The notes below the pieces were generated by a model. The model was not told the origin of the DNA and did no database searches. It saw only the letters and a program-made list of their open reading frames with translations. A DNA stretch of 64,000 nucleotides from assembly GCF_009848505.1 (NCBI RefSeq), contig NZ_WWDL01000014.1:1-64000 (forward strand), in the 5' to 3' direction. Shown one piece after another: positions 1 through 64,000 of the stretch. The stretch is from Muricoccus harenae (GTDB lineage: Bacteria > Pseudomonadota > Alphaproteobacteria > Acetobacterales > Acetobacteraceae). Numbering within the stretch: the first letter of the stretch is position 1; every line of letters starts with the position of its first letter. Position numbers and translations under genes: made by a program.

Positions 1-727
<727 letters not shown>

Positions 728-756
728 CTATGTGTTCTCCTGTCTCTCGTTCTTGC

Positions 757-1074
757 TCAGGCGGCCTTGGCGGTCGTGGCAGTCTTCTCGACGATGCCCA
801 TGATGTCGGACTCCTTCATGATCAGGAGCTCCTCGCCATCGAGCTTCACCTCGGTGCCGGACCACTTGCCGAACAGGATGCGGTCGCCGGCCTTCACGTC
901 CAGGGCGACGATCTGGCCCTGCTCGTTGCGGGCGCCGGCGCCAACCGCCACGACCTCACCCTCCTGGGGCTTTTCCTTGGCGGTGTCGGGGATGATGATG
1001 CCGCCAGCGCTCTTCTCTTCGGCCGTCACGCGACGGACGAGAACGCGGTCGTGCAGGGGACGGAACTTCGTCAT
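757..1074 (-). CDS. groS: Co-chaperonin GroES (10 kDa)
   Basis: GroES caps the GroEL ring during ATP-driven folding. The 105-residue protein begins [16 protein letters not shown], the family N-terminus. The mobile-loop segment [18 protein letters not shown] lies near residues 20-37. The reading frame is open upstream to 1140, but that extension overlaps the promoter-proximal operator and has no family similarity. The ATG at 1074 follows an AGGAGAGGA ribosome-binding site. It is the first gene of the groES-groEL operon. Confidence 0.98.
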
Positions 1075-1129
1075 ACGGTCCTCTCCTGAGCCTTGATCTT
1101 GGGTTGAACCCGGCCGGCCTGAAGTGCTT

Positions 1130-1156
1130 TTGGCACTCACTTCCAGCGAGTGCTAG
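1130..1156 (-). promoter_or_regulatory. CIRCE operator, promoter-proximal copy (HrcA site)
   Basis: Read on the plus strand this is TTGGCACTC, nine bases, then GAGTGCTAG. The CIRCE consensus is TTAGCACTC-N9-GAGTGCTAA. The inner six bases of each arm match perfectly. It lies just downstream of the predicted -10 of the groES promoter, where HrcA binding would block transcription. No hrcA gene lies in the window. Confidence 0.9.
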
Positions 1157-1157
1157 C

Positions 1158-1188
1158 GATCTAGGGGATCACCCCCTATCCCGTCAAG
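1158..1188 (-). promoter_or_regulatory. Predicted groESL heat-shock promoter
   Basis: On the minus strand the sequence reads CTTGAC, 15 bases, then CCCCTAGAT. This resembles the RpoH pattern (CTTGAA, CCCCAT-like box) and is also readable as a weak housekeeping promoter. It is bracketed by two CIRCE elements. This is an inference from motif and position; no start site is known. Confidence 0.5.
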
Positions 1189-1192
1189 CCCG

Positions 1193-1219
1193 GCAGCACT
1201 CTCATGCGTAGAGTGCCAA
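1193..1219 (-). promoter_or_regulatory. Second CIRCE-like operator, upstream copy
   Basis: GCACTC, exactly nine bases, then GAGTGC, with both six-base arms perfect. The outer arm bases are less like the consensus (GCA and CAA at the ends). It lies just upstream of the predicted groES -35 box, and its centre is 63 bp from that of the first copy. It also lies in the spacer upstream of the divergent usg gene, so it could act on either promoter. Confidence 0.75.
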
Positions 1220-1318
1220 AGCATTGATATGCAACAATTTTTGTCTTCCGCTGTTGATTTTGCGTGGCACCATTCGCCCCAGGCGGCGCCCGTGCCGTCT
1301 GGCTGAGGAGGAAAGGAC

Positions 1319-1594
1319 ATGCATCTGCGGGGTATTGAGCACGTCGTCCGCATCCCCGACTGGCATCTGACCACCGCCGAGATCTTGTACCACCTGCCGG
1401 ACCATCCCACGGTCCTGCAGAGCTTCATCTGGCAGAAGATCGACCGCGCTCCGGGCTTCCCCGAGTTGCACGGTTTCCTGGAGTTCTGGCGCAGGGATAT
1501 CGAGGGCCCGCTCCATTCCGTGCGGGTCGCCTCCGCCGCCCTGTGGAAGCCTGCCGAGTTCACCTATGCGGAAGGCGAGTTCCGCCTGCACTGA
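1319..1594 (+). CDS. usg: Usg family protein
   Basis: A 91-residue protein of the Usg family, named after the gene upstream of trpF in Caulobacter. Its biochemical role is unknown. The family core TTAEILYHLPDHP lies near residues 18-30, and EGPLHSVRVA and KPAEF follow towards the end. The ATG follows a strong GAGGAGGAAAGGA. It is divergent from groESL and convergent with the AEC transporter, and a hairpin separates the two stop codons. Confidence 0.85.
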   Translation: MHLRGIEHVVRIPDWHLTTAEILYHLPDHPTVLQSFIWQKIDRAPGFPELHGFLEFWRRDIEGPLHSVRVASAALWKPAEFTYAEGEFRLH

Positions 1595-1624
1595 CCCGAC
1601 CGCGACGTCGCCTGCCGGGCTTCC

Positions 1625-1648
1625 CCCGCCGCCCCCAAGGGCGGCGGG
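1625..1648. terminator. Bidirectional hairpin between usg and the AEC transporter
   Basis: A perfect 10-bp inverted repeat (CCCGCCGCCC / GGGCGGCGGG) with a four-base loop sits between two convergent genes. No clear T-run follows on either side, so the termination role is inferred from position and stem strength. Confidence 0.6.
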
Positions 1649-1650
1649 CT

Positions 1651-2598
1651 TCACGGCGCGAGGTCGCCAGCCTGGGTTATCCAGCCCAGCAACAGGGTCA
1701 GCGTGATCACGGAGGCCATGGTGCCCAGCAGCACTGCCGCCCCCGACCGCTCCATCCCCAGCGCGTAGCGGCGCGACATCAGGAAGGCATTCGCCCCCGT
1801 CGGCATGGCCGCCATGATCACCGCTACGGCAAGCTCCAGCGGCGGCAGCGCCAGCAGCCGTCCAAGCCCGAACACCGCCAGCGGCAACAGCAAGAGCTTC
1901 AGCGCGCCGATCGTCGCCGCATCCAGCCAGTCCCGCCGGACCTGGAAATCCCGCAGCGAGGCGCCGAGGCAGAACAGCAGCAGGGGGCTCGTCCCGCCCC
2001 CCAGCAGCTCCAGCAACCGCCGCGCGAAGCCGGGCACCGGCAGCCCGAAAAACGCCCAGAGATTGCCCAGCACCACCGCCATGACGATGGGGTTCCGCAG
2101 AACCGAGCGCAGCGTTGTCCCCAGCACCCGCCGCAGCGAGGCCCCCGCGCTCATTCCCATCTCCGCCACCACCGTCGTCAGCGGCAGAAGCACCAGGGAA
2201 TAGAGCCCGACGATCGCGGTGGCGGGCGGGATCCCCGCCGGGCCGAAGGCGGCCAGGGCCACGGGCACGCCCATCATCAGCGTGTTGCCGAAGGAGCAGT
2301 TGAGGGCGAACAACCCCGATTCCGCGAGCCCCCTTCCCGCCACTAGGCGCGATAGCAGCAGCGACACGCCATAGATGATCAGCACGCCGGAGAAGAACGC
2401 CAGCTCCAGCCGCCCGCCATGCGCGACACCCCCGCCCAGCGCCGCCGAGACGAAAAGCAGGGAAGGCGCGCAGAGCCAAAAGGCGAAGTCGTTGATCCCC
2501 CGCAGCCCCTCATCCGAGATCAGGCGCCGCACCCCGGCGACATAGCCCATGGCGATCAGCAGGAAGACCGGCGCGACGAGTCCCAGCACGCCGAGCAC
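1651..2598 (-). CDS. AEC family transporter (auxin efflux carrier superfamily)
   Basis: An inner-membrane secondary transporter of 315 residues with about ten hydrophobic helices spread over its length, as in the AEC family. Bacterial members export or exchange small organic acids such as malate or malonate; this substrate is unknown. It starts MLGVLGLVAPVFLLIAMGYV, the usual first helix. The gene lies 4 bp after gmk on the same strand, so it is probably cotranscribed with yicC-gmk, although the functions are unrelated. Confidence 0.88.
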   Translation of the reverse strand: MLGVLGLVAPVFLLIAMGYVAGVRRLISDEGLRGINDFAFWLCAPSLLFVSAALGGGVAHGGRLELAFFSGVLIIYGVSLLLSRLVAGRGLAESGLFALNCSFGNTLMMGVPVALAAFGPAGIPPATAIVGLYSLVLLPLTTVVAEMGMSAGASLRRVLGTTLRSVLRNPIVMAVVLGNLWAFFGLPVPGFARRLLELLGGGTSPLLLFCLGASLRDFQVRRDWLDAATIGALKLLLLPLAVFGLGRLLALPPLELAVAVIMAAMPTGANAFLMSRRYALGMERSGAAVLLGTMASVITLTLLLGWITQAGDLAP

Positions 2599-2602
2599 GG
2601 CG

Positions 2603-3229
2603 TTATCCCATCCTAGCCACGAAATCCCCGAGCCAGGGATTGCGCGACCGCGCCGTCCGCGCCGCCCGCAGGATGGTGCCGACCGTGTCCACCGTCTCCG
2701 CGAAATCGGTGTTGATCAACACATGATCGAATTCGCGCCAGTGCGAGGCGTCGTCCCGCGCCTTGCCCATGCGGCGGATGATCTCCTCCTCGCTGTCCGT
2801 GCCGCGCGCGCGCAGCCGCCGCTCCAGCTCCGCGATGGAGGGCGGCAGCAGGAAAATGCCCACCACATCCTCCGGCATCGCCGCCCGCAGCAGCAGATGC
2901 CCCTGCCAGTCCACGTCGAAGAGCACGTCCCGCCCCTCGGCCAGCGCCGCTTCCACCGGGGCGCGCGGCGTGCCGTAGCGCTTGCCATAGACATGCGCGC
3001 TCTCGAGCAGCAGCCCCGCGGCCTCCATCGCCTCGAATTCCTCGAGGGTGTGGAAATGGTAGTGCACCCCATGCACCTCACCCGGCCGTGCCAGGCGCGT
3101 GGTGGCGGAGATGGAAAGGGACAGCGCCTCCTCCCGCTCCAGCAGCGCGCGCGAAACACTTGTCTTCCCCGCCCCGGAAGGCGCCACGAGAACCAGGCAA
3201 AGACCGCGCCGCTTCATTGACGTTGTCAT
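2603..3229 (-). CDS. gmk: Guanylate kinase
   Basis: Guanylate kinase phosphorylates GMP to GDP in purine nucleotide supply. The 208-residue protein has the P-loop APSGAGKTS near residues 17-25 and the GMP-binding stretch around SISATTRLARPGE. Its start overlaps the yicC stop by four bases (ATGA), which indicates translational coupling. A second Met at residue 5 is a possible alternative start. The yicC-gmk order is common in proteobacteria. Confidence 0.97.
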   Translation of the reverse strand: MTTSMKRRGLCLVLVAPSGAGKTSVSRALLEREEALSLSISATTRLARPGEVHGVHYHFHTLEEFEAMEAAGLLLESAHVYGKRYGTPRAPVEAALAEGRDVLFDVDWQGHLLLRAAMPEDVVGIFLLPPSIAELERRLRARGTDSEEEIIRRMGKARDDASHWREFDHVLINTDFAETVDTVGTILRAARTARSRNPWLGDFVARMG

Positions 3230-4119
3230 TCCACGTTCGCCGCCTGCTCGCGCAGCCGCTCGATGGCCGCTTTCAGCTCCAGTGAGATGCGCGTCAGCGC
3301 CATGCTGCCCGATTTCGCGCCCAGTGTGTTCGATTCGCGCCCGAACTCCTGCGTCAGGAACTCGAGCTTCCGCCCGATCGGCGTCGTCTCCGCCAGCAGG
3401 GCGCGCGCAGCCTCCACATGCGCGCCCAACCGGTCCAACTCCTCGCGCACGTCGGACCGTGCGGCGAGCAGTGCCACCTCCGCCGCTAGGCGCTCCTCCG
3501 GCACGCGCCGCTCCCCGTCCAGCAACTCGGCCAGGGCGGCGGAGAGCCGCGCCCGATGCGCTTCCGGCTGCCGCGCCGCCTCCACCACCGCCTGCTCCCG
3601 CAACGCCGCGATCTCGTCCAGGAGCGTCGCCAGGATAGCCTGAAGCCGCGCGCCCTCAGCCGCCCGCGCGGTGAACAGATCGGCCAGGGCCTGCCCGAAG
3701 CCCTCGGTCACCGCCGCGCGCCGTGCAGCTTCCGCGCCCTCATCCGGCACCTCGATCTCGGTCCGCAGCACGCCCGGCAGGGCCAGCACCGCCTCAGGCC
3801 GCGGCGCGGCCGCCCCGGGCATGCGCTCCGCCAACTCCCGCACCAGCGCCATTGCCCGTTCCAGCGCCGCCTGGTCCAGTACCAGCTTCGGCGCCCGTTC
3901 CTCCCGCTTCACCGTGAGGTTGGCCGTGACATTGCCGCGCGAGAAACGGGCACCGGCCGCCTCCCGCAGGGGCGTCTCCAGCACGTCCATGCCCGGCGGC
4001 AGCCGCAGGCGCACATCCAACCCGCGCCCGTTGACGCTGCGGAGTTCCCAGGTGAAGGGGGTACCATCCGGCATCGTGCCGGTGGCGCGCGAGAAGCCGG
4101 TCATGGATCGGATGGGCAT
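3226..4119 (-). CDS. yicC: YicC family protein (putative endoribonuclease)
   Basis: A 297-residue protein with the YicC N-terminal domain and the C-terminal DUF1732 domain. The start MPIRSMTGFSR is the family signature, so I place it at 4119 although the frame is open further upstream. The C-terminal part contains KLEFLTQEFGRESNTLGAKS, the conserved block. The E. coli homologue has been reported to act as an endoribonuclease; that role here is inferred from family. It is coupled to gmk and divergent from the SDR gene, 30 bp away. Confidence 0.92.
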   Translation of the reverse strand: MPIRSMTGFSRATGTMPDGTPFTWELRSVNGRGLDVRLRLPPGMDVLETPLREAAGARFSRGNVTANLTVKREERAPKLVLDQAALERAMALVRELAERMPGAAAPRPEAVLALPGVLRTEIEVPDEGAEAARRAAVTEGFGQALADLFTARAAEGARLQAILATLLDEIAALREQAVVEAARQPEAHRARLSAALAELLDGERRVPEERLAAEVALLAARSDVREELDRLGAHVEAARALLAETTPIGRKLEFLTQEFGRESNTLGAKSGSMALTRISLELKAAIERLREQAANVE

Positions 4120-4149
4120 GCGCGGCCTTCTGCGGCGGGAGACGGCGCG

Positions 4150-4983
4150 ATGCAAGGCACCGGCAACAGCTGGCCATGGACCCGCGTGGCCATCACCGGC
4201 GCCTCCTCCGGCCTTGGCGCCGCCCTGGCGCAGGAACTCGCCACGCCGGGCAGGATTCTTCACCTGGCTGGCCGTGACGCTGCCCGCCTCGCTGTCACCG
4301 CCGCCGCCTGCCGCGGGGCGGGCGCCAGCGTCATCGAGGCGGTCTTCGACGTCACCGATGCAGAGGCCGCCGCCGCCTGGGTCCGCGGCATGGGCGGGCT
4401 GGACCTGCTCATTGCCAATGCCGGCACTTCCGCCGGCACGGGCGGCACCAGGGAAGCGCCCGAACAGGTCGCCCGCATCTTCGCCGTGAATCTCACCGGC
4501 GCCCTGAACACGATGTTGCCCGCGCTGGAGATGATGCGCGCCCAGCCGCAGGGCCCGCACGGCCTCCGTGGCCAGGTCGCCGCCATCGCCTCAATCGCCG
4601 CCTTCGTCGCCTCACCAGGCGCTCCGGCCTACGCCGCCTCCAAAGCCGCGCTGCAGCGCTGGGTCGAAGCCACCGACGCCACCGCCCGGCAGGACGGGAT
4701 CCGCCTCTATGCCGTCTGCCCCGGCTTCATCCGCACGCCGATGACCGCGCCGAACCAGTTCCCCATGCCAATGCTGATGGAGCCGGCGGAAGCCGCGCGC
4801 CGCACCCTCGCGGGCATCGCGCGCGGCAAGGCCAGAATCATCTATCCCTGGCCCATCTATGCGGCAGCGCGCCTGATGGGCGCGCTGCCGCCCGCCTGGC
4901 TCAGCCGGCTTCCCGCGAAGGCCGCCCCGCCTGATTCCGCACCGGCGGATCCAGCGCAGCCTCCATCGCCGCCGCCTGGGTGA
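4150..4983 (+). CDS. SDR family oxidoreductase
   Basis: A classical short-chain dehydrogenase/reductase of 277 residues. The Rossmann motif TGASSGLGAAL lies near residue 17. The catalytic Ser is in ASIAAF, and Tyr and Lys are in YAASK. The C-terminal third is less conserved and ends in a Pro-rich tail. The ATG at 4150 is the first in-frame Met before the Rossmann fold. Substrate is unknown. The 3' end overlaps the convergent terC-like gene by 83 bp. Confidence 0.85.
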   Translation: MQGTGNSWPWTRVAITGASSGLGAALAQELATPGRILHLAGRDAARLAVTAAACRGAGASVIEAVFDVTDAEAAAAWVRGMGGLDLLIANAGTSAGTGGTREAPEQVARIFAVNLTGALNTMLPALEMMRAQPQGPHGLRGQVAAIASIAAFVASPGAPAYAASKAALQRWVEATDATARQDGIRLYAVCPGFIRTPMTAPNQFPMPMLMEPAEAARRTLAGIARGKARIIYPWPIYAAARLMGALPPAWLSRLPAKAAPPDSAPADPAQPPSPPPG

Positions 4984-5740
4984 GCGAAGCCTGCCCCGGG
5001 GCCGCGACCGTGGAGCTGGTCGGGCTCACGGTGCGCCGCACATGCGACCGCCGCGCCCAGATGTTCAGCCCCTCCACACCGGCGGCGAAGGCCATGGCGA
5101 CATAGACAAAGCCCTTCGGCACATGGAAGCCGAAGCCTTCGCCCAGCAGCACCATGCCGATCATCACCAGGAAGGCGAGGGCCAGCATCACCACGGTCGG
5201 GTTCTTCTCCATGAAGTTGGAGAGCGCATCCATCGATAGCAGCATGACCGTGACCGATACGAGGATCGCCACCACGATCACCCACATCACCTGGGTCAGC
5301 CCGACGGCCGCCAGGATGCTGTCCACGCTGAAGACCAGGTCGATCAGGATGATCTGAACCACGGTGGTGCCGAAGCCGGCCGTCACGGCATTCGCCGCCT
5401 GGGAATGCGCCTGCGATTCAGGGTCCACCCGGTGGTGGATTTCCATCACCGCCTTGCCGATGAGGAACAGCCCGCCCGCGATCATGATCATGTCCTTGCC
5501 GGAGAAATCCATCCCCAGGACGGTGACGAGCGGTTGGGTGAGGGTGATGAGCCAGCCCACCCCGGCGAGCATGACGAGGCGCAGAATGACCGCCAGGCCA
5601 AGGCCGATCAGCCTGGCAGACCGTCGCCGGTCCACCGGCAGGCGGTTCGTAAGGATCGCGATGAAGACGAGGTTGTCGATACCGAGGACAACCTCCATCC
5701 CGATCAGGGCAAGAAGGGCAATGAACACCTCAGTTTCCAC
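4901..5740 (-). CDS. TerC family integral membrane protein
   Basis: A TerC/Alx/YkoY-type membrane protein of about 279 residues with seven or so helices. The first helix reads [20 protein letters not shown], including the acidic GIDN motif, and a second acidic helix reads [11 protein letters not shown]. Family members handle metal ions, notably manganese export, or tellurite resistance. I choose a GTG start at 5740, with AAGGA a dozen bases upstream; the longer frame adds a non-hydrophobic leader. The last ~27 codons overlap the SDR gene on the other strand. Confidence 0.88.
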
Positions 5741-5982
5741 GGCGAGAACATGTCCTTTTTGTAATCTACCCGCTTGTATGGGGAGGCCAGGGTTCCGCTG
5801 GAAGGCCCTCGGCCACGCCCGTGTCGCTTTCCTCCAAGGAAAACCTCTGCGCTCGGCATAGAACGCCACACAGCGCCAGAAATCATGTGAACATGTCTCC
5901 CGGCATCGCCCGGTTCCGCCGGTCTGGAACGGGACTTGCTCCGCTCCCGCAGCCCCGGCGATCTTCGAGAGGACAGAGCGGC

Positions 5983-7062
5983 ATGGAAGTTGGCGTCTTC
6001 ATCCCGATTGGAAACAACGGCTGGCTGATCTCCGCCAATGCGCCGCAGTACAAGCCGAGCTTCGCGCTGAACAAGAAAATCGCGCAGAAAGCCGAGCATC
6101 ACGGGCTCGACTTCCTGCTTTCGATGATCAAGCTTCGCGGCTTCGGCGGAAAGACCGCGTTCTGGGACTACAACCTCGAGTCCTTCACGCTGATGGCCGG
6201 GCTGGCGGCCGTGACGGACCGCATCCGCCTCTTCGCCACCGCCGCTTCCCTGGTGCTGCCCCCAGCCATCATGGCCCGCATGGCCGTCACCATCGATTCC
6301 ATCGCGCCGGGACGCTTCGGCGTGAACCTCATCACCGGCTGGCAGCGGCCGGAATACTCCCAGATGGGCCTCTGGCCGGGCGACGAGCATTTCAGCCGCC
6401 GCTACGACCACCTCTCGGAATACGCGCAGATCGCCCAGGAACTCTGGGCAACGGGCAAGTCTGACTTCCGGGGCGACTACTTCCAGATGGACGACTGCCG
6501 CCTGCTCCCCATGCCGCAACAGGGCATCCCCATCGTCTGCGCCGGGCAGAGCCAGGCCGGGCTGGAGTTCATGGCGAAATACGCTGACTACAACTTCTGC
6601 CTGGGCCAGGGGATCAACACCCCAAAGGCCCTCGCCCCGGTGACAGCCCGTGTGCAGGCCGTGGCAGCACAGACCGGGCGCAAGGTCGGCTCGCTGGCCC
6701 TCATCATGGTCATCGCCGCCGAGACCGACGAGGCAGCCATGGCGAAATGGAAGCACTACCAGGACGGCGCCGACCGGGAGGCCCTCTCCTGGATGGCCGA
6801 TCAGGCCGCCGCCGATACGCGGTCCGGCGGCGACACCAATGTGCGGCAATATGCCCTGCCCGAAGGCGCCATCAACCTGAACATGGGTACGCTGGTGGGT
6901 TCCTATGCCTCGGTGGCACGTATGCTGGACGAGTATTCCGAAGTGCCTGGGCTGGCCGGCGTGATGCTGACCTTCGACGATTTCCTGGAAGGCATCGATG
7001 CCTTCGGGGAGCGCATCCAGCCGCTCATGCGCTGCCGCCAGCGCGTCGGCGTGCCCGCCTGA
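5983..7062 (+). CDS. rutA: Pyrimidine monooxygenase RutA-like flavoprotein
   Basis: A luciferase-like, FMN-dependent monooxygenase of 359 residues. RutA opens the uracil ring in the Rut pyrimidine-degradation pathway. The N-terminus ([15 protein letters not shown]) and blocks such as [13 protein letters not shown] and [10 protein letters not shown] match RutA rather than generic LLM proteins. The ATG at 5983 lies downstream of GAGAGGA. No rutB-F or rutR gene is nearby, so it may be a stand-alone or repurposed copy. Confidence 0.85.
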
Positions 7063-7078
7063 CCCGGGCCGGCTGGGC

Positions 7079-7972
7079 TCAGCCCCGCCGCTCGCCCCCG
7101 CTGGTCGCCAGCCATACCCCGAGCAGCACCACCACCCCGCCCAGCAGCACCCGCGGCTCCGGCAATTCCCCCAGCAGCAGCGCCGCGAAGATCGCGGCGA
7201 AACCGGGCTGCAGGTATCCCGTCATCGCGGCATCCGTGGCGCGCGCGCGCTGCACCAGCCAAAGGAACAGCGTCAGCGGCACGGCCGAGGCGAACAGCCC
7301 CACCCAGGCCACGGACAACCAGACCGGCCAGGGCTGGTCGAAGCTCCCCACCGGGTCGAAGCTGAGGCTCAGCATCCCCGCTCCCATGGCCGCGCCCATC
7401 TGCTGCCCGGCGGAAAGCGCCAGCACCGAGCCAGGTCGCGTCCGCCGCACATAGACAGTGCCGAGCGCATAGGAGAGCGCCACCACCAGCATCACCGCCC
7501 CGGCCAGCATTTCCGCGCCCGAGAGCGCCTGCGGCCCGAGCACGATGGCAATCCCCACGAAGCCGAGCGCCATCCCCGCCAGGGTGCGCGGCCCCGGCCG
7601 CTCCGCCGGCAGGAAGGCCATGGCGAGCATCGCCACGAAGAGCGGCGTGCTGGACTGGATCAGCGACACAGAGGCGGCGCCGAGCGAAAGTAGCGCCACG
7701 GCCGTGAGGCAGTTCGGCAGCCAGCCATTCACCGTGCCCAGCACCAACCCGTGCCGCCAGAAGGCCAGCCGCAGCCCGCGGAACGCGCCCGTGGCGAAGG
7801 CGACGCCCAGCACGACGATGCAGGCTACCACGCCCCGGCCAAAGGACAGGGCGAAGGGCGGCATGGAACGCGCGGCATGGCGCACCACCGGGAAGGCGCT
7901 GGCCCAGAAAGCGGAGATCACCAGCAGCCGCCACCAGAGCGGCCAGCCCTTCAAAAGCGCTGGTGCGCTCAA
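7079..7972 (-). CDS. DMT family transporter (EamA domain)
   Basis: A drug/metabolite transporter of about 297 residues with ten predicted helices in two EamA repeats. It probably exports a small metabolite; the substrate is unknown. The frame is open to 8128 with an Arg/Pro-rich leader that would overlap mltG, so I place the start at a TTG at 7972, just before the first helix WWRLLVISAFWASAFPVVR. A TTG at 7954 is also possible. It is the last gene of the fab-mltG run. Confidence 0.8.
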   Translation of the reverse strand: MSAPALLKGWPLWWRLLVISAFWASAFPVVRHAARSMPPFALSFGRGVVACIVVLGVAFATGAFRGLRLAFWRHGLVLGTVNGWLPNCLTAVALLSLGAASVSLIQSSTPLFVAMLAMAFLPAERPGPRTLAGMALGFVGIAIVLGPQALSGAEMLAGAVMLVVALSYALGTVYVRRTRPGSVLALSAGQQMGAAMGAGMLSLSFDPVGSFDQPWPVWLSVAWVGLFASAVPLTLFLWLVQRARATDAAMTGYLQPGFAAIFAALLLGELPEPRVLLGGVVVLLGVWLATSGGERRG

Positions 7973-7994
7973 GTTAACCGCGCGACGCGGCGCC

Positions 7995-9008
7995 TCACCG
8001 CATGGGCGCCGCCGGCGCGGCGCCGTTCTGCGCGGGCGCTCCCCGGCTACGCTCCACCTCCCGCCACCGTGCCACGTTGCGGTTGTGCTCTTCCAGCGTG
8101 CGGGCAAAGGCGTGTCCGCCGCTGCCATCGGCCACGAAATACAGAAGGTCGGTCGCCTCAGGCCGAGTGACCGCCCGCAGCGCCTCCTTGCCCGGGGAGG
8201 CGATCGGGCCCGGGGTCAGTCCCCGGTTGCGGTAAGTGTTGAAGGGATGCTCCCGGTCCAGGTCGGCCCGGGTCAGTGAACGCTCCAGCGGCGCACCATC
8301 AGCCGCGGCATAGGCGACGGTGGGATCGGATTGCAGCGGCATTCCCCGCCGCAGCCGGTTGATGAAAACCGAGGCGACGCGCGGCCGCTCCACCGCCACC
8401 GCCGTCTCCCGCTCCACAATGCTCGCCAGCACCAGCGCCTCGCGCGGGGAGGAGATGGGCAGGTCCGGGGCGCGCGCGGCCCAGGCTTCGCGCAGAGCAT
8501 TCTCCATGGCCGCGGTGGCGCGGCGCACGATGGCAGCGCGGGTGTCGCCCCATTGATAGGTGTAGGTTTCGGGCAGCAGTTCGCCCTCGTCGATCGGCGG
8601 CGTTTCGCCCACCAAGCCCTCGGCCCGGTCGATCACCGCCGCGATCTGCTTGGCCAGTAGCCCCTCGGGAATGGTCAGCCGCCGCTGCACCGGCCGCGCG
8701 GTCCGCAGCACATCCAGTACCTGCGCCAGCGACGCCCCGGCCGGGAAGGCGAATTCTCCGGCCCGCAGCGCCCCCTGTCCCCGAGTGGCCCAGGCAGCGA
8801 CAAGGAAGGCCCTGCCATCGGCCACCACCCCGGCCTCCTGCAGTGCCGCCCCAATCGCCTCCGTGCCGCCGCGTGGCACCACGAGCTGCGCCGGCGCCGT
8901 TAGGGGGCCGGGCTGCTCATAGACATGGCGTGCATATAAAAAGGCCCCGCCCCCGGTCAGGCCGAGCAGCAGCACGAGGACCAGCAGGATGCGGATCGCT
9001 CGACTCAT
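7995..9008 (-). CDS. mltG: Endolytic murein transglycosylase MltG
   Basis: MltG cleaves nascent glycan strands in the periplasm and so limits peptidoglycan chain length. The 337-residue protein has an N-terminal membrane helix (residues 6-26), a LysM-like region, and the YceG catalytic domain. The catalytic Glu lies in LASIVERET, followed by FINRLRRGMPLQSDPTVAY. It follows fabF by 145 bp, the usual alphaproteobacterial order. The Ala/Pro-rich C-terminus is a short extension. Confidence 0.95.
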   Translation of the reverse strand: MSRAIRILLVLVLLLGLTGGGAFLYARHVYEQPGPLTAPAQLVVPRGGTEAIGAALQEAGVVADGRAFLVAAWATRGQGALRAGEFAFPAGASLAQVLDVLRTARPVQRRLTIPEGLLAKQIAAVIDRAEGLVGETPPIDEGELLPETYTYQWGDTRAAIVRRATAAMENALREAWAARAPDLPISSPREALVLASIVERETAVAVERPRVASVFINRLRRGMPLQSDPTVAYAAADGAPLERSLTRADLDREHPFNTYRNRGLTPGPIASPGKEALRAVTRPEATDLLYFVADGSGGHAFARTLEEHNRNVARWREVERSRGAPAQNGAAPAAPMR

Positions 9009-9030
9009 CGGCGGGCGGTCCCTTCGATGC

Positions 9031-9050
9031 CCGGGGGCCGCGGCCCCCGG
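9031..9050. repeat. Perfect 20-bp GC palindrome in the fabF-mltG spacer
   Basis: Ten bases (CCGGGGGCCG) are followed directly by their reverse complement. It may be part of a dispersed GC-rich intergenic repeat, or a transcript-processing hairpin upstream of mltG. Only one copy is in the window. Confidence 0.5.
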
Positions 9051-9129
9051 AAGGGGTCTCTACACCCGGGCCCCATGGCACTGGGCGTCGGAACGGATCA
9101 CCGCGGTGGGGATCCGCTCCTGTCGGGCT

Positions 9130-9148
9130 GGGCCGCGCGGAGCGGCCC
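9130..9148 (-). terminator. Hairpin just downstream of fabF
   Basis: GGGCCGC and GCGGCCC flank a five-base loop, starting six bases after the fabF stop on the minus strand. There is no T-run, so it may stabilise or pause the fab transcript rather than end it. Confidence 0.4.
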
Positions 9149-9153
9149 GGAAT

Positions 9154-10437
9154 TCAGGCGGCGGCCTTGAACAGGATCGAGGCGTTGGTGCCGCCGAAGC
9201 CGAAGGAGTTGGACAGCGCCACCTCGATCTTCCGCGGCTGCGCCTGGTTCGCCACCCGGTCGATGGGCGACGGATGGGTCGGCTCGTCCAGGTTCAGCGT
9301 CGGCGGCGCCACGGCGTCGCGGATCGCCAGCAGGGAGAAGATCGCCTCCACCGCGCCGGCCGCGCCAAGCAGATGCCCGATCGCCGACTTGGTCGAGGAC
9401 ATGGCGACATTCTTGGCATCGTCCTTGAACAGCCGCTCCACCGCCTCGAGCTCCAGATCGTCGCCGAGCGGCGTGCTGGTGCCATGGGCGTTGATGTACT
9501 GGATGTCGCCCGTGCCAATGCCGGCGGACTTCAGGCAGGCGGTCATGGCACGGAAGGCGCCCTCATGGCCCTCGGCCGGGGCAGTGATGTGATAGGCGTC
9601 ACCGGACATGCCGTAGCCGATCACCTCACCATAGATCTTCGCGCCGCGCTTCTTCGCATGCTCGTATTCTTCGAGCACCACGACGCCGGAGCCCTCGCCC
9701 ATGACGAAGCCGTCGCGGTCCTTGTCCCAGGGGCGGGACGCCTTGGCGGGCGTGTCGTTGAAGCCGGTGGACAGGGCGCGGGAGGCGGCGAAGCCCGCCA
9801 TGCCCAGCTCGCTCACCGCCGCCTCGGCGCCGCCGGCCACCATGACATCGGCATCGCCGAGCGCGATCAGCCGCGCGGCATCGCCCAGCGCATGCACGCC
9901 CGTGGCGCAGGCCGTCACCACCGAGTGGTTCGGCCCCTTGAAGCCATACTTGATGGAGACATGGCCCGAGGCGAGGTTGATCAGCGCCGAAGGGATGAAG
10001 AAGGGCGAAAGCCGGCGGTGCTTGCCTGCGGCGATCTGCAGGGAAGCCTCGTAGATCGTCTGGAGGCCGCCGATGCCAGAGCCGATCATCACGCCGGTGG
10101 CGTGGCGATCCTCCTCCGTCTCGGGCACCCAGCCGGAATCCTCGACCGCTTCCGTGGCCGCCACCAGCGCAAGCTGGATGAAGCGGTCCATCTTCTTCTG
10201 GTCCTTGATGGGGATCCACTCCCCAAGGTCCAGCCCGCCATCGGCCTTCGTGCCATTCGGTACGGTGCCGGCAATCTTGGCGGGCAGGTTCGAGACGTCG
10301 AAGGCCTGGATGGCGGTGATGCCGGACTCACCGGCTAGCATCTTCTTCCAGACATTCTCCACGCCGAGCCCCAGGGGGCAGGCGATGCCCATCCCGGTGA
10401 TGACGACGCGGCGCGGGGCCGTGAGCTGACCGAACAC
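9154..10437 (-). CDS. fabF: Beta-ketoacyl-ACP synthase II
   Basis: FabF condenses malonyl-ACP with acyl-ACP during fatty-acid elongation. From the GTG at 10437 the protein has 427 residues. The active-site Cys177 is in VVTACATG, and the two His are in NAHGTSTPLGD and SAIGHLLGAAGA. That GTG follows GGGAGGGAG at good spacing; the longer frame to 10500 lacks family similarity. It lies downstream of acpP in the fab operon. Confidence 0.96.
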   Translation of the reverse strand: MFGQLTAPRRVVITGMGIACPLGLGVENVWKKMLAGESGITAIQAFDVSNLPAKIAGTVPNGTKADGGLDLGEWIPIKDQKKMDRFIQLALVAATEAVEDSGWVPETEEDRHATGVMIGSGIGGLQTIYEASLQIAAGKHRRLSPFFIPSALINLASGHVSIKYGFKGPNHSVVTACATGVHALGDAARLIALGDADVMVAGGAEAAVSELGMAGFAASRALSTGFNDTPAKASRPWDKDRDGFVMGEGSGVVVLEEYEHAKKRGAKIYGEVIGYGMSGDAYHITAPAEGHEGAFRAMTACLKSAGIGTGDIQYINAHGTSTPLGDDLELEAVERLFKDDAKNVAMSSTKSAIGHLLGAAGAVEAIFSLLAIRDAVAPPTLNLDEPTHPSPIDRVANQAQPRKIEVALSNSFGFGGTNASILFKAAA

Positions 10438-10566
10438 TCTCGCTACTCCCTCCCGCGCCTGCCCCGCACTGGCGATACGGAGAGGACGGCTCCGGACCAC
10501 CCGAAACCGTCCTGCGCGTCATTAACGGACGGCGGGTCGGTCACGGACCGGCCCGCCTGCGGCCTC

Positions 10567-10806
10567 TCAGGCCGTCTTGTGCGCGTCGATATAGGTGATC
10601 GCGTCGCCGACGGTGGTGATCTTCTCCGCCGCGTCGTCCGGGATCTCCACGCCGAAAGCCTCCTCAAAGGCCATCACCAGTTCGACCGTGTCCAGGCTGT
10701 CGGCGCCCAGGTCGTCGATGAAGGAGGCCTCCGGGGTCACCTTGGCCTCCTCGACGCCGAGGTGCTCGACCACGATCTTCTTCACCTTCTCGGCGGTTTC
10801 GCTCAT
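10567..10806 (-). CDS. acpP: Acyl carrier protein
   Basis: A 79-residue acidic carrier protein. Ser37 in [13 protein letters not shown] carries the phosphopantetheine arm that tethers growing acyl chains. AGGAGAG precedes the ATG, and a small GGCGGT/ACCGCC hairpin lies directly upstream of it. A 232-bp spacer separates it from fabG, enough for its own promoter, as is common for this highly expressed gene. Confidence 0.98.
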
Positions 10807-11038
10807 CGCGCTTGCTCTCTCCTGATGGCGGTTGACCGCCGAAAACCATCTCTATGACGCTGGGCACGCATCATCGCACCAGACCCGAGCGCAGGGCGCG
10901 GGCCTTAGCACGGCTGTTTCTCCTGGCCTAGACCGACACGGCCCAGACGAGAGGACATGCCCAGAAGGATGGGCCCCGTGCAACACAGATCAAGGACCCG
11001 CTCCTTCGCCTTGGCTCACCGCCCCTGCTTCGGCGGCC

Positions 11039-11776
11039 TCAGATCATTGCCATGCCGCCGTTGACGTGCAGGGTCACGCCCGTCACCCAGGCCGCCTCGT
11101 CCGACGCCAAGTACGCGACCGCGGCTGCGATATCCTCCGAGGCGCCCATCCGACCCATCGGGATGCGACCCATCAGCGCCGTCTTCTGCGCGTCGTTCAG
11201 CGCATCGGTCATGGCCGTCTTGACGAAGCCGGGCGCCACCACGTTCACCGTCACGCCGCGAGGCGCGACCTCCTGGGCCAGCGCCTTGCTCATCCCGATC
11301 AGCCCCGCCTTGGCCGCGGCATAGTTCGCTTGCCCCGGATTGCCGGTGACGCCGACGATGGAGGCGATCGAGACGATCCGACCGCTGCGGCGCTTCATCA
11401 TCCCGCGCAGGCTGGCCCGGGCCAGACGGAAGGGGGCGGTCAGGTCCACCTCGATCACGTCGGACCAGTCCTTGTCGCCCATGCGCAGCGCCAGCCCGTC
11501 CCGTGTCAGCCCGGCATTGTTTACCAGGATGTCCAGTGCCCCGAACTCGGCCTCCACCTTCTCCACCAGCATGGCGGGGGCGGCGGGGTCGGACAGGTCC
11601 GCCGGGGCCACGAAGGCGCGCTCCCCCAGCTCGGCGGCCAGGGACTGCAGCTCCGCCTCGCGCCGGCCGGTCAGGGCCACCTTCGCCCCCTGGCCATGCA
11701 TCGCCCGGGCGATGGCCGCGCCAATCCCCCCCGTGGCTCCGGTGACGAGGGCGGTCTTCCCGGTCAGGTCGAACAT
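11039..11776 (-). CDS. fabG: 3-oxoacyl-ACP reductase
   Basis: FabG reduces 3-oxoacyl-ACP with NADPH in the elongation cycle. The 245-residue SDR has TGATGGIGAAIA near residues 12-23, NNAG in the NAG motif, Ser in SIASIVG, and Tyr/Lys in YAAAKAG. Its start overlaps the upstream GNAT gene by 13 bases. Length and motifs match genuine FabG rather than a general SDR, and the fab operon context confirms it. Confidence 0.96.
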   Translation of the reverse strand: MFDLTGKTALVTGATGGIGAAIARAMHGQGAKVALTGRREAELQSLAAELGERAFVAPADLSDPAAPAMLVEKVEAEFGALDILVNNAGLTRDGLALRMGDKDWSDVIEVDLTAPFRLARASLRGMMKRRSGRIVSIASIVGVTGNPGQANYAAAKAGLIGMSKALAQEVAPRGVTVNVVAPGFVKTAMTDALNDAQKTALMGRIPMGRMGASEDIAAAVAYLASDEAAWVTGVTLHVNGGMAMI

Positions 11777-12234
11777 GCGGATACCTCCAGCGGCGCGCCG
11801 TCGAGGCGCTTAGCAAGCGTGAATCGGGTGTGGCCCGGCGGGAAGTCGCGCAGCGTCCCCACCACGGAATAGCCCAGCCGGGCGTAGAAGCCGGGGGCCT
11901 GGAAGGACATGGTCTCCAGCCGTACCCCGATGCAGCCCCGCTCCGCCGCCTCGCGCTCGGCCATGGCGAGGATCTCCCGCCCCAGCCCGGCGCGGCGATG
12001 CGCCTCGGGGATATGGAACAGTTCCACATAGAGCCAGCCGGCATAGCTGCGGCCGATCAGCCCGCCCAGCGGCGCGCCCGCCTCGTCCCGCAGCACCACC
12101 CGCAACGGGCGGGAGTCAAAGGAGCCGGGGCCGGAGTGCAGCTCGTTATAGGCACGCAGCCCCGACCAGACCGCCTCCTGCGCCTCGGGATCGGCGGCTT
12201 CCTCAAGGGTGATACGGGTCACGGCGGCGGTCAC
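11764..12234 (-). CDS. GNAT family N-acetyltransferase
   Basis: A 156-residue acetyltransferase of the GNAT fold. The acetyl-CoA-binding motif A is HRRAGLGREIL near residues 79-89, and the C-terminal block is APGFYARLGYSVVG. The acceptor substrate is unknown. It is inserted between fabD and fabG and overlaps both (4 and 13 bases), so it is translated with the fatty-acid genes. Its role there is unclear. Confidence 0.85.
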   Translation of the reverse strand: MTAAVTRITLEEAADPEAQEAVWSGLRAYNELHSGPGSFDSRPLRVVLRDEAGAPLGGLIGRSYAGWLYVELFHIPEAHRRAGLGREILAMAEREAAERGCIGVRLETMSFQAPGFYARLGYSVVGTLRDFPPGHTRFTLAKRLDGAPLEVSACST

Positions 12235-13190
12235 AGAGCCTTCAGCACCGCCTCAATTTCGGCCGGCGTGCCGCAGGCCCTGGCGCTCGCATCCGGCGCG
12301 TTGCGCTTCATCAGCCCGGTCAGCACCTTGCCGGAGCCCACCTCCAGGAAGGTGTCGCAGCCCATCGCGACCATGGCGGACACGCATTCGCGCCAGCGCA
12401 CTGTGCCGGTCACCTGGCGCACCAGAAGGTCGCGGATCATGTCGGGATCGGTGGCCTTGGCCGCCGTCACATTCGCCACCAGCGGCACGACCGGAGCCTT
12501 GGGCGGGTCGCGGTCCAGCGCCTCACCCATCGCATCCGCGGCGGGTGCCATTAGAGGGGAGTGGAAGGGCGCCGAAACCGGCAGCAGCATGGCCCGGCGG
12601 ATGCCCTCGGCCTTGGCGAGTTCCACCGCCCGCTCCACCGCCGCCTTGTGGCCGGAAATCACCACCTGCCCGCCGCCATTGTCATTCGCGGCCTCGACCA
12701 CCTGGGTCTCCCCCGTGACAGGATCAGTGGCGGCGCGCTCGCAAATCCCGCGGACCTGCTCCATCTCGGCGCCCAGCAGGGCCGCCATGGCGCCAATGCC
12801 GGCCGGCACCGCCTTCTGCATCGCATCCCCGCGCAGCCGCAGCAGCCGGGCCGCTTGCGGCACGTCGAAGGCCTGCGCGGCAGCCAGGGCGCTGTACTCG
12901 CCGAGCGAATGCCCGGCCACCAGCGCCACCTTGGACTTGAGGTCGAAGCCCCCCTCGGTCTCCAGCACCCGCAGCACGGCGAGGGAGACGGCCATCAGCG
13001 CCGGCTGGGCATTGGCGGTGAGGGTCAGCTCCTCGGCCGGCCCCTCGAACATCAGGCGGGAGAGATGCTGCTTCAGCGTCTCGTCCACTGCCTCGAACAC
13101 CTCACGCGCGGCGGGAAAGGCGGTAGCGAGGTCGCGGCCCATGCCGACGGCCTGGCTCCCCTGGCCTGGAAAGACGAGCGCAAGGGCCAT
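12231..13190 (-). CDS. fabD: Malonyl-CoA-ACP transacylase
   Basis: FabD moves malonyl groups from CoA to ACP. The 319-residue protein has the N-terminal FPGQGSQ, nucleophile Ser95 in GHSLGEYSA, and the second catalytic His in PVSAPFHSPLM. It is the first gene of the fab operon. A strong hairpin separates it from the small secreted-protein gene upstream. Confidence 0.97.
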   Translation of the reverse strand: MALALVFPGQGSQAVGMGRDLATAFPAAREVFEAVDETLKQHLSRLMFEGPAEELTLTANAQPALMAVSLAVLRVLETEGGFDLKSKVALVAGHSLGEYSALAAAQAFDVPQAARLLRLRGDAMQKAVPAGIGAMAALLGAEMEQVRGICERAATDPVTGETQVVEAANDNGGGQVVISGHKAAVERAVELAKAEGIRRAMLLPVSAPFHSPLMAPAADAMGEALDRDPPKAPVVPLVANVTAAKATDPDMIRDLLVRQVTGTVRWRECVSAMVAMGCDTFLEVGSGKVLTGLMKRNAPDASARACGTPAEIEAVLKAL

Positions 13191-13224
13191 AATGACGCGT
13201 TTCCTGCCTGTTGACCGAAGGGGG

Positions 13225-13261
13225 CACCGCTACCCCGCGGTGGCGCGGCGGGGTAGCGGTG
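13225..13261 (-). terminator. Strong hairpin between the secreted-protein gene and fabD
   Basis: A perfect 14-bp inverted repeat (CACCGCTACCCCGC and its complement) with a nine-base loop starts about 27 bases after the stop of the small secreted-protein gene. It lacks a T-run on the minus strand. It probably insulates fabD from upstream transcription. Confidence 0.55.
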
Positions 13262-13288
13262 GCGTCACCGAACTGTCAACCGGAGGCG

Positions 13289-13561
13289 TTAGTAGCCGCG
13301 GCGCGGCGGGCCCACCCACACCCGTCGGCACTGCTGGCGCTCCACCCTGACGGGGCGGCCACGCCGGTCGCGGCGATGCACCACCACCGGACGGCAGCGC
13401 TGCACCCAGCGCACCTCCTGCAACATGTCCGCCTGGCTGCCGAGGGTCGCCACCCCCAGCATTGGCGCGGCTGAGGCCGGCGCCGCCTGGGCTGGCGCGG
13501 AGAGACCACCCATGCCGGCCACCAAGCCGGCGATCAGCGCGAAACGCGAAAGCCAAGACAT
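13289..13561 (-). CDS. Small secreted hypothetical protein
   Basis: A 90-residue protein with a clear signal peptide (MSWLSRFALIAGLVAGMGG..., likely cut after AQA near residue 27). The mature part is short and Arg-rich, with two Cys in QRCRPVVV and QQCRRVWVG that could form a disulfide. I recognise no family. AAGGGAAG precedes the ATG; the longer frame to 13825 runs into the next gene's promoter region. It is divergent from the siderophore receptor, so joint iron control is possible but unproven. Confidence 0.65.
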   Translation of the reverse strand: MSWLSRFALIAGLVAGMGGLSAPAQAAPASAAPMLGVATLGSQADMLQEVRWVQRCRPVVVHRRDRRGRPVRVERQQCRRVWVGPPRRGY

Positions 13562-13738
13562 TAGGGACTTCCCTTCCTCTTCCTCCGGCCAAGCCGGGAC
13601 AGGTACTCGTCTGGACGCCCAGCGAGGCCGCGTAGCGGCAGGAACAAGGCAAACCAGGGCAGCAAGTTGCCGACCCGCAACGCCGTGACTCCTTCGGTAA
13701 CCGCGAATCACACGCATTCTTGACGCGACTCCAGCCCC

Positions 13739-13761
13739 GCAATTAAGAGCGACTCTCATTA
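13739..13761. promoter_or_regulatory. Candidate Fur/iron-box-like site
   Basis: The sequence TTAAGAGCGACTCTCATTAG contains AGAG-N3-CTCT flanked by TAA/TTA and lies in an AT-richer patch 28 bp before the siderophore-receptor ATG. Fur-family control of such receptors is general. The match to any consensus is partial. Confidence 0.3.
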
Positions 13762-13788
13762 GCAGTATCAGTGGGGGATTACCGGACA

Positions 13789-16053
13789 ATGAGTCGCGCA
13801 ACCAACCGGAGCCTGTCGGCGCCAAATACGGCGCTGGTCGCTGGCCTGAGCCTCGGTGCCGCCATGGCCGGCGGAATGGCCTTCGCGCCGATGTCCCTCG
13901 CGCAGACCGCCGATACCGCCGCCCCGGTCGTCGTGCCAGAAGTGTCGGTCACCGGCGCGCGCCCGGCCAACCAGCTCCGGGCCCCCACCGGCAACACCCG
14001 CCTTCCCGGCTCCATCCAGGACACGCCGCAGACCATCAACGTCGTGCCGCAGGAGGTACTGCGGGAACAGAATGTTACAACCCTTGAGCAGGCCCTGCGC
14101 AACGTCCCCGGCATCACCTCCACCATCGGCGAGGGCAATGGCGGCGTCACCGGCGACCAGTTCCGCATCCGTGGCTTCTCCTCGCAGAACGACGTGTTGG
14201 TCGATGGCCTGCGCGACTTCGGCTCCTATGTGCGCGACGCCTTCACCTATGAGGACGTGCAGGTGCTGAAGGGCGCCTCCGGCTTCGCCATCGGCACGAG
14301 CGCCATCGGCGGCGGCATCAACATCAACAGCCGCATGCCCAGCCTCGAGAACCGCTACTCCGCCGTCGCCACCGGCGGCATGGGCCCCTTCGCCCGCTTC
14401 ACCGCCGACATCAACCAGCGCATCAGCGAGACCATCGCCATGCGCCTGAACGTCATGGGCCAGAGCAGCAGCCTGGTGGACCGCGACGACCAGGACACGC
14501 GCCGCTGGGGCGTCGCCCCCTCCATCACCTTCGGCCTCGGCACCCCCACCACCTTCTCTGTGGAATACCTGCATTACGAGGACCGGCACACGGTCGATAG
14601 CGGCATGCCGATCGTCTATAGCGGCCTGGGAGCCATCGGCCGCCCCGCCTCGGAACATGGCGTGCGCCGCTCGAACTTCTACGGCATCGAGAACGACCGC
14701 GACGAAACCACGGTGGACCGGCTGACGGCGCGCTTCGCGCATAGCTTCGGCAACGGGCTGACCATCAACAACGACACCCGCCTGATGCGCGTGGACCGCG
14801 ACACCGCGCTGACCGCCGCCACCTGCGGTACCGGCGCCACGCGCACCGCCTATCTCGCCTCCTGCTCCGGCCAGTTGTTCCGCGGCCTGAACCCGACCCT
14901 GGCCTATGGCGGCGGCAGCAACGCGCCCTACAACCAGGTGAACGAGGCGATCCAGAACATCACCACCGGCACCGCCCGCTTCACCACCGGTCCGCTGCGC
15001 CACGAGCTGACGGCCGGCATCGACATCGCCCATGAGACGGTGGACCGCACCGCCTCCCCCTACTTGCCTACCCGCCCGACCGTGAACCTTCTCACGCCGG
15101 AGACCAACAACGCGCTGCTGCTCGGCACCGGCGCCGCCAATAACCGGCGCCAGACGGAATCGACCAATCTCGGCCTGTTCCTGAACGAGCGCCTGTGGCT
15201 GACGCAGCAGCTCTCGGTCTTCGGCGGCTTCCGCTGGACGAAGTTCAACCTGGATTACGAGGCGGGCACGCCCGGCTCCGCCCCCAGCCAGAACTTCAAC
15301 ATCAGCGACAACTTCTGGGATCCCCGCGCTGGCGTGATCTTCGAGCCGGCGCCAAACCAGACCTTCTACTACTCCTACTCCACCTCGACGACGCCGCCGG
15401 GGACCTTCTTCACGACCTTCCCCGCCTCGGCCGCCAACTTCAACAGCGGCTTCGAGCCGGAGCGGAACACCAACCACGAGATCGGCGCCAAGATCGGCCT
15501 GTTCGACAACCGCCTCGGCCTCACCGCCGCGCTGTTCCAGGCCGAGAAGGGCAATGCCTTCGTGCAGGATCCGGACGACCCCACCTCGGTGGTGCAGTCG
15601 GGCGACCGCCAGCGCATCCGCGGCGTGGAGGTCGGCGTGACCGGCCGCATCACGCCGGAATGGAACATCAACGCCGCCTACACCTATCTCGACAGCAAGA
15701 CGACGGAATCCTCCACCGCTGCCAATGTCGGCCGGCGCCTGCAATACGTGCCGGAGCACGCGGCTTCCCTCTGGACCACCTACGACATCGCGCGTGACAC
15801 GCCGTACAATGTCACGCTCGGCGCCGGCATCACCTGGCGCAGCCAGGTCTTCCTGAATGCCGACAACACCGCCGAGGTCCCGGCCAATTTCAGCTTCGAT
15901 GCGATGATCCAGCACCGGCTCAATGACAAGCTGACTGTCCGGGTGAACGGCTACAACCTGACCGACCGCACGAACTACGAAGCCCTGTTCAGCAACCGCG
16001 CGGTGGTGTCCGCCGGCCGCACCGTGCTTGTCTCCCTGGCCGCCGACTTCTGA
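13789..16053 (+). CDS. TonB-dependent siderophore receptor
   Basis: An outer-membrane receptor of 754 residues that would import ferric siderophores using TonB energy. Residues 1-38 are a signal peptide ending SLAQ. VPEVSVTGAR follows as a TonB-box-like stretch, then the plug domain (TPQTINVVPQEVL, FRIRGFSSQNDVLVDGLRD), then a 22-strand-type barrel ending in Phe (LVSLAADF). A GTG at 13771 is possible, but the ATG gives a normal signal peptide. The following dioxygenase gene suggests a Fiu-type catecholate receptor. Confidence 0.93.
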   Translation: MSRATNRSLSAPNTALVAGLSLGAAMAGGMAFAPMSLAQTADTAAPVVVPEVSVTGARPANQLRAPTGNTRLPGSIQDTPQTINVVPQEVLREQNVTTLEQALRNVPGITSTIGEGNGGVTGDQFRIRGFSSQNDVLVDGLRDFGSYVRDAFTYEDVQVLKGASGFAIGTSAIGGGININSRMPSLENRYSAVATGGMGPFARFTADINQRISETIAMRLNVMGQSSSLVDRDDQDTRRWGVAPSITFGLGTPTTFSVEYLHYEDRHTVDSGMPIVYSGLGAIGRPASEHGVRRSNFYGIENDRDETTVDRLTARFAHSFGNGLTINNDTRLMRVDRDTALTAATCGTGATRTAYLASCSGQLFRGLNPTLAYGGGSNAPYNQVNEAIQNITTGTARFTTGPLRHELTAGIDIAHETVDRTASPYLPTRPTVNLLTPETNNALLLGTGAANNRRQTESTNLGLFLNERLWLTQQLSVFGGFRWTKFNLDYEAGTPGSAPSQNFNISDNFWDPRAGVIFEPAPNQTFYYSYSTSTTPPGTFFTTFPASAANFNSGFEPERNTNHEIGAKIGLFDNRLGLTAALFQAEKGNAFVQDPDDPTSVVQSGDRQRIRGVEVGVTGRITPEWNINAAYTYLDSKTTESSTAANVGRRLQYVPEHAASLWTTYDIARDTPYNVTLGAGITWRSQVFLNADNTAEVPANFSFDAMIQHRLNDKLTVRVNGYNLTDRTNYEALFSNRAVVSAGRTVLVSLAADF

Positions 16054-16098
16054 CGGCCTGACTTCCTTGGGGCGCGCGAGCCGCGCCCCGGCCTGACG

Positions 16099-16147
16099 GC
16101 GGGCGGCGGGGATGGCAGGATGCCACCCCGCCGCCCGCATCTTTTTG
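16099..16147 (+). terminator. Rho-independent terminator after the siderophore receptor
   Basis: A 13-bp perfect GC stem (GCGGGCGGCGGGG and its complement), continued by an inner TGGCA/TGCCA stem, is followed by ATCTTTTTG. This is the best intrinsic terminator in the window. It ends only ~18 bases before the PiuC-type gene, so it separates or attenuates the two genes. Confidence 0.85.
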
Positions 16148-16164
16148 CACTCCGGAGCGCCCCG

Positions 16165-16848
16165 ATGCTCGTTCGCATCCCCCAGGTCCTGACGCCCACC
16201 GAAGTCGCCTATTGCCGCGAGCGGCTGGAAGCCGCGGCATGGGTGGACGGCAAGTCCACCGCCGGCGAGCAATCCGCCAAGGCGAAGTTCAACCTCCAGG
16301 TCCCCGTGGATTCACCCGAAGGCAAGGAACTGGGCGACCTCGTCCTGCTCGCCCTGGGCCGCAACGCGATCTTCGCTACCGCCGCCCTGCCGCTGCGCGT
16401 GTTGCCGCCCATGTTCAACCGCTACGACGTGGGCATGACCTTCCAGGCACATGTCGACAACGCCATCCGCGCCGTCCCCGGCACCGGCCAGCGTATCCGG
16501 GCCGATGTCTCCTCGACCCTCTTCCTCACCCCGCCGGGCGAGTATGACGGCGGCGAGCTGGTGGTGCAGGACACCTATGGCACGCAGGAGGTGAAGCTCG
16601 ATGCGGGGGACATGGTGGTCTATCCCTCCACCAGCCTGCACCACGTCAATCCGGTTACCCGCGGCAGCCGCTGGGGGTCCTTCTTCTGGACCCAGTCCAT
16701 GGTGAAGGACGACGCCCAGCGCCAGTTCCTCTACGACATGGACATGGGAATCATCGCCCTGCGCCAGGATCTGCCGGATGACCATCCCGGCGTGCTGGCC
16801 ATGACCTCGGGCTACCACAACCTGCTGCGGCGCTGGGTGGAGATTTGA
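16165..16848 (+). CDS. Fe(II)/2-oxoglutarate-dependent dioxygenase, PiuC/YbiX family
   Basis: A PKHD-type hydroxylase of 227 residues. Iron ligands are His96 and Asp98 in [10 protein letters not shown] and a distal His near 159 in TSLHHVNPV; the 2-oxoglutarate Arg is in the following RGSRWG. Family members sit beside catecholate siderophore receptors (Fiu/YbiX, PiuA/PiuC) and are thought to help use the imported siderophore. The ATG at 16165 follows CGGAG; an upstream extension would run into the terminator. Confidence 0.92.
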
Positions 16849-16864
16849 AGCACGAGCTGCCTGT

Positions 16865-17686
16865 TCAGGCGGTTCCCTGCACCGCCCAGGCCCGGGCCGA
16901 GAGGTGGATGCTGCCGTCGGGCTCCGCCGGCAGCAAGGCACGAAGCCTCTCCCGCAGTGCCGCGCGGCGGTCCTCGGCAAGCGACATGCAATAGGCCGGC
17001 GCGGGCGCCTGGCCGCCCAGGAATGGCGCCCAATAGTCATCGAAGTCGCGGAACACCGTCGGCACCTCGATCGCCGACACCTCCACCTTGCGCAGCCCGG
17101 CCTCCTCGAACAGCACGCGCAGCGGGTCCGGTCGACAAAGCTGGAAGCGCAGCGCCTCGTCCTTGCCGCCTGCCCCTGCAGGGTCCAGCGCGGCGGCCGC
17201 GTCCCAGAAGCAACGCATCATCTGCATGCCTTGGGCATAGTCCCAGACATAGGCTGCCACCTTGGCACCTTTGCGGGCGGCGCGCCGCATTTCCGCTGCG
17301 GCCCTCGCCTGATCCGGCACGAAGTTCAGCACCAGGCCGCTGACCACGGCGTGGAAAACCGCGTCGCCGACCGGCAGCGCCTGGGCATCGCCCCGGACGA
17401 ACTCGGTTTGCCCGTCCGTCAGGCGGCGGGCGTAGGTCAGGAAGCCCTCCGACGGGTCCACCCCCAGGACGAAGGCCGGGGCATAGCGGCCGGCGATCGC
17501 GGCGCTGAGCGCACCGGTGCCGCAACCGACATCGAGCCAGCGCGCGCCAGCCGGCACGCCGAGCCGGCTCAGGAACTCCACCGCGACAAGGCGGCTCCAG
17601 CGCCCGACATAGGGCTCGTAGACCTCGCCGGCCGCCCACATCCTGCCCTGGCCGCTTCCCGGCCCGGACTCGCTTCCGGTCGCCAT
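16865..17686 (-). CDS. Class I SAM-dependent methyltransferase
   Basis: A 273-residue methyltransferase with the SAM-binding LDVGCGTGALSAAIAG at about 51-66, DPSEGFL following, and RGDAQALPV further on. The fold matches Methyltransf_11/25 proteins acting on small molecules or lipids; the substrate is unknown. I choose the ATG at 17686, which has GGGGAGG upstream; the open frame continues far upstream without similarity. It converges on the PiuC-type gene with a 16-bp gap. Confidence 0.85.
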   Translation of the reverse strand: MATGSESGPGSGQGRMWAAGEVYEPYVGRWSRLVAVEFLSRLGVPAGARWLDVGCGTGALSAAIAGRYAPAFVLGVDPSEGFLTYARRLTDGQTEFVRGDAQALPVGDAVFHAVVSGLVLNFVPDQARAAAEMRRAARKGAKVAAYVWDYAQGMQMMRCFWDAAAALDPAGAGGKDEALRFQLCRPDPLRVLFEEAGLRKVEVSAIEVPTVFRDFDDYWAPFLGGQAPAPAYCMSLAEDRRAALRERLRALLPAEPDGSIHLSARAWAVQGTA

Positions 17687-17846
17687 CCGCGCCTCCCCGG
17701 ACCCGCATGGGCCGTGGTGCCCCTGATTAGCACAGGCGGATGGGGCGGCGGCAGAGGATATGGCACGGGGGGAACGCCAGGGCCCGCCCCAGCCCGAAGC
17801 CGGCCGCCGCGCCGGGAGGAGGTGGCATCGCGTTCCAAGCAATGGC

Positions 17847-17875
17847 TTGCTCCCTCCCCCACGATCCCTTATACG
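17847..17875 (+). promoter_or_regulatory. Predicted rpsF operon promoter
   Basis: TTGCTC, 17 bases, then TATACG, about 100 bases upstream of rpsF. The resulting ~95-nt leader is GC-rich and could fold. Many bacteria carry an S6:S18-binding autoregulatory RNA here; I could not confirm its signature. Confidence 0.55.
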
Positions 17876-17975
17876 CCCCCGCCACCCTGCCGGGCGCGAG
17901 GCATCGCGCGCGGCTATGCCCATTCCGCCATCGCATCCCGCGCCGGCCCGGGCTGAGACATCCGAAGGGATAAAG

Positions 17976-18446
17976 ATGCCACTGTATGAAACCGTGCTCA
18001 TTGCACGGAACGACCTGACGCAGGCGCAGGTCGAGGCCATCGCCGACCAGGTCGGCACCATCATCGGCGAGAGCGGCGGCGAAGTCCGCAAGCGCGAGTA
18101 CTGGGGCCTCCGTGGCCTCGCGTACAAGATCAAGAAGAACCGTAAGGCCCACTACATGCTGCTGGGCCTGGACTGCGCGCCGGCCGCCGAGAAGGAGGTC
18201 ACCCGTCAGCTCGGCCTCCACGAGGACGTGCTGCGCCACATGACCCTGCGGATCGAGACGATCGACGACGCCCCCTCGGCCATCCTGGCCAAGCGCGGCG
18301 ACGACCGTGAGCGCGACCGCGGCTTCCGCGGCCCCCGTCCGGCCGGCCGCTTCAGCTCCGGCCGCGGCCGCGAGCGTGGCGACGACCGTGAGGAGTTCCG
18401 CGCCCGCCCCCGCGACGACCTCGATGGCAATGGCGGCGAGGAGTAA
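17976..18446 (+). CDS. rpsF: 30S ribosomal protein S6
   Basis: S6 binds the central domain of 16S rRNA together with S18. The start MPLYETVLIARNDLT is typical, with GAAGGGA upstream. At 156 residues it is longer than the ~100-residue core because of a charged C-terminal tail rich in Arg, Asp and Gly (about residues 108-156). Such tails are common in alphaproteobacteria. First gene of the rpsF-rpsR-rplI operon. Confidence 0.97.
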   Translation: MPLYETVLIARNDLTQAQVEAIADQVGTIIGESGGEVRKREYWGLRGLAYKIKKNRKAHYMLLGLDCAPAAEKEVTRQLGLHEDVLRHMTLRIETIDDAPSAILAKRGDDRERDRGFRGPRPAGRFSSGRGRERGDDREEFRARPRDDLDGNGGEE

Positions 18447-18452
18447 GATCTC

Positions 18453-18731
18453 ATGTCCGACACGACTGACCTGACCCCCGCCGCGCGCCGCACGGCCGTC
18501 GGCGCCCGCCGGCCCTTCTACCGCCGCCGCAAGTCCTGCCCCTTCTCCGGCCCGAACGCGCCGAAGATCGACTACAAGGACGTGCGCCTGCTGTCCCGCT
18601 TCCTGAGCGAGCGCGGCAAGATCGTGCCGTCCCGCATCACGGCGGTCTCCGCCAAGAAGCAGCGCGAGCTGGCGAATGCCATCAAGCGCGCCCGCTTCCT
18701 GGCGCTGCTCCCCTACGTCATCAACGACTGA
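18453..18731 (+). CDS. rpsR: 30S ribosomal protein S18
   Basis: The S18 subunit protein, 92 residues, partner of S6 on the platform of the 30S subunit. The core [12 protein letters not shown] and [19 protein letters not shown] are canonical, including a Cys in the N-terminal part. It starts 6 bp after rpsF and is followed 16 bp later by rplI. Confidence 0.97.
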
Positions 18732-18747
18732 TCGGGAGCGCCACGCC

Positions 18748-19314
18748 ATGATCGACGTCATCCTGATGCAGCGGGTCGAGAAGCTTGGCCAGATGGGCGA
18801 CACCGTGAAGGTGAAGCCCGGCTATGCCCGCAACTTCCTGCTGCCCTCCGGCCGCGCCATCCGCGCGACCGCGAGCAACCTGGCCCGCTTCGAGCAGGAG
18901 CGCGCGCAGCTCGAGGCCCAGAACCTCAAGCGGCGCGAGGAGGCCGAGCGCGTGGCCGAGCGGATGGAGGGCCTCACAGTCGTCCTGATCCGCTCCGCCG
19001 GCGAGAGCGGCGCGCTCTACGGCTCCGTCTCCGGCCGCGACATCGCGGACGCGACGAAGGAAGCCGGCCTCACAATCACCCGCGACCAGGTCATCCTGGA
19101 GCAGCCGATCAAGACGCTGGGCCTCACCACCGTCCGCGTCGCGCTGCACCCGGAGGTCTCTATCCCGGTGATCGTGAACATCGCCCGCTCCCCGGAAGAA
19201 GCCGAGAAGCAGGCGCGTGGCGAGGACCTGCGCGCCGAGCAGGAGGCCGAGGAGGCCAGCCTCGAGGCCGAGTTGGCCGCCGAGCTGTCCGAGCTGGGCG
19301 CCGCCTCCGAGTAG
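18748..19314 (+). CDS. rplI: 50S ribosomal protein L9
   Basis: L9, 188 residues, with the N-terminal RNA-binding domain ([35 protein letters not shown]), the long connecting helix, and the C-terminal domain. A Glu/Ala-rich extension of about 40 residues follows and is usual in this class. The ATG at 18748 is at the family N-terminus; the longer frame overlaps rpsR. The operon ends here at a hairpin. Confidence 0.97.
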
Positions 19315-19336
19315 CCTCGGAGTTCATGCGAGTAAG

Positions 19337-19368
19337 GAATGGCCGCCTCCCACAAGGGGCGGCCATTC
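19337..19368 (+). terminator. Terminator-like hairpin after rplI
   Basis: GAATGGCCGCC(TCC) and its complement flank a short CACAA loop, 22 bases after the rplI stop. The stem is strong, but the following bases (TCATCTC) are only mildly T-rich. Confidence 0.65.
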
Positions 19369-19482
19369 TCATCTCTGGACGTTATTCAACCCGATTCAGA
19401 TCATCACGCCTTCGTGATGTTCACCTCGACTGATTGCGCCCCCTGGCGCGGAGGCACAGCCTTTCCAGCAAGGAGACCGACC

Positions 19483-20769
19483 TTGCTGATCGATTCCCTT
19501 CTCTCCCGTCTCGTCCGCCAAGGCACCCTCAAGCTCCGCCACCCGGACGGCACCACCAGGATCCTCGGCGGAACCCGCCCGGGACCCAGCGCAGCCCTCG
19601 CGCTGACGACCCCAGAGATCACCCGGCGCCTTCTCTGGAGTCCCTCCCTCGCCTTCGGCGAGGGCTACATGGATGGCAGCATCGAGCCGATCGATGGCTC
19701 CACCATCTATGACGTGCTGGATCTTTTCATCCTCAACCTGGCCGAGGGCAGCAGCCTTCCGGCCATGCGCCTCAACGAAGGGGTGCGCTGGGTCAGCCGC
19801 CGGCTGATGGACCTCAACACCGCCAGCCGCAGCCGCCGCAACGTTGCCCATCACTACGATCTGAACGGGACGCTCTATTCCCTCTTCCTCGATGCGGACC
19901 GCCAGTATTCCTGCGCCTACTTCCCGACCGGGACGGAGACGCTGGAGGAGGCGCAGACGCTCAAGAAGCGCCACCTCGCCTCCAAGCTGAAGCTGGACCG
20001 TCCCGATCTCGAAGTGCTGGATATCGGCTCCGGCTGGGGCGGCCTGGCGCTGACCCTGGCCCGCGACCACGGCGCCCGCGTGACCGGTCTCACCCTCTCC
20101 GAAGAGCAACTCGCCGAGTCACGCGCTCGCGCCGAGGCGGCCGGCCTTTCGGATCGCGTGCGCTTCGAGCTGAGGGATTACCGCAGCTGGAACCAGCCGA
20201 TGGACCGGATCGTCTCCGTCGGCATGTTCGAGCATGTGGGCATCAACCACTACACGGCCTTCTTCCGCACGGTGAAACGCGCATTGAAAGAGGATGGCGT
20301 GGCCCTGATCCACGCCATCGGCCAGTCCGAGGGGCCCAGCACAACCAATCCCTGGATCACCAAGTACGTCTTCCCCGGCGGCTATTCCCCCGCTTTGTCG
20401 GAGGTCGTGCCGGCGGTGGAGAAGGCCGGGCTCTGGATCACCGACATTGAGATCCTGCGCCTTCACTACGCCATGACCATCGCCCATTGGCGGGCCCGCT
20501 TCGCCGCCAATCGCAATGCCATCAAGTCGCTCTATGACGAGCGCTTCTGCCGCATGTTCGAGTTCTACCTGGCCGCGTCGGAGCTCGCCTTCCGCCGCTG
20601 GGGCCACATGAACTGGCAGATCCAGCTGACCCGCAAGGTCGACACCCTGCCGCTGACCCGCGACTACATGTTCGATGCCGAGCGGGCGGCGACATATCCA
20701 CATGATCCACCGCCATCCACAGGATCCCGCGGTGCGGTGAGAGAGGACGTGGAGCGCGCCGAGGGCTAG
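19483..20769 (+). CDS. cfa: Cyclopropane-fatty-acyl-phospholipid synthase
   Basis: Adds a methylene from SAM across cis double bonds of membrane phospholipid acyl chains. From a TTG at 19483 the protein has 428 residues, with YSCAYFP at 142-148, the SAM loop LDIGSGWGGLAL at about 179-190, and RKVDTLPLTRDYM near the end. The TTG has AAGGAGA six bases upstream, much better than the ATGs at 19339 or 19417, where the extra residues have no similarity. It sits between rplI and dnaB, an unusual place. Confidence 0.9.
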   Translation: MLIDSLLSRLVRQGTLKLRHPDGTTRILGGTRPGPSAALALTTPEITRRLLWSPSLAFGEGYMDGSIEPIDGSTIYDVLDLFILNLAEGSSLPAMRLNEGVRWVSRRLMDLNTASRSRRNVAHHYDLNGTLYSLFLDADRQYSCAYFPTGTETLEEAQTLKKRHLASKLKLDRPDLEVLDIGSGWGGLALTLARDHGARVTGLTLSEEQLAESRARAEAAGLSDRVRFELRDYRSWNQPMDRIVSVGMFEHVGINHYTAFFRTVKRALKEDGVALIHAIGQSEGPSTTNPWITKYVFPGGYSPALSEVVPAVEKAGLWITDIEILRLHYAMTIAHWRARFAANRNAIKSLYDERFCRMFEFYLAASELAFRRWGHMNWQIQLTRKVDTLPLTRDYMFDAERAATYPHDPPPSTGSRGAVREDVERAEG

Positions 20770-20778
20770 ACTGGCCCG

Positions 20779-22299
20779 ATGAACGCCTTCGACAGCCTCG
20801 CAGAGCCGGCCGGCAGCGGGATGCTGGGCCTTTCCCAGCGCCTGCCCCCCTCGAATGCCGAGGCGGAGCAGGCGCTGCTGGGCGCGCTCCTGGCCAACAA
20901 CAAGGCCTATGAACGCGTCTCGGAGTTCCTGGCGGACGAGCATTTCGCCGACCCGATCCATGGCCGGATCTACAAATCCATTCAGCGCCGGATCGAAGCG
21001 GGCCAGTTGGCCGATGTCGTCACGCTGCGCGCGGAGTTCGAGCACTCTGGTGTGCTCGACGAGGTGGGCGGCCCCGCCTATCTGACGCAGCTTCTCACGG
21101 CCATGGTCGGCATCATCAATGCCGGCGAATACGGCCGCGTCATCCATGACTGCTTCCTGCGCCGCCAGCTGGTCGATCTCGGCGAGGTGGTGGTCAACCG
21201 TGCCTTCGGCGCCGAGCCTGAGCTGGACGGCAAGGCCCAGCTCGAGGCGGCCGAGCAGGCGCTGTTCAACCTGGCCACCGAGGGCAGCTCGGAAGGCGGG
21301 CTGATCAGCTTCGACAAGGCGCTGACCGCGGCGGTAGAGCTGGCGGCACGCGCCTTCAGCACCCCGGGCGGCGTCTCCGGCCTCTCCACCGGCCTGCGGG
21401 ACGTGGACAGCAAGCTCGGTGGCCTGCACCCGTCGGACCTTCTGATCCTCGCCGGGCGCCCCGCCATGGGCAAAACGGCGCTGGCCGTGAAGATCGGCTT
21501 CGGCGCCGCCAAGGCGGTGATCCGGGAGGCGCTGGAGAAGGACCCGAATGCGGTGGTCCGCGGCGGCGTCGCCATTTTCTCTCTCGAAATGAGCGCCGAC
21601 CAGCTCGCCACCCGTATTCTTTCGGAACAGTCGCGCGTCTCGGGTGACCGCATCCGCCGCGGCGACATCGCCCAGCGCGACTTCGACAAATTCGTGGAGG
21701 TGAGCCGCGAGCTTGCCACCCTGCCCCTCTTCATTGACGACACCCCGGCCATCACCATCTCGGCGCTGCGCACGCGTTGCCGGCGCCTGATGCGAACCAG
21801 GGGGCTGAACCTCATCATCGTGGACTATCTCCAGCTGATGCGCCCGGCCGCCGGCACCCGGCCGGAGAACCGGGTGCAGGAGATCAGCCAGATCACCCAG
21901 GGGCTGAAGGCGATCGCGAAGGAACTGTCCGTTCCGGTCATCGCCCTCTCCCAGCTCTCCCGCCAGGTGGAGCAGCGCGAGGACAAGCGGCCGCAGCTTG
22001 CCGACCTCCGCGAATCCGGCTCGATCGAGCAGGACGCCGACGTCGTGATGTTCGTCTATCGCGACGAGTACTACCTCGCGCAGCGCATGCCGAAGGAGCT
22101 GTCCTTCGACAACCAGGAGAAGTTCTCCGAGGCGTCGGAGAAGTGGCAGAAGGATATGGAGCAGGCCCACAACAAGGCCGAGCTCATCATCGCCAAGCAG
22201 CGCCACGGCCCCACCGGCACCATCCGCCTGTTCTTCGAGGGCGAGTTTACCCGCTTCGGCGATCTCGACCAGACCCACGACCAGGACGATTATGGCTGA
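20779..22299 (+). CDS. dnaB: Replicative DNA helicase
   Basis: DnaB is the hexameric 5'-3' helicase at the replication fork. The 506-residue protein has the N-terminal primase-interacting domain (about residues 25-130) and the RecA-like domain, with Walker A GRPAMGKTA at 226-234 and the H3-like IIVDYLQLM. An insert-like stretch near 240-260 (VIREALEKDPNAVVRGG) is seen in alphaproteobacteria. Its end overlaps alr by 8 bases. Confidence 0.97.
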   Translation: MNAFDSLAEPAGSGMLGLSQRLPPSNAEAEQALLGALLANNKAYERVSEFLADEHFADPIHGRIYKSIQRRIEAGQLADVVTLRAEFEHSGVLDEVGGPAYLTQLLTAMVGIINAGEYGRVIHDCFLRRQLVDLGEVVVNRAFGAEPELDGKAQLEAAEQALFNLATEGSSEGGLISFDKALTAAVELAARAFSTPGGVSGLSTGLRDVDSKLGGLHPSDLLILAGRPAMGKTALAVKIGFGAAKAVIREALEKDPNAVVRGGVAIFSLEMSADQLATRILSEQSRVSGDRIRRGDIAQRDFDKFVEVSRELATLPLFIDDTPAITISALRTRCRRLMRTRGLNLIIVDYLQLMRPAAGTRPENRVQEISQITQGLKAIAKELSVPVIALSQLSRQVEQREDKRPQLADLRESGSIEQDADVVMFVYRDEYYLAQRMPKELSFDNQEKFSEASEKWQKDMEQAHNKAELIIAKQRHGPTGTIRLFFEGEFTRFGDLDQTHDQDDYG

Positions 22300-23365
22300 A
22301 CGATCCGGGCTGCTGACGGTCGATCTCGACGCCATCGCCGCCAACTGGACCGCTCTCCACGCCCGCCATACGGAAGCCGGCGGCACCGATCTCGGGGCCG
22401 CGGTGAAGGCCGATGCCTATGGCCTCGGCGCGAAGCAGGTTTCGGCGGCCCTGGCCGCCGCCGGATGCCGCCACTTCTTCGTCGCCCATGTGGAGGAAGG
22501 CGTGGCGGTGCGGACCGCTCTCGGCCCGGGTCCCATGGTGGTGGTCCTGAACGGCTTCCGTCCCGGAGAGGACGAGAATTACGACCTCACCCCCGTCCTG
22601 AACACGCCGGGCGACCTCGCGGCCTGGTCCAGCACCGGCCGCGATGTCCTGCTGCATATAGACACCGGCATGGCGCGCCTTGGCCTCTCCCCGCGCGATG
22701 TCGATGCCCTGGCGGATGACCCTTCGCTCCTCCAGGGGGTGAAGCTCCGCTACGTCATGACCCATCTGGCCTGCGCGGACACCCCTGCCGACCCGCTCAA
22801 TGTCCAGCAGGCCGCCCGCTTCGCGGCCGCCCGCGCCCGCCTGCCCGCCGCCCCCGCCTCCTTCGCAAATTCCGCCGGGCTTTTCCTCGGGCATGACTTC
22901 GCCTCGGATCTCGGCCGGCCTGGCTGCGCACTCTACGGCCTCAACCCCATTGCGGAGCGGCCTAACCCCATGCGCCCCACGGTGCGGCTCGCCGCTCCGG
23001 TGCTCCAGGTGCGGGACATTCCGGCAGGCGCCCCGGTGGGCTATGGCGCAACCTGGGTCGCCAGCCGCCCTTCCCGGATCGCCACCGTTGCCGTGGGCTA
23101 TGCCGATGGCTATCTGAGGTCCCTGTCCGGCCGCGCCCTTGGCCGTCACAACTGGCAGGAGGTTCCGCTTGTCGGGCGGGTATCCATGGACCTCACCACC
23201 TTCGACGTGACCGATCATCCCGCCATCACGCCCGGTTCGATGATCGAGCTGATTGGCCCAGGCAATTCCCCCGATGACGTCGCCGCCCGCGCCGGCACCA
23301 TCGGCTATGAGGTGCTGACCGCCCTGGGCTCCCGCTATCGCCGCAGCTATGTGACGGCCGCGTGA
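22292..23365 (+). CDS. alr: Alanine racemase
   Basis: PLP-dependent interconversion of L- and D-alanine for peptidoglycan. Lys39 in AAVKADAYGLG binds PLP, and the catalytic Tyr of the second domain is in VGYGATW. Length 357 is normal. It overlaps dnaB at its start and the mlaE-like gene at its end (GTGA), so dnaB, alr and the ABC genes form one coupled run. Confidence 0.95.
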   Translation: MAERSGLLTVDLDAIAANWTALHARHTEAGGTDLGAAVKADAYGLGAKQVSAALAAAGCRHFFVAHVEEGVAVRTALGPGPMVVVLNGFRPGEDENYDLTPVLNTPGDLAAWSSTGRDVLLHIDTGMARLGLSPRDVDALADDPSLLQGVKLRYVMTHLACADTPADPLNVQQAARFAAARARLPAAPASFANSAGLFLGHDFASDLGRPGCALYGLNPIAERPNPMRPTVRLAAPVLQVRDIPAGAPVGYGATWVASRPSRIATVAVGYADGYLRSLSGRALGRHNWQEVPLVGRVSMDLTTFDVTDHPAITPGSMIELIGPGNSPDDVAARAGTIGYEVLTALGSRYRRSYVTAA

Positions 23366-24150
23366 CCCTGGCCCCGGTGGACTGGGTGGCGGCCCTCGGC
23401 CGCGCCGCCCTCGACCTCTGCCGCACCATCGGCGCGGTGGCGCTCTTCGCCCTGGAAGGGTTGAGCCATGTGCTGCGCCCGCCCTTCCAGCCGCGCCTCT
23501 TCCTCCGCGCCTTCCTCGAAGTCGCCTACTTCTCCCTGCCGGTGGTGGGGCTGACCGCGGTCTTCACCGGCATGGTGCTGGCGCTGCAATCCTATTCCGG
23601 CTTCTCCCGCTTCGGCGCGGAGGGGGCGGTGGCCAATGTCGTCGTCCTTTCCATCACACGGGAACTGGGCCCGGTGCTGGCAGGGCTGATGGTCTCCGGC
23701 CGCATCGGCGCGGCCTTCGCCGCCGAGATCGGCACCATGCGCGTCACCGACCAGATCGACGCCCTCACCACCCTTTCCACCGATCCGATGAAGTACCTGG
23801 TCGCCCCTCGGCTGCTGGCTGCTACCCTGGCGATGCCGCTGCTGGTGATCGTGGCGGATGTGCTGGGCGTGATGGGCGGCTATCTGATCGGCACTTTCAA
23901 GCTCGGCTTCTCCGGTCCCGGCTATCTCAAGGCCACCTTCGACTTCCTGCAGGTGATGGACGTGGTCAGCGGGCTGGCGAAGGCGGCGGTCTTCGGCTTC
24001 GTCGTGGCGCTGATGGGCACCTGGTGCGGCTACACCTCGCGCGGCGGCGCGCAGGGCGTGGGCGCGGCCACCACCACGGCGGTGGTCGCCTCCTCCATCC
24101 TTATCCTCGCCCTGGACTATGTGCTGACCGAGGCCTTCTTCGCCCGATGA
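23362..24150 (+). CDS. MlaE/Ttg2B-type ABC transporter permease
   Basis: A 262-residue MlaE-family permease with the conserved central block GLMVSGRIGAAFAAEIGTM and about five helices. In Mla systems it pairs with an MlaF ATPase and an MlaD MCE protein to move phospholipids between the two membranes. GTG start inside the alr stop. The ATPase gene overlaps its end (ATGA). No MCE protein follows. Confidence 0.9.
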   Translation: MTLAPVDWVAALGRAALDLCRTIGAVALFALEGLSHVLRPPFQPRLFLRAFLEVAYFSLPVVGLTAVFTGMVLALQSYSGFSRFGAEGAVANVVVLSITRELGPVLAGLMVSGRIGAAFAAEIGTMRVTDQIDALTTLSTDPMKYLVAPRLLAATLAMPLLVIVADVLGVMGGYLIGTFKLGFSGPGYLKATFDFLQVMDVVSGLAKAAVFGFVVALMGTWCGYTSRGGAQGVGAATTTAVVASSILILALDYVLTEAFFAR

Positions 24151-24914
24151 CCCCGCGAATCCGTCTTCGGGAGCTGCGCAAGTCCTTCGGGCCGAAGACC
24201 GTGCTGGATGGGGTGGACCTGGACGTCATGCCCGGCCGCTCCATGGTCATCCTCGGCGGCTCCGGCTCGGGCAAGTCCGTCACCATCAAATGCATCCTGG
24301 GCCTCATCGAGGCGGATTCCGGCCTGATCGAGATCAATGGGCGGGACGTGCTGGCCATGTCCGCGCGCGAGCGCGAAGAGGTGCTGGATCACACCGGTAT
24401 GCTCTTCCAGAATGGCGCGCTCTTCGACAGCCTGCCGGTCTGGGAGAATGTCTGCTTCAAGCTGCTCGCCCAGAAGCGCATCACCCGGGCGCAGGCGCGC
24501 GACAAGGCGGCCGAGGCGCTCGCCGGCGTCGGGCTCGATGCCAGCGTCGGTGCCCTTTCCCCAGCCGAGCTTTCGGGCGGCATGCAGAAGCGGGTGGCCC
24601 TCGCGCGCGCCATCGCCTCCGAGCCCCGGATCATCTTCTTCGACGAGCCCACCACTGGGCTCGATCCGATCATGGGCGCCGTGATCGACGGGCTGATCGT
24701 CGATTGCGTGCGCCGCCTCGGCGCCACCGCCGTCACCATCACCCATGACATGGCCAGTGCCCGCCGCATCGGCGACGATGCGGCGATGATCCACAAGGGC
24801 CGGATCATCTGGACCGGCGCTGCCGCGACGCTCGGCGAAACCGGGAACGCCATGGTGGATCAGTTCGCGCGCGGGGAGCGCGAGGGACCGATCACGATGG
24901 AGCTGCGGAAGTAG
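24147..24914 (+). CDS. MlaF/Ttg2A-type ABC transporter ATP-binding protein
   Basis: The 255-residue ATPase partner of the preceding permease. Walker A GGSGSGKS lies at 37-44, the signature LSGGMQKR at 142-149, and Walker B IIFFDEP just after. The phrase QNGALFDSLPVWENV is typical of the MlaF group. With the permease it would drive phospholipid or lipid transport at the inner membrane. The MlaD, MlaC and MlaA partners are not in the window. Confidence 0.92.
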   Translation: MTPRIRLRELRKSFGPKTVLDGVDLDVMPGRSMVILGGSGSGKSVTIKCILGLIEADSGLIEINGRDVLAMSAREREEVLDHTGMLFQNGALFDSLPVWENVCFKLLAQKRITRAQARDKAAEALAGVGLDASVGALSPAELSGGMQKRVALARAIASEPRIIFFDEPTTGLDPIMGAVIDGLIVDCVRRLGATAVTITHDMASARRIGDDAAMIHKGRIIWTGAAATLGETGNAMVDQFARGEREGPITMELRK

Positions 24915-25010
24915 AAAAGGCTTCCCGCCCCCTCCCGAGGCCATGCCCTCATGCCGAGGAGGCCCCTGATACAGGGCAGCGCAGGTCAGGCGACGCGAGG
25001 GGTGAGCGCA

Positions 25011-25038
25011 ACCTTCCCCCTTGGGAAGCTCGTTAGAC
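25011..25038 (+). promoter_or_regulatory. CueR-like (MerR-family) promoter-operator
   Basis: ACCTTCCC-CCTT-GGGAAGCT is an inverted repeat closely resembling CueR operators. It is placed between a weak -35 (GCAACC at 25008) and a -10 (TTAGAC at 25033) with a 19-bp spacer, the hallmark of MerR-family activation. It lies 27 bp before the Cys-rich gene's ATG. No cueR gene is in the window. Confidence 0.75.
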
Positions 25039-25064
25039 GGTTTCACCCCGAAGGGAGAGCCGTG

Positions 25065-25385
25065 ATGGACGCCTGCATCCGCGCATGCCTCGAATGCCAC
25101 CGCATCTGCCTGCATTGCGTGATCCACTGCCTTACCAAAGGCGGCAGCCATGCCGAGGTCGGCCATATCCGGATCTTGATGGATTGCGCGCAGATCTGCG
25201 CCACCACCGCCGACTTCATGATTCGCGAGTCGCAGCACGGCAAGCATCTCGCCCGCGAATGCGCCGAGATCTGCCGCCAATGCGCCGACTCCTGCGGCAA
25301 CCACCCGGAGGCGGACGACCACATGAAGAAATGCGCCCAGACCTGCCTCGATTGCGCCGCCGAATGCGAGAAGATGGTGGCCTGA
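25065..25385 (+). CDS. Cytosolic copper-storage-like protein (Csp3/DUF326, four-helix bundle)
   Basis: A 106-residue protein with 16 cysteines spaced every 3-4 residues along predicted helices (C4, 8, 11, 15, 18, 22, 41, 45, 66, 70, 73, 77, 90, 94, 97, 101). This is the pattern of Csp proteins, which bind many Cu(I) ions inside a four-helix bundle. There is no signal peptide, so it resembles cytosolic Csp3. The ATG follows AAGGGAGAG. The CueR-like promoter upstream supports copper control. Confidence 0.9.
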   Translation: MDACIRACLECHRICLHCVIHCLTKGGSHAEVGHIRILMDCAQICATTADFMIRESQHGKHLARECAEICRQCADSCGNHPEADDHMKKCAQTCLDCAAECEKMVA

Positions 25386-25487
25386 ACCCCGCCCCCTGAA
25401 GCGGGTCGGGCGGACCGGCCCCTTCTAAGCGGGCCCGCCACGCGCTACATCCTGGATGTCCACGTTTCGTTCTTGATCGGGCATCCA

Positions 25488-26933
25488 TTGGCCAAAGCCA
25501 CCCACCGTTTCGTCTGCCAGTCCTGCGGCACCGCCCACGCGAAGTGGCAGGGTAAGTGCGAGGGCTGCGGCGAGTGGAACACCCTGGCCGAGGAGGTGGT
25601 GGAGGCCCGCAGCCCCGGCCCGGCCAAGGCTGCGATTGGCGGCCGCCGGGTGGAGTTCGTCCCCCTCAAGGGCCATTCCGCCCCACCACCCCGTACCCGC
25701 ACCGGCATGGCGGAGCTGGACCGCGTCCTCGGCGGCGGTTTCGTGCCTGGCTCGGTGGTCCTGGTTGGCGGCGACCCGGGCATCGGCAAGTCCACCATCC
25801 TGCTCCAGGCCGCCGCCCGGGTAGCCGAGGCCGGCAAGCACACCCTCTACATCTCGGGTGAGGAGGCGATCGAGCAGGTCCGCCTCCGTGCCCTTCGCCT
25901 GGGCGTCTCTGGCGCCCCGCTGGGGCTCGCCGCAGCCAGCTCGCTCCGCGACATCCTCGCCAGCCTGGAGCAGGAGCGCGATGTCGGCCTGGTCATCATG
26001 GACTCCATCCAGACTGTCTGGCTCGACAGCCTGGATTCGGCTCCCGGTACCGTCAGCCAGGTCCGTGCCTGCGCGGCCGAGCTGGGGCGGCTGGCCAAGT
26101 CGCGCGGCTTCGCCCTGGTCCTCGTGGGGCATGTCACCAAGGAGGGCACCCTCGCCGGCCCCCGCGTGCTGGAGCACATGGTGGACGCCACCCTTTATTT
26201 CGAAGGCGATCGCGGACATCAGTTCCGTATCCTCCGCGCCACCAAGAACCGCTTCGGCGCCACGGACGAGATCGGCGTCTTCGAGATGACCGAGACGGGC
26301 CTCGCGGAGGTTCCTAACCCCTCGGCCCTCTTCCTCGCGGAGCGGCGCGGCAATGTCTCCGGCTCGGCGGTCTTCGCGGGGCTGGAGGGCACGCGCCCTG
26401 TGCTGGTGGAGATCCAGGCCCTGCTCTCCCCCGCCTCCGGCGGCAGCCCCCGGCGGCAGGTGGTGGGCTGGGACTCGGGCCGCCTCTCGATGCTCCTGGC
26501 AGTGCTGGAAAGCCGCTGCCGGCTCAGCCTGGGGCAGAACGACGTCTATCTGAACATTGCCGGCGGCCTGCGGATCAACGAGCCCGCGGCCGACCTGGCG
26601 GTGGCCGCCGCCCTGGTCAGCGCCGCCACGGACCGCCCGGCCGCACCGGACATGGTCTTCTTCGGCGAGGTCGGCCTGTCTGGCGAAATCAGGCAGGTCG
26701 CCCAGACCGAACTGCGCCTCCGCGAGGCCGCCAAGCTCGGCTTCGCCTCGGCCACCCTGCCCCGCCGCGTCGCGCGCGGCGGCCGGGCCCTCTCGGCGCC
26801 CGAAGGGCTGCGCCTGAGCGAGGTGGGCCATCTGGCCGATCTGGTAGCACCCTTCGCCGCCGGAGCCACCCGCAAGCCAGCCCCCAGGGAAAAGCCGAAG
26901 CCCGCCCCTGCCGAGGCGGAGGAGACCGCGTAA
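25488..26933 (+). CDS. radA: DNA repair protein RadA
   Basis: RadA is a RecA-like DnaB-type helicase that promotes branch migration in recombination repair. It has an N-terminal zinc finger (C10, C13, C24, C27), Walker A GGDPGIGKST, the RadA signature KNRFG, and a Lon-protease-like C-terminal domain. I choose the TTG at 25488, giving MAKATHRFVC like other RadA; a TTG at 25473 is also possible. A Lys/Pro-rich tail ends the 481-residue protein. Confidence 0.95.
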   Translation: MAKATHRFVCQSCGTAHAKWQGKCEGCGEWNTLAEEVVEARSPGPAKAAIGGRRVEFVPLKGHSAPPPRTRTGMAELDRVLGGGFVPGSVVLVGGDPGIGKSTILLQAAARVAEAGKHTLYISGEEAIEQVRLRALRLGVSGAPLGLAAASSLRDILASLEQERDVGLVIMDSIQTVWLDSLDSAPGTVSQVRACAAELGRLAKSRGFALVLVGHVTKEGTLAGPRVLEHMVDATLYFEGDRGHQFRILRATKNRFGATDEIGVFEMTETGLAEVPNPSALFLAERRGNVSGSAVFAGLEGTRPVLVEIQALLSPASGGSPRRQVVGWDSGRLSMLLAVLESRCRLSLGQNDVYLNIAGGLRINEPAADLAVAAALVSAATDRPAAPDMVFFGEVGLSGEIRQVAQTELRLREAAKLGFASATLPRRVARGGRALSAPEGLRLSEVGHLADLVAPFAAGATRKPAPREKPKPAPAEAEETA

Positions 26934-26993
26934 CCCTGCCTTGCGCCCGCCGCGCGTGACGCCGCGGCGCAGCATCGTTATATCCCGCCTCCG

Positions 26994-27554
26994 ATGACCT
27001 GGGTCGATGCCGTCTTCCTCGTGCTGATCGCCATCTCCGGCGTCATCGGATACATGCGCGGGCTCGTCCGGGAAGTGCTGGGCGTTGGTGCCTGGGCCGG
27101 GGCCCTCTTCTTCGCCTTTTACATGCTGAACGGCACCCGCGGCCTGTTCGCCAATATGTTCCCCGCCGAATGGATGGCCGATGTCGCGGCCTTGGCGGCC
27201 GTTTTCATCGTCACCCTCATCATCCTGAAGATCATCATCGCGCTGATCGCCCGCGCGGTGCGAAACTCCGTCCTGGGCAGCGTCGACCGTGCATTGGGCA
27301 TCGTCTTCGGCCTCGGGCGGGGTGTCATCGTGCTCCTGGTTGCCTATATCGCGGCTGGTGCCTTCGTACCGGCCACGGAACTCTGGCCCGAGCCGGTTCG
27401 CCAGGCCCGCAGCTTCCCGCTGATCGCCGATGGCGCCGCCTGGCTGAACCAACAGCTGCCGGCCCAGTACCGCCCCCGCCTGCCCGATCCGCCCTCGGGT
27501 CGGGCCCCCACCGCCGAGGAGCTGTTGCGCCCTCCCGCGCGCAACCGGATCTGA
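26994..27554 (+). CDS. cvpA: CvpA family protein
   Basis: A 186-residue inner-membrane protein with four hydrophobic helices, the first being AVFLVLIAISGVIGYMRGL. It is annotated as colicin V production protein in E. coli; the true role is unsettled and is linked to envelope stress. It lies directly upstream of purF (5-bp gap), the classical cvpA-purF arrangement. Confidence 0.92.
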   Translation: MTWVDAVFLVLIAISGVIGYMRGLVREVLGVGAWAGALFFAFYMLNGTRGLFANMFPAEWMADVAALAAVFIVTLIILKIIIALIARAVRNSVLGSVDRALGIVFGLGRGVIVLLVAYIAAGAFVPATELWPEPVRQARSFPLIADGAAWLNQQLPAQYRPRLPDPPSGRAPTAEELLRPPARNRI

Positions 27555-27559
27555 CCCCC

Positions 27560-29038
27560 ATGACGGATGTCACCACCAACCCGCACGACAGCGACGACGA
27601 CGGCTTCCACGAGGAATGCGGCGTCTTCGGGGTCTGGAACTCCCCCGATGCGGCGGCTCTCACCGCCCTCGGCCTCCATGCCCTGCAGCATCGCGGCCAA
27701 GAAGCGTCCGGCATTGTCAGCCTGGGCGAGAAGGGCTTCCGCAGCCACAAGGGCCTCGGGCTGGTCGGCGACATCTTCGGCGACGCCCGGGTCATGGCCG
27801 GCCTGCCCGGCCGCGCTGCGGTCGGCCACAACCGCTACGCCACGGCCGGCGAGACGGCGCTGCGCAACGTCCAGCCGCTTTTCGCCGACTTCGCCTTTGG
27901 CGGCTTCGCGGTCGCCCATAACGGCAACCTCACCAATGCGCTGGCGCTTCGCCGCCAGCTCGTCCGCCGCGGCTGCCTCTTCCAGTCCTCCACGGACTCG
28001 GAGGTCTTCGTCCACCTCATCGCCATTTCGCTCTACGCCACGGTGCTCGACCGGCTGATCGACGCGCTGAAGCAGGTGGACGGCGCCTATTCCCTTGTCG
28101 CCCTGCATGACGGCGCGCTGATGGGCGTGCGCGATCCGCTGGGCGTGCGCCCGCTGGTCCTTGGGCGCCTCGGTGCGGACCAGAACAACGCCTGGGTGCT
28201 GGCCAGCGAGACCTGCGCCCTCGACATCGTCGGCGCCGACTTCGTGCGCGACGTCGAGCCGGGCGAGATCGTCATCATCGACGATGACGGCGTGCGCAGC
28301 GTGAAGCCCTTCGCCCACACCTCCAGCCGCTTCTGCATCTTCGAGTACATCTACTTCGCCCGCCCCGATTCCGTGGTGGAGGGCACGCCCGTCTACGAGA
28401 CGCGCAAGCGCATCGGCCAGGAGCTGGCGCGCGAGAGCGGCGTCGAGGCCGATGTGGTGGTGCCGGTGCCGGATTCTGGCGTCCCCGCCGCGATGGGCTA
28501 TTCCAAGGAAGCGGGCATTCCCTTCGAGCTGGGGATCATCCGCAACCACTATGTCGGCCGCACCTTCATCGAGCCCACGGACAGCATCCGCCACCTCGGC
28601 GTGAAGCTGAAGCATTCGGCCAACCGCCCCATGCTCGAGGGCAAGCGGGTGATCCTGGTGGACGACTCCATCGTCCGCGGCACCACCAGCAAGAAGATCG
28701 TCGAGATGGTCCGCCAGGCCGGCGCCAAGGAGGTGCATATGCGCATCTCCTCGCCGCCCACGACCCATTCCTGCTTCTACGGGATCGACACGCCGGAGCG
28801 GGAGAAGCTGCTCGCGGCCAATAACGACCTGGAGGAGATGGCGCGCATCATCGGCGTCGATAGCCTCGCCTTCATCTCGCTGGACGGTCTTTATCGCGCC
28901 CTCGGCCGCAAGGGTCGTGACGCGAAGGATCCCGGCTATTGCGATGCCTGCTTCACCGGGGACTACGCCATTCCGCTCACCGACCTTGAGGGCCATGCCG
29001 AGCGCAAGCCCGCCCTTCTGGCGCTGAACGGCGTATGA
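27560..29038 (+). CDS. purF: Amidophosphoribosyltransferase
   Basis: PurF makes phosphoribosylamine from PRPP and glutamine, the first step of purine synthesis. After a short propeptide the nucleophile is Cys20 (EECGVFG), followed by the Ntn glutaminase domain. The PRPP site is VILVDDSIVRGTTSKK. Cys in RFCIFEY, in HSCFYG and the terminal CDAC fit the [4Fe-4S] Bacillus-type enzyme rather than the E. coli type. Length 492. The ATG at 27560 is the first Met at the family start. Confidence 0.96.
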   Translation: MTDVTTNPHDSDDDGFHEECGVFGVWNSPDAAALTALGLHALQHRGQEASGIVSLGEKGFRSHKGLGLVGDIFGDARVMAGLPGRAAVGHNRYATAGETALRNVQPLFADFAFGGFAVAHNGNLTNALALRRQLVRRGCLFQSSTDSEVFVHLIAISLYATVLDRLIDALKQVDGAYSLVALHDGALMGVRDPLGVRPLVLGRLGADQNNAWVLASETCALDIVGADFVRDVEPGEIVIIDDDGVRSVKPFAHTSSRFCIFEYIYFARPDSVVEGTPVYETRKRIGQELARESGVEADVVVPVPDSGVPAAMGYSKEAGIPFELGIIRNHYVGRTFIEPTDSIRHLGVKLKHSANRPMLEGKRVILVDDSIVRGTTSKKIVEMVRQAGAKEVHMRISSPPTTHSCFYGIDTPEREKLLAANNDLEEMARIIGVDSLAFISLDGLYRALGRKGRDAKDPGYCDACFTGDYAIPLTDLEGHAERKPALLALNGV

Positions 29039-29757
29039 GCAACGTGATTCAGGGTCCGCTCCAGGGCCGCGTCGCCTTCGTCACCGGCGCCTCCCGCGGG
29101 ATCGGCGCCGCCACCGCGATCGAGTTGGCTCGCCTGGGCGCCCATTGCGTGCTGACCGCGCGCAGCCAGGGTGGCCTGGAGGAAACCGACGACGCGATCC
29201 GGGCACTCGGCGGCAGCGCCACCCTGCTGCCCTTCGACCTCGCCCGGGATGTCGACAAGCTCGATCCCCTCGGCCCCTCAATTGTCGAGCGCTTTGGGCG
29301 ACTGGACATCCTGGTTCACGCGGCCGGCGTGCTCGGCACCCTCACCCCGGTAGCGCACATCACCCCGCGAGACTGGGCCGATGTGATGGCGGTGAACCTC
29401 ACCGCCGCCTGGCGCCTGATCCGCACCCTGGACCCGCCGCTGCGCGCTTCGGATTCCGGCCGCGCCGTCATCCTCACCACGGACCGCGCCCGCGACCCAA
29501 TGCCTTATTGGGGCGCCTATGGCGCGTCCAAGGCTGGCCTCGAGCACCTTGCCAGCACCTGGGCGGCCGAGGTGGCGACGACGCCGCTGCGGGTGAACCT
29601 CTACGATCCCGGCCCGGTGAACACGCGCCTGCGCGCTACCGCCATGCCGGGCGAGGACCCCGCCAGCATCGCGCAGCCGGGGGATGTGGCGCCGCTGATC
29701 GCGGCCCTTTGCCTGCCCGAAGAAGCCCGCAGCGGCGAGGTCGTGCGGGCGGCCTGA
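29035..29757 (+). CDS. SDR family oxidoreductase
   Basis: A 240-residue SDR, coupled to purF by ATGA overlap, an arrangement common in this class. TGASRGIGAAT forms the cofactor loop and GAYGASKAG contains Tyr and Lys. The usual catalytic Ser position reads ILTTDRARD, so Ser seems to be replaced by Thr or Asp. It may therefore be an atypical reductase. Substrate unknown. Confidence 0.87.
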   Translation: MSNVIQGPLQGRVAFVTGASRGIGAATAIELARLGAHCVLTARSQGGLEETDDAIRALGGSATLLPFDLARDVDKLDPLGPSIVERFGRLDILVHAAGVLGTLTPVAHITPRDWADVMAVNLTAAWRLIRTLDPPLRASDSGRAVILTTDRARDPMPYWGAYGASKAGLEHLASTWAAEVATTPLRVNLYDPGPVNTRLRATAMPGEDPASIAQPGDVAPLIAALCLPEEARSGEVVRAA

Positions 29758-29764
29758 AGGGACA

Positions 29765-29788
29765 GCCGGGGAAGGCGACTCCCCCGGC
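29765..29788. terminator. Hairpin between the SDR and FkbM genes
   Basis: GCCGGGG and CCCCGGC flank a ten-base loop between the two convergent genes. There is no clear T-run, so the terminator role is inferred from position. Confidence 0.45.
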
Positions 29789-29799
29789 GTTCCCAGGCG

Positions 29800-30759
29800 T
29801 CAGCCGACCGGCTGGCGGGCCACCAGGATGTTGCGGACGGAGTCGTCCATGGCCTGCGCCAGGATGTCGCCATCCACGGGCGTGAGCCCGGAATCGGCGC
29901 CGATGTCTCAGAAGCGGAAGCCCAGTTCGCGCAGCATGCCGATCACGACGGCCGGGCCCACGCCATGGCCGTTCAGCATCACAGGGGCGAACTCCATCAT
30001 GATGCGCACCCCGGGCGACCGCGCCAGCAACCCGCGCATGCCCATCAGGGCGCGGCCCTCCGTGCCCTCCACATCCATCTTGATCAGGTCCACGGTGATG
30101 GCCGGATCGGCGAAGAAGCCGTCCAGCGGCAGCACGCGGCAACCCACCCCAGGCTCCTGCGATCCCGCCGCCACCACATGGCCGCCGCCGGGCCAGGCAT
30201 TGTCGAAGGCGAGATGCACCTCGCCGTCAACATCCCCGACGGCCGCCTCATAGACCATCATGCGGCCCGAGAAGCCGTTCACCGCAGCGCTGCGGCGCAT
30301 GAGTTCGCAAAGCCGTGGATTGGGCTCGAAGGCCGCCACCCGGGCGCCGGCAGCTGCGGCCAGCACGGCATAGACGCCATGGTTCGCCCCAAGATCCAGC
30401 ACGAGGTCATTTGGGCGGATCAGCCGCTGGAACAAGCTCGTATAGGGCGTCTCCCATACGCCCTGCATCAGCAGATGCGGCGCGATGTCGATGCCGCGCG
30501 TGTCCACGAACAGCATGTGCCGCCCGTGCAGCATGGCTAGCGCGGTGTGGTCGCCGAGATAGACCGCCTGGTGGAAGTGCAGCGGATGGGCGCGCTGGAT
30601 GAGATGGTTGGTGGTCTCCTCCAGCTTCGCCGGAAGCGCCTCCACCCGTGCCTCAAGCGCCAGCGAACGCTGGACCAGCGCCTGGACCGTTCCTGCCCCG
30701 CCCTACTCCCGGCGCCCGCCCGGCCAGAGGCGGTCGAACAGCGAGGCCCATCGGGACAT
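29800..30759 (-). pseudogene. FkbM family methyltransferase, broken by two in-frame stops
   Basis: Reading one minus-strand frame from the ATG at 30759 (AAGGA seven bases upstream) gives MSRWASLFDRLWPGGRRE, then TAG at 30703-30705. The same frame then continues through the FkbM SAM-binding core (LVLDLGANHGVYAVLA, AAFEPNP, DLIKMDVEGTEG) to LRELGFRF, then TGA at 29908-29910. It resumes with DIGADSGLTPVDGDI and ends at 29800. The family usually has an aromatic residue followed by Asp at the second lesion, so TGG to TGA is likely. Without both stops the protein would have 317 residues. A 245-residue GTG-started core (29908-30645) could still be made. Base changes rather than indels explain both lesions. 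Confidence 0.8.
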
Positions 30760-30898
30760 ACGGGATTCCTTGACGATGTCGCCGCCGCGCCGGAACACGC
30801 GGCGGTTCGCGGGGCCTCGCCCCCGCTCATTCTCAGCCCGCCTGCGGCGAGGTCAAATGCGCGGGGCATTGCCCGGAAGGCGGATGGTCGCCGCAGGG

Positions 30899-32251
30899 CT
30901 AGTCGTCGGAATCCGCGTAGGGATTCTCGGTGCCACGCAGGTTGATGCGGATGGGCACACCCGGCATGTCGAAGGCCTCGCGGAAGGAGTTCACGAGGTA
31001 GCGCCGGTAATCCTCTGGCATCATCTCGGCCCGCGTACCGAAGATGGCGATCGTCGGCGGCCGCGCCTTGGGCATGGTGGCGTAGCGCAGTTTCAGCCGC
31101 TTGCCCTCCACCAGCGGCGGCGCGTGGCGGGACAGCGCATTCTCAAACCAGCGGTTCAGCGCGCCCGTGGGGATGCGGCGGTTCCAGGTCTCATAGGCCT
31201 CGCGAACGGTCGGCATCAGCTTGTCCACGCCGCGGCCGGTCGCCGCCGAGAGCGGCACGACCAGGATGCCCCTCAGCTGCGCGAGGGAGGCCGTCAGCAC
31301 GTCCTCGACCTTGCGCCGGGCCGCATTGCGGTCCTCCACCGCGTCCCATTTATTGAAGGCGACGACGATGGCGCGCCCCTCGCGCTCCGCCAGACGGGCA
31401 ATGCGCAGGTCCTGCTCGTCCATGCCCTGCACAGCATCGACCACCAGCACAGCCACCTCGCATTCCTTCAGGGCGGCGATGGTGGCGGCGGTGGACATCT
31501 GCTCCAGCGCCTCTGTGATGCGGGCGCGGCGGCGCAGCCCGGCGGTGTCCACCAGCCGCACCGGCTTGCCCGTCTCGTCCATCCATTGCACGGCAACTGA
31601 ATCGCGGGTCAGGCCGGGCTCCGGCCCGGTGATCATCCGCTCCTCGCCCAGCAGGGCGTTCAGCAGGGTCGACTTGCCGGCATTCGGGCGGCCGACGATG
31701 GCCAGCCGCAGCGGGCGGTTCGGGTCGTCCGTCTCCTCCTCTTCCTCCGGCGGCTCGGGCGGCAGGGCGGCCCGGATCTCGTCATGCAGCTCGCCGAAGC
31801 CGTCGCCATGCTCGCCCGAGACGGGTAGCGGCGCACCCAGGCCAAGCTCATAGGCCTCCAGGGAGTTCGCGGCGCCCATCCGCCCCTCGGCCTTGTTGGC
31901 CAGCAACAGCACGGGCTTGCCCTGGCGGCGCAGCCACTGGGCGAAGGCGCGGTCAGCCGGGGTCAGCCCGGCGCGGACATCCACCACGAACAGGATCAGG
32001 TCGGCGGTGCGCAGCGCGGCCTCGGAGCTGGAGCGCATGCGGCCAGGGATGGTGTCGGGCGGCGCCTCCTCCAGCCCGGCCGTGTCGACCAGCAGCACGT
32101 CGCGGCCCGCGATACGGGCCACCGTCTCCTTGCGGTCTCGGGTAACGCCGGGCGTGTTGTCCACAATGGCGATGCGCCGCCCGGCGAGGCGGTTGAAGAG
32201 GGTGGACTTGCCCACATTGGGGCGGCCCATCACGGCGATACGAGGAAGCAT
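30899..32251 (-). CDS. der: Ribosome biogenesis GTPase Der (EngA)
   Basis: Der has two GTPase domains in tandem and a KH-like C-terminal domain and helps assemble the 50S subunit. The G1 loops are GRPNVGKST at the N-terminus and GRPNAGKST near residue 190; DTAG (G3) and NKWD (G4) are visible. A Glu-rich linker (EEEEETDD) joins the domains. The Met at 32251 gives MLPRIAVMGRPNVG. Length 450. It is the last gene of the yfgM-like-bamB-der run. Confidence 0.97.
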   Translation of the reverse strand: MLPRIAVMGRPNVGKSTLFNRLAGRRIAIVDNTPGVTRDRKETVARIAGRDVLLVDTAGLEEAPPDTIPGRMRSSSEAALRTADLILFVVDVRAGLTPADRAFAQWLRRQGKPVLLLANKAEGRMGAANSLEAYELGLGAPLPVSGEHGDGFGELHDEIRAALPPEPPEEEEETDDPNRPLRLAIVGRPNAGKSTLLNALLGEERMITGPEPGLTRDSVAVQWMDETGKPVRLVDTAGLRRRARITEALEQMSTAATIAALKECEVAVLVVDAVQGMDEQDLRIARLAEREGRAIVVAFNKWDAVEDRNAARRKVEDVLTASLAQLRGILVVPLSAATGRGVDKLMPTVREAYETWNRRIPTGALNRWFENALSRHAPPLVEGKRLKLRYATMPKARPPTIAIFGTRAEMMPEDYRRYLVNSFREAFDMPGVPIRINLRGTENPYADSDD

Positions 32252-32332
32252 GGAGCGGAAGAGCACTCCCCACGCCGCAGGGTCAAGCGCGGCGTGGGTG
32301 GGTCTCCCCTGCGGATAACGTTTCGGGCCGGA

Positions 32333-33700
32333 TTAGGCCCCGCGCAGCGCTACCAGAGTCCCGTCATCGGTGATGAGATAGACCGTCCCCGCCACCGCAA
32401 TCGGCGGCAGGGTGGTGCCGCCCGGCAGTCGGATGCGGCCGGCGATGCCGCCCTCGGCCGGATCGACCAGGACCGCCTCGCCAAGGGAGGATGGCACCAG
32501 GATCTGCCCACCCACCACCAGCGGCGAGCCGAAGATGGCCGGCGTGCGTCGGCGGTCGCGGGTGGAGCGCTCGTCCAGCAGGGTCAGCCAGCGCACCCGG
32601 CCGCTGTCGCGGCCCATGGCGACGAGCTGGTTCTCGGGGGTGACGATGAAGATCCACTCCCCGGCCACGGCCGGCGACTGGCTGCTGCCCACGTCCCGCT
32701 CCCACAGGCGGCGACCGGAGCGCAGGTCCACCATCAGGGAGGTGCCGGCCTGGCCGGCGGCGATCACGCGCCCGTCGGAGATTACCGGCAGGCCGGACAC
32801 CCCGGCCAACTCGGCGATGCCGCCGCGGCGCGCGGCCTGGCCAGCGGCGAGGCTCTCGGTCCAGATGACGCGGCCATCCGCGGCCCGCAGCGCCGCCAGC
32901 TCGCCCGAAGGGAAGCCGGCCACCACGGTCTCGCCCTCCACGGCCGGGGCCGGCAGGCCCAGCGGCACGGCGGCCACGGGCTGGCCGCGATAGGTCCAGA
33001 GGCGACGCCCGTCCTCGGTGGAAAGCGCCAGGAGATGGTTCTCGACCGTGGGCACGAAGATGCGGCCGCCCGTGACGGTCGGCGCCCCGCGCGTCGGCGC
33101 GGAGACGGAGGCGCGCCAGCGCACCTCGCCGGTGCCGGGATCGAGGGCGAGCACCTCGGCCATGCCGGTGGCCGCGTAGAGCACGCCATCGGCGAAAGCG
33201 AGGCCGGCACCGACCGCGCCGACATCGTCCTTATCCGGCGTCGTCTCGCGCATCCAGCGACGGCCACCGCGATCGGCATCGAAGGCCGAGACGGTGCCAT
33301 AGGCATCGGCGGTGAAGACGGTGCCATTCGCGAGGATCGGCCCGGTGGTGATGCGGCGGCGATAGGAGGAGCCGGTGCCGATGCTGGCGCGCCACACCTC
33401 ACGCAGCCCCGCGCCCGCCGAAGTATGACCGGGATCATGGGCCAGGTTGCCGCCGGCCTGCGGCCATTCGGCCATGGCGGTCGGGGCCGGCAGCGCCACC
33501 GGGCGGGCGGCCTCGTTCGGATCGACCGAGAGCTCCCGGTCCGCCTGGATCACCGGCAGGCGCTCGCCCGGCAGGGGCGTCTTGCTGTCGCCGAAGATGC
33601 CGCTGATGGTTTCGCAGCCCGAAAGCGCGATGGCGGCGCCACCCAGGAGCAGGGCACGTCGGGAGTGGCTCGGCGTCACTTGCGTTGTCCTCTCAGGCAT
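32333..33700 (-). CDS. bamB: Outer-membrane assembly lipoprotein BamB-like (PQQ-like beta-propeller)
   Basis: A 455-residue beta-propeller protein with repeated WxxxxG-type blades (RRLWTYRG, RRLWERDVG and others). The N-terminus has RR and a lipobox ending LSGC, with Cys29 as lipid anchor. BamB is part of the BAM complex that inserts outer-membrane proteins. The Met at 33700 is chosen because it yields the lipoprotein signal; it overlaps the yfgM-like gene by 8 bases. The neighbours der and yfgM-like match the E. coli order. Confidence 0.9.
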   Translation of the reverse strand: MPERTTQVTPSHSRRALLLGGAAIALSGCETISGIFGDSKTPLPGERLPVIQADRELSVDPNEAARPVALPAPTAMAEWPQAGGNLAHDPGHTSAGAGLREVWRASIGTGSSYRRRITTGPILANGTVFTADAYGTVSAFDADRGGRRWMRETTPDKDDVGAVGAGLAFADGVLYAATGMAEVLALDPGTGEVRWRASVSAPTRGAPTVTGGRIFVPTVENHLLALSTEDGRRLWTYRGQPVAAVPLGLPAPAVEGETVVAGFPSGELAALRAADGRVIWTESLAAGQAARRGGIAELAGVSGLPVISDGRVIAAGQAGTSLMVDLRSGRRLWERDVGSSQSPAVAGEWIFIVTPENQLVAMGRDSGRVRWLTLLDERSTRDRRRTPAIFGSPLVVGGQILVPSSLGEAVLVDPAEGGIAGRIRLPGGTTLPPIAVAGTVYLITDDGTLVALRGA

Positions 33701-34346
33701 TCGGCAGCTGCGCCAGGGTGCGGCCCGCGCGGTCCCGCAGAGCCTGGGGCGCGGTCGTGTCGGTGGAGAGCGCCTCCAGGATCCGCCGCGCCTCGGCCAT
33801 CTGGCCCTGGCGGATCGCCACCAGCGCCTGCAGTTCACGCGCCGAGGCGCGCCAGGGATTGCCCTCTGCGGCCAGGGGCGTGATGCGGGCGGCGAGCATC
33901 GCCGGATCCTGCGTGTCGAGCGCGTGCAGCACCCAGTTCAGGCTGGCCAAGTCGCGGTAGAGCGGATCGGCCGCGCTGTCATTCGCCACCGCATCCCATT
34001 CGGCCAGGGCGCCGGGCAGGTCGCCCGTCTCGGACTTCAGGGCCGCGGCGCGGAGCCGCGCCAGGGTGCGGTAGCCGACCGGCGCCTGGGCCGCGATGGA
34101 GTCGAACTTCTCCGCCGCCGCCTTCAGGTCGGCGCCCTGCTGTTCCGTCTCGCGGTGGACGACGAGGAAGGCGTTCGCCGCGGCCTCGGATTCGCGGGTC
34201 TGGTACCAGCGCCAGCCCTGCCAGCCGCCGATGGCGATCAGCGCCACCAGGGCCACTGCAGCGAGGATGCCGCCGTAACGCATCCCGAGCTGCCGGGCGC
34301 GTTCGGCGCGCAGATCCTCCTGCAGCTCGTCGAAGATATCGGGCAA
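33693..34346 (-). CDS. YfgM-like tetratricopeptide membrane protein
   Basis: A 217-residue protein with one membrane helix at about residues 25-43 (GILAAVALVALIAIGGWQGW) and a periplasmic TPR-like helical domain. YfgM of E. coli accompanies the Sec translocon and periplasmic chaperones. The N-terminus MPDIFDELQEDLRAER is typical of alphaproteobacterial members. It is coupled to bamB and lies divergent from a lipoprotein gene. Confidence 0.85.
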   Translation of the reverse strand: MPDIFDELQEDLRAERARQLGMRYGGILAAVALVALIAIGGWQGWRWYQTRESEAAANAFLVVHRETEQQGADLKAAAEKFDSIAAQAPVGYRTLARLRAAALKSETGDLPGALAEWDAVANDSAADPLYRDLASLNWVLHALDTQDPAMLAARITPLAAEGNPWRASARELQALVAIRQGQMAEARRILEALSTDTTAPQALRDRAGRTLAQLPNA

Positions 34347-34450
34347 GCGGGTTCCTTCCCAGCCAATGGGACCCTGGCGAGAGACAATCGGGGCCGGGGT
34401 ATAGCCGGACCGTCACGGGGCGTTAAGCCCGCCCCGTGTCTCATGGCCCG

Positions 34451-34810
34451 ATGCGGTCCCCTGCCCCCCTCGCCCCGTTCCTTTTTCTGCTTATCGCGGC
34501 CCTGCCCGGCTGCGACGCTCTGGGACCGATCGTGGCGGTGAACGGCGTTTCCCTGATGCTGACGGGGCGGGCGGTGCCAGACCTGCTGGTCTCCGGAGTC
34601 TCGAGGCGGGATTGCTCCATCGCCTATCTGGATGCGGGCGAACGCTATTGCCGGACGGAGCCGGAGCCGGTGGCGGCGCCGCGCTGCACCCGTAGCCTGG
34701 GATCGGTGGATTGCTGGGTCGGGCCGGTGCCAGGCAACCCGCCGCCGCGCGACGTGGGGGATGCCAGGCCGGCGGCACCGGTGGAACCCTGGCCCGAGCG
34801 GGTGCTGTAG
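34451..34810 (+). CDS. Small lipoprotein, function unknown
   Basis: A 119-residue protein with a hydrophobic N-terminus ending in the lipobox ALPGC (Cys21). The mature part has four Cys, in RRDCSIAY, RYCRTE, PRCTRS and VDCWVG, and a Pro-rich tail. I recognise no named family. A GTG at 34436 is also in frame, but the ATG at 34451 gives a compact lipoprotein signal. It is divergent from the yfgM-like gene. Confidence 0.75.
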   Translation: MRSPAPLAPFLFLLIAALPGCDALGPIVAVNGVSLMLTGRAVPDLLVSGVSRRDCSIAYLDAGERYCRTEPEPVAAPRCTRSLGSVDCWVGPVPGNPPPRDVGDARPAAPVEPWPERVL

Positions 34811-34828
34811 GGGCGCCCCGGCCGATTG

Positions 34829-35220
34829 TCAGGCCTCGGGCACGGTCAGCGGCGGCCCGCTTGGATAGCGCTCTGCTACCTTCGGCCTGCTCGAAACTGG
34901 CAGCCTGCTCGAAACTGGCGGCCTGCTCGAAACTGGCGGCCTGCTCGAAACTGGCGGCCTGCTCGAAACTGGCGGCCTGCTCGAAACTGACGGCCTGCTC
35001 GAAACTGGCTGGCCCGGCTGCATGGCCGTGATCCGCACCGGGACGGACTTGGCCGCCGGCGTGTTGCTGCGCTCGTCACGAGGCGCGAGGGGCAGGAGGG
35101 CGTTGGCCTCGGGGTAGTAGGCCGCGCAGCAACCTTCGGCACGTCGTCGGTGACGACCTTGAAGCCGTCCCACCCGCCGTTCGATGCAATCCTCGAAGCC
35201 GGCGGTGACAGTGAAATCCG
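34829..35220 (-). pseudogene. Decayed C-terminal fragment of an FdhF/YdeP-type molybdopterin oxidoreductase
   Basis: The minus strand encodes GCCAAYYPEANALLPL, then DERSNTPAAKSVPVRI, the C-terminus typical of FdhF/YdeP-like oxidoreductases. Just upstream FKVVTDDVPK is in a second frame, and FEDCIERR is back in the first. Two compensating single-G differences, at the CCC at 35169-35171 and the CC at 35133-35134, explain this and scramble about 13 codons. Nothing of the ~700-residue catalytic part remains; pyrC's end lies immediately upstream. The 3' part runs into an 18-bp tandem repeat encoding PVSSRP units before a stop at 34829. Family assignment is by recognition. Confidence 0.65.
34885..35010. 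repeat. 18-bp tandem repeat, seven units
   Basis: Unit GCCTGCTCGAAACTGGCG repeated seven times with almost no divergence: units 1, 6 and 7 differ by one base each, units 2-5 are identical. The period is a multiple of three, so the minus frame reads PVSSRP repeats. Near identity suggests recent expansion by slippage. Confidence 0.95.
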
Positions 35221-35263
35221 CTGCCCCCGGCCAGGAGGCAGCTTCATCCATGACGCTTCCAAC

Positions 35264-36598
35264 TTACGATGCGCGCGTCCCCTCGAAGCGCACCGGCTCG
35301 CCGCCCGGCGCCCCAATCACCTCGTCCTCGCGCATCACCGCACGCCCGCGCAGCACGGTCATCACCGGCCAGCCCTGGCAGCGGGCCCCGATGAAGGGAC
35401 TCCACCCGCAGGGCGAGACGAGCCAGTCGGCCTCAATCACCCGGCTCTTGCCCATGTCCACCACGGTGAAGTCGGCATCATAGCCCGCGGCGATCCGCCC
35501 CTTGCCGATCGCGCCATAGACCCGCGCCGGTCCCGCGCCCATCAGCTCCGCCAGCCGGGAGAGCGACAGACGACCGGCCGAGACATGGTTCAGCATCAGC
35601 GGGACGATGGTCTGCACGCCGGTCAGCCCGGCGGCGGTGGCCGGCCAGGGGCGTTCCTTCGCCGCGCGGGAATGCGGCGCGTGGTCGCTGCCGACCGTGT
35701 CCACCGTACCATCAGCCACCGCGGCCCAGGCGGCCTCGTAATGGCGCCTGTCGCGGATCGGCGGGTTCATCACCGCATAGCCGCCGAGCGCGTCATAGGC
35801 ATCCGGCGCCCATTGCGTGAGGTGGTTGAGCAGCACCTCCACCGTGCCGACATCGCGGAAGTCCTTCATGTACTCCAGCTCGTCGGCGGTGGAGACATGC
35901 AGGATATGGGCAGGCCGGTTCGTCTTGCGGGCCAGCGCCATCAGGCGCCGCGTGCCGAGGAAGGCGCATTCCACGTCGCGCCATTCGGCATGAAGCTTGT
36001 GCGGCCCACCGCCCTCGAACATCGGCTTGCGCGCCTGCAGCCGGTACTCGTCCTCGGAGTGATAGGCGATGCGGCGGCCGCCATTGCGCATCACGCGCTC
36101 CAGCGTTTCGTCATCCTCGATCATCAGGTCACCGGTGGAGGAGCCGGCAAAGACCTTGATGGCGCAGACATTCGGCTCGCGCTCCAGCGTGCCAAGATCG
36201 CCCACATTGCTGCGCGCGCCACCGATATACATGCCGACATCGCAATAGGCCGTCTCGCGGATATGGCCCCGCTTCCAGTCCAGTTGTTCCACCGAGGTGA
36301 TAGAGGGCTGGGTATTCGGCATGTCGAAGACAGCCGTCAGCCCGCCCAGCACCGCGCCCTTGGTGCCCGTGCCCATGGTCTCCACCGACGGGTCGCCCGG
36401 ATCGCGGAGATGCACATGGGGGTCGATCAGCCCAGGCAGGACATGCAGCCCGGCGCAGTCGATCACCTCGGCGGCCTCGGCGGTCCGCAGGTCGCCGATG
36501 GTGGCGATCCGGCCGGCACGCACGGCGATGTCCGTCACCGTCTCGCCCCAGGGCAGGACCACGGTGCCGCCGCGCAGGATCAGATCATAGCTCGCCAT
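35264..36598 (-). CDS. pyrC: Dihydroorotase
   Basis: A class I dihydroorotase-like amidohydrolase of 444 residues, cyclising carbamoyl-aspartate to dihydroorotate in pyrimidine synthesis. The metal motif HVHLRDPG lies near residue 61, with AYHSEDE, HILHVSTA and SDHAPHS further on. The bridging Lys position reads CAIKVFAG. The family also contains hydantoinases and allantoinases, but HVHLRDPG and GSDHAPH fit dihydroorotase. No other pyr gene is adjacent. Confidence 0.88.
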   Translation of the reverse strand: MASYDLILRGGTVVLPWGETVTDIAVRAGRIATIGDLRTAEAAEVIDCAGLHVLPGLIDPHVHLRDPGDPSVETMGTGTKGAVLGGLTAVFDMPNTQPSITSVEQLDWKRGHIRETAYCDVGMYIGGARSNVGDLGTLEREPNVCAIKVFAGSSTGDLMIEDDETLERVMRNGGRRIAYHSEDEYRLQARKPMFEGGGPHKLHAEWRDVECAFLGTRRLMALARKTNRPAHILHVSTADELEYMKDFRDVGTVEVLLNHLTQWAPDAYDALGGYAVMNPPIRDRRHYEAAWAAVADGTVDTVGSDHAPHSRAAKERPWPATAAGLTGVQTIVPLMLNHVSAGRLSLSRLAELMGAGPARVYGAIGKGRIAAGYDADFTVVDMGKSRVIEADWLVSPCGWSPFIGARCQGWPVMTVLRGRAVMREDEVIGAPGGEPVRFEGTRAS

Positions 36599-36649
36599 GT
36601 CGAGGCCGCACTCCCTTCGAGGAGGGTCGGTGATACCGCAGCCGCCGGC

Positions 36650-36687
36650 GGGGCGGGAGGGGCCGGCTTCCCGGCCCCTCCCGCCCC
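36650..36687 (-). terminator. 17-bp perfect hairpin between the exported hydrolase and pyrC
   Basis: GGGGCGGGAGGGGCCGG and its complement flank a four-base loop. On the minus strand the stem starts at the last base of the hydrolase stop codon. No T-run follows. It may end the hydrolase transcript or protect its 3' end. Confidence 0.6.
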
Positions 36688-38054
36688 TACCAGGTCAGCT
36701 CGGCCACGCTCACCCGGTTCTCGGCCAGGGGCCAGGCCCGGGCCGCCAGGCGTTCCTCGTTGAACAACCCGACCACGGAACGCCCGATTTCCGCCGCGGG
36801 CAAGCGCGCGATGGTGGTGGCCCCCGCCGCGACGCCGCGGGGGATATCCGTCGGCTCCTTGCCGTCGAGCAGCACCACGTCCCGCGGCAGGCCGAAATAG
36901 CCGCGGGGACGATTGAAGCGCACCACCGCGCCCGCCGCGCGATCCGCCTCTGAGGGCGGCGGCGCCGGGCGCAGATTCACCACCGAGGAGGAGCGCGGGA
37001 AGGGCGAGCGGTAGGAATGCGTGATCGGATGGCGCGGCGCGGCCACCACGATCTCCAGATGCCAATCGGGCGAGACGGTCACCGGGCCCCAGTGCCCATC
37101 CTCGCCGGTGGTGCGGCGATGGAGCACCTCCCCCATTCGTTCGCCGGTCCCGGCGGAAACCCGGAACAGCTCGACCACCGCCCCGGCCATCGGCCGGTTG
37201 GTCTGCACCCCGCCCGGCGTGCCCGTCACGCGGCCATCCAGCACAGGCCGCGCTTCCGGCAGGACGGAGAGCCGGTCCGGCTCTCGCCCCGCGATGAAGC
37301 GAAACATCTCTCGGAAGGCGCGGGCGGAGTAGGCGGTCTCGCGATGGTCCACTCCGGGGAGGACCAGGTTCGTCGCGCCTCGCAGGGCGGGACTGTCATA
37401 GCCGACGCCGGTCGGCACGCCGGGCCGGCCAGCGTAGCGCCCGTCCGGCTGGGCGTAGAGATCGTTCAAGTCGGAGCGCAACGTCAGGAAACCCGTGCCC
37501 GGCACCACCTGCGATTCGCCGGCATTCAGGCGCCGCAGCAGCGCCGAGCGCGCGCTGAATTCCCGCCCCGCCGCGGCATCCCAGTCATAGATGCCGTTGT
37601 TCGGCGTACCGCAGAGAACGGCATGCGAGACCTCGGGCCCGCCGCCATGGAGCTGGACATGGTTGCGGATTGGGTAGCCGCCGCGGGAATTGCCCACCAG
37701 CGCGACTCGTTCCGCGCCGGTGCGCGCCCGCAATGCCGCGATCTCGGCCGCCAGCTCCCGTCGCACATCCTCGCTGGAGGATCGCATCGGCTGCGCCACC
37801 GCATCGTCGTCCCGCGCCAGCGGGTTGGTGAAGTCCAGCGCGTACAGCCGCTCGCGCGGCCAGCCATTGCTCTCGAACCGCCACAGCGTCGTCATCCACA
37901 GCGCCGAATGGTCGCCATTGCCATGCACGAAGAGGATGGGGGTCAGGGGGGCCTCCTGGGCCTGGGCAGCGTGCTGGAGCCGGGCATGGGCCAGCATGGG
38001 GAAGATGGCCATGGCGCCCAGCAGGGCGCGTCTGTGCAATCCGATCTGCGGCAT
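36687..38054 (-). CDS. Exported alpha/beta hydrolase
   Basis: A 455-residue protein with a signal peptide containing RR (residues 8-9) and a long hydrophobic stretch, possibly Tat-exported. The lipase-like N-terminal domain has FVHGNGDHS at 43-50 and the nucleophile elbow VGNSRGG with Ser123. A likely catalytic His is in LPGVDHRETAYS. The C-terminal half (about 300-455) looks like beta-rich carbohydrate- or Ig-like domains. Probably an esterase or lipase; the substrate is unknown. The ATG at 38054 is chosen to give the signal peptide. Confidence 0.8.
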   Translation of the reverse strand: MPQIGLHRRALLGAMAIFPMLAHARLQHAAQAQEAPLTPILFVHGNGDHSALWMTTLWRFESNGWPRERLYALDFTNPLARDDDAVAQPMRSSSEDVRRELAAEIAALRARTGAERVALVGNSRGGYPIRNHVQLHGGGPEVSHAVLCGTPNNGIYDWDAAAGREFSARSALLRRLNAGESQVVPGTGFLTLRSDLNDLYAQPDGRYAGRPGVPTGVGYDSPALRGATNLVLPGVDHRETAYSARAFREMFRFIAGREPDRLSVLPEARPVLDGRVTGTPGGVQTNRPMAGAVVELFRVSAGTGERMGEVLHRRTTGEDGHWGPVTVSPDWHLEIVVAAPRHPITHSYRSPFPRSSSVVNLRPAPPPSEADRAAGAVVRFNRPRGYFGLPRDVVLLDGKEPTDIPRGVAAGATTIARLPAAEIGRSVVGLFNEERLAARAWPLAENRVSVAELTW

Positions 38055-38201
38055 GTTCTCGGCTGTCCTCCTTGTCGAAGCATCATAGCTCGTGCTGCGG
38101 GATGGAACATGCCCCGGCCGCGCCACGGCCCCGCCGTATAGGCGCCCTTGGTTACGGGGAATCTTGCCTTATCTTGCAACGAGAACGACCGAGGACCGGA
38201 C

Positions 38202-38666
38202 ATGTCCGCATCGGATACACCCGCCCTGGATCAGCGCGCCGCCGATATCCCCCTCCTCTGCGCGACCTATGTCAGCGAGAACCTGGTCACCGGCTCGATC
38301 GCCGGCTGGGCGGCAGAAATTGAGGACATCCTCCATTGTTCCCGCCGCTGGAACACCCTGTTGGGCGTTACTGGGGCGCTCCTCCTGACTGAGCGGCACT
38401 TCGTCCAGGTGCTGGAAGGCCCCTCGCCATCCCTTCGCCTGACGCTGGACCGGATCTGCAGCGATCCGCGCTATCGCATCCTGCGCAGCGAGCTTCGGCC
38501 GCTGGACGGCCGCAGCTTCACCGGCTGGTCCATGGGTTATGTCGAGCCCTGCGCAGGGAACGCCGGCAGGATTACCCCGCTGTGCCGCCTGTCCTGGGGG
38601 GAGGCGACACCACCCCCGGCGATGTTGATGATGCACAGCATCCTGGCGCGTGCCGCCACCGCATGA
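38202..38666 (+). CDS. BLUF domain photoreceptor
   Basis: A 154-residue stand-alone BLUF protein that would bind FAD and sense blue light. The key residues align with AppA: Tyr23 (in TYVSENL), Asn51 (RRWNTLLGVTGALL), Gln69 (HFVQVLEG), and Trp109 and Met111 (FTGWSMGY). There is no output domain, so it must act through a partner. AGGACC-type bases precede the ATG at 38202. It is divergent from the exported hydrolase and convergent with asnB; neither suggests a target. Confidence 0.9.
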   Translation: MSASDTPALDQRAADIPLLCATYVSENLVTGSIAGWAAEIEDILHCSRRWNTLLGVTGALLLTERHFVQVLEGPSPSLRLTLDRICSDPRYRILRSELRPLDGRSFTGWSMGYVEPCAGNAGRITPLCRLSWGEATPPPAMLMMHSILARAATA

Positions 38667-38825
38667 CATCTCCGCCCGGCCTGGCCGCATTTAACCGCGC
38701 TTCACGCCGAGCCGTCCAAGTCTCACATTCCCGACGGGCCGGCTCCGTGAAGAGAAGTCCTGCACTCAGTTCATTCGAAAAAGCCGGAGTGCACACCCTC
38801 GCGCCGATCGGAATGAACAGAGCCG

Positions 38826-40598
38826 CTACCGCGAGGCCAGGGCCTCGAACACGTCGCCCTGCATGCGACGCCGCTCGACATGGCGTGCATGCCACAGCGC
38901 CCAGAACAGCAGGTGCCAGGCCGCGAAGCCTTCGCGCTTCCCCGCCGCCGCGCGGAACAGCGGCAGGATCCGATCCGGCCGCGCGATCTCGGTCACGCCC
39001 GGCTGGGCGGCCACCAGCGGCGCCAGCCGCTCCGCCGCCCCCGCGATCCAGGCCCCCACGGGCACGGTGAAGCCCTGCTTCTTCGCGAAGGGGTCCGAGG
39101 CCGGGAACTCGCGCGCCAGCCATTGCCGCAATAGCCACTTGCCGCGGCCGTCCCGCACCTTCATCCCATCCGGCAGGCGCCAGCAGGCGCGCGCCACGCC
39201 CTCGTCGAGGAAAGGCACGCGGCCTTCCACCCCATGCGCCATCAGGCAGCGATCGAGCTTCGTCAGCAGGTCGTTCGGCAGCCAATCGGCGATGTCCAGC
39301 GCCTGGGCAGCCTGCAACCGCGTGCGGCCGGGCGTCGCGACTCCGGCCTCCGCCGCCGCCAGCCCGTCGCGCCAGGCGCGCGGCGCCTCGCGCAGCACGT
39401 CCAGCCGATCGAAGGCGCCATGGGCGCGCATCGCCTTTCCACCCAGCCACCAGGGGCGCATGGCGCTGCGATGGCGGCCATAGCCGGCGAGAAGCTCGTC
39501 GCCGCCCTCCCCTGACAGCACCACCTTCACCTCCTCCCGCGCACGGCGGGCCAGGAACCAGGTGGGGATGATGGCGTAATCCGCGGCAGGGTCATCCATG
39601 CAGCCGACGATCTCCGGCAGGTGCCGCCAGACCTCGGCCTCGCTTACCGTGATCGTCTCGTGCTTCGCCCCCGCAGCCTTGGCAACATGCGCCGCGCGCT
39701 CGCGCTCGTCGGCGGCGCCACCCTTCTGAGAATTGGGAATGTCGAAGCCGGCGGTATAGGCAAGCACGGGCCGCTCGTTCAGCCGCGACATCATCGCCAG
39801 CACCGCAGCGCTGTCCGTGCCGCCCGAGAGGAACATGCCATAGGGCACGTCGGATCGCTGGTGGAGATCGACGCTTTCATGGAAGGCGGCGCCGAAGCGG
39901 TCCAGCGCGTCCGCCTCCGTCACCGGCTCCGGCCCGCCATCCGGCAGGGCGGCGCGACGCGCCCGCTCCAGCACCGCGCCATCCCCGAGCAGCAGCGCCT
40001 CGCCGGGCAGGATGCGGCGGATGCCCTCGAAGATCGTCTCGGCGCCTGTGGTGAACTGCAGCTGCAGCAACTCCTCCCGCGCCTCCGGGCGGATGCGCGG
40101 CTCGACCAGCCCGGTGGCGAGGATCGCGGCCGGCTCGGAGGCGAAGGCGATGCCGCCCGGCACATGCGCGACATAGAGCGGCTTGATGCCGAACGGATCT
40201 CGCGCCAGCACCACGCGCCGCGCCGCGCGGTCATGGATGGCAATGGCATACATGCCGCGCAGCGCATCCACGAAGCGCAGCCCGTCGCGCCGCCAGAGAT
40301 GCAGCGGCGGCTCGCAATCCGACCCGGTGCTGCAGACCAGCGCATTATCCGTGCGCAGCTCGCGGTAGTTATACACCTCGCCATTGCCAATCAGCGCGGC
40401 CGGCCCGGCAAAGAGCGGCTGGTCGCCGCCCTCGATGTCGATGATGGCAAGGCGCGTGTGCGATAGCGCCACCTGCCCCGCCACATGATGCCCGTGCCCG
40501 TCCGGCCCGCGATGCGCCAGCGCGCGCGTCATCCGGTCCAGTACTGCCAGATCCGGCGACTGGCCGGGCTTCAGGACGATTCCCGCAATCCCGCACAT
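38826..40598 (-). CDS. asnB: Asparagine synthetase (glutamine-hydrolysing)
   Basis: A 590-residue AsnB-type enzyme. Cys2 (MCGIAG) is the glutaminase nucleophile, GNGEVYNYREL is part of that domain, and the synthetase domain has the ATP loop FLSGGTDSAAV and GEGGDELLAGYGRH. It makes asparagine from aspartate, or an amidated product in a glycan or peptide. It lies 3 bp downstream of a glycosyltransferase, so the second option deserves thought. Confidence 0.92.
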   Translation of the reverse strand: MCGIAGIVLKPGQSPDLAVLDRMTRALAHRGPDGHGHHVAGQVALSHTRLAIIDIEGGDQPLFAGPAALIGNGEVYNYRELRTDNALVCSTGSDCEPPLHLWRRDGLRFVDALRGMYAIAIHDRAARRVVLARDPFGIKPLYVAHVPGGIAFASEPAAILATGLVEPRIRPEAREELLQLQFTTGAETIFEGIRRILPGEALLLGDGAVLERARRAALPDGGPEPVTEADALDRFGAAFHESVDLHQRSDVPYGMFLSGGTDSAAVLAMMSRLNERPVLAYTAGFDIPNSQKGGAADERERAAHVAKAAGAKHETITVSEAEVWRHLPEIVGCMDDPAADYAIIPTWFLARRAREEVKVVLSGEGGDELLAGYGRHRSAMRPWWLGGKAMRAHGAFDRLDVLREAPRAWRDGLAAAEAGVATPGRTRLQAAQALDIADWLPNDLLTKLDRCLMAHGVEGRVPFLDEGVARACWRLPDGMKVRDGRGKWLLRQWLAREFPASDPFAKKQGFTVPVGAWIAGAAERLAPLVAAQPGVTEIARPDRILPLFRAAAGKREGFAAWHLLFWALWHARHVERRRMQGDVFEALASR

Positions 40599-40601
40599 CG
40601 C

Positions 40602-41633
40602 CTAGCGCCTCGCCTTCTGTGGCCGGAGTTGCGGCAGCAGCGCCCGCCATCGCGCCAGCACCGGCGCCTCCCCGTGATGCGTCTCGAAGGCAGCTCGCCC
40701 GGCTTCGGCAAGCGCAGCGGCGCGGATGGGATCGGCAATCAGGCCGGACACGGCGCGGGCGAGCGACTCAGGATCGTTCACCGGCACGATCAACCCCGTC
40801 TCCCCATCCGCGACCATCTCCAGCGGCCCAGGTGTCGCCGTGGCGATCACCGGCACCGCGGCGGAAAAGGCCTCCAGCACCACATTCCCCAGCGGCTCGT
40901 GACGGGAGGGACAGATGAAGAGGTCACAGCCGGCCAGCAGCGCGGCCGTATCCTCCCGCCAGCCGAGGAAGGCGACGCGATCCGCCACCCCCAGTTCCCG
41001 CGCGAGACTCTCCAGCGCCGCCTGTTCCGGTCCTACCCCCGCCAGGGAGAGATGCGCGCCGGGCACCAGGGACAGGGCGCGCAGCAACGTGTCGAAGCCC
41101 TTGTTCACATGCAGCCGACCCAGGGCGAGCAGCTTTACGGCCCCCGGCGGCGCGGGAAGCCTGGCGGGTTCGGCGCCGGAGAAATCCGGCACGAAATTGG
41201 GCAGGTGATGCACCCGCGCCGGATCCCAGCCCTGGGCGGTGATCCAGCGCACCAGGTCCCGCGTATTCGCCACCAGATGGTCGCAGTGGCGGTAGTGGCG
41301 CAGGTCGTAATAGCCGCCGAGCCGCCCCACCAGCACCCATGGCCCGGGGCGGGTGAAGCCGGTGGCGCGGTTCATCCAGGACACGACCACATCCGGGCGG
41401 AAGCCGCGCAGCACCCGGTCCAGCCTGGGGGCCGTAAAGAAATCGAAGGGCCCGCCGAAGCACAGCTCGGCCGGCTTCAGCCCGGCGGCACGCAGTCGCC
41501 CTCCGCGGCCGAGCTCGCGCCGGATCACCGGCAGCACTTCCTCTCCCGTTCCATGCATGGCCGTGCACAGGCGCTCGTAGAAGGTCTCGGCGCCGCCCAT
41601 GCGCGCACCCGCGATGACCTGCGCGATCCTCAT
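40602..41633 (-). CDS. Glycosyltransferase family 4 protein
   Basis: A 343-residue GT-B retaining glycosyltransferase. The start MRIAQVIAGARMGGAETF is typical. The C-terminal donor site has LLALGRLHVNKGFDTLL and the EX7E-like SRHEPLGNVVLEAF. It likely adds a sugar to LPS or an exopolysaccharide at the cytosolic face of the membrane. Donor and acceptor are unknown. Same strand as the GT9 gene upstream and asnB downstream. Confidence 0.88.
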   Translation of the reverse strand: MRIAQVIAGARMGGAETFYERLCTAMHGTGEEVLPVIRRELGRGGRLRAAGLKPAELCFGGPFDFFTAPRLDRVLRGFRPDVVVSWMNRATGFTRPGPWVLVGRLGGYYDLRHYRHCDHLVANTRDLVRWITAQGWDPARVHHLPNFVPDFSGAEPARLPAPPGAVKLLALGRLHVNKGFDTLLRALSLVPGAHLSLAGVGPEQAALESLARELGVADRVAFLGWREDTAALLAGCDLFICPSRHEPLGNVVLEAFSAAVPVIATATPGPLEMVADGETGLIVPVNDPESLARAVSGLIADPIRAAALAEAGRAAFETHHGEAPVLARWRALLPQLRPQKARR

Positions 41634-41706
41634 GCCGCCAGGAGCCCAGAGGGCTGGGCAGGGAAGGCGGAAACGGCGGCGAGACAAGCCAGGACCGGGA
41701 CGCGCC

Positions 41707-42612
41707 TCACGCCGGAACCGCGCTCGGCAACAGTGCCCGGGCAGCATCCAGCACCTGCGCTACCTCCAGCCCCTGCATCGTGGCATCCGGCGCGACCACT
41801 GCCTGCGCCGCGCGGCCAACCGGCGCGTATTCCCCGGCCGGCGTCGGCCCGAATAGACCCAGCGTCGGGGCCCCTGTGGCCGCCGAGAGATGCATGAGCC
41901 CCGAATCATTCCCCACGAAAAGCCGCCCGCGCGCGAGCAGGGCCGCCGCCTCCGGCAGGGCGAGTTGGCCAACCAGATCCAGCGCCTCGGGCAGGGCCGC
42001 CACCACGGGCGCGGCCATGATGCGCTCGGCCTCGCCGGGCCCGCCCAGCAACACCGGGCGGGCACCGGCCAGCGGGGAACCCGGGGCGAGCAGGGCCCGG
42101 GCCAGCGCCACGAAGCGCTCGGCCGGCCAAACCTTGCCATCCCAGTTGGCGGTCGGGCCGAGCGCCAGGATCGGCCGGTCGTCCCCTAGCAGCGACGCAA
42201 TGCGTGCCATGTCCTCCGGCGCGAACCAGGCAACCGGCTTCGGCGGCTGGTCCAGCCGCAGCACCTCGGCGATATGGCCCAGCCGGTGTCCGGGGCGTCG
42301 CCCGCCGCGCATCACTGCCCGCCGCCGCGCCGGCACCAGCCAGCCGAGCGCCGAGCCGCGCAGGTCCACCACCAGGTCCCAGAAGGTGGTCGCCACCTGC
42401 GCCCAGAGATGCAGCCAGTGCATCGACCAGGGGCGCTTGGCCACCACGATGGTCCGCTCCCGCTGCGGCATGCGCGCGAAGACCCCCTCTGCGACCGGAC
42501 CGCAGGCGACGGTGATCCGCGCATTCGGGTAGCTGCGCAGCAGGTGGTCCAGCAGGCCGGTGGAGAGGACGGCGTCGCCGATCCGCGTGGAGGTGACGAA
42601 GAGGATCTGCAT
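41707..42612 (-). CDS. Glycosyltransferase family 9 (heptosyltransferase-like)
   Basis: A 301-residue GT9 enzyme, the family of LPS heptosyltransferases. It begins MQILFVTSTRIGDAVLSTGLL, and the C-terminal nucleotide-sugar site contains LFVGNDSGLMHLSAATG and LFGPTPAGEYAPVG. It probably transfers heptose or a similar sugar to the LPS core. The Met at 42612 is the family start; the longer frame is Arg-rich without similarity. Divergent from ygfZ. Confidence 0.9.
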   Translation of the reverse strand: MQILFVTSTRIGDAVLSTGLLDHLLRSYPNARITVACGPVAEGVFARMPQRERTIVVAKRPWSMHWLHLWAQVATTFWDLVVDLRGSALGWLVPARRRAVMRGGRRPGHRLGHIAEVLRLDQPPKPVAWFAPEDMARIASLLGDDRPILALGPTANWDGKVWPAERFVALARALLAPGSPLAGARPVLLGGPGEAERIMAAPVVAALPEALDLVGQLALPEAAALLARGRLFVGNDSGLMHLSAATGAPTLGLFGPTPAGEYAPVGRAAQAVVAPDATMQGLEVAQVLDAARALLPSAVPA

Positions 42613-42699
42613 GGGCGCGGGGTGTGTAGCACGGCGCGGGCGGGATAAGGCCAGCCGCCGCTTGCGCATGGCAGCTTGCACGGGACGCGCCGGCATCCG

Positions 42700-43527
42700 A
42701 TGTCCTCCCACATGCCCAGCGCCCTCCTTCCCGATCGAGGCCTCGTGGAGGTCTCCGGCCCTGACCGGGCCAGCTTCCTGCAGGGCCTCGTCTCCAATGA
42801 CGTGGCGGCGCTGGGCGAGGGCATGGCCTGGGCCGCCCTCCTCTCCCCTCAGGGTAAGTGGATCAGCGACTTCCTGGCCTTCGAGGCGCCGGAGATCGCC
42901 CCGGACGCCATCCTGCTGGACTGCGTGCGGGAGGATGCGGCCATGGTGGTGGAACGCCTCTCGCGCTTCCGCCTGCGCTCCAAGGTCGCGCTGCGGGACC
43001 GTTCAGGCGAGGTGGCGGTGGGTGCCATCTGGGGCGGGGAGCCACCCCTTGGCGCGCTGGCGCGCCGGGATCCGCGGGTGGCGGAGGCGGGGTGGCGGGT
43101 CTATGGCGCGGCGCTCGGCGGCGATCCAGCGGATTACGACCAACACCGGCTGGAGCTCGGCCTACCCGATGGCGTGCGGGACCTCGACCGGGACAAGACC
43201 GTGCTGCTGGAGGCCGGCTTCGACGAGTTGCACGGCATTGCCTGGGACAAGGGCTGCTACATGGGCCAGGAGCTGACGGCCCGGACCCGCTATCGCGGCC
43301 TGCTCAAGCGCCGCCTCGTGCCCGTGACCATTGAGGGCCCGGTGCCCCCGCGCGACACGCCGGTGATGCGCGATGGCGCGCTGGTCGGTGAGATGCGATC
43401 CGGCCGGGATGGGCGTGGCCTAGCCCTGCTGCGGCTCGAAGCCGTGCCGACACGGACGCTGAGCTGTGGTGACGCGGTGCTGCGGCCACGGATCCCCGCA
43501 TGGATGCACCTGCCGGCCACGGCTTGA
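42700..43527 (+). CDS. ygfZ: Folate-binding protein YgfZ
   Basis: YgfZ supports maturation or repair of iron-sulfur enzymes and binds tetrahydrofolate. The 275-residue GcvT-like protein has the signature KGCYMGQELTARTRYRG, including its redox Cys. An in-frame Met at 42712 is a possible alternative start, and the frame is open to a TTG at 42676. It converges with a small hypothetical gene. Confidence 0.92.
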   Translation: MSSHMPSALLPDRGLVEVSGPDRASFLQGLVSNDVAALGEGMAWAALLSPQGKWISDFLAFEAPEIAPDAILLDCVREDAAMVVERLSRFRLRSKVALRDRSGEVAVGAIWGGEPPLGALARRDPRVAEAGWRVYGAALGGDPADYDQHRLELGLPDGVRDLDRDKTVLLEAGFDELHGIAWDKGCYMGQELTARTRYRGLLKRRLVPVTIEGPVPPRDTPVMRDGALVGEMRSGRDGRGLALLRLEAVPTRTLSCGDAVLRPRIPAWMHLPATA

Positions 43528-43543
43528 GGCCGGCGAAGGCGCG

Positions 43544-43798
43544 TCAGCGCCTATCGGGGCGGCGCATGCCCCAGGCGCGCGGCGGCGGCTTCGGGCCCAT
43601 CACCTCGTCGATCTCGGCCTTGGCCTGGTTCACCAGGTCGATCAGCAGCGGCGAGTTGGTCTCCGGCTTCACCTCACGGGACCGGCCCAGCCGCGCAGGC
43701 GGGTGAACCACGACGGAGCAGGTGCCGTTGCCACGCTCCTCGATCTCAAGGACATGCTGCCGGTAATCACGGGTTGAAACGATTGTCAGACGGGCCAT
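43544..43798 (-). CDS. Small hypothetical protein
   Basis: An 84-residue cytosolic-looking protein with no signal peptide or helix. It begins MARLTIVSTRDYRQHVLEIEERG and has a beta-rich first half and a helical second half (PLLIDLVNQAKAEIDEVMG). I do not recognise a family. Codon pattern and clean boundaries between ygfZ and the DUF1194 gene suggest a real gene. No clear ribosome-binding site is seen. Confidence 0.6.
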   Translation of the reverse strand: MARLTIVSTRDYRQHVLEIEERGNGTCSVVVHPPARLGRSREVKPETNSPLLIDLVNQAKAEIDEVMGPKPPPRAWGMRRPDRR

Positions 43799-43845
43799 GG
43801 CGGTGGCTACCGCAAGATACGGGCCACCGGAAGCCTCGATCCGTC

Positions 43846-44610
43846 CTAGGCCGCCACCCGGTCGACCTGCGGCAGGCCGGCGAAGCGCGTACCGACGTCG
43901 ATACCGGCAATTTCCCGCGCAATCTTGCGGCGCACGGCGCGGTCGAAGGCCTCGAAGCCCTCGGCCACCACCAGGAAGGCGCCCGGACCACCGATCACCT
44001 CATCGCGGTAGTATTCCTCGAGCGCAGCGGCCCCGTTGCCCGGGCCGGGCGCGCGGTCCAGCACGGCGAGGCCGTTCATGACGATGCCTTCCTCGAGCAT
44101 GCGGGTCCGAACCCCTTCCAGCCGCCGGCCGGAGTTGTTCATGCCGTCGCCCGAGATGTCGAGCACGCGCCGCGTCGGCTCGAAGCGGTTCTGGCCATAA
44201 AGCTGCAGCGCATGCTCCATGGCGCCGGAGATGGAGGTGTAGCTCCAGGTGCGGCGGGGCGCGGCGTCGATGGCAGCGGCGAAGCGCTCGGCGGAGGCCT
44301 CGCCGTCGATCCGCATCCAGGGGACGAGGTCCTCCTGGCTGTCGGCATCCGACCAGGTGAAGAGCGAGCAGCCGATAGCGCCGATCTCGCCCCCCATGAT
44401 GGAGCGGATAACATCCGGGTCGCGGAAGGCGGCCGCATAGCCGCGCATCTGCGTCTCATGCTCCTCGGCATCGATGGAACGGCTGACGTCCACCGCGAGG
44501 ATCAGTTCGACATCGACGGGATCGGGCGTGGCTGCCCGGGCACCGCGGATGATGGTCGGGGCGCAGAGCACCCCAGCGCCCGCTAGGCGCATAAGTTGGC
44601 GTCGCTGCAT
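43846..44610 (-). CDS. DUF1194 (von Willebrand A-like) exported protein
   Basis: A 254-residue protein with a signal peptide (residues 1-26, IIRGARA end) and a VWA-type fold. The metal-site motif is DVSRS with Asp41, Ser43 and Ser45. Family members occur widely in alphaproteobacteria, but their function is not known. I choose the ATG at 44610 because AAGGA sits eight bases before it, whereas the first ATG directly abuts that site. A near-palindrome lies in its promoter region. Confidence 0.88.
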   Translation of the reverse strand: MQRRQLMRLAGAGVLCAPTIIRGARAATPDPVDVELILAVDVSRSIDAEEHETQMRGYAAAFRDPDVIRSIMGGEIGAIGCSLFTWSDADSQEDLVPWMRIDGEASAERFAAAIDAAPRRTWSYTSISGAMEHALQLYGQNRFEPTRRVLDISGDGMNNSGRRLEGVRTRMLEEGIVMNGLAVLDRAPGPGNGAAALEEYYRDEVIGGPGAFLVVAEGFEAFDRAVRRKIAREIAGIDVGTRFAGLPQVDRVAA

Positions 44611-44667
44611 CGGTCCCATCCTTGTGGAAGGTCCGTGGCCGGCTGTTATTGCCCGACTGGGGACTGG

Positions 44668-44688
44668 TTATTGTGCAATGCAACATAA
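44668..44688. promoter_or_regulatory. 21-bp near-palindrome upstream of the DUF1194 gene
   Basis: TTAT, two bases, TGCA, a central base, TGCA, two bases, ATAA, in an AT-rich island within very GC-rich DNA. It resembles a dimeric repressor operator. It lies 58 bp upstream of the DUF1194 start. No regulator is assigned. Confidence 0.4.
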
Positions 44689-44851
44689 AGGCCACCCCAA
44701 GCACTCACCAGACCGGGTGCCACATTTCTGCCTCGCTCTACGGGAATGGGTCAGTGGCTGTGGCCAATATGCCGCAAGTAATCGGGCAGCAGGTCGGACG
44801 AAACGAAGAGTGCTGCCTTGGCCCGCAGGGAGGCGTGCCCTGGCCGCTTTG

Positions 44852-46045
44852 TCAGGCCTGGATCAGCCCGGCGAAAGGGCGGACCGGGACGGTATCGGGA
44901 AACACATCCGCCACCGCCGGCCGGGGGAATTGCAGGTGCTCCACCAGCACACCGGCCAGCACGGCGCGCAGGTCAGTGGTGGGGCGCAGGTCCCGGTCCT
45001 CGTTCAGCTCATGCGGTGCAAGGCCCGGCCAGTCCGCCAGCACGCGCCCGCCCTTCAGCCGCCCGCCCAGCAGCAGCGCTGCCGTGGCCATGCCGTGATC
45101 CGTGCCGCCCGTGCCGTTCAGTCGCGCCGTGCGGCCGAACTCGGTGACCACCACCACCACCATGTCCGACCAAACCGGCCCCAGCCCGTCCCGCAGCGCC
45201 GCCAGCGCATCGTCCAGCGCGGCCAGGCGGTTCGCCAGGACGCCCCGCGCGGTGCCCTGCTGCGCATGGGTGTCCCAGCCGTTCAATCCCAGCGCTGCAA
45301 CGCGTGGGCCATCCGGCCGGGCCATGATCCGCGCGGCGGCCGCGGCCTCGCTGGCGAAGGCGGGCCGACCGGGAATGCGCTGGCCGGGGGCGCCGGGTGG
45401 CGTGGCCCGCATCAGCCTGTCCAGCGAGGCACCGGCCCGCAGCGCCTCCGCCAGGCGCGGGTCGCGCGCCTCGTAAAGGTCGAGGAGCCGCGTCACCAAC
45501 TCGTTGTCGGCATAGCGGAAGCTCTGCAGCTGCCAGGTTTGCACCGGGGCCGGGCCCTGCATGATCACCGGCACCACCGGCGCCACCGCCAGCCCCCTGG
45601 GCGGCGCCACGCGCTCGCCCCGCGGCAAGGCGGTCAGGGCGCGGTTGAGCCAGCCGGTGCGATCCCCCGTGGTGACGCGGGGCAGGCCGCTTTCCAGCAT
45701 GTCCTGCCCGTCGAAATGGGAACGGCCACGATAGGGGGTGTGGGTGGCGTGCAGCGCCAGCGCCTCGCCCTCGCGGAACATCGCCAGCAGTTGCGGCATG
45801 CTGGCATGGAGGGAGAACAGGCTGTCCAGCGGCACGGCTTCACCCGCATCGGCTCCGCGCAGTGCGGCGAAGGCCGGATCGCCCACCGGCTGAAGCATGG
45901 AGATGCCATCCAGCCCGCCGCGCAGGATCACCACCAGCAGCCGGGGATCGCGCCCGGTGGCGGCGGCCAGCCGCGGCGCATAGGGCCAGGCGAAGAGCGC
46001 GCCGAGGCTGCGGAGGACGGCGCGGCGCATTACGGAATGGGTCAT
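44852..46045 (-). CDS. DUF1501 family exported protein
   Basis: A 397-residue protein with an RR-containing signal peptide and the alkaline-phosphatase-like DUF1501 fold (LLVVILRGGLDGISML, RSHFDGQDMLESG, VVVVTEFGRTARLNGTGGTDHG). DUF1501 proteins are nearly always encoded next to DUF1800 proteins, as here, with a four-base overlap. Their shared function is unknown; export by Tat is inferred. Confidence 0.92.
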   Translation of the reverse strand: MTHSVMRRAVLRSLGALFAWPYAPRLAAATGRDPRLLVVILRGGLDGISMLQPVGDPAFAALRGADAGEAVPLDSLFSLHASMPQLLAMFREGEALALHATHTPYRGRSHFDGQDMLESGLPRVTTGDRTGWLNRALTALPRGERVAPPRGLAVAPVVPVIMQGPAPVQTWQLQSFRYADNELVTRLLDLYEARDPRLAEALRAGASLDRLMRATPPGAPGQRIPGRPAFASEAAAAARIMARPDGPRVAALGLNGWDTHAQQGTARGVLANRLAALDDALAALRDGLGPVWSDMVVVVVTEFGRTARLNGTGGTDHGMATAALLLGGRLKGGRVLADWPGLAPHELNEDRDLRPTTDLRAVLAGVLVEHLQFPRPAVADVFPDTVPVRPFAGLIQA

Positions 46046-47394
46046 CGCCTCTGGAACTCCGGCGAGAGGAGGAGAAGGGCCAGCGCCTGGCGTCCCTCGG
46101 AGGCGCGTGCCACCGCCTGCCGCGTCTCGGCGCTGGCGGCGGGGCCGAAGGCGGCATCGAGCAGGGCGCGGGCATCCAGCCCGGGCGGCAGGCGGGTCGC
46201 CAGCTCGGCGGCCCAGTCCAGCCGGGTCTTGATGGCATCCGGCGCCGCCCAGGCTTCGTCCTCGGCCGGCCAACCCTTGGGGGATGGCGGGGCACGATAG
46301 GGCTGGCCCATGGCGCGCAGGGAACGGTAGGGCGCCGGCCGGGGCGGCAGGCCCCCGAGCAGCCGGGCCGTGGCGAGGATCAGCTCCAGCGGGGAACGCA
46401 GCTTGCGTGGCGGGCCCCAGGCTTCGTCATCGGCGATCAGGGCGCGGGTGACGGCGCCGAGGTCGCCATCGGTGCGGCGGAAGACCTCCGCCATGCGCGC
46501 CTCCAGCCCCGGCAGGCCATGGCCGACGAAATGCCGCACCAGGCGGCGTGCCACATGCCGCGCGGTGGCGGGATGGCGGGCAAGGTCGTCCAGCACGGCC
46601 AGGGCCTGCTGCGGCCCCAGCCGCGCATAGGTCTTGCCCAGGATCACCTTCACCCCCGGCTCGTGCCGCTCCGGGAAGAAGCGCACGCGGCGCGGCTCCA
46701 GGCCCGCAGGCGATAGCTCCACAGACCAACCTGTCAGCGCCCTCGCGAAGGCGATGACGTCCTCCTGGGTGTAGCCGCCATCGACGCCCAGCGTGTGAAG
46801 CTCCAGCGCCTCCCGCGCGAGGTTCTCGTTCAGCCCCCGCCGGCCCCGCCCGCGCAGTCCCGAGGGCGAGTTCGGGCCGATGGAGGTGCGGTTGTCGAGA
46901 TAGAACAGCATCGCCGCGTGCAGGATCGCGGCCTTCGCCAGATCAGCGAAGCGGCCCAGGAGATGCGGGCGGATCGCCTCGCGTTCATAGGCTTCGCTCA
47001 GATAGGCGGCGGCGCCCGATGTCGCGCTGGTCGTGAAGTGGTCGGCCCAGAACAGGGCCAGGCGCTCCTGCAGCGGCGATGGCGTCCGGGTCGCCAGTGC
47101 GATGCGGGCCTGCAGGGCTTCACCAAGCAGGTCGCCCGGGCGCAGGAAGCCCGCATCCTCTTGCATCATCCCCTCCCCGGAGGGGCGCAGCATCGCCTCG
47201 CGCCGGGCCATGATGAGGGCGAGGCCCGCATCGGAATCCGCCCCCTGCACCGGCGCCAGCGCTTCTGCCGGGCGGGCGAGCGCCGCCTCCGCCCAGCCGC
47301 GGGGATCGCGCGCCACAAGGGGCAGTTCGTCCGGCGCGGCACCGAGTCCGAAGCGGTTCACCGCCCAGAGCGCCATTTCCGCCTGTGCAGCCAA
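46042..47394 (-). CDS. DUF1800 family protein
   Basis: A 450-residue protein of the DUF1800 family. The start AEMALWAVNRFGLGA, the block FWADHFTTSA, and the segment NENLAREALELHTLGVDGGYTQEDV are family hallmarks. No signal peptide is apparent, so it may leave the cell with its DUF1501 partner or act inside. Function unknown. Upstream spacer 47395-47505 would hold the promoter. Confidence 0.9.
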   Translation of the reverse strand: MAAQAEMALWAVNRFGLGAAPDELPLVARDPRGWAEAALARPAEALAPVQGADSDAGLALIMARREAMLRPSGEGMMQEDAGFLRPGDLLGEALQARIALATRTPSPLQERLALFWADHFTTSATSGAAAYLSEAYEREAIRPHLLGRFADLAKAAILHAAMLFYLDNRTSIGPNSPSGLRGRGRRGLNENLAREALELHTLGVDGGYTQEDVIAFARALTGWSVELSPAGLEPRRVRFFPERHEPGVKVILGKTYARLGPQQALAVLDDLARHPATARHVARRLVRHFVGHGLPGLEARMAEVFRRTDGDLGAVTRALIADDEAWGPPRKLRSPLELILATARLLGGLPPRPAPYRSLRAMGQPYRAPPSPKGWPAEDEAWAAPDAIKTRLDWAAELATRLPPGLDARALLDAAFGPAASAETRQAVARASEGRQALALLLLSPEFQRR

Positions 47395-47505
47395 GGGCGG
47401 CTCCCTGCAGATTTCCGGAGTGTCCCCGTTAGCGAGCGCCCCGGCCGATTGACAGTCAAGAAATGCGTAGGGCCGCGGCGCCTTCTCCGGTGGGCAGGCC
47501 CGCCT

Positions 47506-48248
47506 TCAGAGGTAGTGATGCGCCATAAAGGGTGCGTCATGCTGACGGCAGAAGCCCAGCTCCGCCTGGACCTTTTCCGTGAGCGCCGCAACCGTCTCCG
47601 GCTTCAGGTCACGGCAGAAGCGCCCGGGCATCACATCGGCGCCCTCTCAGGCGCCGCCCCCCTTGAGCCAGCGGTCATTCCCGGTAACGGCTTCCGGCCG
47701 CTCGCTCCGCAGCACCTCGGCCACTTCCGACGGCGCGCGGCCGAAGACGCGGCAGAGATTGTCCATCATGTAGTCAAATGCCGAGACAAGCTGGTTGTAG
47801 GACGTCCAGGTGACGCCCTCCCCCATCGGCCCGTCGGCAAGGCTGCGCATCAGCTTGTAGATCGAGGCGTTGTTGCGGCCGAGCACGTACCGGTCGATCC
47901 CCATCTCCAGCACCTTGCGGCGCTTCTCCTCGGCCACCTCCGGCGGATCGTCGTTCGGGTGCTGCAGGGCCCACCAATACTGGTTGTAGGCCAGGTCACG
48001 CGGATCGCGGAAATGCCCGATGATGCGGAAGGCCGAGAGATCGAGCGTGGGGTCCCAATTGCGCGGTCCGCGGAACCAGTAGAGGACCTCCCCGGCCGTC
48101 GGATCGAGGAAGGTCACGCCTTCGCGCTTCTCAAGCGATGCCGGCGCCGCGGCCGCGTGCATCCTGATGGATTTGCCCCGATCTTCTGGAGGATCCGCAG
48201 CATTGATCCAGTGCCGGAGTTGGGCGAGCAGAAGAAGATGTAGGCCAT
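47506..48248 (-). pseudogene. Sulfotransferase-like gene, broken by a frameshift and a stop
   Basis: The ATG at 48248 starts MAYIFFCSPNSGTGSMLRIL, which looks like a sulfotransferase PAPS-binding loop. About 22 codons in, the frame must shift. At the C4/G4 run at 48176-48179, one extra G would join QKIG to GKSIRMHAAAAPASLEK. The second frame then carries LSAFRIIGHFRDPRDLAYNQ, the 3'-phosphate-binding region. It meets TGA at 47647-47649 and continues in frame with LKPETVAALTEKVQAELGF, a typical C-terminus, to 47506. The total of 743 bases is one short of a multiple of three. The uninterrupted 3' frame extends to 48486 but is meaningless upstream. Confidence 0.75.
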
Positions 48249-48527
48249 GGCTGCTGCTACCCCTTACGGCGCGCAGGTGCCAGGGCTCCGCGGCGATCGT
48301 GAAGTCCTCGCTTCCTCGCGATGGCGTGGCGCAGGGGAGGAACGCGGTGACCATCCTGCGGCCGCATCGCGCTCCGGCGGCCGGGCCATAGCAGGGCCCG
48401 GAGCCTGGCCAGCAGCCCCCCTGGCTGCAAGGCGACGGAACTTGGAGAGCAAGGGGGCCATCGCCGTCCAGGCTGGTCCGGGACATGCTTGCGCCCTTGG
48501 CAGGTCAAGCGCCCGGAGGCGAGCCGA
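48249..48527. other. Spacer with nothing recognised
   Basis: 279 bases between the broken sulfotransferase gene and the LysR gene, which point away from each other. I find no convincing coding region, RNA or repeat. It should hold the divergent promoters. GGAGG at its right end serves the LysR start. Confidence 0.5.
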
Positions 48528-49433
48528 TTGGTCGAGTTCCGAAGTCTGGAGGTGTTTTACTGGGTGGCAACACTGCGCAGCTTCGGCCGCGCGGCGGAGC
48601 GCCTCTACACCACCCAGCCCGCCGTTTCCCAGCGAATTGCCGCGCTGGAGGAGGAGTTCGGCGGCCGCCTGCTGGAACGCGCGGGTCGCGGCGCCGTGCC
48701 CACTCCCAAGGGCCGACTGCTGCTGGACCATGCGGACCGGCTGCTCCGCATGCGCGCCGAGATGATCCGGGCGGTTGCGGCGCCGGGGGTAGTGAGCGGA
48801 CTGGTGCGGCTGGGCGTGTCGGAAACCATCGTGCAGACCTGGCTGCCGGAGTTCATCGAACGCGTCAGCCGAGAGCATCCCTCGGTGACCTTCGACATCG
48901 AGGTGGATGTGACGCCGCGCATGAAGGCCAGCCTGCTGCGGCAGGAGCTGGACCTCGCCTTCCTCGTGGGGCCGATCGCGGAGCCGGACTTCGTCGACCT
49001 CGAGCTCTGCGCCTTCCCGCATGCCTTCGCCTGCAGCCCCCGGCTGGGGCTGGGCCCAGGGCGCGTGCCGGCCGAGGCGCTGCTGCGGCGCGCCTTCATC
49101 ACCTATCCGCGCAGCACGGCGAACTACCAGCATCTGCAGCAGGCCTTCCGGGAGCGCATGACGGCACGGCCGCGAATCCATGTCAGCTCCTCCATCGCCA
49201 CCATCATCCGCATGGCGGTGGACGGAATCGGCATCAGCATGATTCCCGAAGCAGTGATGCGCCCCGAGCTCGCGCGGGGCGAGCTTCATCTGCTGGACAC
49301 CGGGCTGGAGCTGCCGCCGATCCAGTTCACCGCCACCTATCGCATGGCGCCGGATGCCACGCTGATCGCGATGCTTGCCTGCATCGCAGTCGAAGTGGCG
49401 CGATCCTTTGCACGGCCCGATAAGCTGGAATGA
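48528..49433 (+). CDS. LysR family transcriptional regulator
   Basis: A 301-residue LysR regulator. The winged helix-turn-helix (VFYWVATLRSFGRAAERLYTT, QPAVSQRIAALE) occupies residues 1-60, followed by an effector-binding domain similar to periplasmic binding proteins. I choose the TTG at 48528 because GGAGG is eight bases upstream and MVEFRSLEVFYWV is a normal LysR start. It lies directly upstream of the TRAP and hydantoinase genes on the same strand and probably controls them. Confidence 0.9.
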   Translation: MVEFRSLEVFYWVATLRSFGRAAERLYTTQPAVSQRIAALEEEFGGRLLERAGRGAVPTPKGRLLLDHADRLLRMRAEMIRAVAAPGVVSGLVRLGVSETIVQTWLPEFIERVSREHPSVTFDIEVDVTPRMKASLLRQELDLAFLVGPIAEPDFVDLELCAFPHAFACSPRLGLGPGRVPAEALLRRAFITYPRSTANYQHLQQAFRERMTARPRIHVSSSIATIIRMAVDGIGISMIPEAVMRPELARGELHLLDTGLELPPIQFTATYRMAPDATLIAMLACIAVEVARSFARPDKLE

Positions 49434-49574
49434 TGGAAAGCGGTTCGATTTGATGATTTGATCCGTATCGCGGGCCGCGCCCTACTGCGCGGACCAAAAC
49501 GGGACCGCACGCCAGAAGGACGGCCCGACCATGCCAGGCACCGCGGCCCCCAACGCCCTGGAGGACCGAGACGC

Positions 49575-50669
49575 ATGATCCGTCGCAACCTGACCCGCGC
49601 CGTGGTGGCCTGCCTGGCCCTGGCGGCAGGACCCGCGGGCTTGTCCCAGGCCTTCGCGCAGATGCCCGAAAGCCTGCCCGCCGGTCCGGCCCTGCGCATG
49701 TCGGCCGTCACGCAGCCCTTGCCCACCATGCCGCAGTTCACGCGGGTGGATGTGCCCTATCTGCGGGAGGCGCTGTCCCAGCGCTCGAACGGGCGGATCA
49801 CCATGCAGCTCTCCTCCCATGCCGAGCGCAACCTCGGGGGCAACGAGATCGTGCGGCTGGTGCGCTCCGGCCAGGTGGATATCGGCGCCGGCACACTTTC
49901 CACCCTCTCGGGCGACGTGCCGATCCTGGACGGCATCGACCTGGCAGGGCTGAGCCCGGATATCGAGCAGGCGAAGAAGATCGCCGAGGCCATCATGCCG
50001 GCCGCCAACCGCGACCTGGAGCGTTTCGGCGCGCGGATCATGCTGATCTACCCCTTCCCCGCGCAGGTGCTGTTCTGCCGCCAGCCCTTCACCACGCTGG
50101 GCGACCTGCGTGGCCGGAAGGTGCGCACCTTCGGCAATTCGCTGAACGACCTGATGACCACCATCGGTGCGCAGCCCGTCAGCATCGGCTTCCCCGAGGT
50201 GTACAGCGCACTGGAGCGCGGCGTGGCCGATTGCGCCGTGACGGGCACAGGCAGCGGCGCCTCCGCACGCTGGCCGGAGGTTTCCACCCATATCTCCGAC
50301 CTGCCACTTTCCTGGTCTCTCGCCGGCTATATGGTCAATCTCACCTGGTGGAACCGGCTGGATCCGACAGTGAGGGCCTTCCTGGAAGGCACCTTCCGCG
50401 AGATGAACGATAAGCTGTGGGAGCTCGGCGCCGCGGCCACGCGGGACGGCATCGCCTGCAACACCGGCGTCGCGGCCGAGTGCAAGCTGCATCCGCTGGC
50501 CCCTCGCCCGATGACCGAGGTGCGCGCGACCGAAGCCGACCGCGCGCTGGTGCAGACCACCTTCCGCAACGTCGTGCTGCCAAATTGGGTGCAGCGCTGC
50601 GGCGCGCGCTGCGGCGAAACCTACAACCAGATCGTCGCCCCCATCGGCGGCGTGGAGTATCGCCGTTGA
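49575..50669 (+). CDS. TRAP transporter substrate-binding protein (DctP family)
   Basis: A periplasmic binding protein of 364 residues with a signal peptide (residues 1-29, ending AFAQ). The DctP fold shows LRGRKVRTFGNSLNDLMTTIG and IGFPEVYSALERGVADCAV, containing the carboxylate-contacting regions. It would capture an organic acid for the membrane subunits encoded next. CTGGAGGA precedes the ATG. Its stop overlaps the small permease start by four bases. Confidence 0.92.
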   Translation: MIRRNLTRAVVACLALAAGPAGLSQAFAQMPESLPAGPALRMSAVTQPLPTMPQFTRVDVPYLREALSQRSNGRITMQLSSHAERNLGGNEIVRLVRSGQVDIGAGTLSTLSGDVPILDGIDLAGLSPDIEQAKKIAEAIMPAANRDLERFGARIMLIYPFPAQVLFCRQPFTTLGDLRGRKVRTFGNSLNDLMTTIGAQPVSIGFPEVYSALERGVADCAVTGTGSGASARWPEVSTHISDLPLSWSLAGYMVNLTWWNRLDPTVRAFLEGTFREMNDKLWELGAAATRDGIACNTGVAAECKLHPLAPRPMTEVRATEADRALVQTTFRNVVLPNWVQRCGARCGETYNQIVAPIGGVEYRR

Positions 50670-51292
50670 GCGACACCACCCCCGCGCCACTTCGCGTGGC
50701 GCGGGGCCTCACACGGGTGGTGACGCGTATCGCGGCGTTGATGGCCTATCTGGCCGGGTGGAACTACGTGGCCTGCGCCGCCCTGATCACCTTCGACGTG
50801 GTGGGGCGGAGCCTTCTGGGCTTTTCCAGTGCCGCCACGGTGGAGATCAGCAGCTACATGCTGGCCTGCGGCATCGCCTGGTCGCTGGCGCATACGCTGG
50901 CACGGCGTGCGCATATCCGCGTGGACGTGCTGGTGAACCGCATGAGGCTGCGCAACCGCGCCTGGCTGCATGTGCTGTCCCTCGCCCTGCTGGCGGGTTT
51001 CGCCGGCTTCATCGCCTGGGCCGGCTGGCAGGTGCTGGAGGAATCCATGCTGTTCGACGCGCATGACAACAGCGCGCTTCGCATCCCCATCGACATTCCT
51101 CAGGGTATCTGGGCCTTCGGGCTGCTGTCCTTCCTGGTGATGTCGCTGGTGCTGCTGCTGGAAGCCAGCCTTGCCCTGGCCTTCGGTCGCGTGGAGGAGG
51201 TGGATGCGCTGCTCGGCTCGCGCTCCGTTAATGATGAGACACAGGAGGCGCTGGAGGCCGTGGCCATGGCGCGGGAGGAGCAGCCGGCATGA
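50666..51292 (+). CDS. TRAP transporter small permease (DctQ family)
   Basis: A 208-residue four-helix membrane subunit, with helices near AGWNYVACAALITFDVVGRSLLG-like, ACGIAWSLAHTLARRAHI, LALLAGFAGFIAWAGW and IWAFGLLSFLVMSLVLLLEA. The TTG at 50666 overlaps the dctP-like stop (TTGA), and GGAG lies about ten bases upstream. It overlaps the large permease by four bases at its end. Confidence 0.9.
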   Translation: MSDTTPAPLRVARGLTRVVTRIAALMAYLAGWNYVACAALITFDVVGRSLLGFSSAATVEISSYMLACGIAWSLAHTLARRAHIRVDVLVNRMRLRNRAWLHVLSLALLAGFAGFIAWAGWQVLEESMLFDAHDNSALRIPIDIPQGIWAFGLLSFLVMSLVLLLEASLALAFGRVEEVDALLGSRSVNDETQEALEAVAMAREEQPA

Positions 51293-52653
51293 TCGCGATC
51301 GTCTTCCTCCTGAGTCTCCTCGCCGTGCTGGTCTTCGCGGCGGCAGGCACGGGGCAGTCCCTGCCCATCGCCGAGATCCTGGGGTTGATTGCCGTCTTCG
51401 TCGTGTTCTTCGGCGCGGGCGTGCATGTGGCGGCGGTGCTGGGCATCCTGGCGGTGCTGACGGGCTTCATCTTCTCCGACCGCCCGTTCTGGCTCTTCGC
51501 CGGCCAGACCTTCTGGGGGCCGTCGAGCAACTTCGTGCTGATTGCCGTGCCGCTGTTCCTCCTGATGGGCGAGATCCTGCTCCGGGCGGGGCTGTCGGAC
51601 CGGCTCTATAAGTCGCTGAACGTCTGGCTGAACCGGCTGCCGGGCGGGCTGCTGCATACGAATATCGCCTCCTGCGCGCTGTTCTCCGCCATCTCCGGTT
51701 CCTCCGTCGCCACCGCGGCGACCATGGGCTCGGTCGCCCTGCCCTATTTCAACGACACGAAATACAGCCAGCGCATGGTGCTCGGCTCGCTCGCGGCCGG
51801 CGGCGCCATGGGCAACCTGATCCCGCCCGGGATCACCTTCATCGTCTATGGGCTGATCACCGAAACCTCAGTCGGCGCGCTTTACGTCGCGGCGATCCTG
51901 CCGAGCGTGCTCGTCACACTGCTCTTCGCCGGCGTCATCACCGTGCACGGGTTGCGCAACCCGCTCGACCGGCCACCATCGCTGCCGCTTTCGGTGAAGC
52001 TGCGCTCCCTGGCCGGGTTGGTGCCCACCATGGCGCTGATCGTCATGGTGCTCGGCTCCATCTATGGCGGCTATGCCACCCCCACCGAGGCGGCGGCGCT
52101 GGGCGTGGCGGGGGCGCTGTTCTTCGCCGCCATAGAGGGCAAGCTCACCTTCCACATGCTCAACGCCTCGGCCGAGGCGACGGCACGGAACACGGCGCTG
52201 CTGGGGCTCATCATCCTCGGCGCCTATCTGCTGAACTACATCCTGACGTTGATCAACGTACCCCAGGCGCTCGCCGAGATGATCTCGCACCTGCCAGTGC
52301 CGCCCTGGGCGATCATGCTCGCGATCATCGGCATGTACTTCGCCCTCGGCACCTTCATGGAGGGCTTCTCCATGATCATCACCACCGTGCCCGTGGTTTT
52401 TCCCATCGTCGTGGCGCTGGGATACGACCCGATCTGGTTCGGCGTGGTGGTGACGATGCTGGTGGAGATCGCACAGATCAGCCCGCCGGACGGCACCGTG
52501 ATGTATGTGCTGCAGGGCATGCGTCCCAAGGGCGGGCCGATCACCGATGTGTTCGCGGGGGTGATGCCCTTCCTGCTGGCCTATCTCCTGGCGGTCGGGC
52601 TGCTGCTGATCTGGCCCGCCATCGCCCTCTGGCCTCTCCACTTCATGAGCTAG
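51289..52653 (+). CDS. TRAP transporter large permease (DctM family)
   Basis: A 454-residue integral membrane protein with about a dozen helices; it forms the sodium-coupled transport path of the TRAP system. Conserved blocks include FVLIAVPLFLLMGEIL, SGSSVATAATMGSVALP and the C-terminal QISPPDGTVMYVL. It completes a DctPQM set. A 100-bp spacer separates it from the hyuA-like gene. Confidence 0.93.
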   Translation: MIAIVFLLSLLAVLVFAAAGTGQSLPIAEILGLIAVFVVFFGAGVHVAAVLGILAVLTGFIFSDRPFWLFAGQTFWGPSSNFVLIAVPLFLLMGEILLRAGLSDRLYKSLNVWLNRLPGGLLHTNIASCALFSAISGSSVATAATMGSVALPYFNDTKYSQRMVLGSLAAGGAMGNLIPPGITFIVYGLITETSVGALYVAAILPSVLVTLLFAGVITVHGLRNPLDRPPSLPLSVKLRSLAGLVPTMALIVMVLGSIYGGYATPTEAAALGVAGALFFAAIEGKLTFHMLNASAEATARNTALLGLIILGAYLLNYILTLINVPQALAEMISHLPVPPWAIMLAIIGMYFALGTFMEGFSMIITTVPVVFPIVVALGYDPIWFGVVVTMLVEIAQISPPDGTVMYVLQGMRPKGGPITDVFAGVMPFLLAYLLAVGLLLIWPAIALWPLHFMS

Positions 52654-52753
52654 GCGCTCCACCCGCCGGCACGTCCGGCGCTTCGACGACACCACTCGCC
52701 CCGCGCCCCGCAGGGGCACGCCGCCCCCATCTTGCCCGGAGTTCCCGCACACC

Positions 52754-54787
52754 ATGGAGCCCTTCATCCGGATCGGCATCGACATCGGTGGTACCTTCAC
52801 CGACCTGCAGATCCTCGACGAACGCAGCGGCGCGCTGCGCAGCCTCAAAACCCCCACCACCCCGGAAGACCCGTCCATCGGCCTGCTGACGGGCATCGGG
52901 GAGGCCGCCACGCGCTTCGGCTTCTCCATTGCCGACATCCGCATCCTGCTGCACGGCACGACCATTGCCACCAATGCCGTGCTGGAACGCAAGCTGGCGC
53001 GCGGCGTGCTGCTGACCACGGCGGGCTTCGAGGATGTGCTGGAAATCGGCCGCCATGGGCGCCGGGACATCTATGGGCTGAAGCCGCATCAGGAGCCGCC
53101 CCTGATCGCGCGCGACCGCCGCCTCGGCCTGGCCGAGCGGATGCGCGCCGATGGCAGCATCGAAACCGCATTGGCAGCCGGAGCAGTCGATGCCGTCCTG
53201 CCGCGTCTCGATGCCCTTCGGGCGGAGGCGGTCGCCGTCTGCCTGCTGCATGCCCATGTGAACCCCGCGCATGAGCAGCTGGTTGCGGAACGGCTGCATC
53301 TGCTGCGCCCGGACCTGCCCGTTTCCATCTCCAGCGAGATCAGCCCGGAGATCCGGGAATACGAACGCTCCTCCACCACGGTGCTGAATGCGTTGCTGAT
53401 GCCGGTCGTCGGCAATTATCTCAGGCGGCTGACGGCCCGCATGGCGGAAGCGGGGCTGACCGCCCGGCTGCTGCTGGTGCAGTCCAATGGCGGCGTGTGC
53501 AGCCCGGATGTGGCCCGGCGCCAGCCCGCGCGGCTGCTGCTGTCCGGCCCCAGCGGCGGCGCCCTGGCCACCTTGCGCATGGCGGAGACGCTGGATCGCC
53601 CGAACCTGCTCGGCGTCGACATGGGCGGCACAAGCTACGACGTCTGCGTGGTGCGCGATGGTGCCGTGACGCAGATGACCCAGGGCGAGATCGACCACCT
53701 GCCCGTTCGCCTGCCGATGGTGGAGATCCGGACCATCGGCTCTGGTGGCGGCTCCATCGCGGCGGTGGACGAGGCGGGACGGCTGCGCGTCGGCCCCCGC
53801 AGCGCCGGATCACGCCCCGGACCGGTCTGCTACGGGCGCGGAGGCACGGAACCGGCGGTGACGGATGCCGATCTCGCCCTCGGCCGACTCGATCCACGTT
53901 TCTTCCTCGGCGGCGCCATGGCGCTGGATCGCCTGGCTGCGGCCGCCGCCATCGCCGCGAAGGTGGGCGAGCCGCTCGGGCTCGGTACGGAGCAGGCGGC
54001 GGAAGGCATCCTGGCTGTCACCGATACCGGCCTCGCAGCCGCCGCGCGCCTCAGCCTCTTCGAGAAGGGCCTTGATCCGCGTGACTTCAGCCTTCTCTCC
54101 TTCGGTGGCGCCGGCGGGTTGCACGCGGTGCCGGTGGCAGAGGAGTTGGGCATCCGCGAAGTGGTTTTCCCCGCCGATGCCAGCACCTTCTCCGCCTTCG
54201 GCATCCTGCATTCGGACATTGTGCATGACCTCGCCCGCTCCCGCGTCATGCCGCTGACGGCCGATGCACTGCCCTGGGTCGGGCAAACCATGTCGGCGTT
54301 GCGTGTGCAGGGAGAAGCGTTGCTCGCCGCGGATGGTGTGTCTGAGGCCGACCGGCGCTTCGCCGTCTCCGCCGATCTGCGCTATCGCGGGCAGGCCTTC
54401 GAACTGGTGGTGCCCTGGCCGGAGGCACCCGCCCTCGATCCCCTGCTGGCGGATTTCCACGCGCTGCACGAGGCGCGCTTCTCCTACGCCAATCCCGAGG
54501 CTCCGGTGGAACTGGTCGCGCTGCGCATGGCCGTCACCGGCCTTCTGCCGCCCGTGCATGCCGAGCGAGCCGCCGGCCGGGGCGCGGACCGCGAGCCGGA
54601 GGCGCGCGAGACCTGGCTCGCCGGCGCCTGGCGCCGCATCCCCGTGCATCAGCGCGAGCGGATCACCGGCCCCGTCGACGGCCCCGCGCTGATCGAAGAG
54701 GAATACACCACCATCTTCCTGGCCGAGGGGTGGCGCTGCGCCCCCGGCCCGGCAGGCGCGCTGATCGCCCGGAAGGAGGCTGCATGA
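52754..54787 (+). CDS. Hydantoinase/oxoprolinase subunit A
   Basis: A 677-residue HyuA-family protein, the ATP-binding subunit of ATP-dependent cyclic-amide hydrolases (N-methylhydantoinase, 5-oxoprolinase) and relatives such as acetone carboxylase. The actin-like phosphate loop is GIDIGGTFTDLQ at about 8-19, with HGTTIATNAVLER, LLVQSNGGVCS and GVDMGGTSYDVC further on. Overlaps the B subunit gene by four bases. Family alone cannot tell hydantoin, oxoproline or another lactam. Confidence 0.9.
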   Translation: MEPFIRIGIDIGGTFTDLQILDERSGALRSLKTPTTPEDPSIGLLTGIGEAATRFGFSIADIRILLHGTTIATNAVLERKLARGVLLTTAGFEDVLEIGRHGRRDIYGLKPHQEPPLIARDRRLGLAERMRADGSIETALAAGAVDAVLPRLDALRAEAVAVCLLHAHVNPAHEQLVAERLHLLRPDLPVSISSEISPEIREYERSSTTVLNALLMPVVGNYLRRLTARMAEAGLTARLLLVQSNGGVCSPDVARRQPARLLLSGPSGGALATLRMAETLDRPNLLGVDMGGTSYDVCVVRDGAVTQMTQGEIDHLPVRLPMVEIRTIGSGGGSIAAVDEAGRLRVGPRSAGSRPGPVCYGRGGTEPAVTDADLALGRLDPRFFLGGAMALDRLAAAAAIAAKVGEPLGLGTEQAAEGILAVTDTGLAAAARLSLFEKGLDPRDFSLLSFGGAGGLHAVPVAEELGIREVVFPADASTFSAFGILHSDIVHDLARSRVMPLTADALPWVGQTMSALRVQGEALLAADGVSEADRRFAVSADLRYRGQAFELVVPWPEAPALDPLLADFHALHEARFSYANPEAPVELVALRMAVTGLLPPVHAERAAGRGADREPEARETWLAGAWRRIPVHQRERITGPVDGPALIEEEYTTIFLAEGWRCAPGPAGALIARKEAA

Positions 54788-56412
54788 GCACGATGGATCC
54801 GGTTGCGCTGGAAATCCTGCGCAACGCCCTCACCGCCACTGCCGCCGAGATGGACGTGACGGTCTGGCGCACCAGCCGCTCCACCGTGGTGCGGGAACTG
54901 CTTGATTATTCCACCGCCGTCTTCGACCGCGGCGGTCAGAACGTCGCCCAGGCCGCCCGCATCCCCCAGCATCTGAACTCCATGGGCAGCGGGCTGCTGA
55001 CCGTTCTGCGCGACCACCTGCCGGTGGAGCAATGGGAGGATGGCGACGTCATCATCACCAATGACCCGTATTGCGGCGGCCAGCATATCCCCGACATCCT
55101 CGCCTTCCGGCCCGTCTTCGTGGATGGGGTGCGGGTGGGGATCGTCGGGACTCTCTGCCATCATCTCGACATGGGCGGCATGGCCGCCGGCTCCTATGCC
55201 GCCGCGGCGACGGAGGTGTTCCAGGAAGGGCTGCGCATCCCGCCGCTGAAGCTCGTACGGCGCGGCGTGCTGAACGAGGACATCCTGGCGATGATGCGCC
55301 AGAACGTCCGCCGCCCGGACATGCTCTGGGGCGACCTGCAGGCGCAGCTCGCCTCGCTGGCGGTGGGCGAGGCAAATCTCCGCCGCCTCGCCATGCGCAC
55401 GGGCACTGACACCTTCGTTGCGGCCTGCGCCCAGATGCTGGATGGCAGCGAACGTGCCATGCGCGCCATGATCGGCCGAATTCCCGACGGCCGCTACGAG
55501 TTCGAGGACTTCCTCGACGATGACGGCATCTCCCCCGATCCCGTCCGCATCCATGCGGCGGTGGAGGTGCGCGGGGAGGAGATCACCATCGATCTCTCCG
55601 GCTGCGGCAAGCAGGCGGTGGGGCCGATCAACGCCACCCTTGCCTCAGCGCAATCGGCCATCTCCTACAGCGTGATGGCGGTGTCGGATGCGGAAATCCC
55701 GGCCAATGCGGGCTGCTACCGCCCCATCCGTACCATCGCGCCGGAAGGGCTGATCGTGAACGCCCGGCATCCGGCGCCCGTAGCCAACCGCGTGGCCGTC
55801 ACCCACCGCCTCGCCACCACCATCCTCGGCGCGCTGCACCAGGCGATCCCGGGGCGGGTGCCCGCCGCCTATTACGGCGTTTCCTATGTCTGCTCCTTCC
55901 AGACGATCGGGGCAGATGGAGAGCGCGGCGTGCTGGTGGAGATCGAGGTGGGCGGCAGCGGCGCCTATGCCGATCAGGATGGGCTCTCGGCCTATACCTT
56001 CGGCATGCACAACAACTCGAACATCCCGGCGGAGATGATCGAAAGCGAGATGCCGCTGACAATCGTAGGCTATGGGTTGCTGCCCGGCTCAGGCGGTGCG
56101 GGGCGGCATCGCGGCGGCCTCGGCCTGTTCCGCGAATGGCGCATCGACAGCCCGGAGGCCATCTTCACCGCAAATCTCGAGCGCTTCACCCACCGCCCCT
56201 ATGGGTTGGAGGGCGGCGAGGCAGGGCGCGAAGGCCGCCTGTTCATTATCAGCAACGGCGAGCGCCGCGCCCTGGGATCGAAGGTGAACAACCTTCGCCT
56301 GAAGCGCGGCGACATCGTGCGGCTGGAGACCTCGGGCGGCGGCGGCTATGGCAGCCCGGCGGCCCGGCCGGCCGAGGCTCGCGCCCGCGATGCGGCCCTG
56401 GGCTATGCCTGA
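54784..56412 (+). CDS. Hydantoinase/oxoprolinase subunit B
   Basis: A 542-residue HyuB-family protein, partner of the A subunit. Typical blocks are PVALEILRNALTATAAEMDVT, NDPYCGGQHIPDI and the C-terminal GLFREWRIDSPEA and SGGGGYGSPAARP. The start is the ATG overlapping the A subunit stop. The pair likely opens a cyclic amide with ATP. It converges with the alpha/beta hydrolase gene, 18 bp apart. Confidence 0.9.
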   Translation: MSTMDPVALEILRNALTATAAEMDVTVWRTSRSTVVRELLDYSTAVFDRGGQNVAQAARIPQHLNSMGSGLLTVLRDHLPVEQWEDGDVIITNDPYCGGQHIPDILAFRPVFVDGVRVGIVGTLCHHLDMGGMAAGSYAAAATEVFQEGLRIPPLKLVRRGVLNEDILAMMRQNVRRPDMLWGDLQAQLASLAVGEANLRRLAMRTGTDTFVAACAQMLDGSERAMRAMIGRIPDGRYEFEDFLDDDGISPDPVRIHAAVEVRGEEITIDLSGCGKQAVGPINATLASAQSAISYSVMAVSDAEIPANAGCYRPIRTIAPEGLIVNARHPAPVANRVAVTHRLATTILGALHQAIPGRVPAAYYGVSYVCSFQTIGADGERGVLVEIEVGGSGAYADQDGLSAYTFGMHNNSNIPAEMIESEMPLTIVGYGLLPGSGGAGRHRGGLGLFREWRIDSPEAIFTANLERFTHRPYGLEGGEAGREGRLFIISNGERRALGSKVNNLRLKRGDIVRLETSGGGGYGSPAARPAEARARDAALGYA

Positions 56413-56430
56413 GGCCGCGCCGCCTGGGCA

Positions 56431-57339
56431 CTACATCGCCCGTGCCGGCGGCCGCAGGAAGTCCTCGATCGCCTGGAAGAAGATGGCCCGGTTCTTCGAC
56501 AGGTAGGAGACATGCGCCATTCCCGGGATCATCACGAAGCGCCGGTCATTCGTGCCGAGTTTCGCGAAGTAGTTCAGCAGGTCCTCCTCCGTGGCGATGC
56601 CGTCATGCTCGCCACGGACAATCATCACCGGGCAGCGCAGTTTCTCCGGCGTCACGACGGGAAGGTTGGCACACATGTCGAGATAGGTGCCGGTTGGCAA
56701 CGTGTCCCCTAGCGCCAGCTCGGCATCCGCCAGCGCATCGGCGATCCCTTCCTCCGAGGTACCTGGCAGGTCCCGGTTGAAGATGGAATGGAAGAAGGCC
56801 CGGTCCGCCTTCCGCACATGGGAGGAGCGCCATTCCTCCAGGCGCTCACGCCGCTTGATCAGCGTCGGGGCGCCCTCGCCGGTATAGACGAAGGCATCGA
56901 GGATCACGCGTTCCACCCTATCCGGATAGGCCTCTCCGAACAGCGCCGCACGCAGGGCGCCGGAGGAGGAACCGTAGAACATCGCCGTCCTCTTGCCGGT
57001 GACCTCGAAGACCACATCGGTCGCCGCGCGCAGATCTTCGGCCGCCATGGAGAGGTTTGAATTGGACTGGGTACGGGAGGAGCGCCCGTACCCCTCGAAA
57101 TCCATGGTCCAGACATCGAAGCCGCGGCGTGCGAACTCCTCCATGAAGGAGTAGCCCGGCTTGCCCGGCACATCGAGATCGAAGCCCGACTTGCCGCCAA
57201 AGGAAGAGCCATGGACGAGGAAGAGGATCGGCTGATCCCCTGCCCTGGCCAGGCGCTTGCGATAGACGGAGAGGCGCACATCACCCTTCTGCGCCCAGTG
57301 GTCCGTGGCTTCGATCGTGCCGCCCATATTCGTATCCAT
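56431..57339 (-). CDS. Alpha/beta fold hydrolase
   Basis: A 302-residue cytosolic hydrolase without a signal peptide. The oxyanion region is LVHGSSFGG near 42-49, the nucleophile elbow is FYGSSSGALR with Ser125, and the catalytic His is in IPGMAHVSYLS near the end. AGGAAAGGAA precedes the ATG at 57339. It is the last gene of the minus-strand catabolic run and may hydrolyse a ring-opened intermediate; the substrate is unknown. Confidence 0.87.
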   Translation of the reverse strand: MDTNMGGTIEATDHWAQKGDVRLSVYRKRLARAGDQPILFLVHGSSFGGKSGFDLDVPGKPGYSFMEEFARRGFDVWTMDFEGYGRSSRTQSNSNLSMAAEDLRAATDVVFEVTGKRTAMFYGSSSGALRAALFGEAYPDRVERVILDAFVYTGEGAPTLIKRRERLEEWRSSHVRKADRAFFHSIFNRDLPGTSEEGIADALADAELALGDTLPTGTYLDMCANLPVVTPEKLRCPVMIVRGEHDGIATEEDLLNYFAKLGTNDRRFVMIPGMAHVSYLSKNRAIFFQAIEDFLRPPARAM

Positions 57340-57368
57340 GTCCGTTCCTTTCCTGGAGGGTGCGCGCA

Positions 57369-58355
57369 TCACTCGGGGCGCAGCCCGGCGTCGCGAATGA
57401 GGTTGCGCCAGCGCGGCACGCTTTCTTGCACCAGCGTGCCAAGCCGCTCCGGCGGCCCGCCGACGATCTCGAAGCCGGATTCCAGCAGCGTCTGTCGCAC
57501 ATGCGGCTCGGCAAGCACGGCATTCGACCATTCGTTCAGCCGCGAGACGATCGGGGCAGGCGTGCCTGCCGGGGCGAAGAGGCCATACCAGTTCGGCACG
57601 TCGTAGCCGGGCAGCGCCACCTCGGCGACCGTGGGAACATCCGGCAGCAAGGGGAAACGCCGTGGCGTGGTGATGGCCAGCGGCACCACCTGGCCGCCGC
57701 GGATCAGCCCGATCACCGCGCCCAGGGTGACGAAGGCTGCATCCACATTGCCCGCCATCAGGTCGTTCACAGGCGTAGAGCCGCCGCGGTAAGGAATGAC
57801 CGACCAGCGCGCCCCCGTCTCATGCTGGATGACGGCACCGGAAAGATGTCCGCCGCTGCCGAAGCCGGAGATCGCGACCTGTAGCCGATTGGGATCGCGC
57901 TTCGCGATCTCCATGAACTGCGCGAAGCTCTTTGCCGGCCCGTTGCGATGGGTGACCAGAACATGCGGGATGCGCGCCATCAGATTGACGGGCGCATAGG
58001 CCGTAGTCGGATCATAGCCGGCATCACGGAACAGGCTGGGATTCACCGTGAGGGAATCCACCGCGACCAAAAGGTTCAACCCGTCCGGCGGCGATTGCGC
58101 CACGAGCTGGTAGGCCAGACTGCCCCCGGCGCCCGGCCGATTCTCCACGAAGAAGGACCCACGCCCCTTCTTCGTCAGCTCATCGGCCAGCACGCGCCCT
58201 ATCGTGTCGGTAGAGCCGCCAGGCGCGACGGGCAGCACGATCCGCACAGGGCGAGAGGGATAGCCCTCCGCCGACTGCGCCCAACCAGGCCGCGCCGAGA
58301 TCAGCCCAGTCGCTGCCAACGCCGCCAGACGGCGGCGCCCCATAGCCTGATGCAT
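57369..58355 (-). CDS. Bug family tripartite tricarboxylate transporter receptor
   Basis: A periplasmic solute receptor of 328 residues, with a signal peptide ending near residue 26 (GWAQ) and the family opening YPSRPVRIVLPVAPGGSTDTIGR. VENRPGAGGSLA is the ligand-loop motif. Bug proteins bind small carboxylates for TctAB permeases, or serve as sensors. No tctA or tctB gene is in the window. First of three such genes in this run. Confidence 0.92.
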   Translation of the reverse strand: MHQAMGRRRLAALAATGLISARPGWAQSAEGYPSRPVRIVLPVAPGGSTDTIGRVLADELTKKGRGSFFVENRPGAGGSLAYQLVAQSPPDGLNLLVAVDSLTVNPSLFRDAGYDPTTAYAPVNLMARIPHVLVTHRNGPAKSFAQFMEIAKRDPNRLQVAISGFGSGGHLSGAVIQHETGARWSVIPYRGGSTPVNDLMAGNVDAAFVTLGAVIGLIRGGQVVPLAITTPRRFPLLPDVPTVAEVALPGYDVPNWYGLFAPAGTPAPIVSRLNEWSNAVLAEPHVRQTLLESGFEIVGGPPERLGTLVQESVPRWRNLIRDAGLRPE

Positions 58356-58407
58356 GTTCGTTCACTCCCACTCACCCCGTCTATTGCGGGCTTTTTGGCT
58401 GGGCGCG

Positions 58408-59409
58408 TCATGGCGCAGCATCCAGCACGCTCGGATGGAACAGGTCCTCCGGCGCGATCTCCCGCGCGGCGAGGCCATCGGCAACGGCGAAGCGGATCAT
58501 GGCGGCCACCTCGTCGCGGTTGCGGCGGAAGCCGTAGGGCCAGGGGTCTCCGCCCATGATCCTCGTTTGCGCCTCCGCCTCCGCGGCAATCCAGGGCAGC
58601 GAGGCGCGCAGCACGTTCACCAGCGACAGGTCGGCCACCGCCATGGCACGGGCCCTGGCAAAGGCACGGAACAGCTCCAACGGCAGCCAGGGATGCGCCG
58701 CCGCCAACTCCTTGCGCAGGGCGACGCAATGCATGATCGGGAAGAAGCCGGTCGCGCGGAAATACGCCTCCTCCTCGCTCCTGTAGTCCGGGTAGAGGCG
58801 GTCCACGGGCGCGGAGCGGGCGACGAAGCAGGACGGTGGCCGCGGCCCGACCACGGCGTCGATCTCACCAGAGGCCAGCAGTCCGTTCAGCGTCTCCGTC
58901 GGACCAATCGGCTTCACGTCCAGATCGGCCGGAAGCTTCAGCGCCACGCGCTCGCTGCCGCCTGCCTCCTCCATCCCGCCGGTGCGCCAGGCAATGCCGC
59001 GCGTGTCCACGCCATAATGCTCGCGCAGGATGCCGCGCACCCAGAGCGCGGCCGTCTGCTGGTATTCCGGCAGGCCGATCCGCTTGCCCGCCAGATCCGC
59101 GGCCGTGCGAATGCCGCGATCCGTGCGGACATAGATGGCCGCATGGCGGAAGGCGCGGGAGGGGAAGACGGGAATGCCGATATAGGGCGCGTCGTCCCGC
59201 GCCGTGGTGACGATATGGCTGCCCATGGACAGTTCCGTCACGTCGAAGGCGCGGTCGCGCAGGGCGCGGCGGAAGATGTCCTCCGGCTCGCCCGGCAGCA
59301 CGGTCAGGGTGACGCCGGGCACCTCCACGCGTCCATCCAGGATCGGGCGCGTGCGGTCGGAACTGGTGCAGGCCAGGGTGAGGCGCAGGGTATCGGGCAA
59401 GTTCGTCAT
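58408..59409 (-). CDS. 4,5-dihydroxyphthalate decarboxylase-like protein
   Basis: A 333-residue protein without signal peptide, similar to the PhtD/Pht5 family: LRLTLACTSSDRTRPILDGRV, FDVTELSMGSHIV, IPVFPSRAFRHAAIYVRTD and IGLPEYQQTAALWVRGIL. The family shares its fold with ABC binding proteins such as NMT1, so a decarboxylase role is not certain. Its start overlaps the molybdenum-subunit gene by four bases, which ties it to that enzyme's pathway. Confidence 0.82.
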   Translation of the reverse strand: MTNLPDTLRLTLACTSSDRTRPILDGRVEVPGVTLTVLPGEPEDIFRRALRDRAFDVTELSMGSHIVTTARDDAPYIGIPVFPSRAFRHAAIYVRTDRGIRTAADLAGKRIGLPEYQQTAALWVRGILREHYGVDTRGIAWRTGGMEEAGGSERVALKLPADLDVKPIGPTETLNGLLASGEIDAVVGPRPPSCFVARSAPVDRLYPDYRSEEEAYFRATGFFPIMHCVALRKELAAAHPWLPLELFRAFARARAMAVADLSLVNVLRASLPWIAAEAEAQTRIMGGDPWPYGFRRNRDEVAAMIRFAVADGLAAREIAPEDLFHPSVLDAAP

Positions 59410-61550
59410 TCCATGGCGGCAGCAAGGTTGTCGGGCGTGAAGGGCATGGCGCGGGGCCGGATCCCGAGGGCGGCATGGATGCCGCTTGCGATGGCGGCGA
59501 TGGTGGGGCCGAGCGATGGTTCCCCCGCCCCCAGCGGCGGTGCATCACGAGGGCCGATCAGCCGCACCTCCACCGCCGGCACCTCCGAGAAGCGCAGCAC
59601 GGGGTATGCGTCCCAGCTGTCGGTGGTGACGTTCAGCCGATCGAAATGCACAGCTTCCTTGAGGGCGATGGAGGTCGCCTGGATGGCGCCGCCCTCGATC
59701 TGGTTGATCACCCCGTCCGGATTGATCGCCTCGCCCACATCGGCCGCGATCCAGAGGCGGCGGCAGCGCACCACCTCGGCAGCTTCCACCTCCGCGGCCA
59801 CCGCACACCAGCCGCCCGTGCCCTTGTAGCGCGCGACGGCGATGCCGGTGCCCACCCCTTCCCCGGCAGAGGCGCGCGGCCAGCCGCACATGGCTGCCAC
59901 CTCGCGCAGCACGGCGGCGGCGCGTGGATCGTCTTCCAGATGGCGCAGGCGAAAGGCGACGGAATCCTGGCCGATGCGTTCCGCCAGTTCCTCCATCACG
60001 GATTCCGTGGCCCATACATTCAGCAACGCCCCCAGACCGCGCAGGGCGGAGCTCCGGATGGGCATCTCCAGCAGGCGGTGCATCGAGACGTCGAGCGACG
60101 GCACGCGATAGCCCGGCACCGAATTTCGCTGCCCGCCACCACCGCCCGCCATCGGTGCATCGATCGCGACGGGATAGGTGAAGGGCGGATCGATATAGGC
60201 GGAGGACAGCAGCGTGGGATCCTTCGCCCGACCAGGCCGCGAGGAATGCCCATTGCCGCGCAGCACCGTCTGCCAGCGGCAAAGCATTCCCTCGGCATCC
60301 ACCGCGGCTTCAATCTCTGCCAGCGCGGCGGGGGAATGCGGAGACCAGGCCAGTTCCTCCGCCCGGCTCCACAGCACGCGCACCGGGCGGCCAGGATGGG
60401 CGCGGGCGACCAGCGCGGCATCCAGCGCCACGTCGTCGGCGCCATTGTGGCCGTAGCAGCCGGCGCCCTCCACATGGCGTACCATGATCCGCTCCGGCTC
60501 CAATCCGAGCACGGTCACGAGGTCCGCCCGCAGGTTGTAGATGCCCTGGCTGTGCGTCCACACCTCCACCGCGCCGTCCTGCCAGCGCGCGACGGCACAG
60601 GATGGGCCGATCGAGCCATGGGCGAGGAAGGGCCGCTGGAAACGCGCGGAGACCACATGCGCGGCTGCCGGCGCCGGATCGTCACGCCGCGCAACCTCGC
60701 TGGGCTGGGCGGGCGTGGCTTCGATCCATGCGGCAAGTTGGCCCTCCTCCGGCAGCGACTCCCGCACATCCCAATGCGCGCGGGCAGCGACACGCGCGGC
60801 CGCTGCTTCGGCCACCCATTCCTCGGAGGCGATGATGGCCAGAAGGTTGCCCTGCCGCAGTACGGACGCATCGCCAGGCAAGGGCCCGTCGCGGAGTTCC
60901 ACCAGCGTCGCCACGCGCGCCGGCGGGCGCACCATCCGCGCATGCAGCATCCCGGGCAACCGCAGGTCATGCAGGTAGCGGGCTACCCCGAAAACCTTGT
61001 CGGGCAGGTCCAGCCGCGCCACCGGCTGCCCCGCGATCCAGCGGGCAGATGCCGATTTGGGCGGCACGTCCCCCCGTGCCTCGACGTCCAGCAGCACCTC
61101 TTCGGCCTGCGCCCAGTAGGACCCGACCGCTTCTCCATCCGGGCGCTTGAAGACCCCATCCTCCACATGAAGCACCTCCGCCGCCACGCCGGCGCGTTGT
61201 GCGGCGAGGCGGAGATGAAGCGCCCGCGCCTCGGCGCAGGCATGGCGGATGGCGATGCCGCTTTCCTGAATGGACAGGCTGCCGGAGGTCACCCCTTCAT
61301 TCGGGCTGCCGGGCGTGGAGGCAGCCAGGATCCGGACGCGCTGCGGCGCGATATCCAACTCATCTGCCGCGATCTGCGCCAGCGCCGTCAAAATGCCCTG
61401 GCCAATCTCCACCTTGCCCGGCGTCACCGCCACGCTTCCATCGGCGGAGAAGCGCAGCCAGCGGAACAGGCGCGGCTCGGCGCGCAGGCTGCCGGGCAGG
61501 TCCGGGGCATTGCCCCCCTTCCCCATCGGGAAGCCGAAGGCGAGGTTCAC
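59406..61550 (-). CDS. Molybdenum hydroxylase large subunit (isoquinoline oxidoreductase-like)
   Basis: A 714-residue molybdopterin-cytosine-dinucleotide-binding subunit of the xanthine oxidase family. The N-terminal VEIGQGILTALAQIAADEL and GSLSIQESG, the central FQRPFLAHGSIGP and the C-terminal GAGEPSLGP are conserved; Glu677 in the last is the catalytic base position. There is no FAD subunit, so the IorAB type is more likely than xanthine dehydrogenase. No Tat signal is seen. Coupled at both ends to neighbours by four-base overlaps. Confidence 0.9.
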   Translation of the reverse strand: MNLAFGFPMGKGGNAPDLPGSLRAEPRLFRWLRFSADGSVAVTPGKVEIGQGILTALAQIAADELDIAPQRVRILAASTPGSPNEGVTSGSLSIQESGIAIRHACAEARALHLRLAAQRAGVAAEVLHVEDGVFKRPDGEAVGSYWAQAEEVLLDVEARGDVPPKSASARWIAGQPVARLDLPDKVFGVARYLHDLRLPGMLHARMVRPPARVATLVELRDGPLPGDASVLRQGNLLAIIASEEWVAEAAAARVAARAHWDVRESLPEEGQLAAWIEATPAQPSEVARRDDPAPAAAHVVSARFQRPFLAHGSIGPSCAVARWQDGAVEVWTHSQGIYNLRADLVTVLGLEPERIMVRHVEGAGCYGHNGADDVALDAALVARAHPGRPVRVLWSRAEELAWSPHSPAALAEIEAAVDAEGMLCRWQTVLRGNGHSSRPGRAKDPTLLSSAYIDPPFTYPVAIDAPMAGGGGGQRNSVPGYRVPSLDVSMHRLLEMPIRSSALRGLGALLNVWATESVMEELAERIGQDSVAFRLRHLEDDPRAAAVLREVAAMCGWPRASAGEGVGTGIAVARYKGTGGWCAVAAEVEAAEVVRCRRLWIAADVGEAINPDGVINQIEGGAIQATSIALKEAVHFDRLNVTTDSWDAYPVLRFSEVPAVEVRLIGPRDAPPLGAGEPSLGPTIAAIASGIHAALGIRPRAMPFTPDNLAAAME

Positions 61551-62023
61551 GCCACAGCCCCTGCGCGCATCTCCCGCGCCGCGCGGTGCACCGCGCGGAT
61601 CATGCGGTTCTGCGCCCCGCAGCGGCAGAGATGCGGCTCCAGCGCCGCCCGCACCGCCACCTCATCCGGATCCGGATTCCGCGCCAGCAGCGCCGCCGCG
61701 CTGACCAGTATGCCAGAGAGGCAATAGCCGCATTGCCCCGCCTGCTCCGCCAGGAAGGCTGCCTGCAGCGGATGCGGCGCCTCGGGCGTGCCCAGCCCCT
61801 CCACCGTGCCCAGGTGTCGTCCCGCCACGGCCTCCACCGGCAACGCGCAGGACGGGCGCGGCTCGCCATCCACAGTCACATAGCAGCAGCCGCAGGCCTC
61901 CTGCCCGCAACCGAAGCGCGGGCCGCTCAGCCCGAGTGGCCCGCGCAGCGCATGCAGCAGCGTCATGCCCTCCGCCGCCTCCACCTCGGCCGGCACACCG
62001 TTGAGGGTGAAGGCGACCCGCAT
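61547..62023 (-). CDS. Molybdenum hydroxylase small (2Fe-2S) subunit
   Basis: A 158-residue iron-sulfur subunit. The plant-type cluster is held by Cys39, 44, 47 and 59 (GCGQEACGCC plus SCALP), and the second cluster by Cys98, 101, 133 and 135 (QCGYC, LCRCG). It passes electrons from the molybdenum site to an acceptor that is not encoded nearby. It sits immediately after the upstream Bug gene with no gap. Confidence 0.95.
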   Translation of the reverse strand: MRVAFTLNGVPAEVEAAEGMTLLHALRGPLGLSGPRFGCGQEACGCCYVTVDGEPRPSCALPVEAVAGRHLGTVEGLGTPEAPHPLQAAFLAEQAGQCGYCLSGILVSAAALLARNPDPDEVAVRAALEPHLCRCGAQNRMIRAVHRAAREMRAGAVA

Positions 62024-63001
62024 TTAGTTAACCTCGATCCGGGCCATGCGGACGTAGTTGCCCTGCGTCTCGACATCCTTGCGCAGGAAGCTGTCGAACG
62101 CGGCGATCGACATCGCCATGGGCTGCGCGCCCTGCTTCTCCATCGCGGCTTTCGTCTCGGGCCGGGACAGCCAGGCATTCACCGCGCCGTTCAGCTTCTC
62201 CACGACGGGGCGCGGCGCCTGCGCCGGCACCATAAGCCCGAGCCAGATCGAGGCCTCGTAACCCGGCAGACCGGCCTCCGCGACAGTCGGCAACTCCGGC
62301 ATCAGCGGGTCGCGCCGCGGCCCGGTGGTCGCCAGCGCCTTCGCCCGCCCGCCCGCCACATGCGGCTGCATGGTGGGAATGGCGTCGAACATCATCGGCA
62401 CCGTGCCGGAGATGAGCGCCGTGCGGGCCTCGCCCGAGGAGCGGAAGGGAATGTGCTGGATCTCGATGCCCGCCATGGCGCGGAACACCTCGCCCGCGAT
62501 GTGATACGGCGTGCCGGGGCCGGAGGAGGCGTAGTCGATCTTCCCAGGCTCCGCCTTTGCCTTCGCGATCAGCTCCGCCACGCTGTTCACGCCGAGCGAG
62601 GGGTGCACCGCCAGCACGTGATGCGCCACATTCACCGCCGCGGCCGCCCCCAGGTCCCGCAACAGCACATAGGGACGGTTCCGGATCAGCGTCTCGTTCG
62701 CCGTATGCGTGTTGGACATCATCAGGATCGTGTAGCCGTCGGGAGCCGCCTTCGCGACGGCATCCGTCCCGATCACCGCGCCTGCGCCGGGCCGGTTCTC
62801 CACGACGAATGGCTGGCCGAGGCTCTGCGACAGCGCTTCCGCCACGTTGCGTGCGGCAATGTCGGCGGAACCGCCCGCGCCGAAGGGCACGACGATCCGC
62901 ACCGGCCGGTTCGGCCAGCCCGCATCCTGCGCGAGCGCGGGTGTGGCGAGGGCGCCAGCCGCGAGCGCCCCGAGCCCCCGCCGCGTAATGATGCCATTCA
63001 T
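62024..63001 (-). CDS. Bug family tripartite tricarboxylate transporter receptor
   Basis: A second periplasmic receptor, 325 residues, with an RR-containing signal peptide (MNGIITRRGLGALAAGALAT..., cut near ALAQ) and WPNRPVRIVVPFGAGGSADI. I start it at the Met at 63001; the longer frame is Arg-rich without similarity. It lies between another Bug gene (34 bp upstream) and the iron-sulfur subunit, in one operon. Confidence 0.93.
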   Translation of the reverse strand: MNGIITRRGLGALAAGALATPALAQDAGWPNRPVRIVVPFGAGGSADIAARNVAEALSQSLGQPFVVENRPGAGAVIGTDAVAKAAPDGYTILMMSNTHTANETLIRNRPYVLLRDLGAAAAVNVAHHVLAVHPSLGVNSVAELIAKAKAEPGKIDYASSGPGTPYHIAGEVFRAMAGIEIQHIPFRSSGEARTALISGTVPMMFDAIPTMQPHVAGGRAKALATTGPRRDPLMPELPTVAEAGLPGYEASIWLGLMVPAQAPRPVVEKLNGAVNAWLSRPETKAAMEKQGAQPMAMSIAAFDSFLRKDVETQGNYVRMARIEVN

Positions 63002-63035
63002 TGTTCCGTTCCTTCCCCAGCCCCTTGCGGGCCTG

Positions 63036-64000
63036 CTATTCGACCTTGCCGATCCGCTGCACGGCACGAACCAGCCGCGCGCTGTCCTCGCGAAAGAAGC
63101 GCTCGAACTCGGCGCCGTCCTGGTAGGCGATGGGGCTGCCAGCGGCCTCCATGGCGCGCTTCAGCGCATCGTCCTTCTCACAGACCTGGCGCAGCGCCTG
63201 ACGCATGCGGTCCTGAACCGGCGCCGGTGTCGCGGCCGGCAGGAACACGCCCGCCCAGATGTAGAACTCCACATCCTTGTAGCCGAGCTCCATGAAGGTC
63301 GGCACATCCTCGAAGCCCTTGAGGCGCTCGCTGCCCCAGCTGGCCAGGGCCCGCAGGCGCCCTTCCCTCACATGCGGCACCGCCGGGCCGGGACCGGAGG
63401 ACAGGGCGTCGATCTGGCCCGCGAGCAGCGCCGTCAGGGCTGGGCCGCCGCCCTGGAAGGGCACATGCAGCAGGTCCAGATCGGCCGCGCCGGTGAACAT
63501 CGCCATTGCGACATGCAGGGTGGAGTAGTTGCCCGCCGAGCCATAGGTGATGGCGCCCGGCCGCTTCTTCGCATCTGCCACGAATTCCTCGACCGTCCGC
63601 CAGGGCGAGCTCGCCGGCACGAGCAGCACGGTCGGGTCGGCATTGATCCGCGCGATCGGGGCGAGCTGGTCTACGGTATAGGCCGGCGTGCGGCCCATGA
63701 TCCGCTCGCTTTCCGGCAGCATGGCGAGGGAGGAGAGCGCCATCAGCGCCGTGTAGCCATCGGGCGCTGCCCGGGCCACGCTGGCCGTGCCGACGATGCC
63801 GCCGGCGCCCGGGCGGTTCACCACCGGCACGGCTTGGTTGAACACCCGCTCCAGCGCCGCCGCCACCGGGCGGGCCGTCACATCGGCCTGCCCGCCGGGC
63901 GGAAAGGCGACGATCATCTGGACCGGCCGCGTGGGCCAGGCGCCCTGCGCATGCGCCGCGGGGATCAGCCCGACGGCACCCAGGGCCGCCATCAGGTCAC
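63036..64000 (-). CDS. Bug family receptor, start beyond the window
   Basis: A third Bug receptor. The visible part ends a signal peptide (ALGAVGLIPAAHAQG) followed by WPTRPVQMIVAFPPGGQADVTAR and VVNRPGAGGIVGTASVA. A Met at 63992 is in frame but would give a very short signal peptide, so the true start is probably past position 64000. It heads the visible minus-strand run. Confidence 0.9.
   Translation of the reverse strand, partial: DLMAALGAVGLIPAAHAQGAWPTRPVQMIVAFPPGGQADVTARPVAAALERVFNQAVPVVNRPGAGGIVGTASVARAAPDGYTALMALSSLAMLPESERIMGRTPAYTVDQLAPIARINADPTVLLVPASSPWRTVEEFVADAKKRPGAITYGSAGNYSTLHVAMAMFTGAADLDLLHVPFQGGGPALTALLAGQIDALSSGPGPAVPHVREGRLRALASWGSERLKGFEDVPTFMELGYKDVEFYIWAGVFLPAATPAPVQDRMRQALRQVCEKDDALKRAMEAAGSPIAYQDGAEFERFFREDSARLVRAVQRIGKVE

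Follow-up and report, generated by a model that had tools for sequence, protein, structure and literature searches.

Quinolinate (pyridine-2,3-dicarboxylate), a pyridine counterpart of phthalate, is a precursor of NAD that acts as a neurotoxin in animals. Its degradation by enzymes from bacteria has already been described: Alcaligenes sp. UK21 (Uchida et al. 2003) is reported to have a quinolinate dehydrogenase together with a 6-hydroxyquinolinate decarboxylase that converts 6-hydroxyquinolinate to 6-hydroxypicolinate, with no cofactor reported and 'some similarity to phthalate decarboxylases'. A review groups this decarboxylase with the UbiD-family phthalate decarboxylases. Genes for the UK21 activities, or for quinolinate degradation, did not emerge from the literature searched, which excluded most subscription papers. 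Picolinate is handled by the pic cluster of Alcaligenes faecalis JQ135 and Bordetella, via 6-hydroxypicolinate and a later decarboxylation; PicC is an amidohydrolase-family decarboxylase, picA comprises three genes and picB four, and the accessible portion of the account makes no mention of a gene like the decarboxylase described below (PMC10142695). Bug27 and Bug69 are quinolinate receptors, the contact residues of Bug27 being T22, C136, Q142, C165 and T183 (PMC11452294).

The candidate operon presented here lies at the end of a 64,000-nucleotide stretch of Muricoccus harenae DNA (the window). It pairs a hydroxylase gene with the gene of a phthalate-type decarboxylase, just as UK21 is reported to combine a hydroxylation with a subsequent cofactor-free decarboxylation by an enzyme resembling phthalate decarboxylases. 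Its features are as follows.

56431-57339, minus: putative alpha/beta hydrolase, 302 aa (PF12146, 8.1e-17)
57369-58355, minus: Bug3, TctC-type receptor (PF03401, 4.8e-55)
58408-59409, minus: dihydroxyphthalate-decarboxylase-like protein (DHPD), 333 aa (9jp7, 5.1e-91)
59406-61550, minus: Mo-cofactor subunit, 714 aa (PF20256, 1.5e-35; PF02738, 3.3e-26; 8gy3_C, 1.1e-48; GAGE motif)
61547-62023, minus: 2Fe-2S subunit of the molybdenum hydroxylase, 158 aa (PF01799, 3.7e-24; PF00111, 1.2e-8)
62024-63001, minus: Bug2, TctC-type receptor and the one conserved with the core (PF03401, 1.1e-63)
63036-64000, minus: Bug1, TctC-type receptor, clipped by the window end, with its start at about 64013 on the contig (PF03401, 1.4e-61)
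64140-65054 on the contig, minus: fumarylacetoacetate-hydrolase-family gene (FAHD), outside the window
about 65147-65833 on the contig, plus: divergent GntR regulator, outside the window

A sequence-only reading had described a minus-strand run of three Bug receptors, 2Fe-2S and Mo subunits, a DHPD-like protein and an alpha/beta hydrolase, lacking an FAD subunit and ending 18 bp from the HyuB stop. This description holds throughout: all seven genes lie on the minus strand, no FAD-subunit gene is present in the run, and HyuB, which ends at 56412, meets the hydrolase stop at 56431 tail to tail. The FeS and Mo genes overlap by 4 bp, as do the Mo and DHPD genes, and the hydrolase might instead begin further upstream, at 57531. 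The hydrolase passes the cut-off of no NCBIfam model, and its solved relatives are all weak matches. The window truncates the operon and the contig carries the remainder, namely the start of Bug1, FAHD and then the divergent GntR gene. No tRNA was found in the window, no Rfam match was obtained in L009, and promoter- or terminator-like signals showed no excess over shuffled sequence.

Comparison with 80 named loci carrying a DHPD homologue separates a stable core from its surroundings. Bug2, FeS, Mo and DHPD are contiguous in 58 of the 80, a linkage that exceeds chance, and in 11 further loci Bug2 immediately precedes DHPD; in 60 loci no more than 100 bp separates DHPD from a Mo gene, leaving 20 in which DHPD has no adjoining Mo gene. 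Bug1 occurs in 13/80. Because they are rarely kept, Bug3 and the hydrolase (5/80) and HyuA (at least 60% identity, 1/80) are best regarded as local additions, so that the proposed linkage of the set stands for the core but fails for these flanking genes. HyuAB and the TRAP genes, on the plus strand and thus opposite to the operon, constitute a convergent neighbour and were rejected as pathway members on this ground and on the rarity of HyuA; weaker HyuA/HyuB homologues occur nearby in a few relatives. An FMO-lipase pair beyond GntR was likewise rejected (at 50% identity, lipase in 1/80 loci and FMO in none), and clusters 4, 5 and 6, which lie upstream in many relatives and were first thought to be pathway genes, were dropped after their sequences were read; we take them to be an alpha-E/ATP-grasp/protease set. 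A simple GC-based gene caller errs on some genes, for example around DHPD in L146, for FeS and GntR in L145, and for the dioxygenase in L234. The association recurs in another cluster of Mo, DHPD and FAHD genes, which belongs to a different family in a distant branch. The molybdenum hydroxylase, the dihydroxyphthalate-decarboxylase-family protein and the TTT receptors form a conserved unit in Roseomonas-type bacteria.

DHPD belongs to the 4,5-dihydroxyphthalate decarboxylase superfamily by both sequence and fold, over its full length. It is 45% identical (E 5.1e-91) to Pht5 of Comamonas testosteroni KF-1 (PDB 9jp7), and its predicted model (pLDDT 88.6) superimposes on that structure over 323 residues with a TM score of 0.91 and Z of 38.8. 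Residues shared with the phthalate-linked set include D18, R19, E59, R85, R88, H89, R125, H227 and R232, and invariant residues of Pht5 are held in common. Pfam returned only a sub-threshold Phosphonate-bd match. Public records, among the matches listed, mostly label DHPD homologues 'ABC transporter substrate-binding protein'.

Phthalate degradation by a Pht5 proper was nevertheless set aside, on the tree and on the neighbours of DHPD in the 80 loci. In the tree, a 12-row group that includes all nine phthalate-tagged rows separates at 99/97 with DHPD outside it. The partners also differ, being FeS and Mo subunits for DHPD and, for Pht5, phthalate dioxygenase, its reductase and dihydrodiol dehydrogenase; none of these three was found near DHPD in the 80 loci at 1e-12, and the same search at 1e-8, with positive controls, gave one weak 27% match to dihydrodiol dehydrogenase, Pht4-like, in L080.

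The molybdenum hydroxylase resembles NicAB in being a two-subunit FeS and Mo enzyme without an FAD subunit. MoCoBD_2 precedes MoCoBD_1 on the Mo subunit, the 2Fe-2S subunit being separate; the genome also encodes, beside a NicC, a Mo/cytochrome protein of the NicB type that has this domain order and is 40% identical to the Mo subunit. The hydroxylase differs in that Pfam finds no cytochrome domain on the Mo subunit (cytochrome c domains are present in the NicB-type protein of L114), in that the subunit falls in another clade than the NicB type, and in that the operon has no NicC. The closest solved relative of the Mo subunit is 8gy3, the large subunit of an aldehyde dehydrogenase, in view of which the Mo enzyme may instead act on a simple aldehyde. 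The Bug receptors belong to the same family as Bug27 and Bug69, and Bug27 (2qpq) is the nearest solved relative of Bug1 (2e-50). Alignments show, however, that neither Bug1 nor Bug2 keeps any of the five residues with which Bug27 contacts quinolinate, and the receptors were therefore rejected as proof of that substrate.

We regard it as probable that Mo-dependent oxidation and a DHPD-type decarboxylation follow one another within one route, and an N-heterocyclic acid is the likeliest substrate. Tentatively, we suggest that the operon may serve the catabolism of an aromatic ortho-dicarboxylate, most likely quinolinate. Bug2, with Bug1 and Bug3, would bind the acid and deliver it to a TTT permease whose genes lie outside the operon; the FeS and Mo enzyme would hydroxylate quinolinate at C6, adjoining the ring nitrogen, to give 6-hydroxyquinolinate; and DHPD, here proposed as a 6-hydroxyquinolinate decarboxylase, would take off the carboxyl at C3, the position para to the hydroxyl just introduced, to yield 6-hydroxypicolinate. 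Later steps would vary by lineage, with FAHD handling a late product and GntR regulating the operon. Decarboxylation to 6-hydroxynicotinate, our initial idea, was dropped because the review gives 6-hydroxypicolinate. The quinolinate reading is favoured by the retained core order, by the second cluster in a distant branch, by the match of DHPD to 4,5-dihydroxyphthalate decarboxylase in fold, sequence and shared residues, by the lack of phthalate dioxygenase near DHPD in the 80 loci, by the likeness of the Mo protein to a NicB-type protein beside NicC, and by the reported UK21 activity.

Several observations weaken it. The review files the UK21 enzyme under the UbiD family, whose fold differs from the 9jp7 fold of DHPD; Bug1 and Bug2 lack the Bug27 contacts, a quarter of the loci (20/80) lack the adjacent Mo gene, and the FMO next to DHPD in six relatives resembles 3-hydroxybenzoate 6-hydroxylase. 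Mo and FeS queries found no match in 40 regions, drawn from a sampling of 399 genomes, whose DHPD homologues come from another family, f46, presumed to include Alcaligenes relatives; in one region (L217) a NicB-type fragment gives a weak match some 8 kb away from the DHPD gene. The lower pathway was not found either. The sequence-only reading saw the set as possibly hydroxylating, decarboxylating and opening a ring: the tie between hydroxylase and decarboxylase is upheld, but not ring opening, for none of the operon's genes was recognised as coding for a ring-cleaving enzyme. A PF02073 search for the ring-opening NicX gave one strong match, to a family that is not diagnostic of NicX. That reading also knew of no described pathway with exactly these parts; the UK21 pair, as reported, represents matching steps already described, and genes for them were not found in the literature searched.

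The strongest competitor, which we nonetheless consider rather unlikely, is a benzenoid route, in which the Mo enzyme would oxidise an aldehyde (for example hydroxylated 2-carboxybenzaldehyde) to a hydroxyphthalate, DHPD would convert this to 3-hydroxybenzoate and, in some lineages, gentisate would follow, FAHD supplying the fumarylpyruvate-hydrolase step. The aldehyde dehydrogenase nature of 8gy3 agrees with it, as does an FMO resembling 3-hydroxybenzoate 6-hydroxylase, which adjoins DHPD in six relatives, exceeds the curated cut-off in all four cases scored, and shares motifs with homologues next to gentisate dioxygenases. Gentisate 1,2-dioxygenase exceeds its cut-off in 8 of 12 relatives, six of six genomes with an adjacent FMO versus two of six without, and DHPD, gentisate-dioxygenase-like and FAHD genes are grouped in L206 and L194-L196. 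Against this, the FMO is limited to 7/80 loci, no gentisate dioxygenase lies within the 80 locus stretches, the best score in the window's own genome is 34.7 bits against a cut-off of 442.1, and the operon has no known aldehyde source.

The same hydroxylation and decarboxylation could act on another N-heterocyclic dicarboxylate, such as cinchomeronate (pyridine-3,4-dicarboxylate), since the sequence evidence sets reaction types rather than ring position; we know of no enzymatic precedent for such substrates, and this seems distinctly unlikely. Precedent does exist for quinolinate, in the reported UK21 work. That the Mo enzyme and DHPD are mere neighbours with separate reactions, as the 20 loci and a Mo relative without DHPD in Variovorax (L118) might suggest, or that DHPD is a binding protein, as public records name its homologues, is improbable given the 4-bp overlap, the order kept in 58/80 loci, the second association in another family, and Z values of 19.6 and below for binding proteins against the DHPD model, compared with 38.8 for 9jp7. 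A long shot that joins both chemistries is a pyridine analogue of the phthalate-gentisate route, in which 6-hydroxypicolinate, formed from quinolinate by the Mo enzyme and DHPD, would be converted in some lineages by the FMO to 3,6-dihydroxypicolinate ('azagentisate'), cleaved by stand-alone gentisate-type dioxygenases and hydrolysed by FAHD.

If the quinolinate reading is true, the reported steps of quinolinate breakdown could be assigned to genes that many Roseomonas-type bacteria carry, and a family of decarboxylases familiar from phthalate degradation would serve N-heterocycles as well. The label 'ABC transporter substrate-binding protein' on such decarboxylases would then hide pathways of this kind in public records.

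The seven-gene minus-strand run that the sequence-only reading placed at 56431-64000 is present there, is separated by 18 bp from the stop of the convergent HyuB gene as had been described, and belongs to a real catabolic operon. Its conserved core encodes a TctC-type receptor (Bug2), the 2Fe-2S (FeS) and molybdenum (Mo) subunits of a hydroxylase, and a dihydroxyphthalate-decarboxylase-like protein (DHPD). Packing is tight, with 4-bp overlaps at FeS/Mo and Mo/DHPD and with Bug2 abutting FeS. The window end cuts the operon, which continues on the 114.6-kb contig:

near 64013 on the contig, minus strand: start of Bug1, another TctC-type receptor, beyond the window end
64140-65054: FAHD, a gene of the fumarylacetoacetate-hydrolase family, preceding Bug1
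about 65147-65833: GntR-type regulator, divergent from the operon
past GntR, minus strand: a separate set of an esterase/lipase-like gene, an FAD monooxygenase and a branched-chain-type ABC transporter

The monooxygenase of the separate set falls in NCBIfam subfamily PRK07538 (535 bits against a cut-off of 400). On the other side, 49575-56412 of the window holds TRAP transporter genes and HyuAB, convergent with the operon; caprolactamase models come nearest to this stretch, with scores far below their cut-offs.

DHPD relatives in named genomes numbered 133, and the best 80 of these 133 loci, mostly Acetobacteraceae/Roseomonadaceae, were tallied at fixed thresholds. The Mo gene lies at most 100 bp from DHPD in 60 of the 80, and Bug2-FeS-Mo-DHPD is contiguous in 58; in L069 and L084, which make up the difference, the stretch starts within 1.4 kb of DHPD. 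The operon had been read as one linked set, which holds for the core but not for the third receptor (Bug3) and the alpha/beta hydrolase, which are local (5/80). FAHD and GntR, found together in 16 loci (13 of them with the Mo core and Bug1), belong to the operon in the closest relatives; HyuA occurs in one of the 80. A Roseomonas marmotae plasmid carries the same gene order, with public annotation. An adjacent Mo gene is absent from 20 loci: L062 has one 2.2 kb away and 19 have none in the stretch examined, that of L065 reaching only 0.7 kb upstream and being uninformative on this point. Bug2 directly precedes DHPD in 11 of the 20, and L079, L081 and L086 hold GntR, FAHD and DHPD along with an ABC transporter, the latter as read from sequence, and no Mo gene in the stretch.

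The 158-aa 2Fe-2S subunit contains both cluster domains (Pfam). In the 714-aa Mo subunit, whose closest solved relative is the aldehyde dehydrogenase large subunit 8gy3 (1.1e-48), the MoCoBD_2 part precedes MoCoBD_1 (Pfam), an order shared with a NicB-type protein of the same genome. The GAGE motif, which we take to hold the catalytic Glu, is kept; a domain search found no cytochrome domain, and no Tat-like leader is apparent by eye at the start. NicB-like Mo enzymes oxygenate a ring carbon beside nitrogen, or an aldehyde. Elsewhere in the window's genome, NicC (5.3e-172 to 5eow) adjoins the NicB-type protein, which has Mo and cytochrome domains, and hydroxypyridine chemistry is therefore likely present, judging from these matches:

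L114 (a stretch of the window's genome) 8205-13412, contig C40 near 82.2-87.4 kb: NicA-like, NicB-type and NicC genes, next to an ABC transporter of the branched-chain type

Near this set, none of the later genes of the known nic pathway could be recognised.

The sole PDB sequence match of DHPD is 9jp7 (5.1e-91), the 4,5-dihydroxyphthalate decarboxylase of Comamonas testosteroni KF-1. An AlphaFold2 model built from 34 sequences (pLDDT 88.6) superimposes on it with TM 0.91 and Z 38.8, and the structures ranked next are binding proteins and enzymes of the substrate-binding-protein (SBP) fold (Z at most 19.6). Residues at least 90% conserved, both in its own clade and in a comparison set of eight phthalate-linked or solved sequences, include, as examples, D18, R19, E59, S61, S64, R85, R88, H89, E115, W123, R125, H227, R232, W290 and Y292. 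No signal peptide is apparent by eye. For most of the plasmid homologues listed, the annotation reads 'ABC transporter substrate-binding protein'.

A maximum-likelihood tree covering 51 of 101 DHPD rows united all nine phthalate-gene-tagged rows (L143 tagged only by a gene like that of the dihydrodiol dehydrogenase Pht4) with L092, L098 and L142, in a group split from that of the window DHPD at 99/97. Phthalate dioxygenase, dihydrodiol dehydrogenase and reductase matched none of the 80 loci at 1e-12; when the search was repeated at 1e-8 alongside positive controls, a single weak match emerged, to the dehydrogenase at 27% in L080. The contrast set comprised 40 regions, representing 41 of 57 listed DHPD places in 399 sampled genomes of a family taken for Burkholderiaceae. 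Phthalate dioxygenase at 60% identity or above occurs in 22 of the 40, and FeS or Mo queries matched in none; a weak NicB-type fragment lies at the edge of region L217. The phthalate clusters of L097 (plasmid pCAR3, as annotated) and L141 (as read from sequence) contain or adjoin a quinolinate phosphoribosyltransferase gene resembling nadC. In L092, L194-L196 and L206, DHPD adjoins FAHD and genes of cupin or gentisate-dioxygenase type; FMO (FAD monooxygenase) or Rieske genes accompany them, and the whole may be a hydroxyphthalate-gentisate route.

The known member of the DHPD family acts on a hydroxylated aromatic ortho-dicarboxylate, taking off a single carboxyl, and this activity combined with NicB-like Mo chemistry makes quinolinate, phthalate's pyridine analogue, the simplest joint substrate. 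Mo oxidation followed by decarboxylation, on some substrate, is quite probable; quinolinate is the best candidate, though a tentative one. The analysis itself establishes which genes are present, their order and conservation, and the fold and family of their products, whereas we infer the substrate, the step order and the transport role: FeS and Mo would form 6-hydroxyquinolinate, and DHPD would release its C3 carboxyl, which stands para to the newly added hydroxyl, an arrangement shared with 4,5-dihydroxyphthalate, to yield 6-hydroxypicolinate. In Alcaligenes sp. UK21 the decarboxylase reportedly has an N-terminus resembling 4,5-dihydroxyphthalate decarboxylases. The sequence-only reading knew of no pathway with exactly these parts, yet such a hydroxylation/decarboxylation pair is already on record for Alcaligenes sp. 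UK21, whose enzyme for turning 6-hydroxyquinolinate into 6-hydroxypicolinate is described in a review (PMC6644310). The review calls relatives of the UK21 enzyme UbiD-type, with UbiD membership of 4,5-dihydroxyphthalate decarboxylases not clear; the operon DHPD, in contrast, has the SBP fold, and the UK21 link thus rests on an unverified family. Genes for quinolinate breakdown were not found in the literature searched, most subscription journals lying outside it.

The DHPD loci that lack an adjacent Mo gene, a quarter of the 80, speak against quinolinate. The best solved relative of Bug1 is Bug27 (2e-50), a quinolinate binder according to PMC11452294; in the alignment, T22, C136, Q142, C165 and T183 are kept in neither Bug1 nor Bug2, and the two receptors do not help the quinolinate reading.

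A further point against it is a 3-hydroxybenzoate-6-hydroxylase-like FMO, which occurs in 7 of the 80 loci, adjoining DHPD in six, and all four scored exceeded the curated cut-off. The six adjoining FMOs share HxVHYPL and LAQGA stretches, presumably of active-site meaning, with homologues beside gentisate dioxygenases. Gentisate 1,2-dioxygenase was found in 6/6 genomes with an adjacent FMO (L032, L035, L067, L073, L075, L083), as a stand-alone gene elsewhere in the genome, versus 2/6 without; FAHD, FMO, Mo and DHPD homologues were not recognised beside it in these six genomes' stretches. In this sub-lineage the pairing favours a product resembling 3-hydroxybenzoate, or 6-hydroxypicolinate as its aza-analogue. 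Neither a close FMO orthologue (best 32-39%) nor a gentisate dioxygenase near cut-off turned up in the window's genome. An SDR gene follows DHPD or FMO in L067, L068, L070, L071, L073, L075 and L089, with aspartate-dehydrogenase-like genes nearby in L068, L070, L073, L075 and L089, and an ABC transporter plus a cyanase-looking gene in L073, L075 and L089.

Among 397 genomes sampled from the phylum, ten, the window's own included, encode DHPD at E 1e-60 or better, and in three of the ten, all of one family (L140, L144, L145), FAHD, DHPD and the Mo subunit lie within about 14 kb. Pfam confirmed FAA_hydrolase, an NMT1-type receptor, TauE, TctA, LVIVD, OsmC and the 2Fe-2S and Mo subunits in L140, and a GntR/FCD regulator in L144; FeS and GntR of L145 were not called by the gene caller used. 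No ring-cleaving gene was recognised in these regions extended past the Mo gene, the homology queries being two gentisate dioxygenases. Neither the DHPD nor the Mo proteins of this second cluster group with the clades of the window proteins, and the cluster stands apart from the Acetobacteraceae clade. The operon joins a two-subunit molybdenum hydroxylase to a phthalate-type decarboxylase, parts of known kinds in a new combination.
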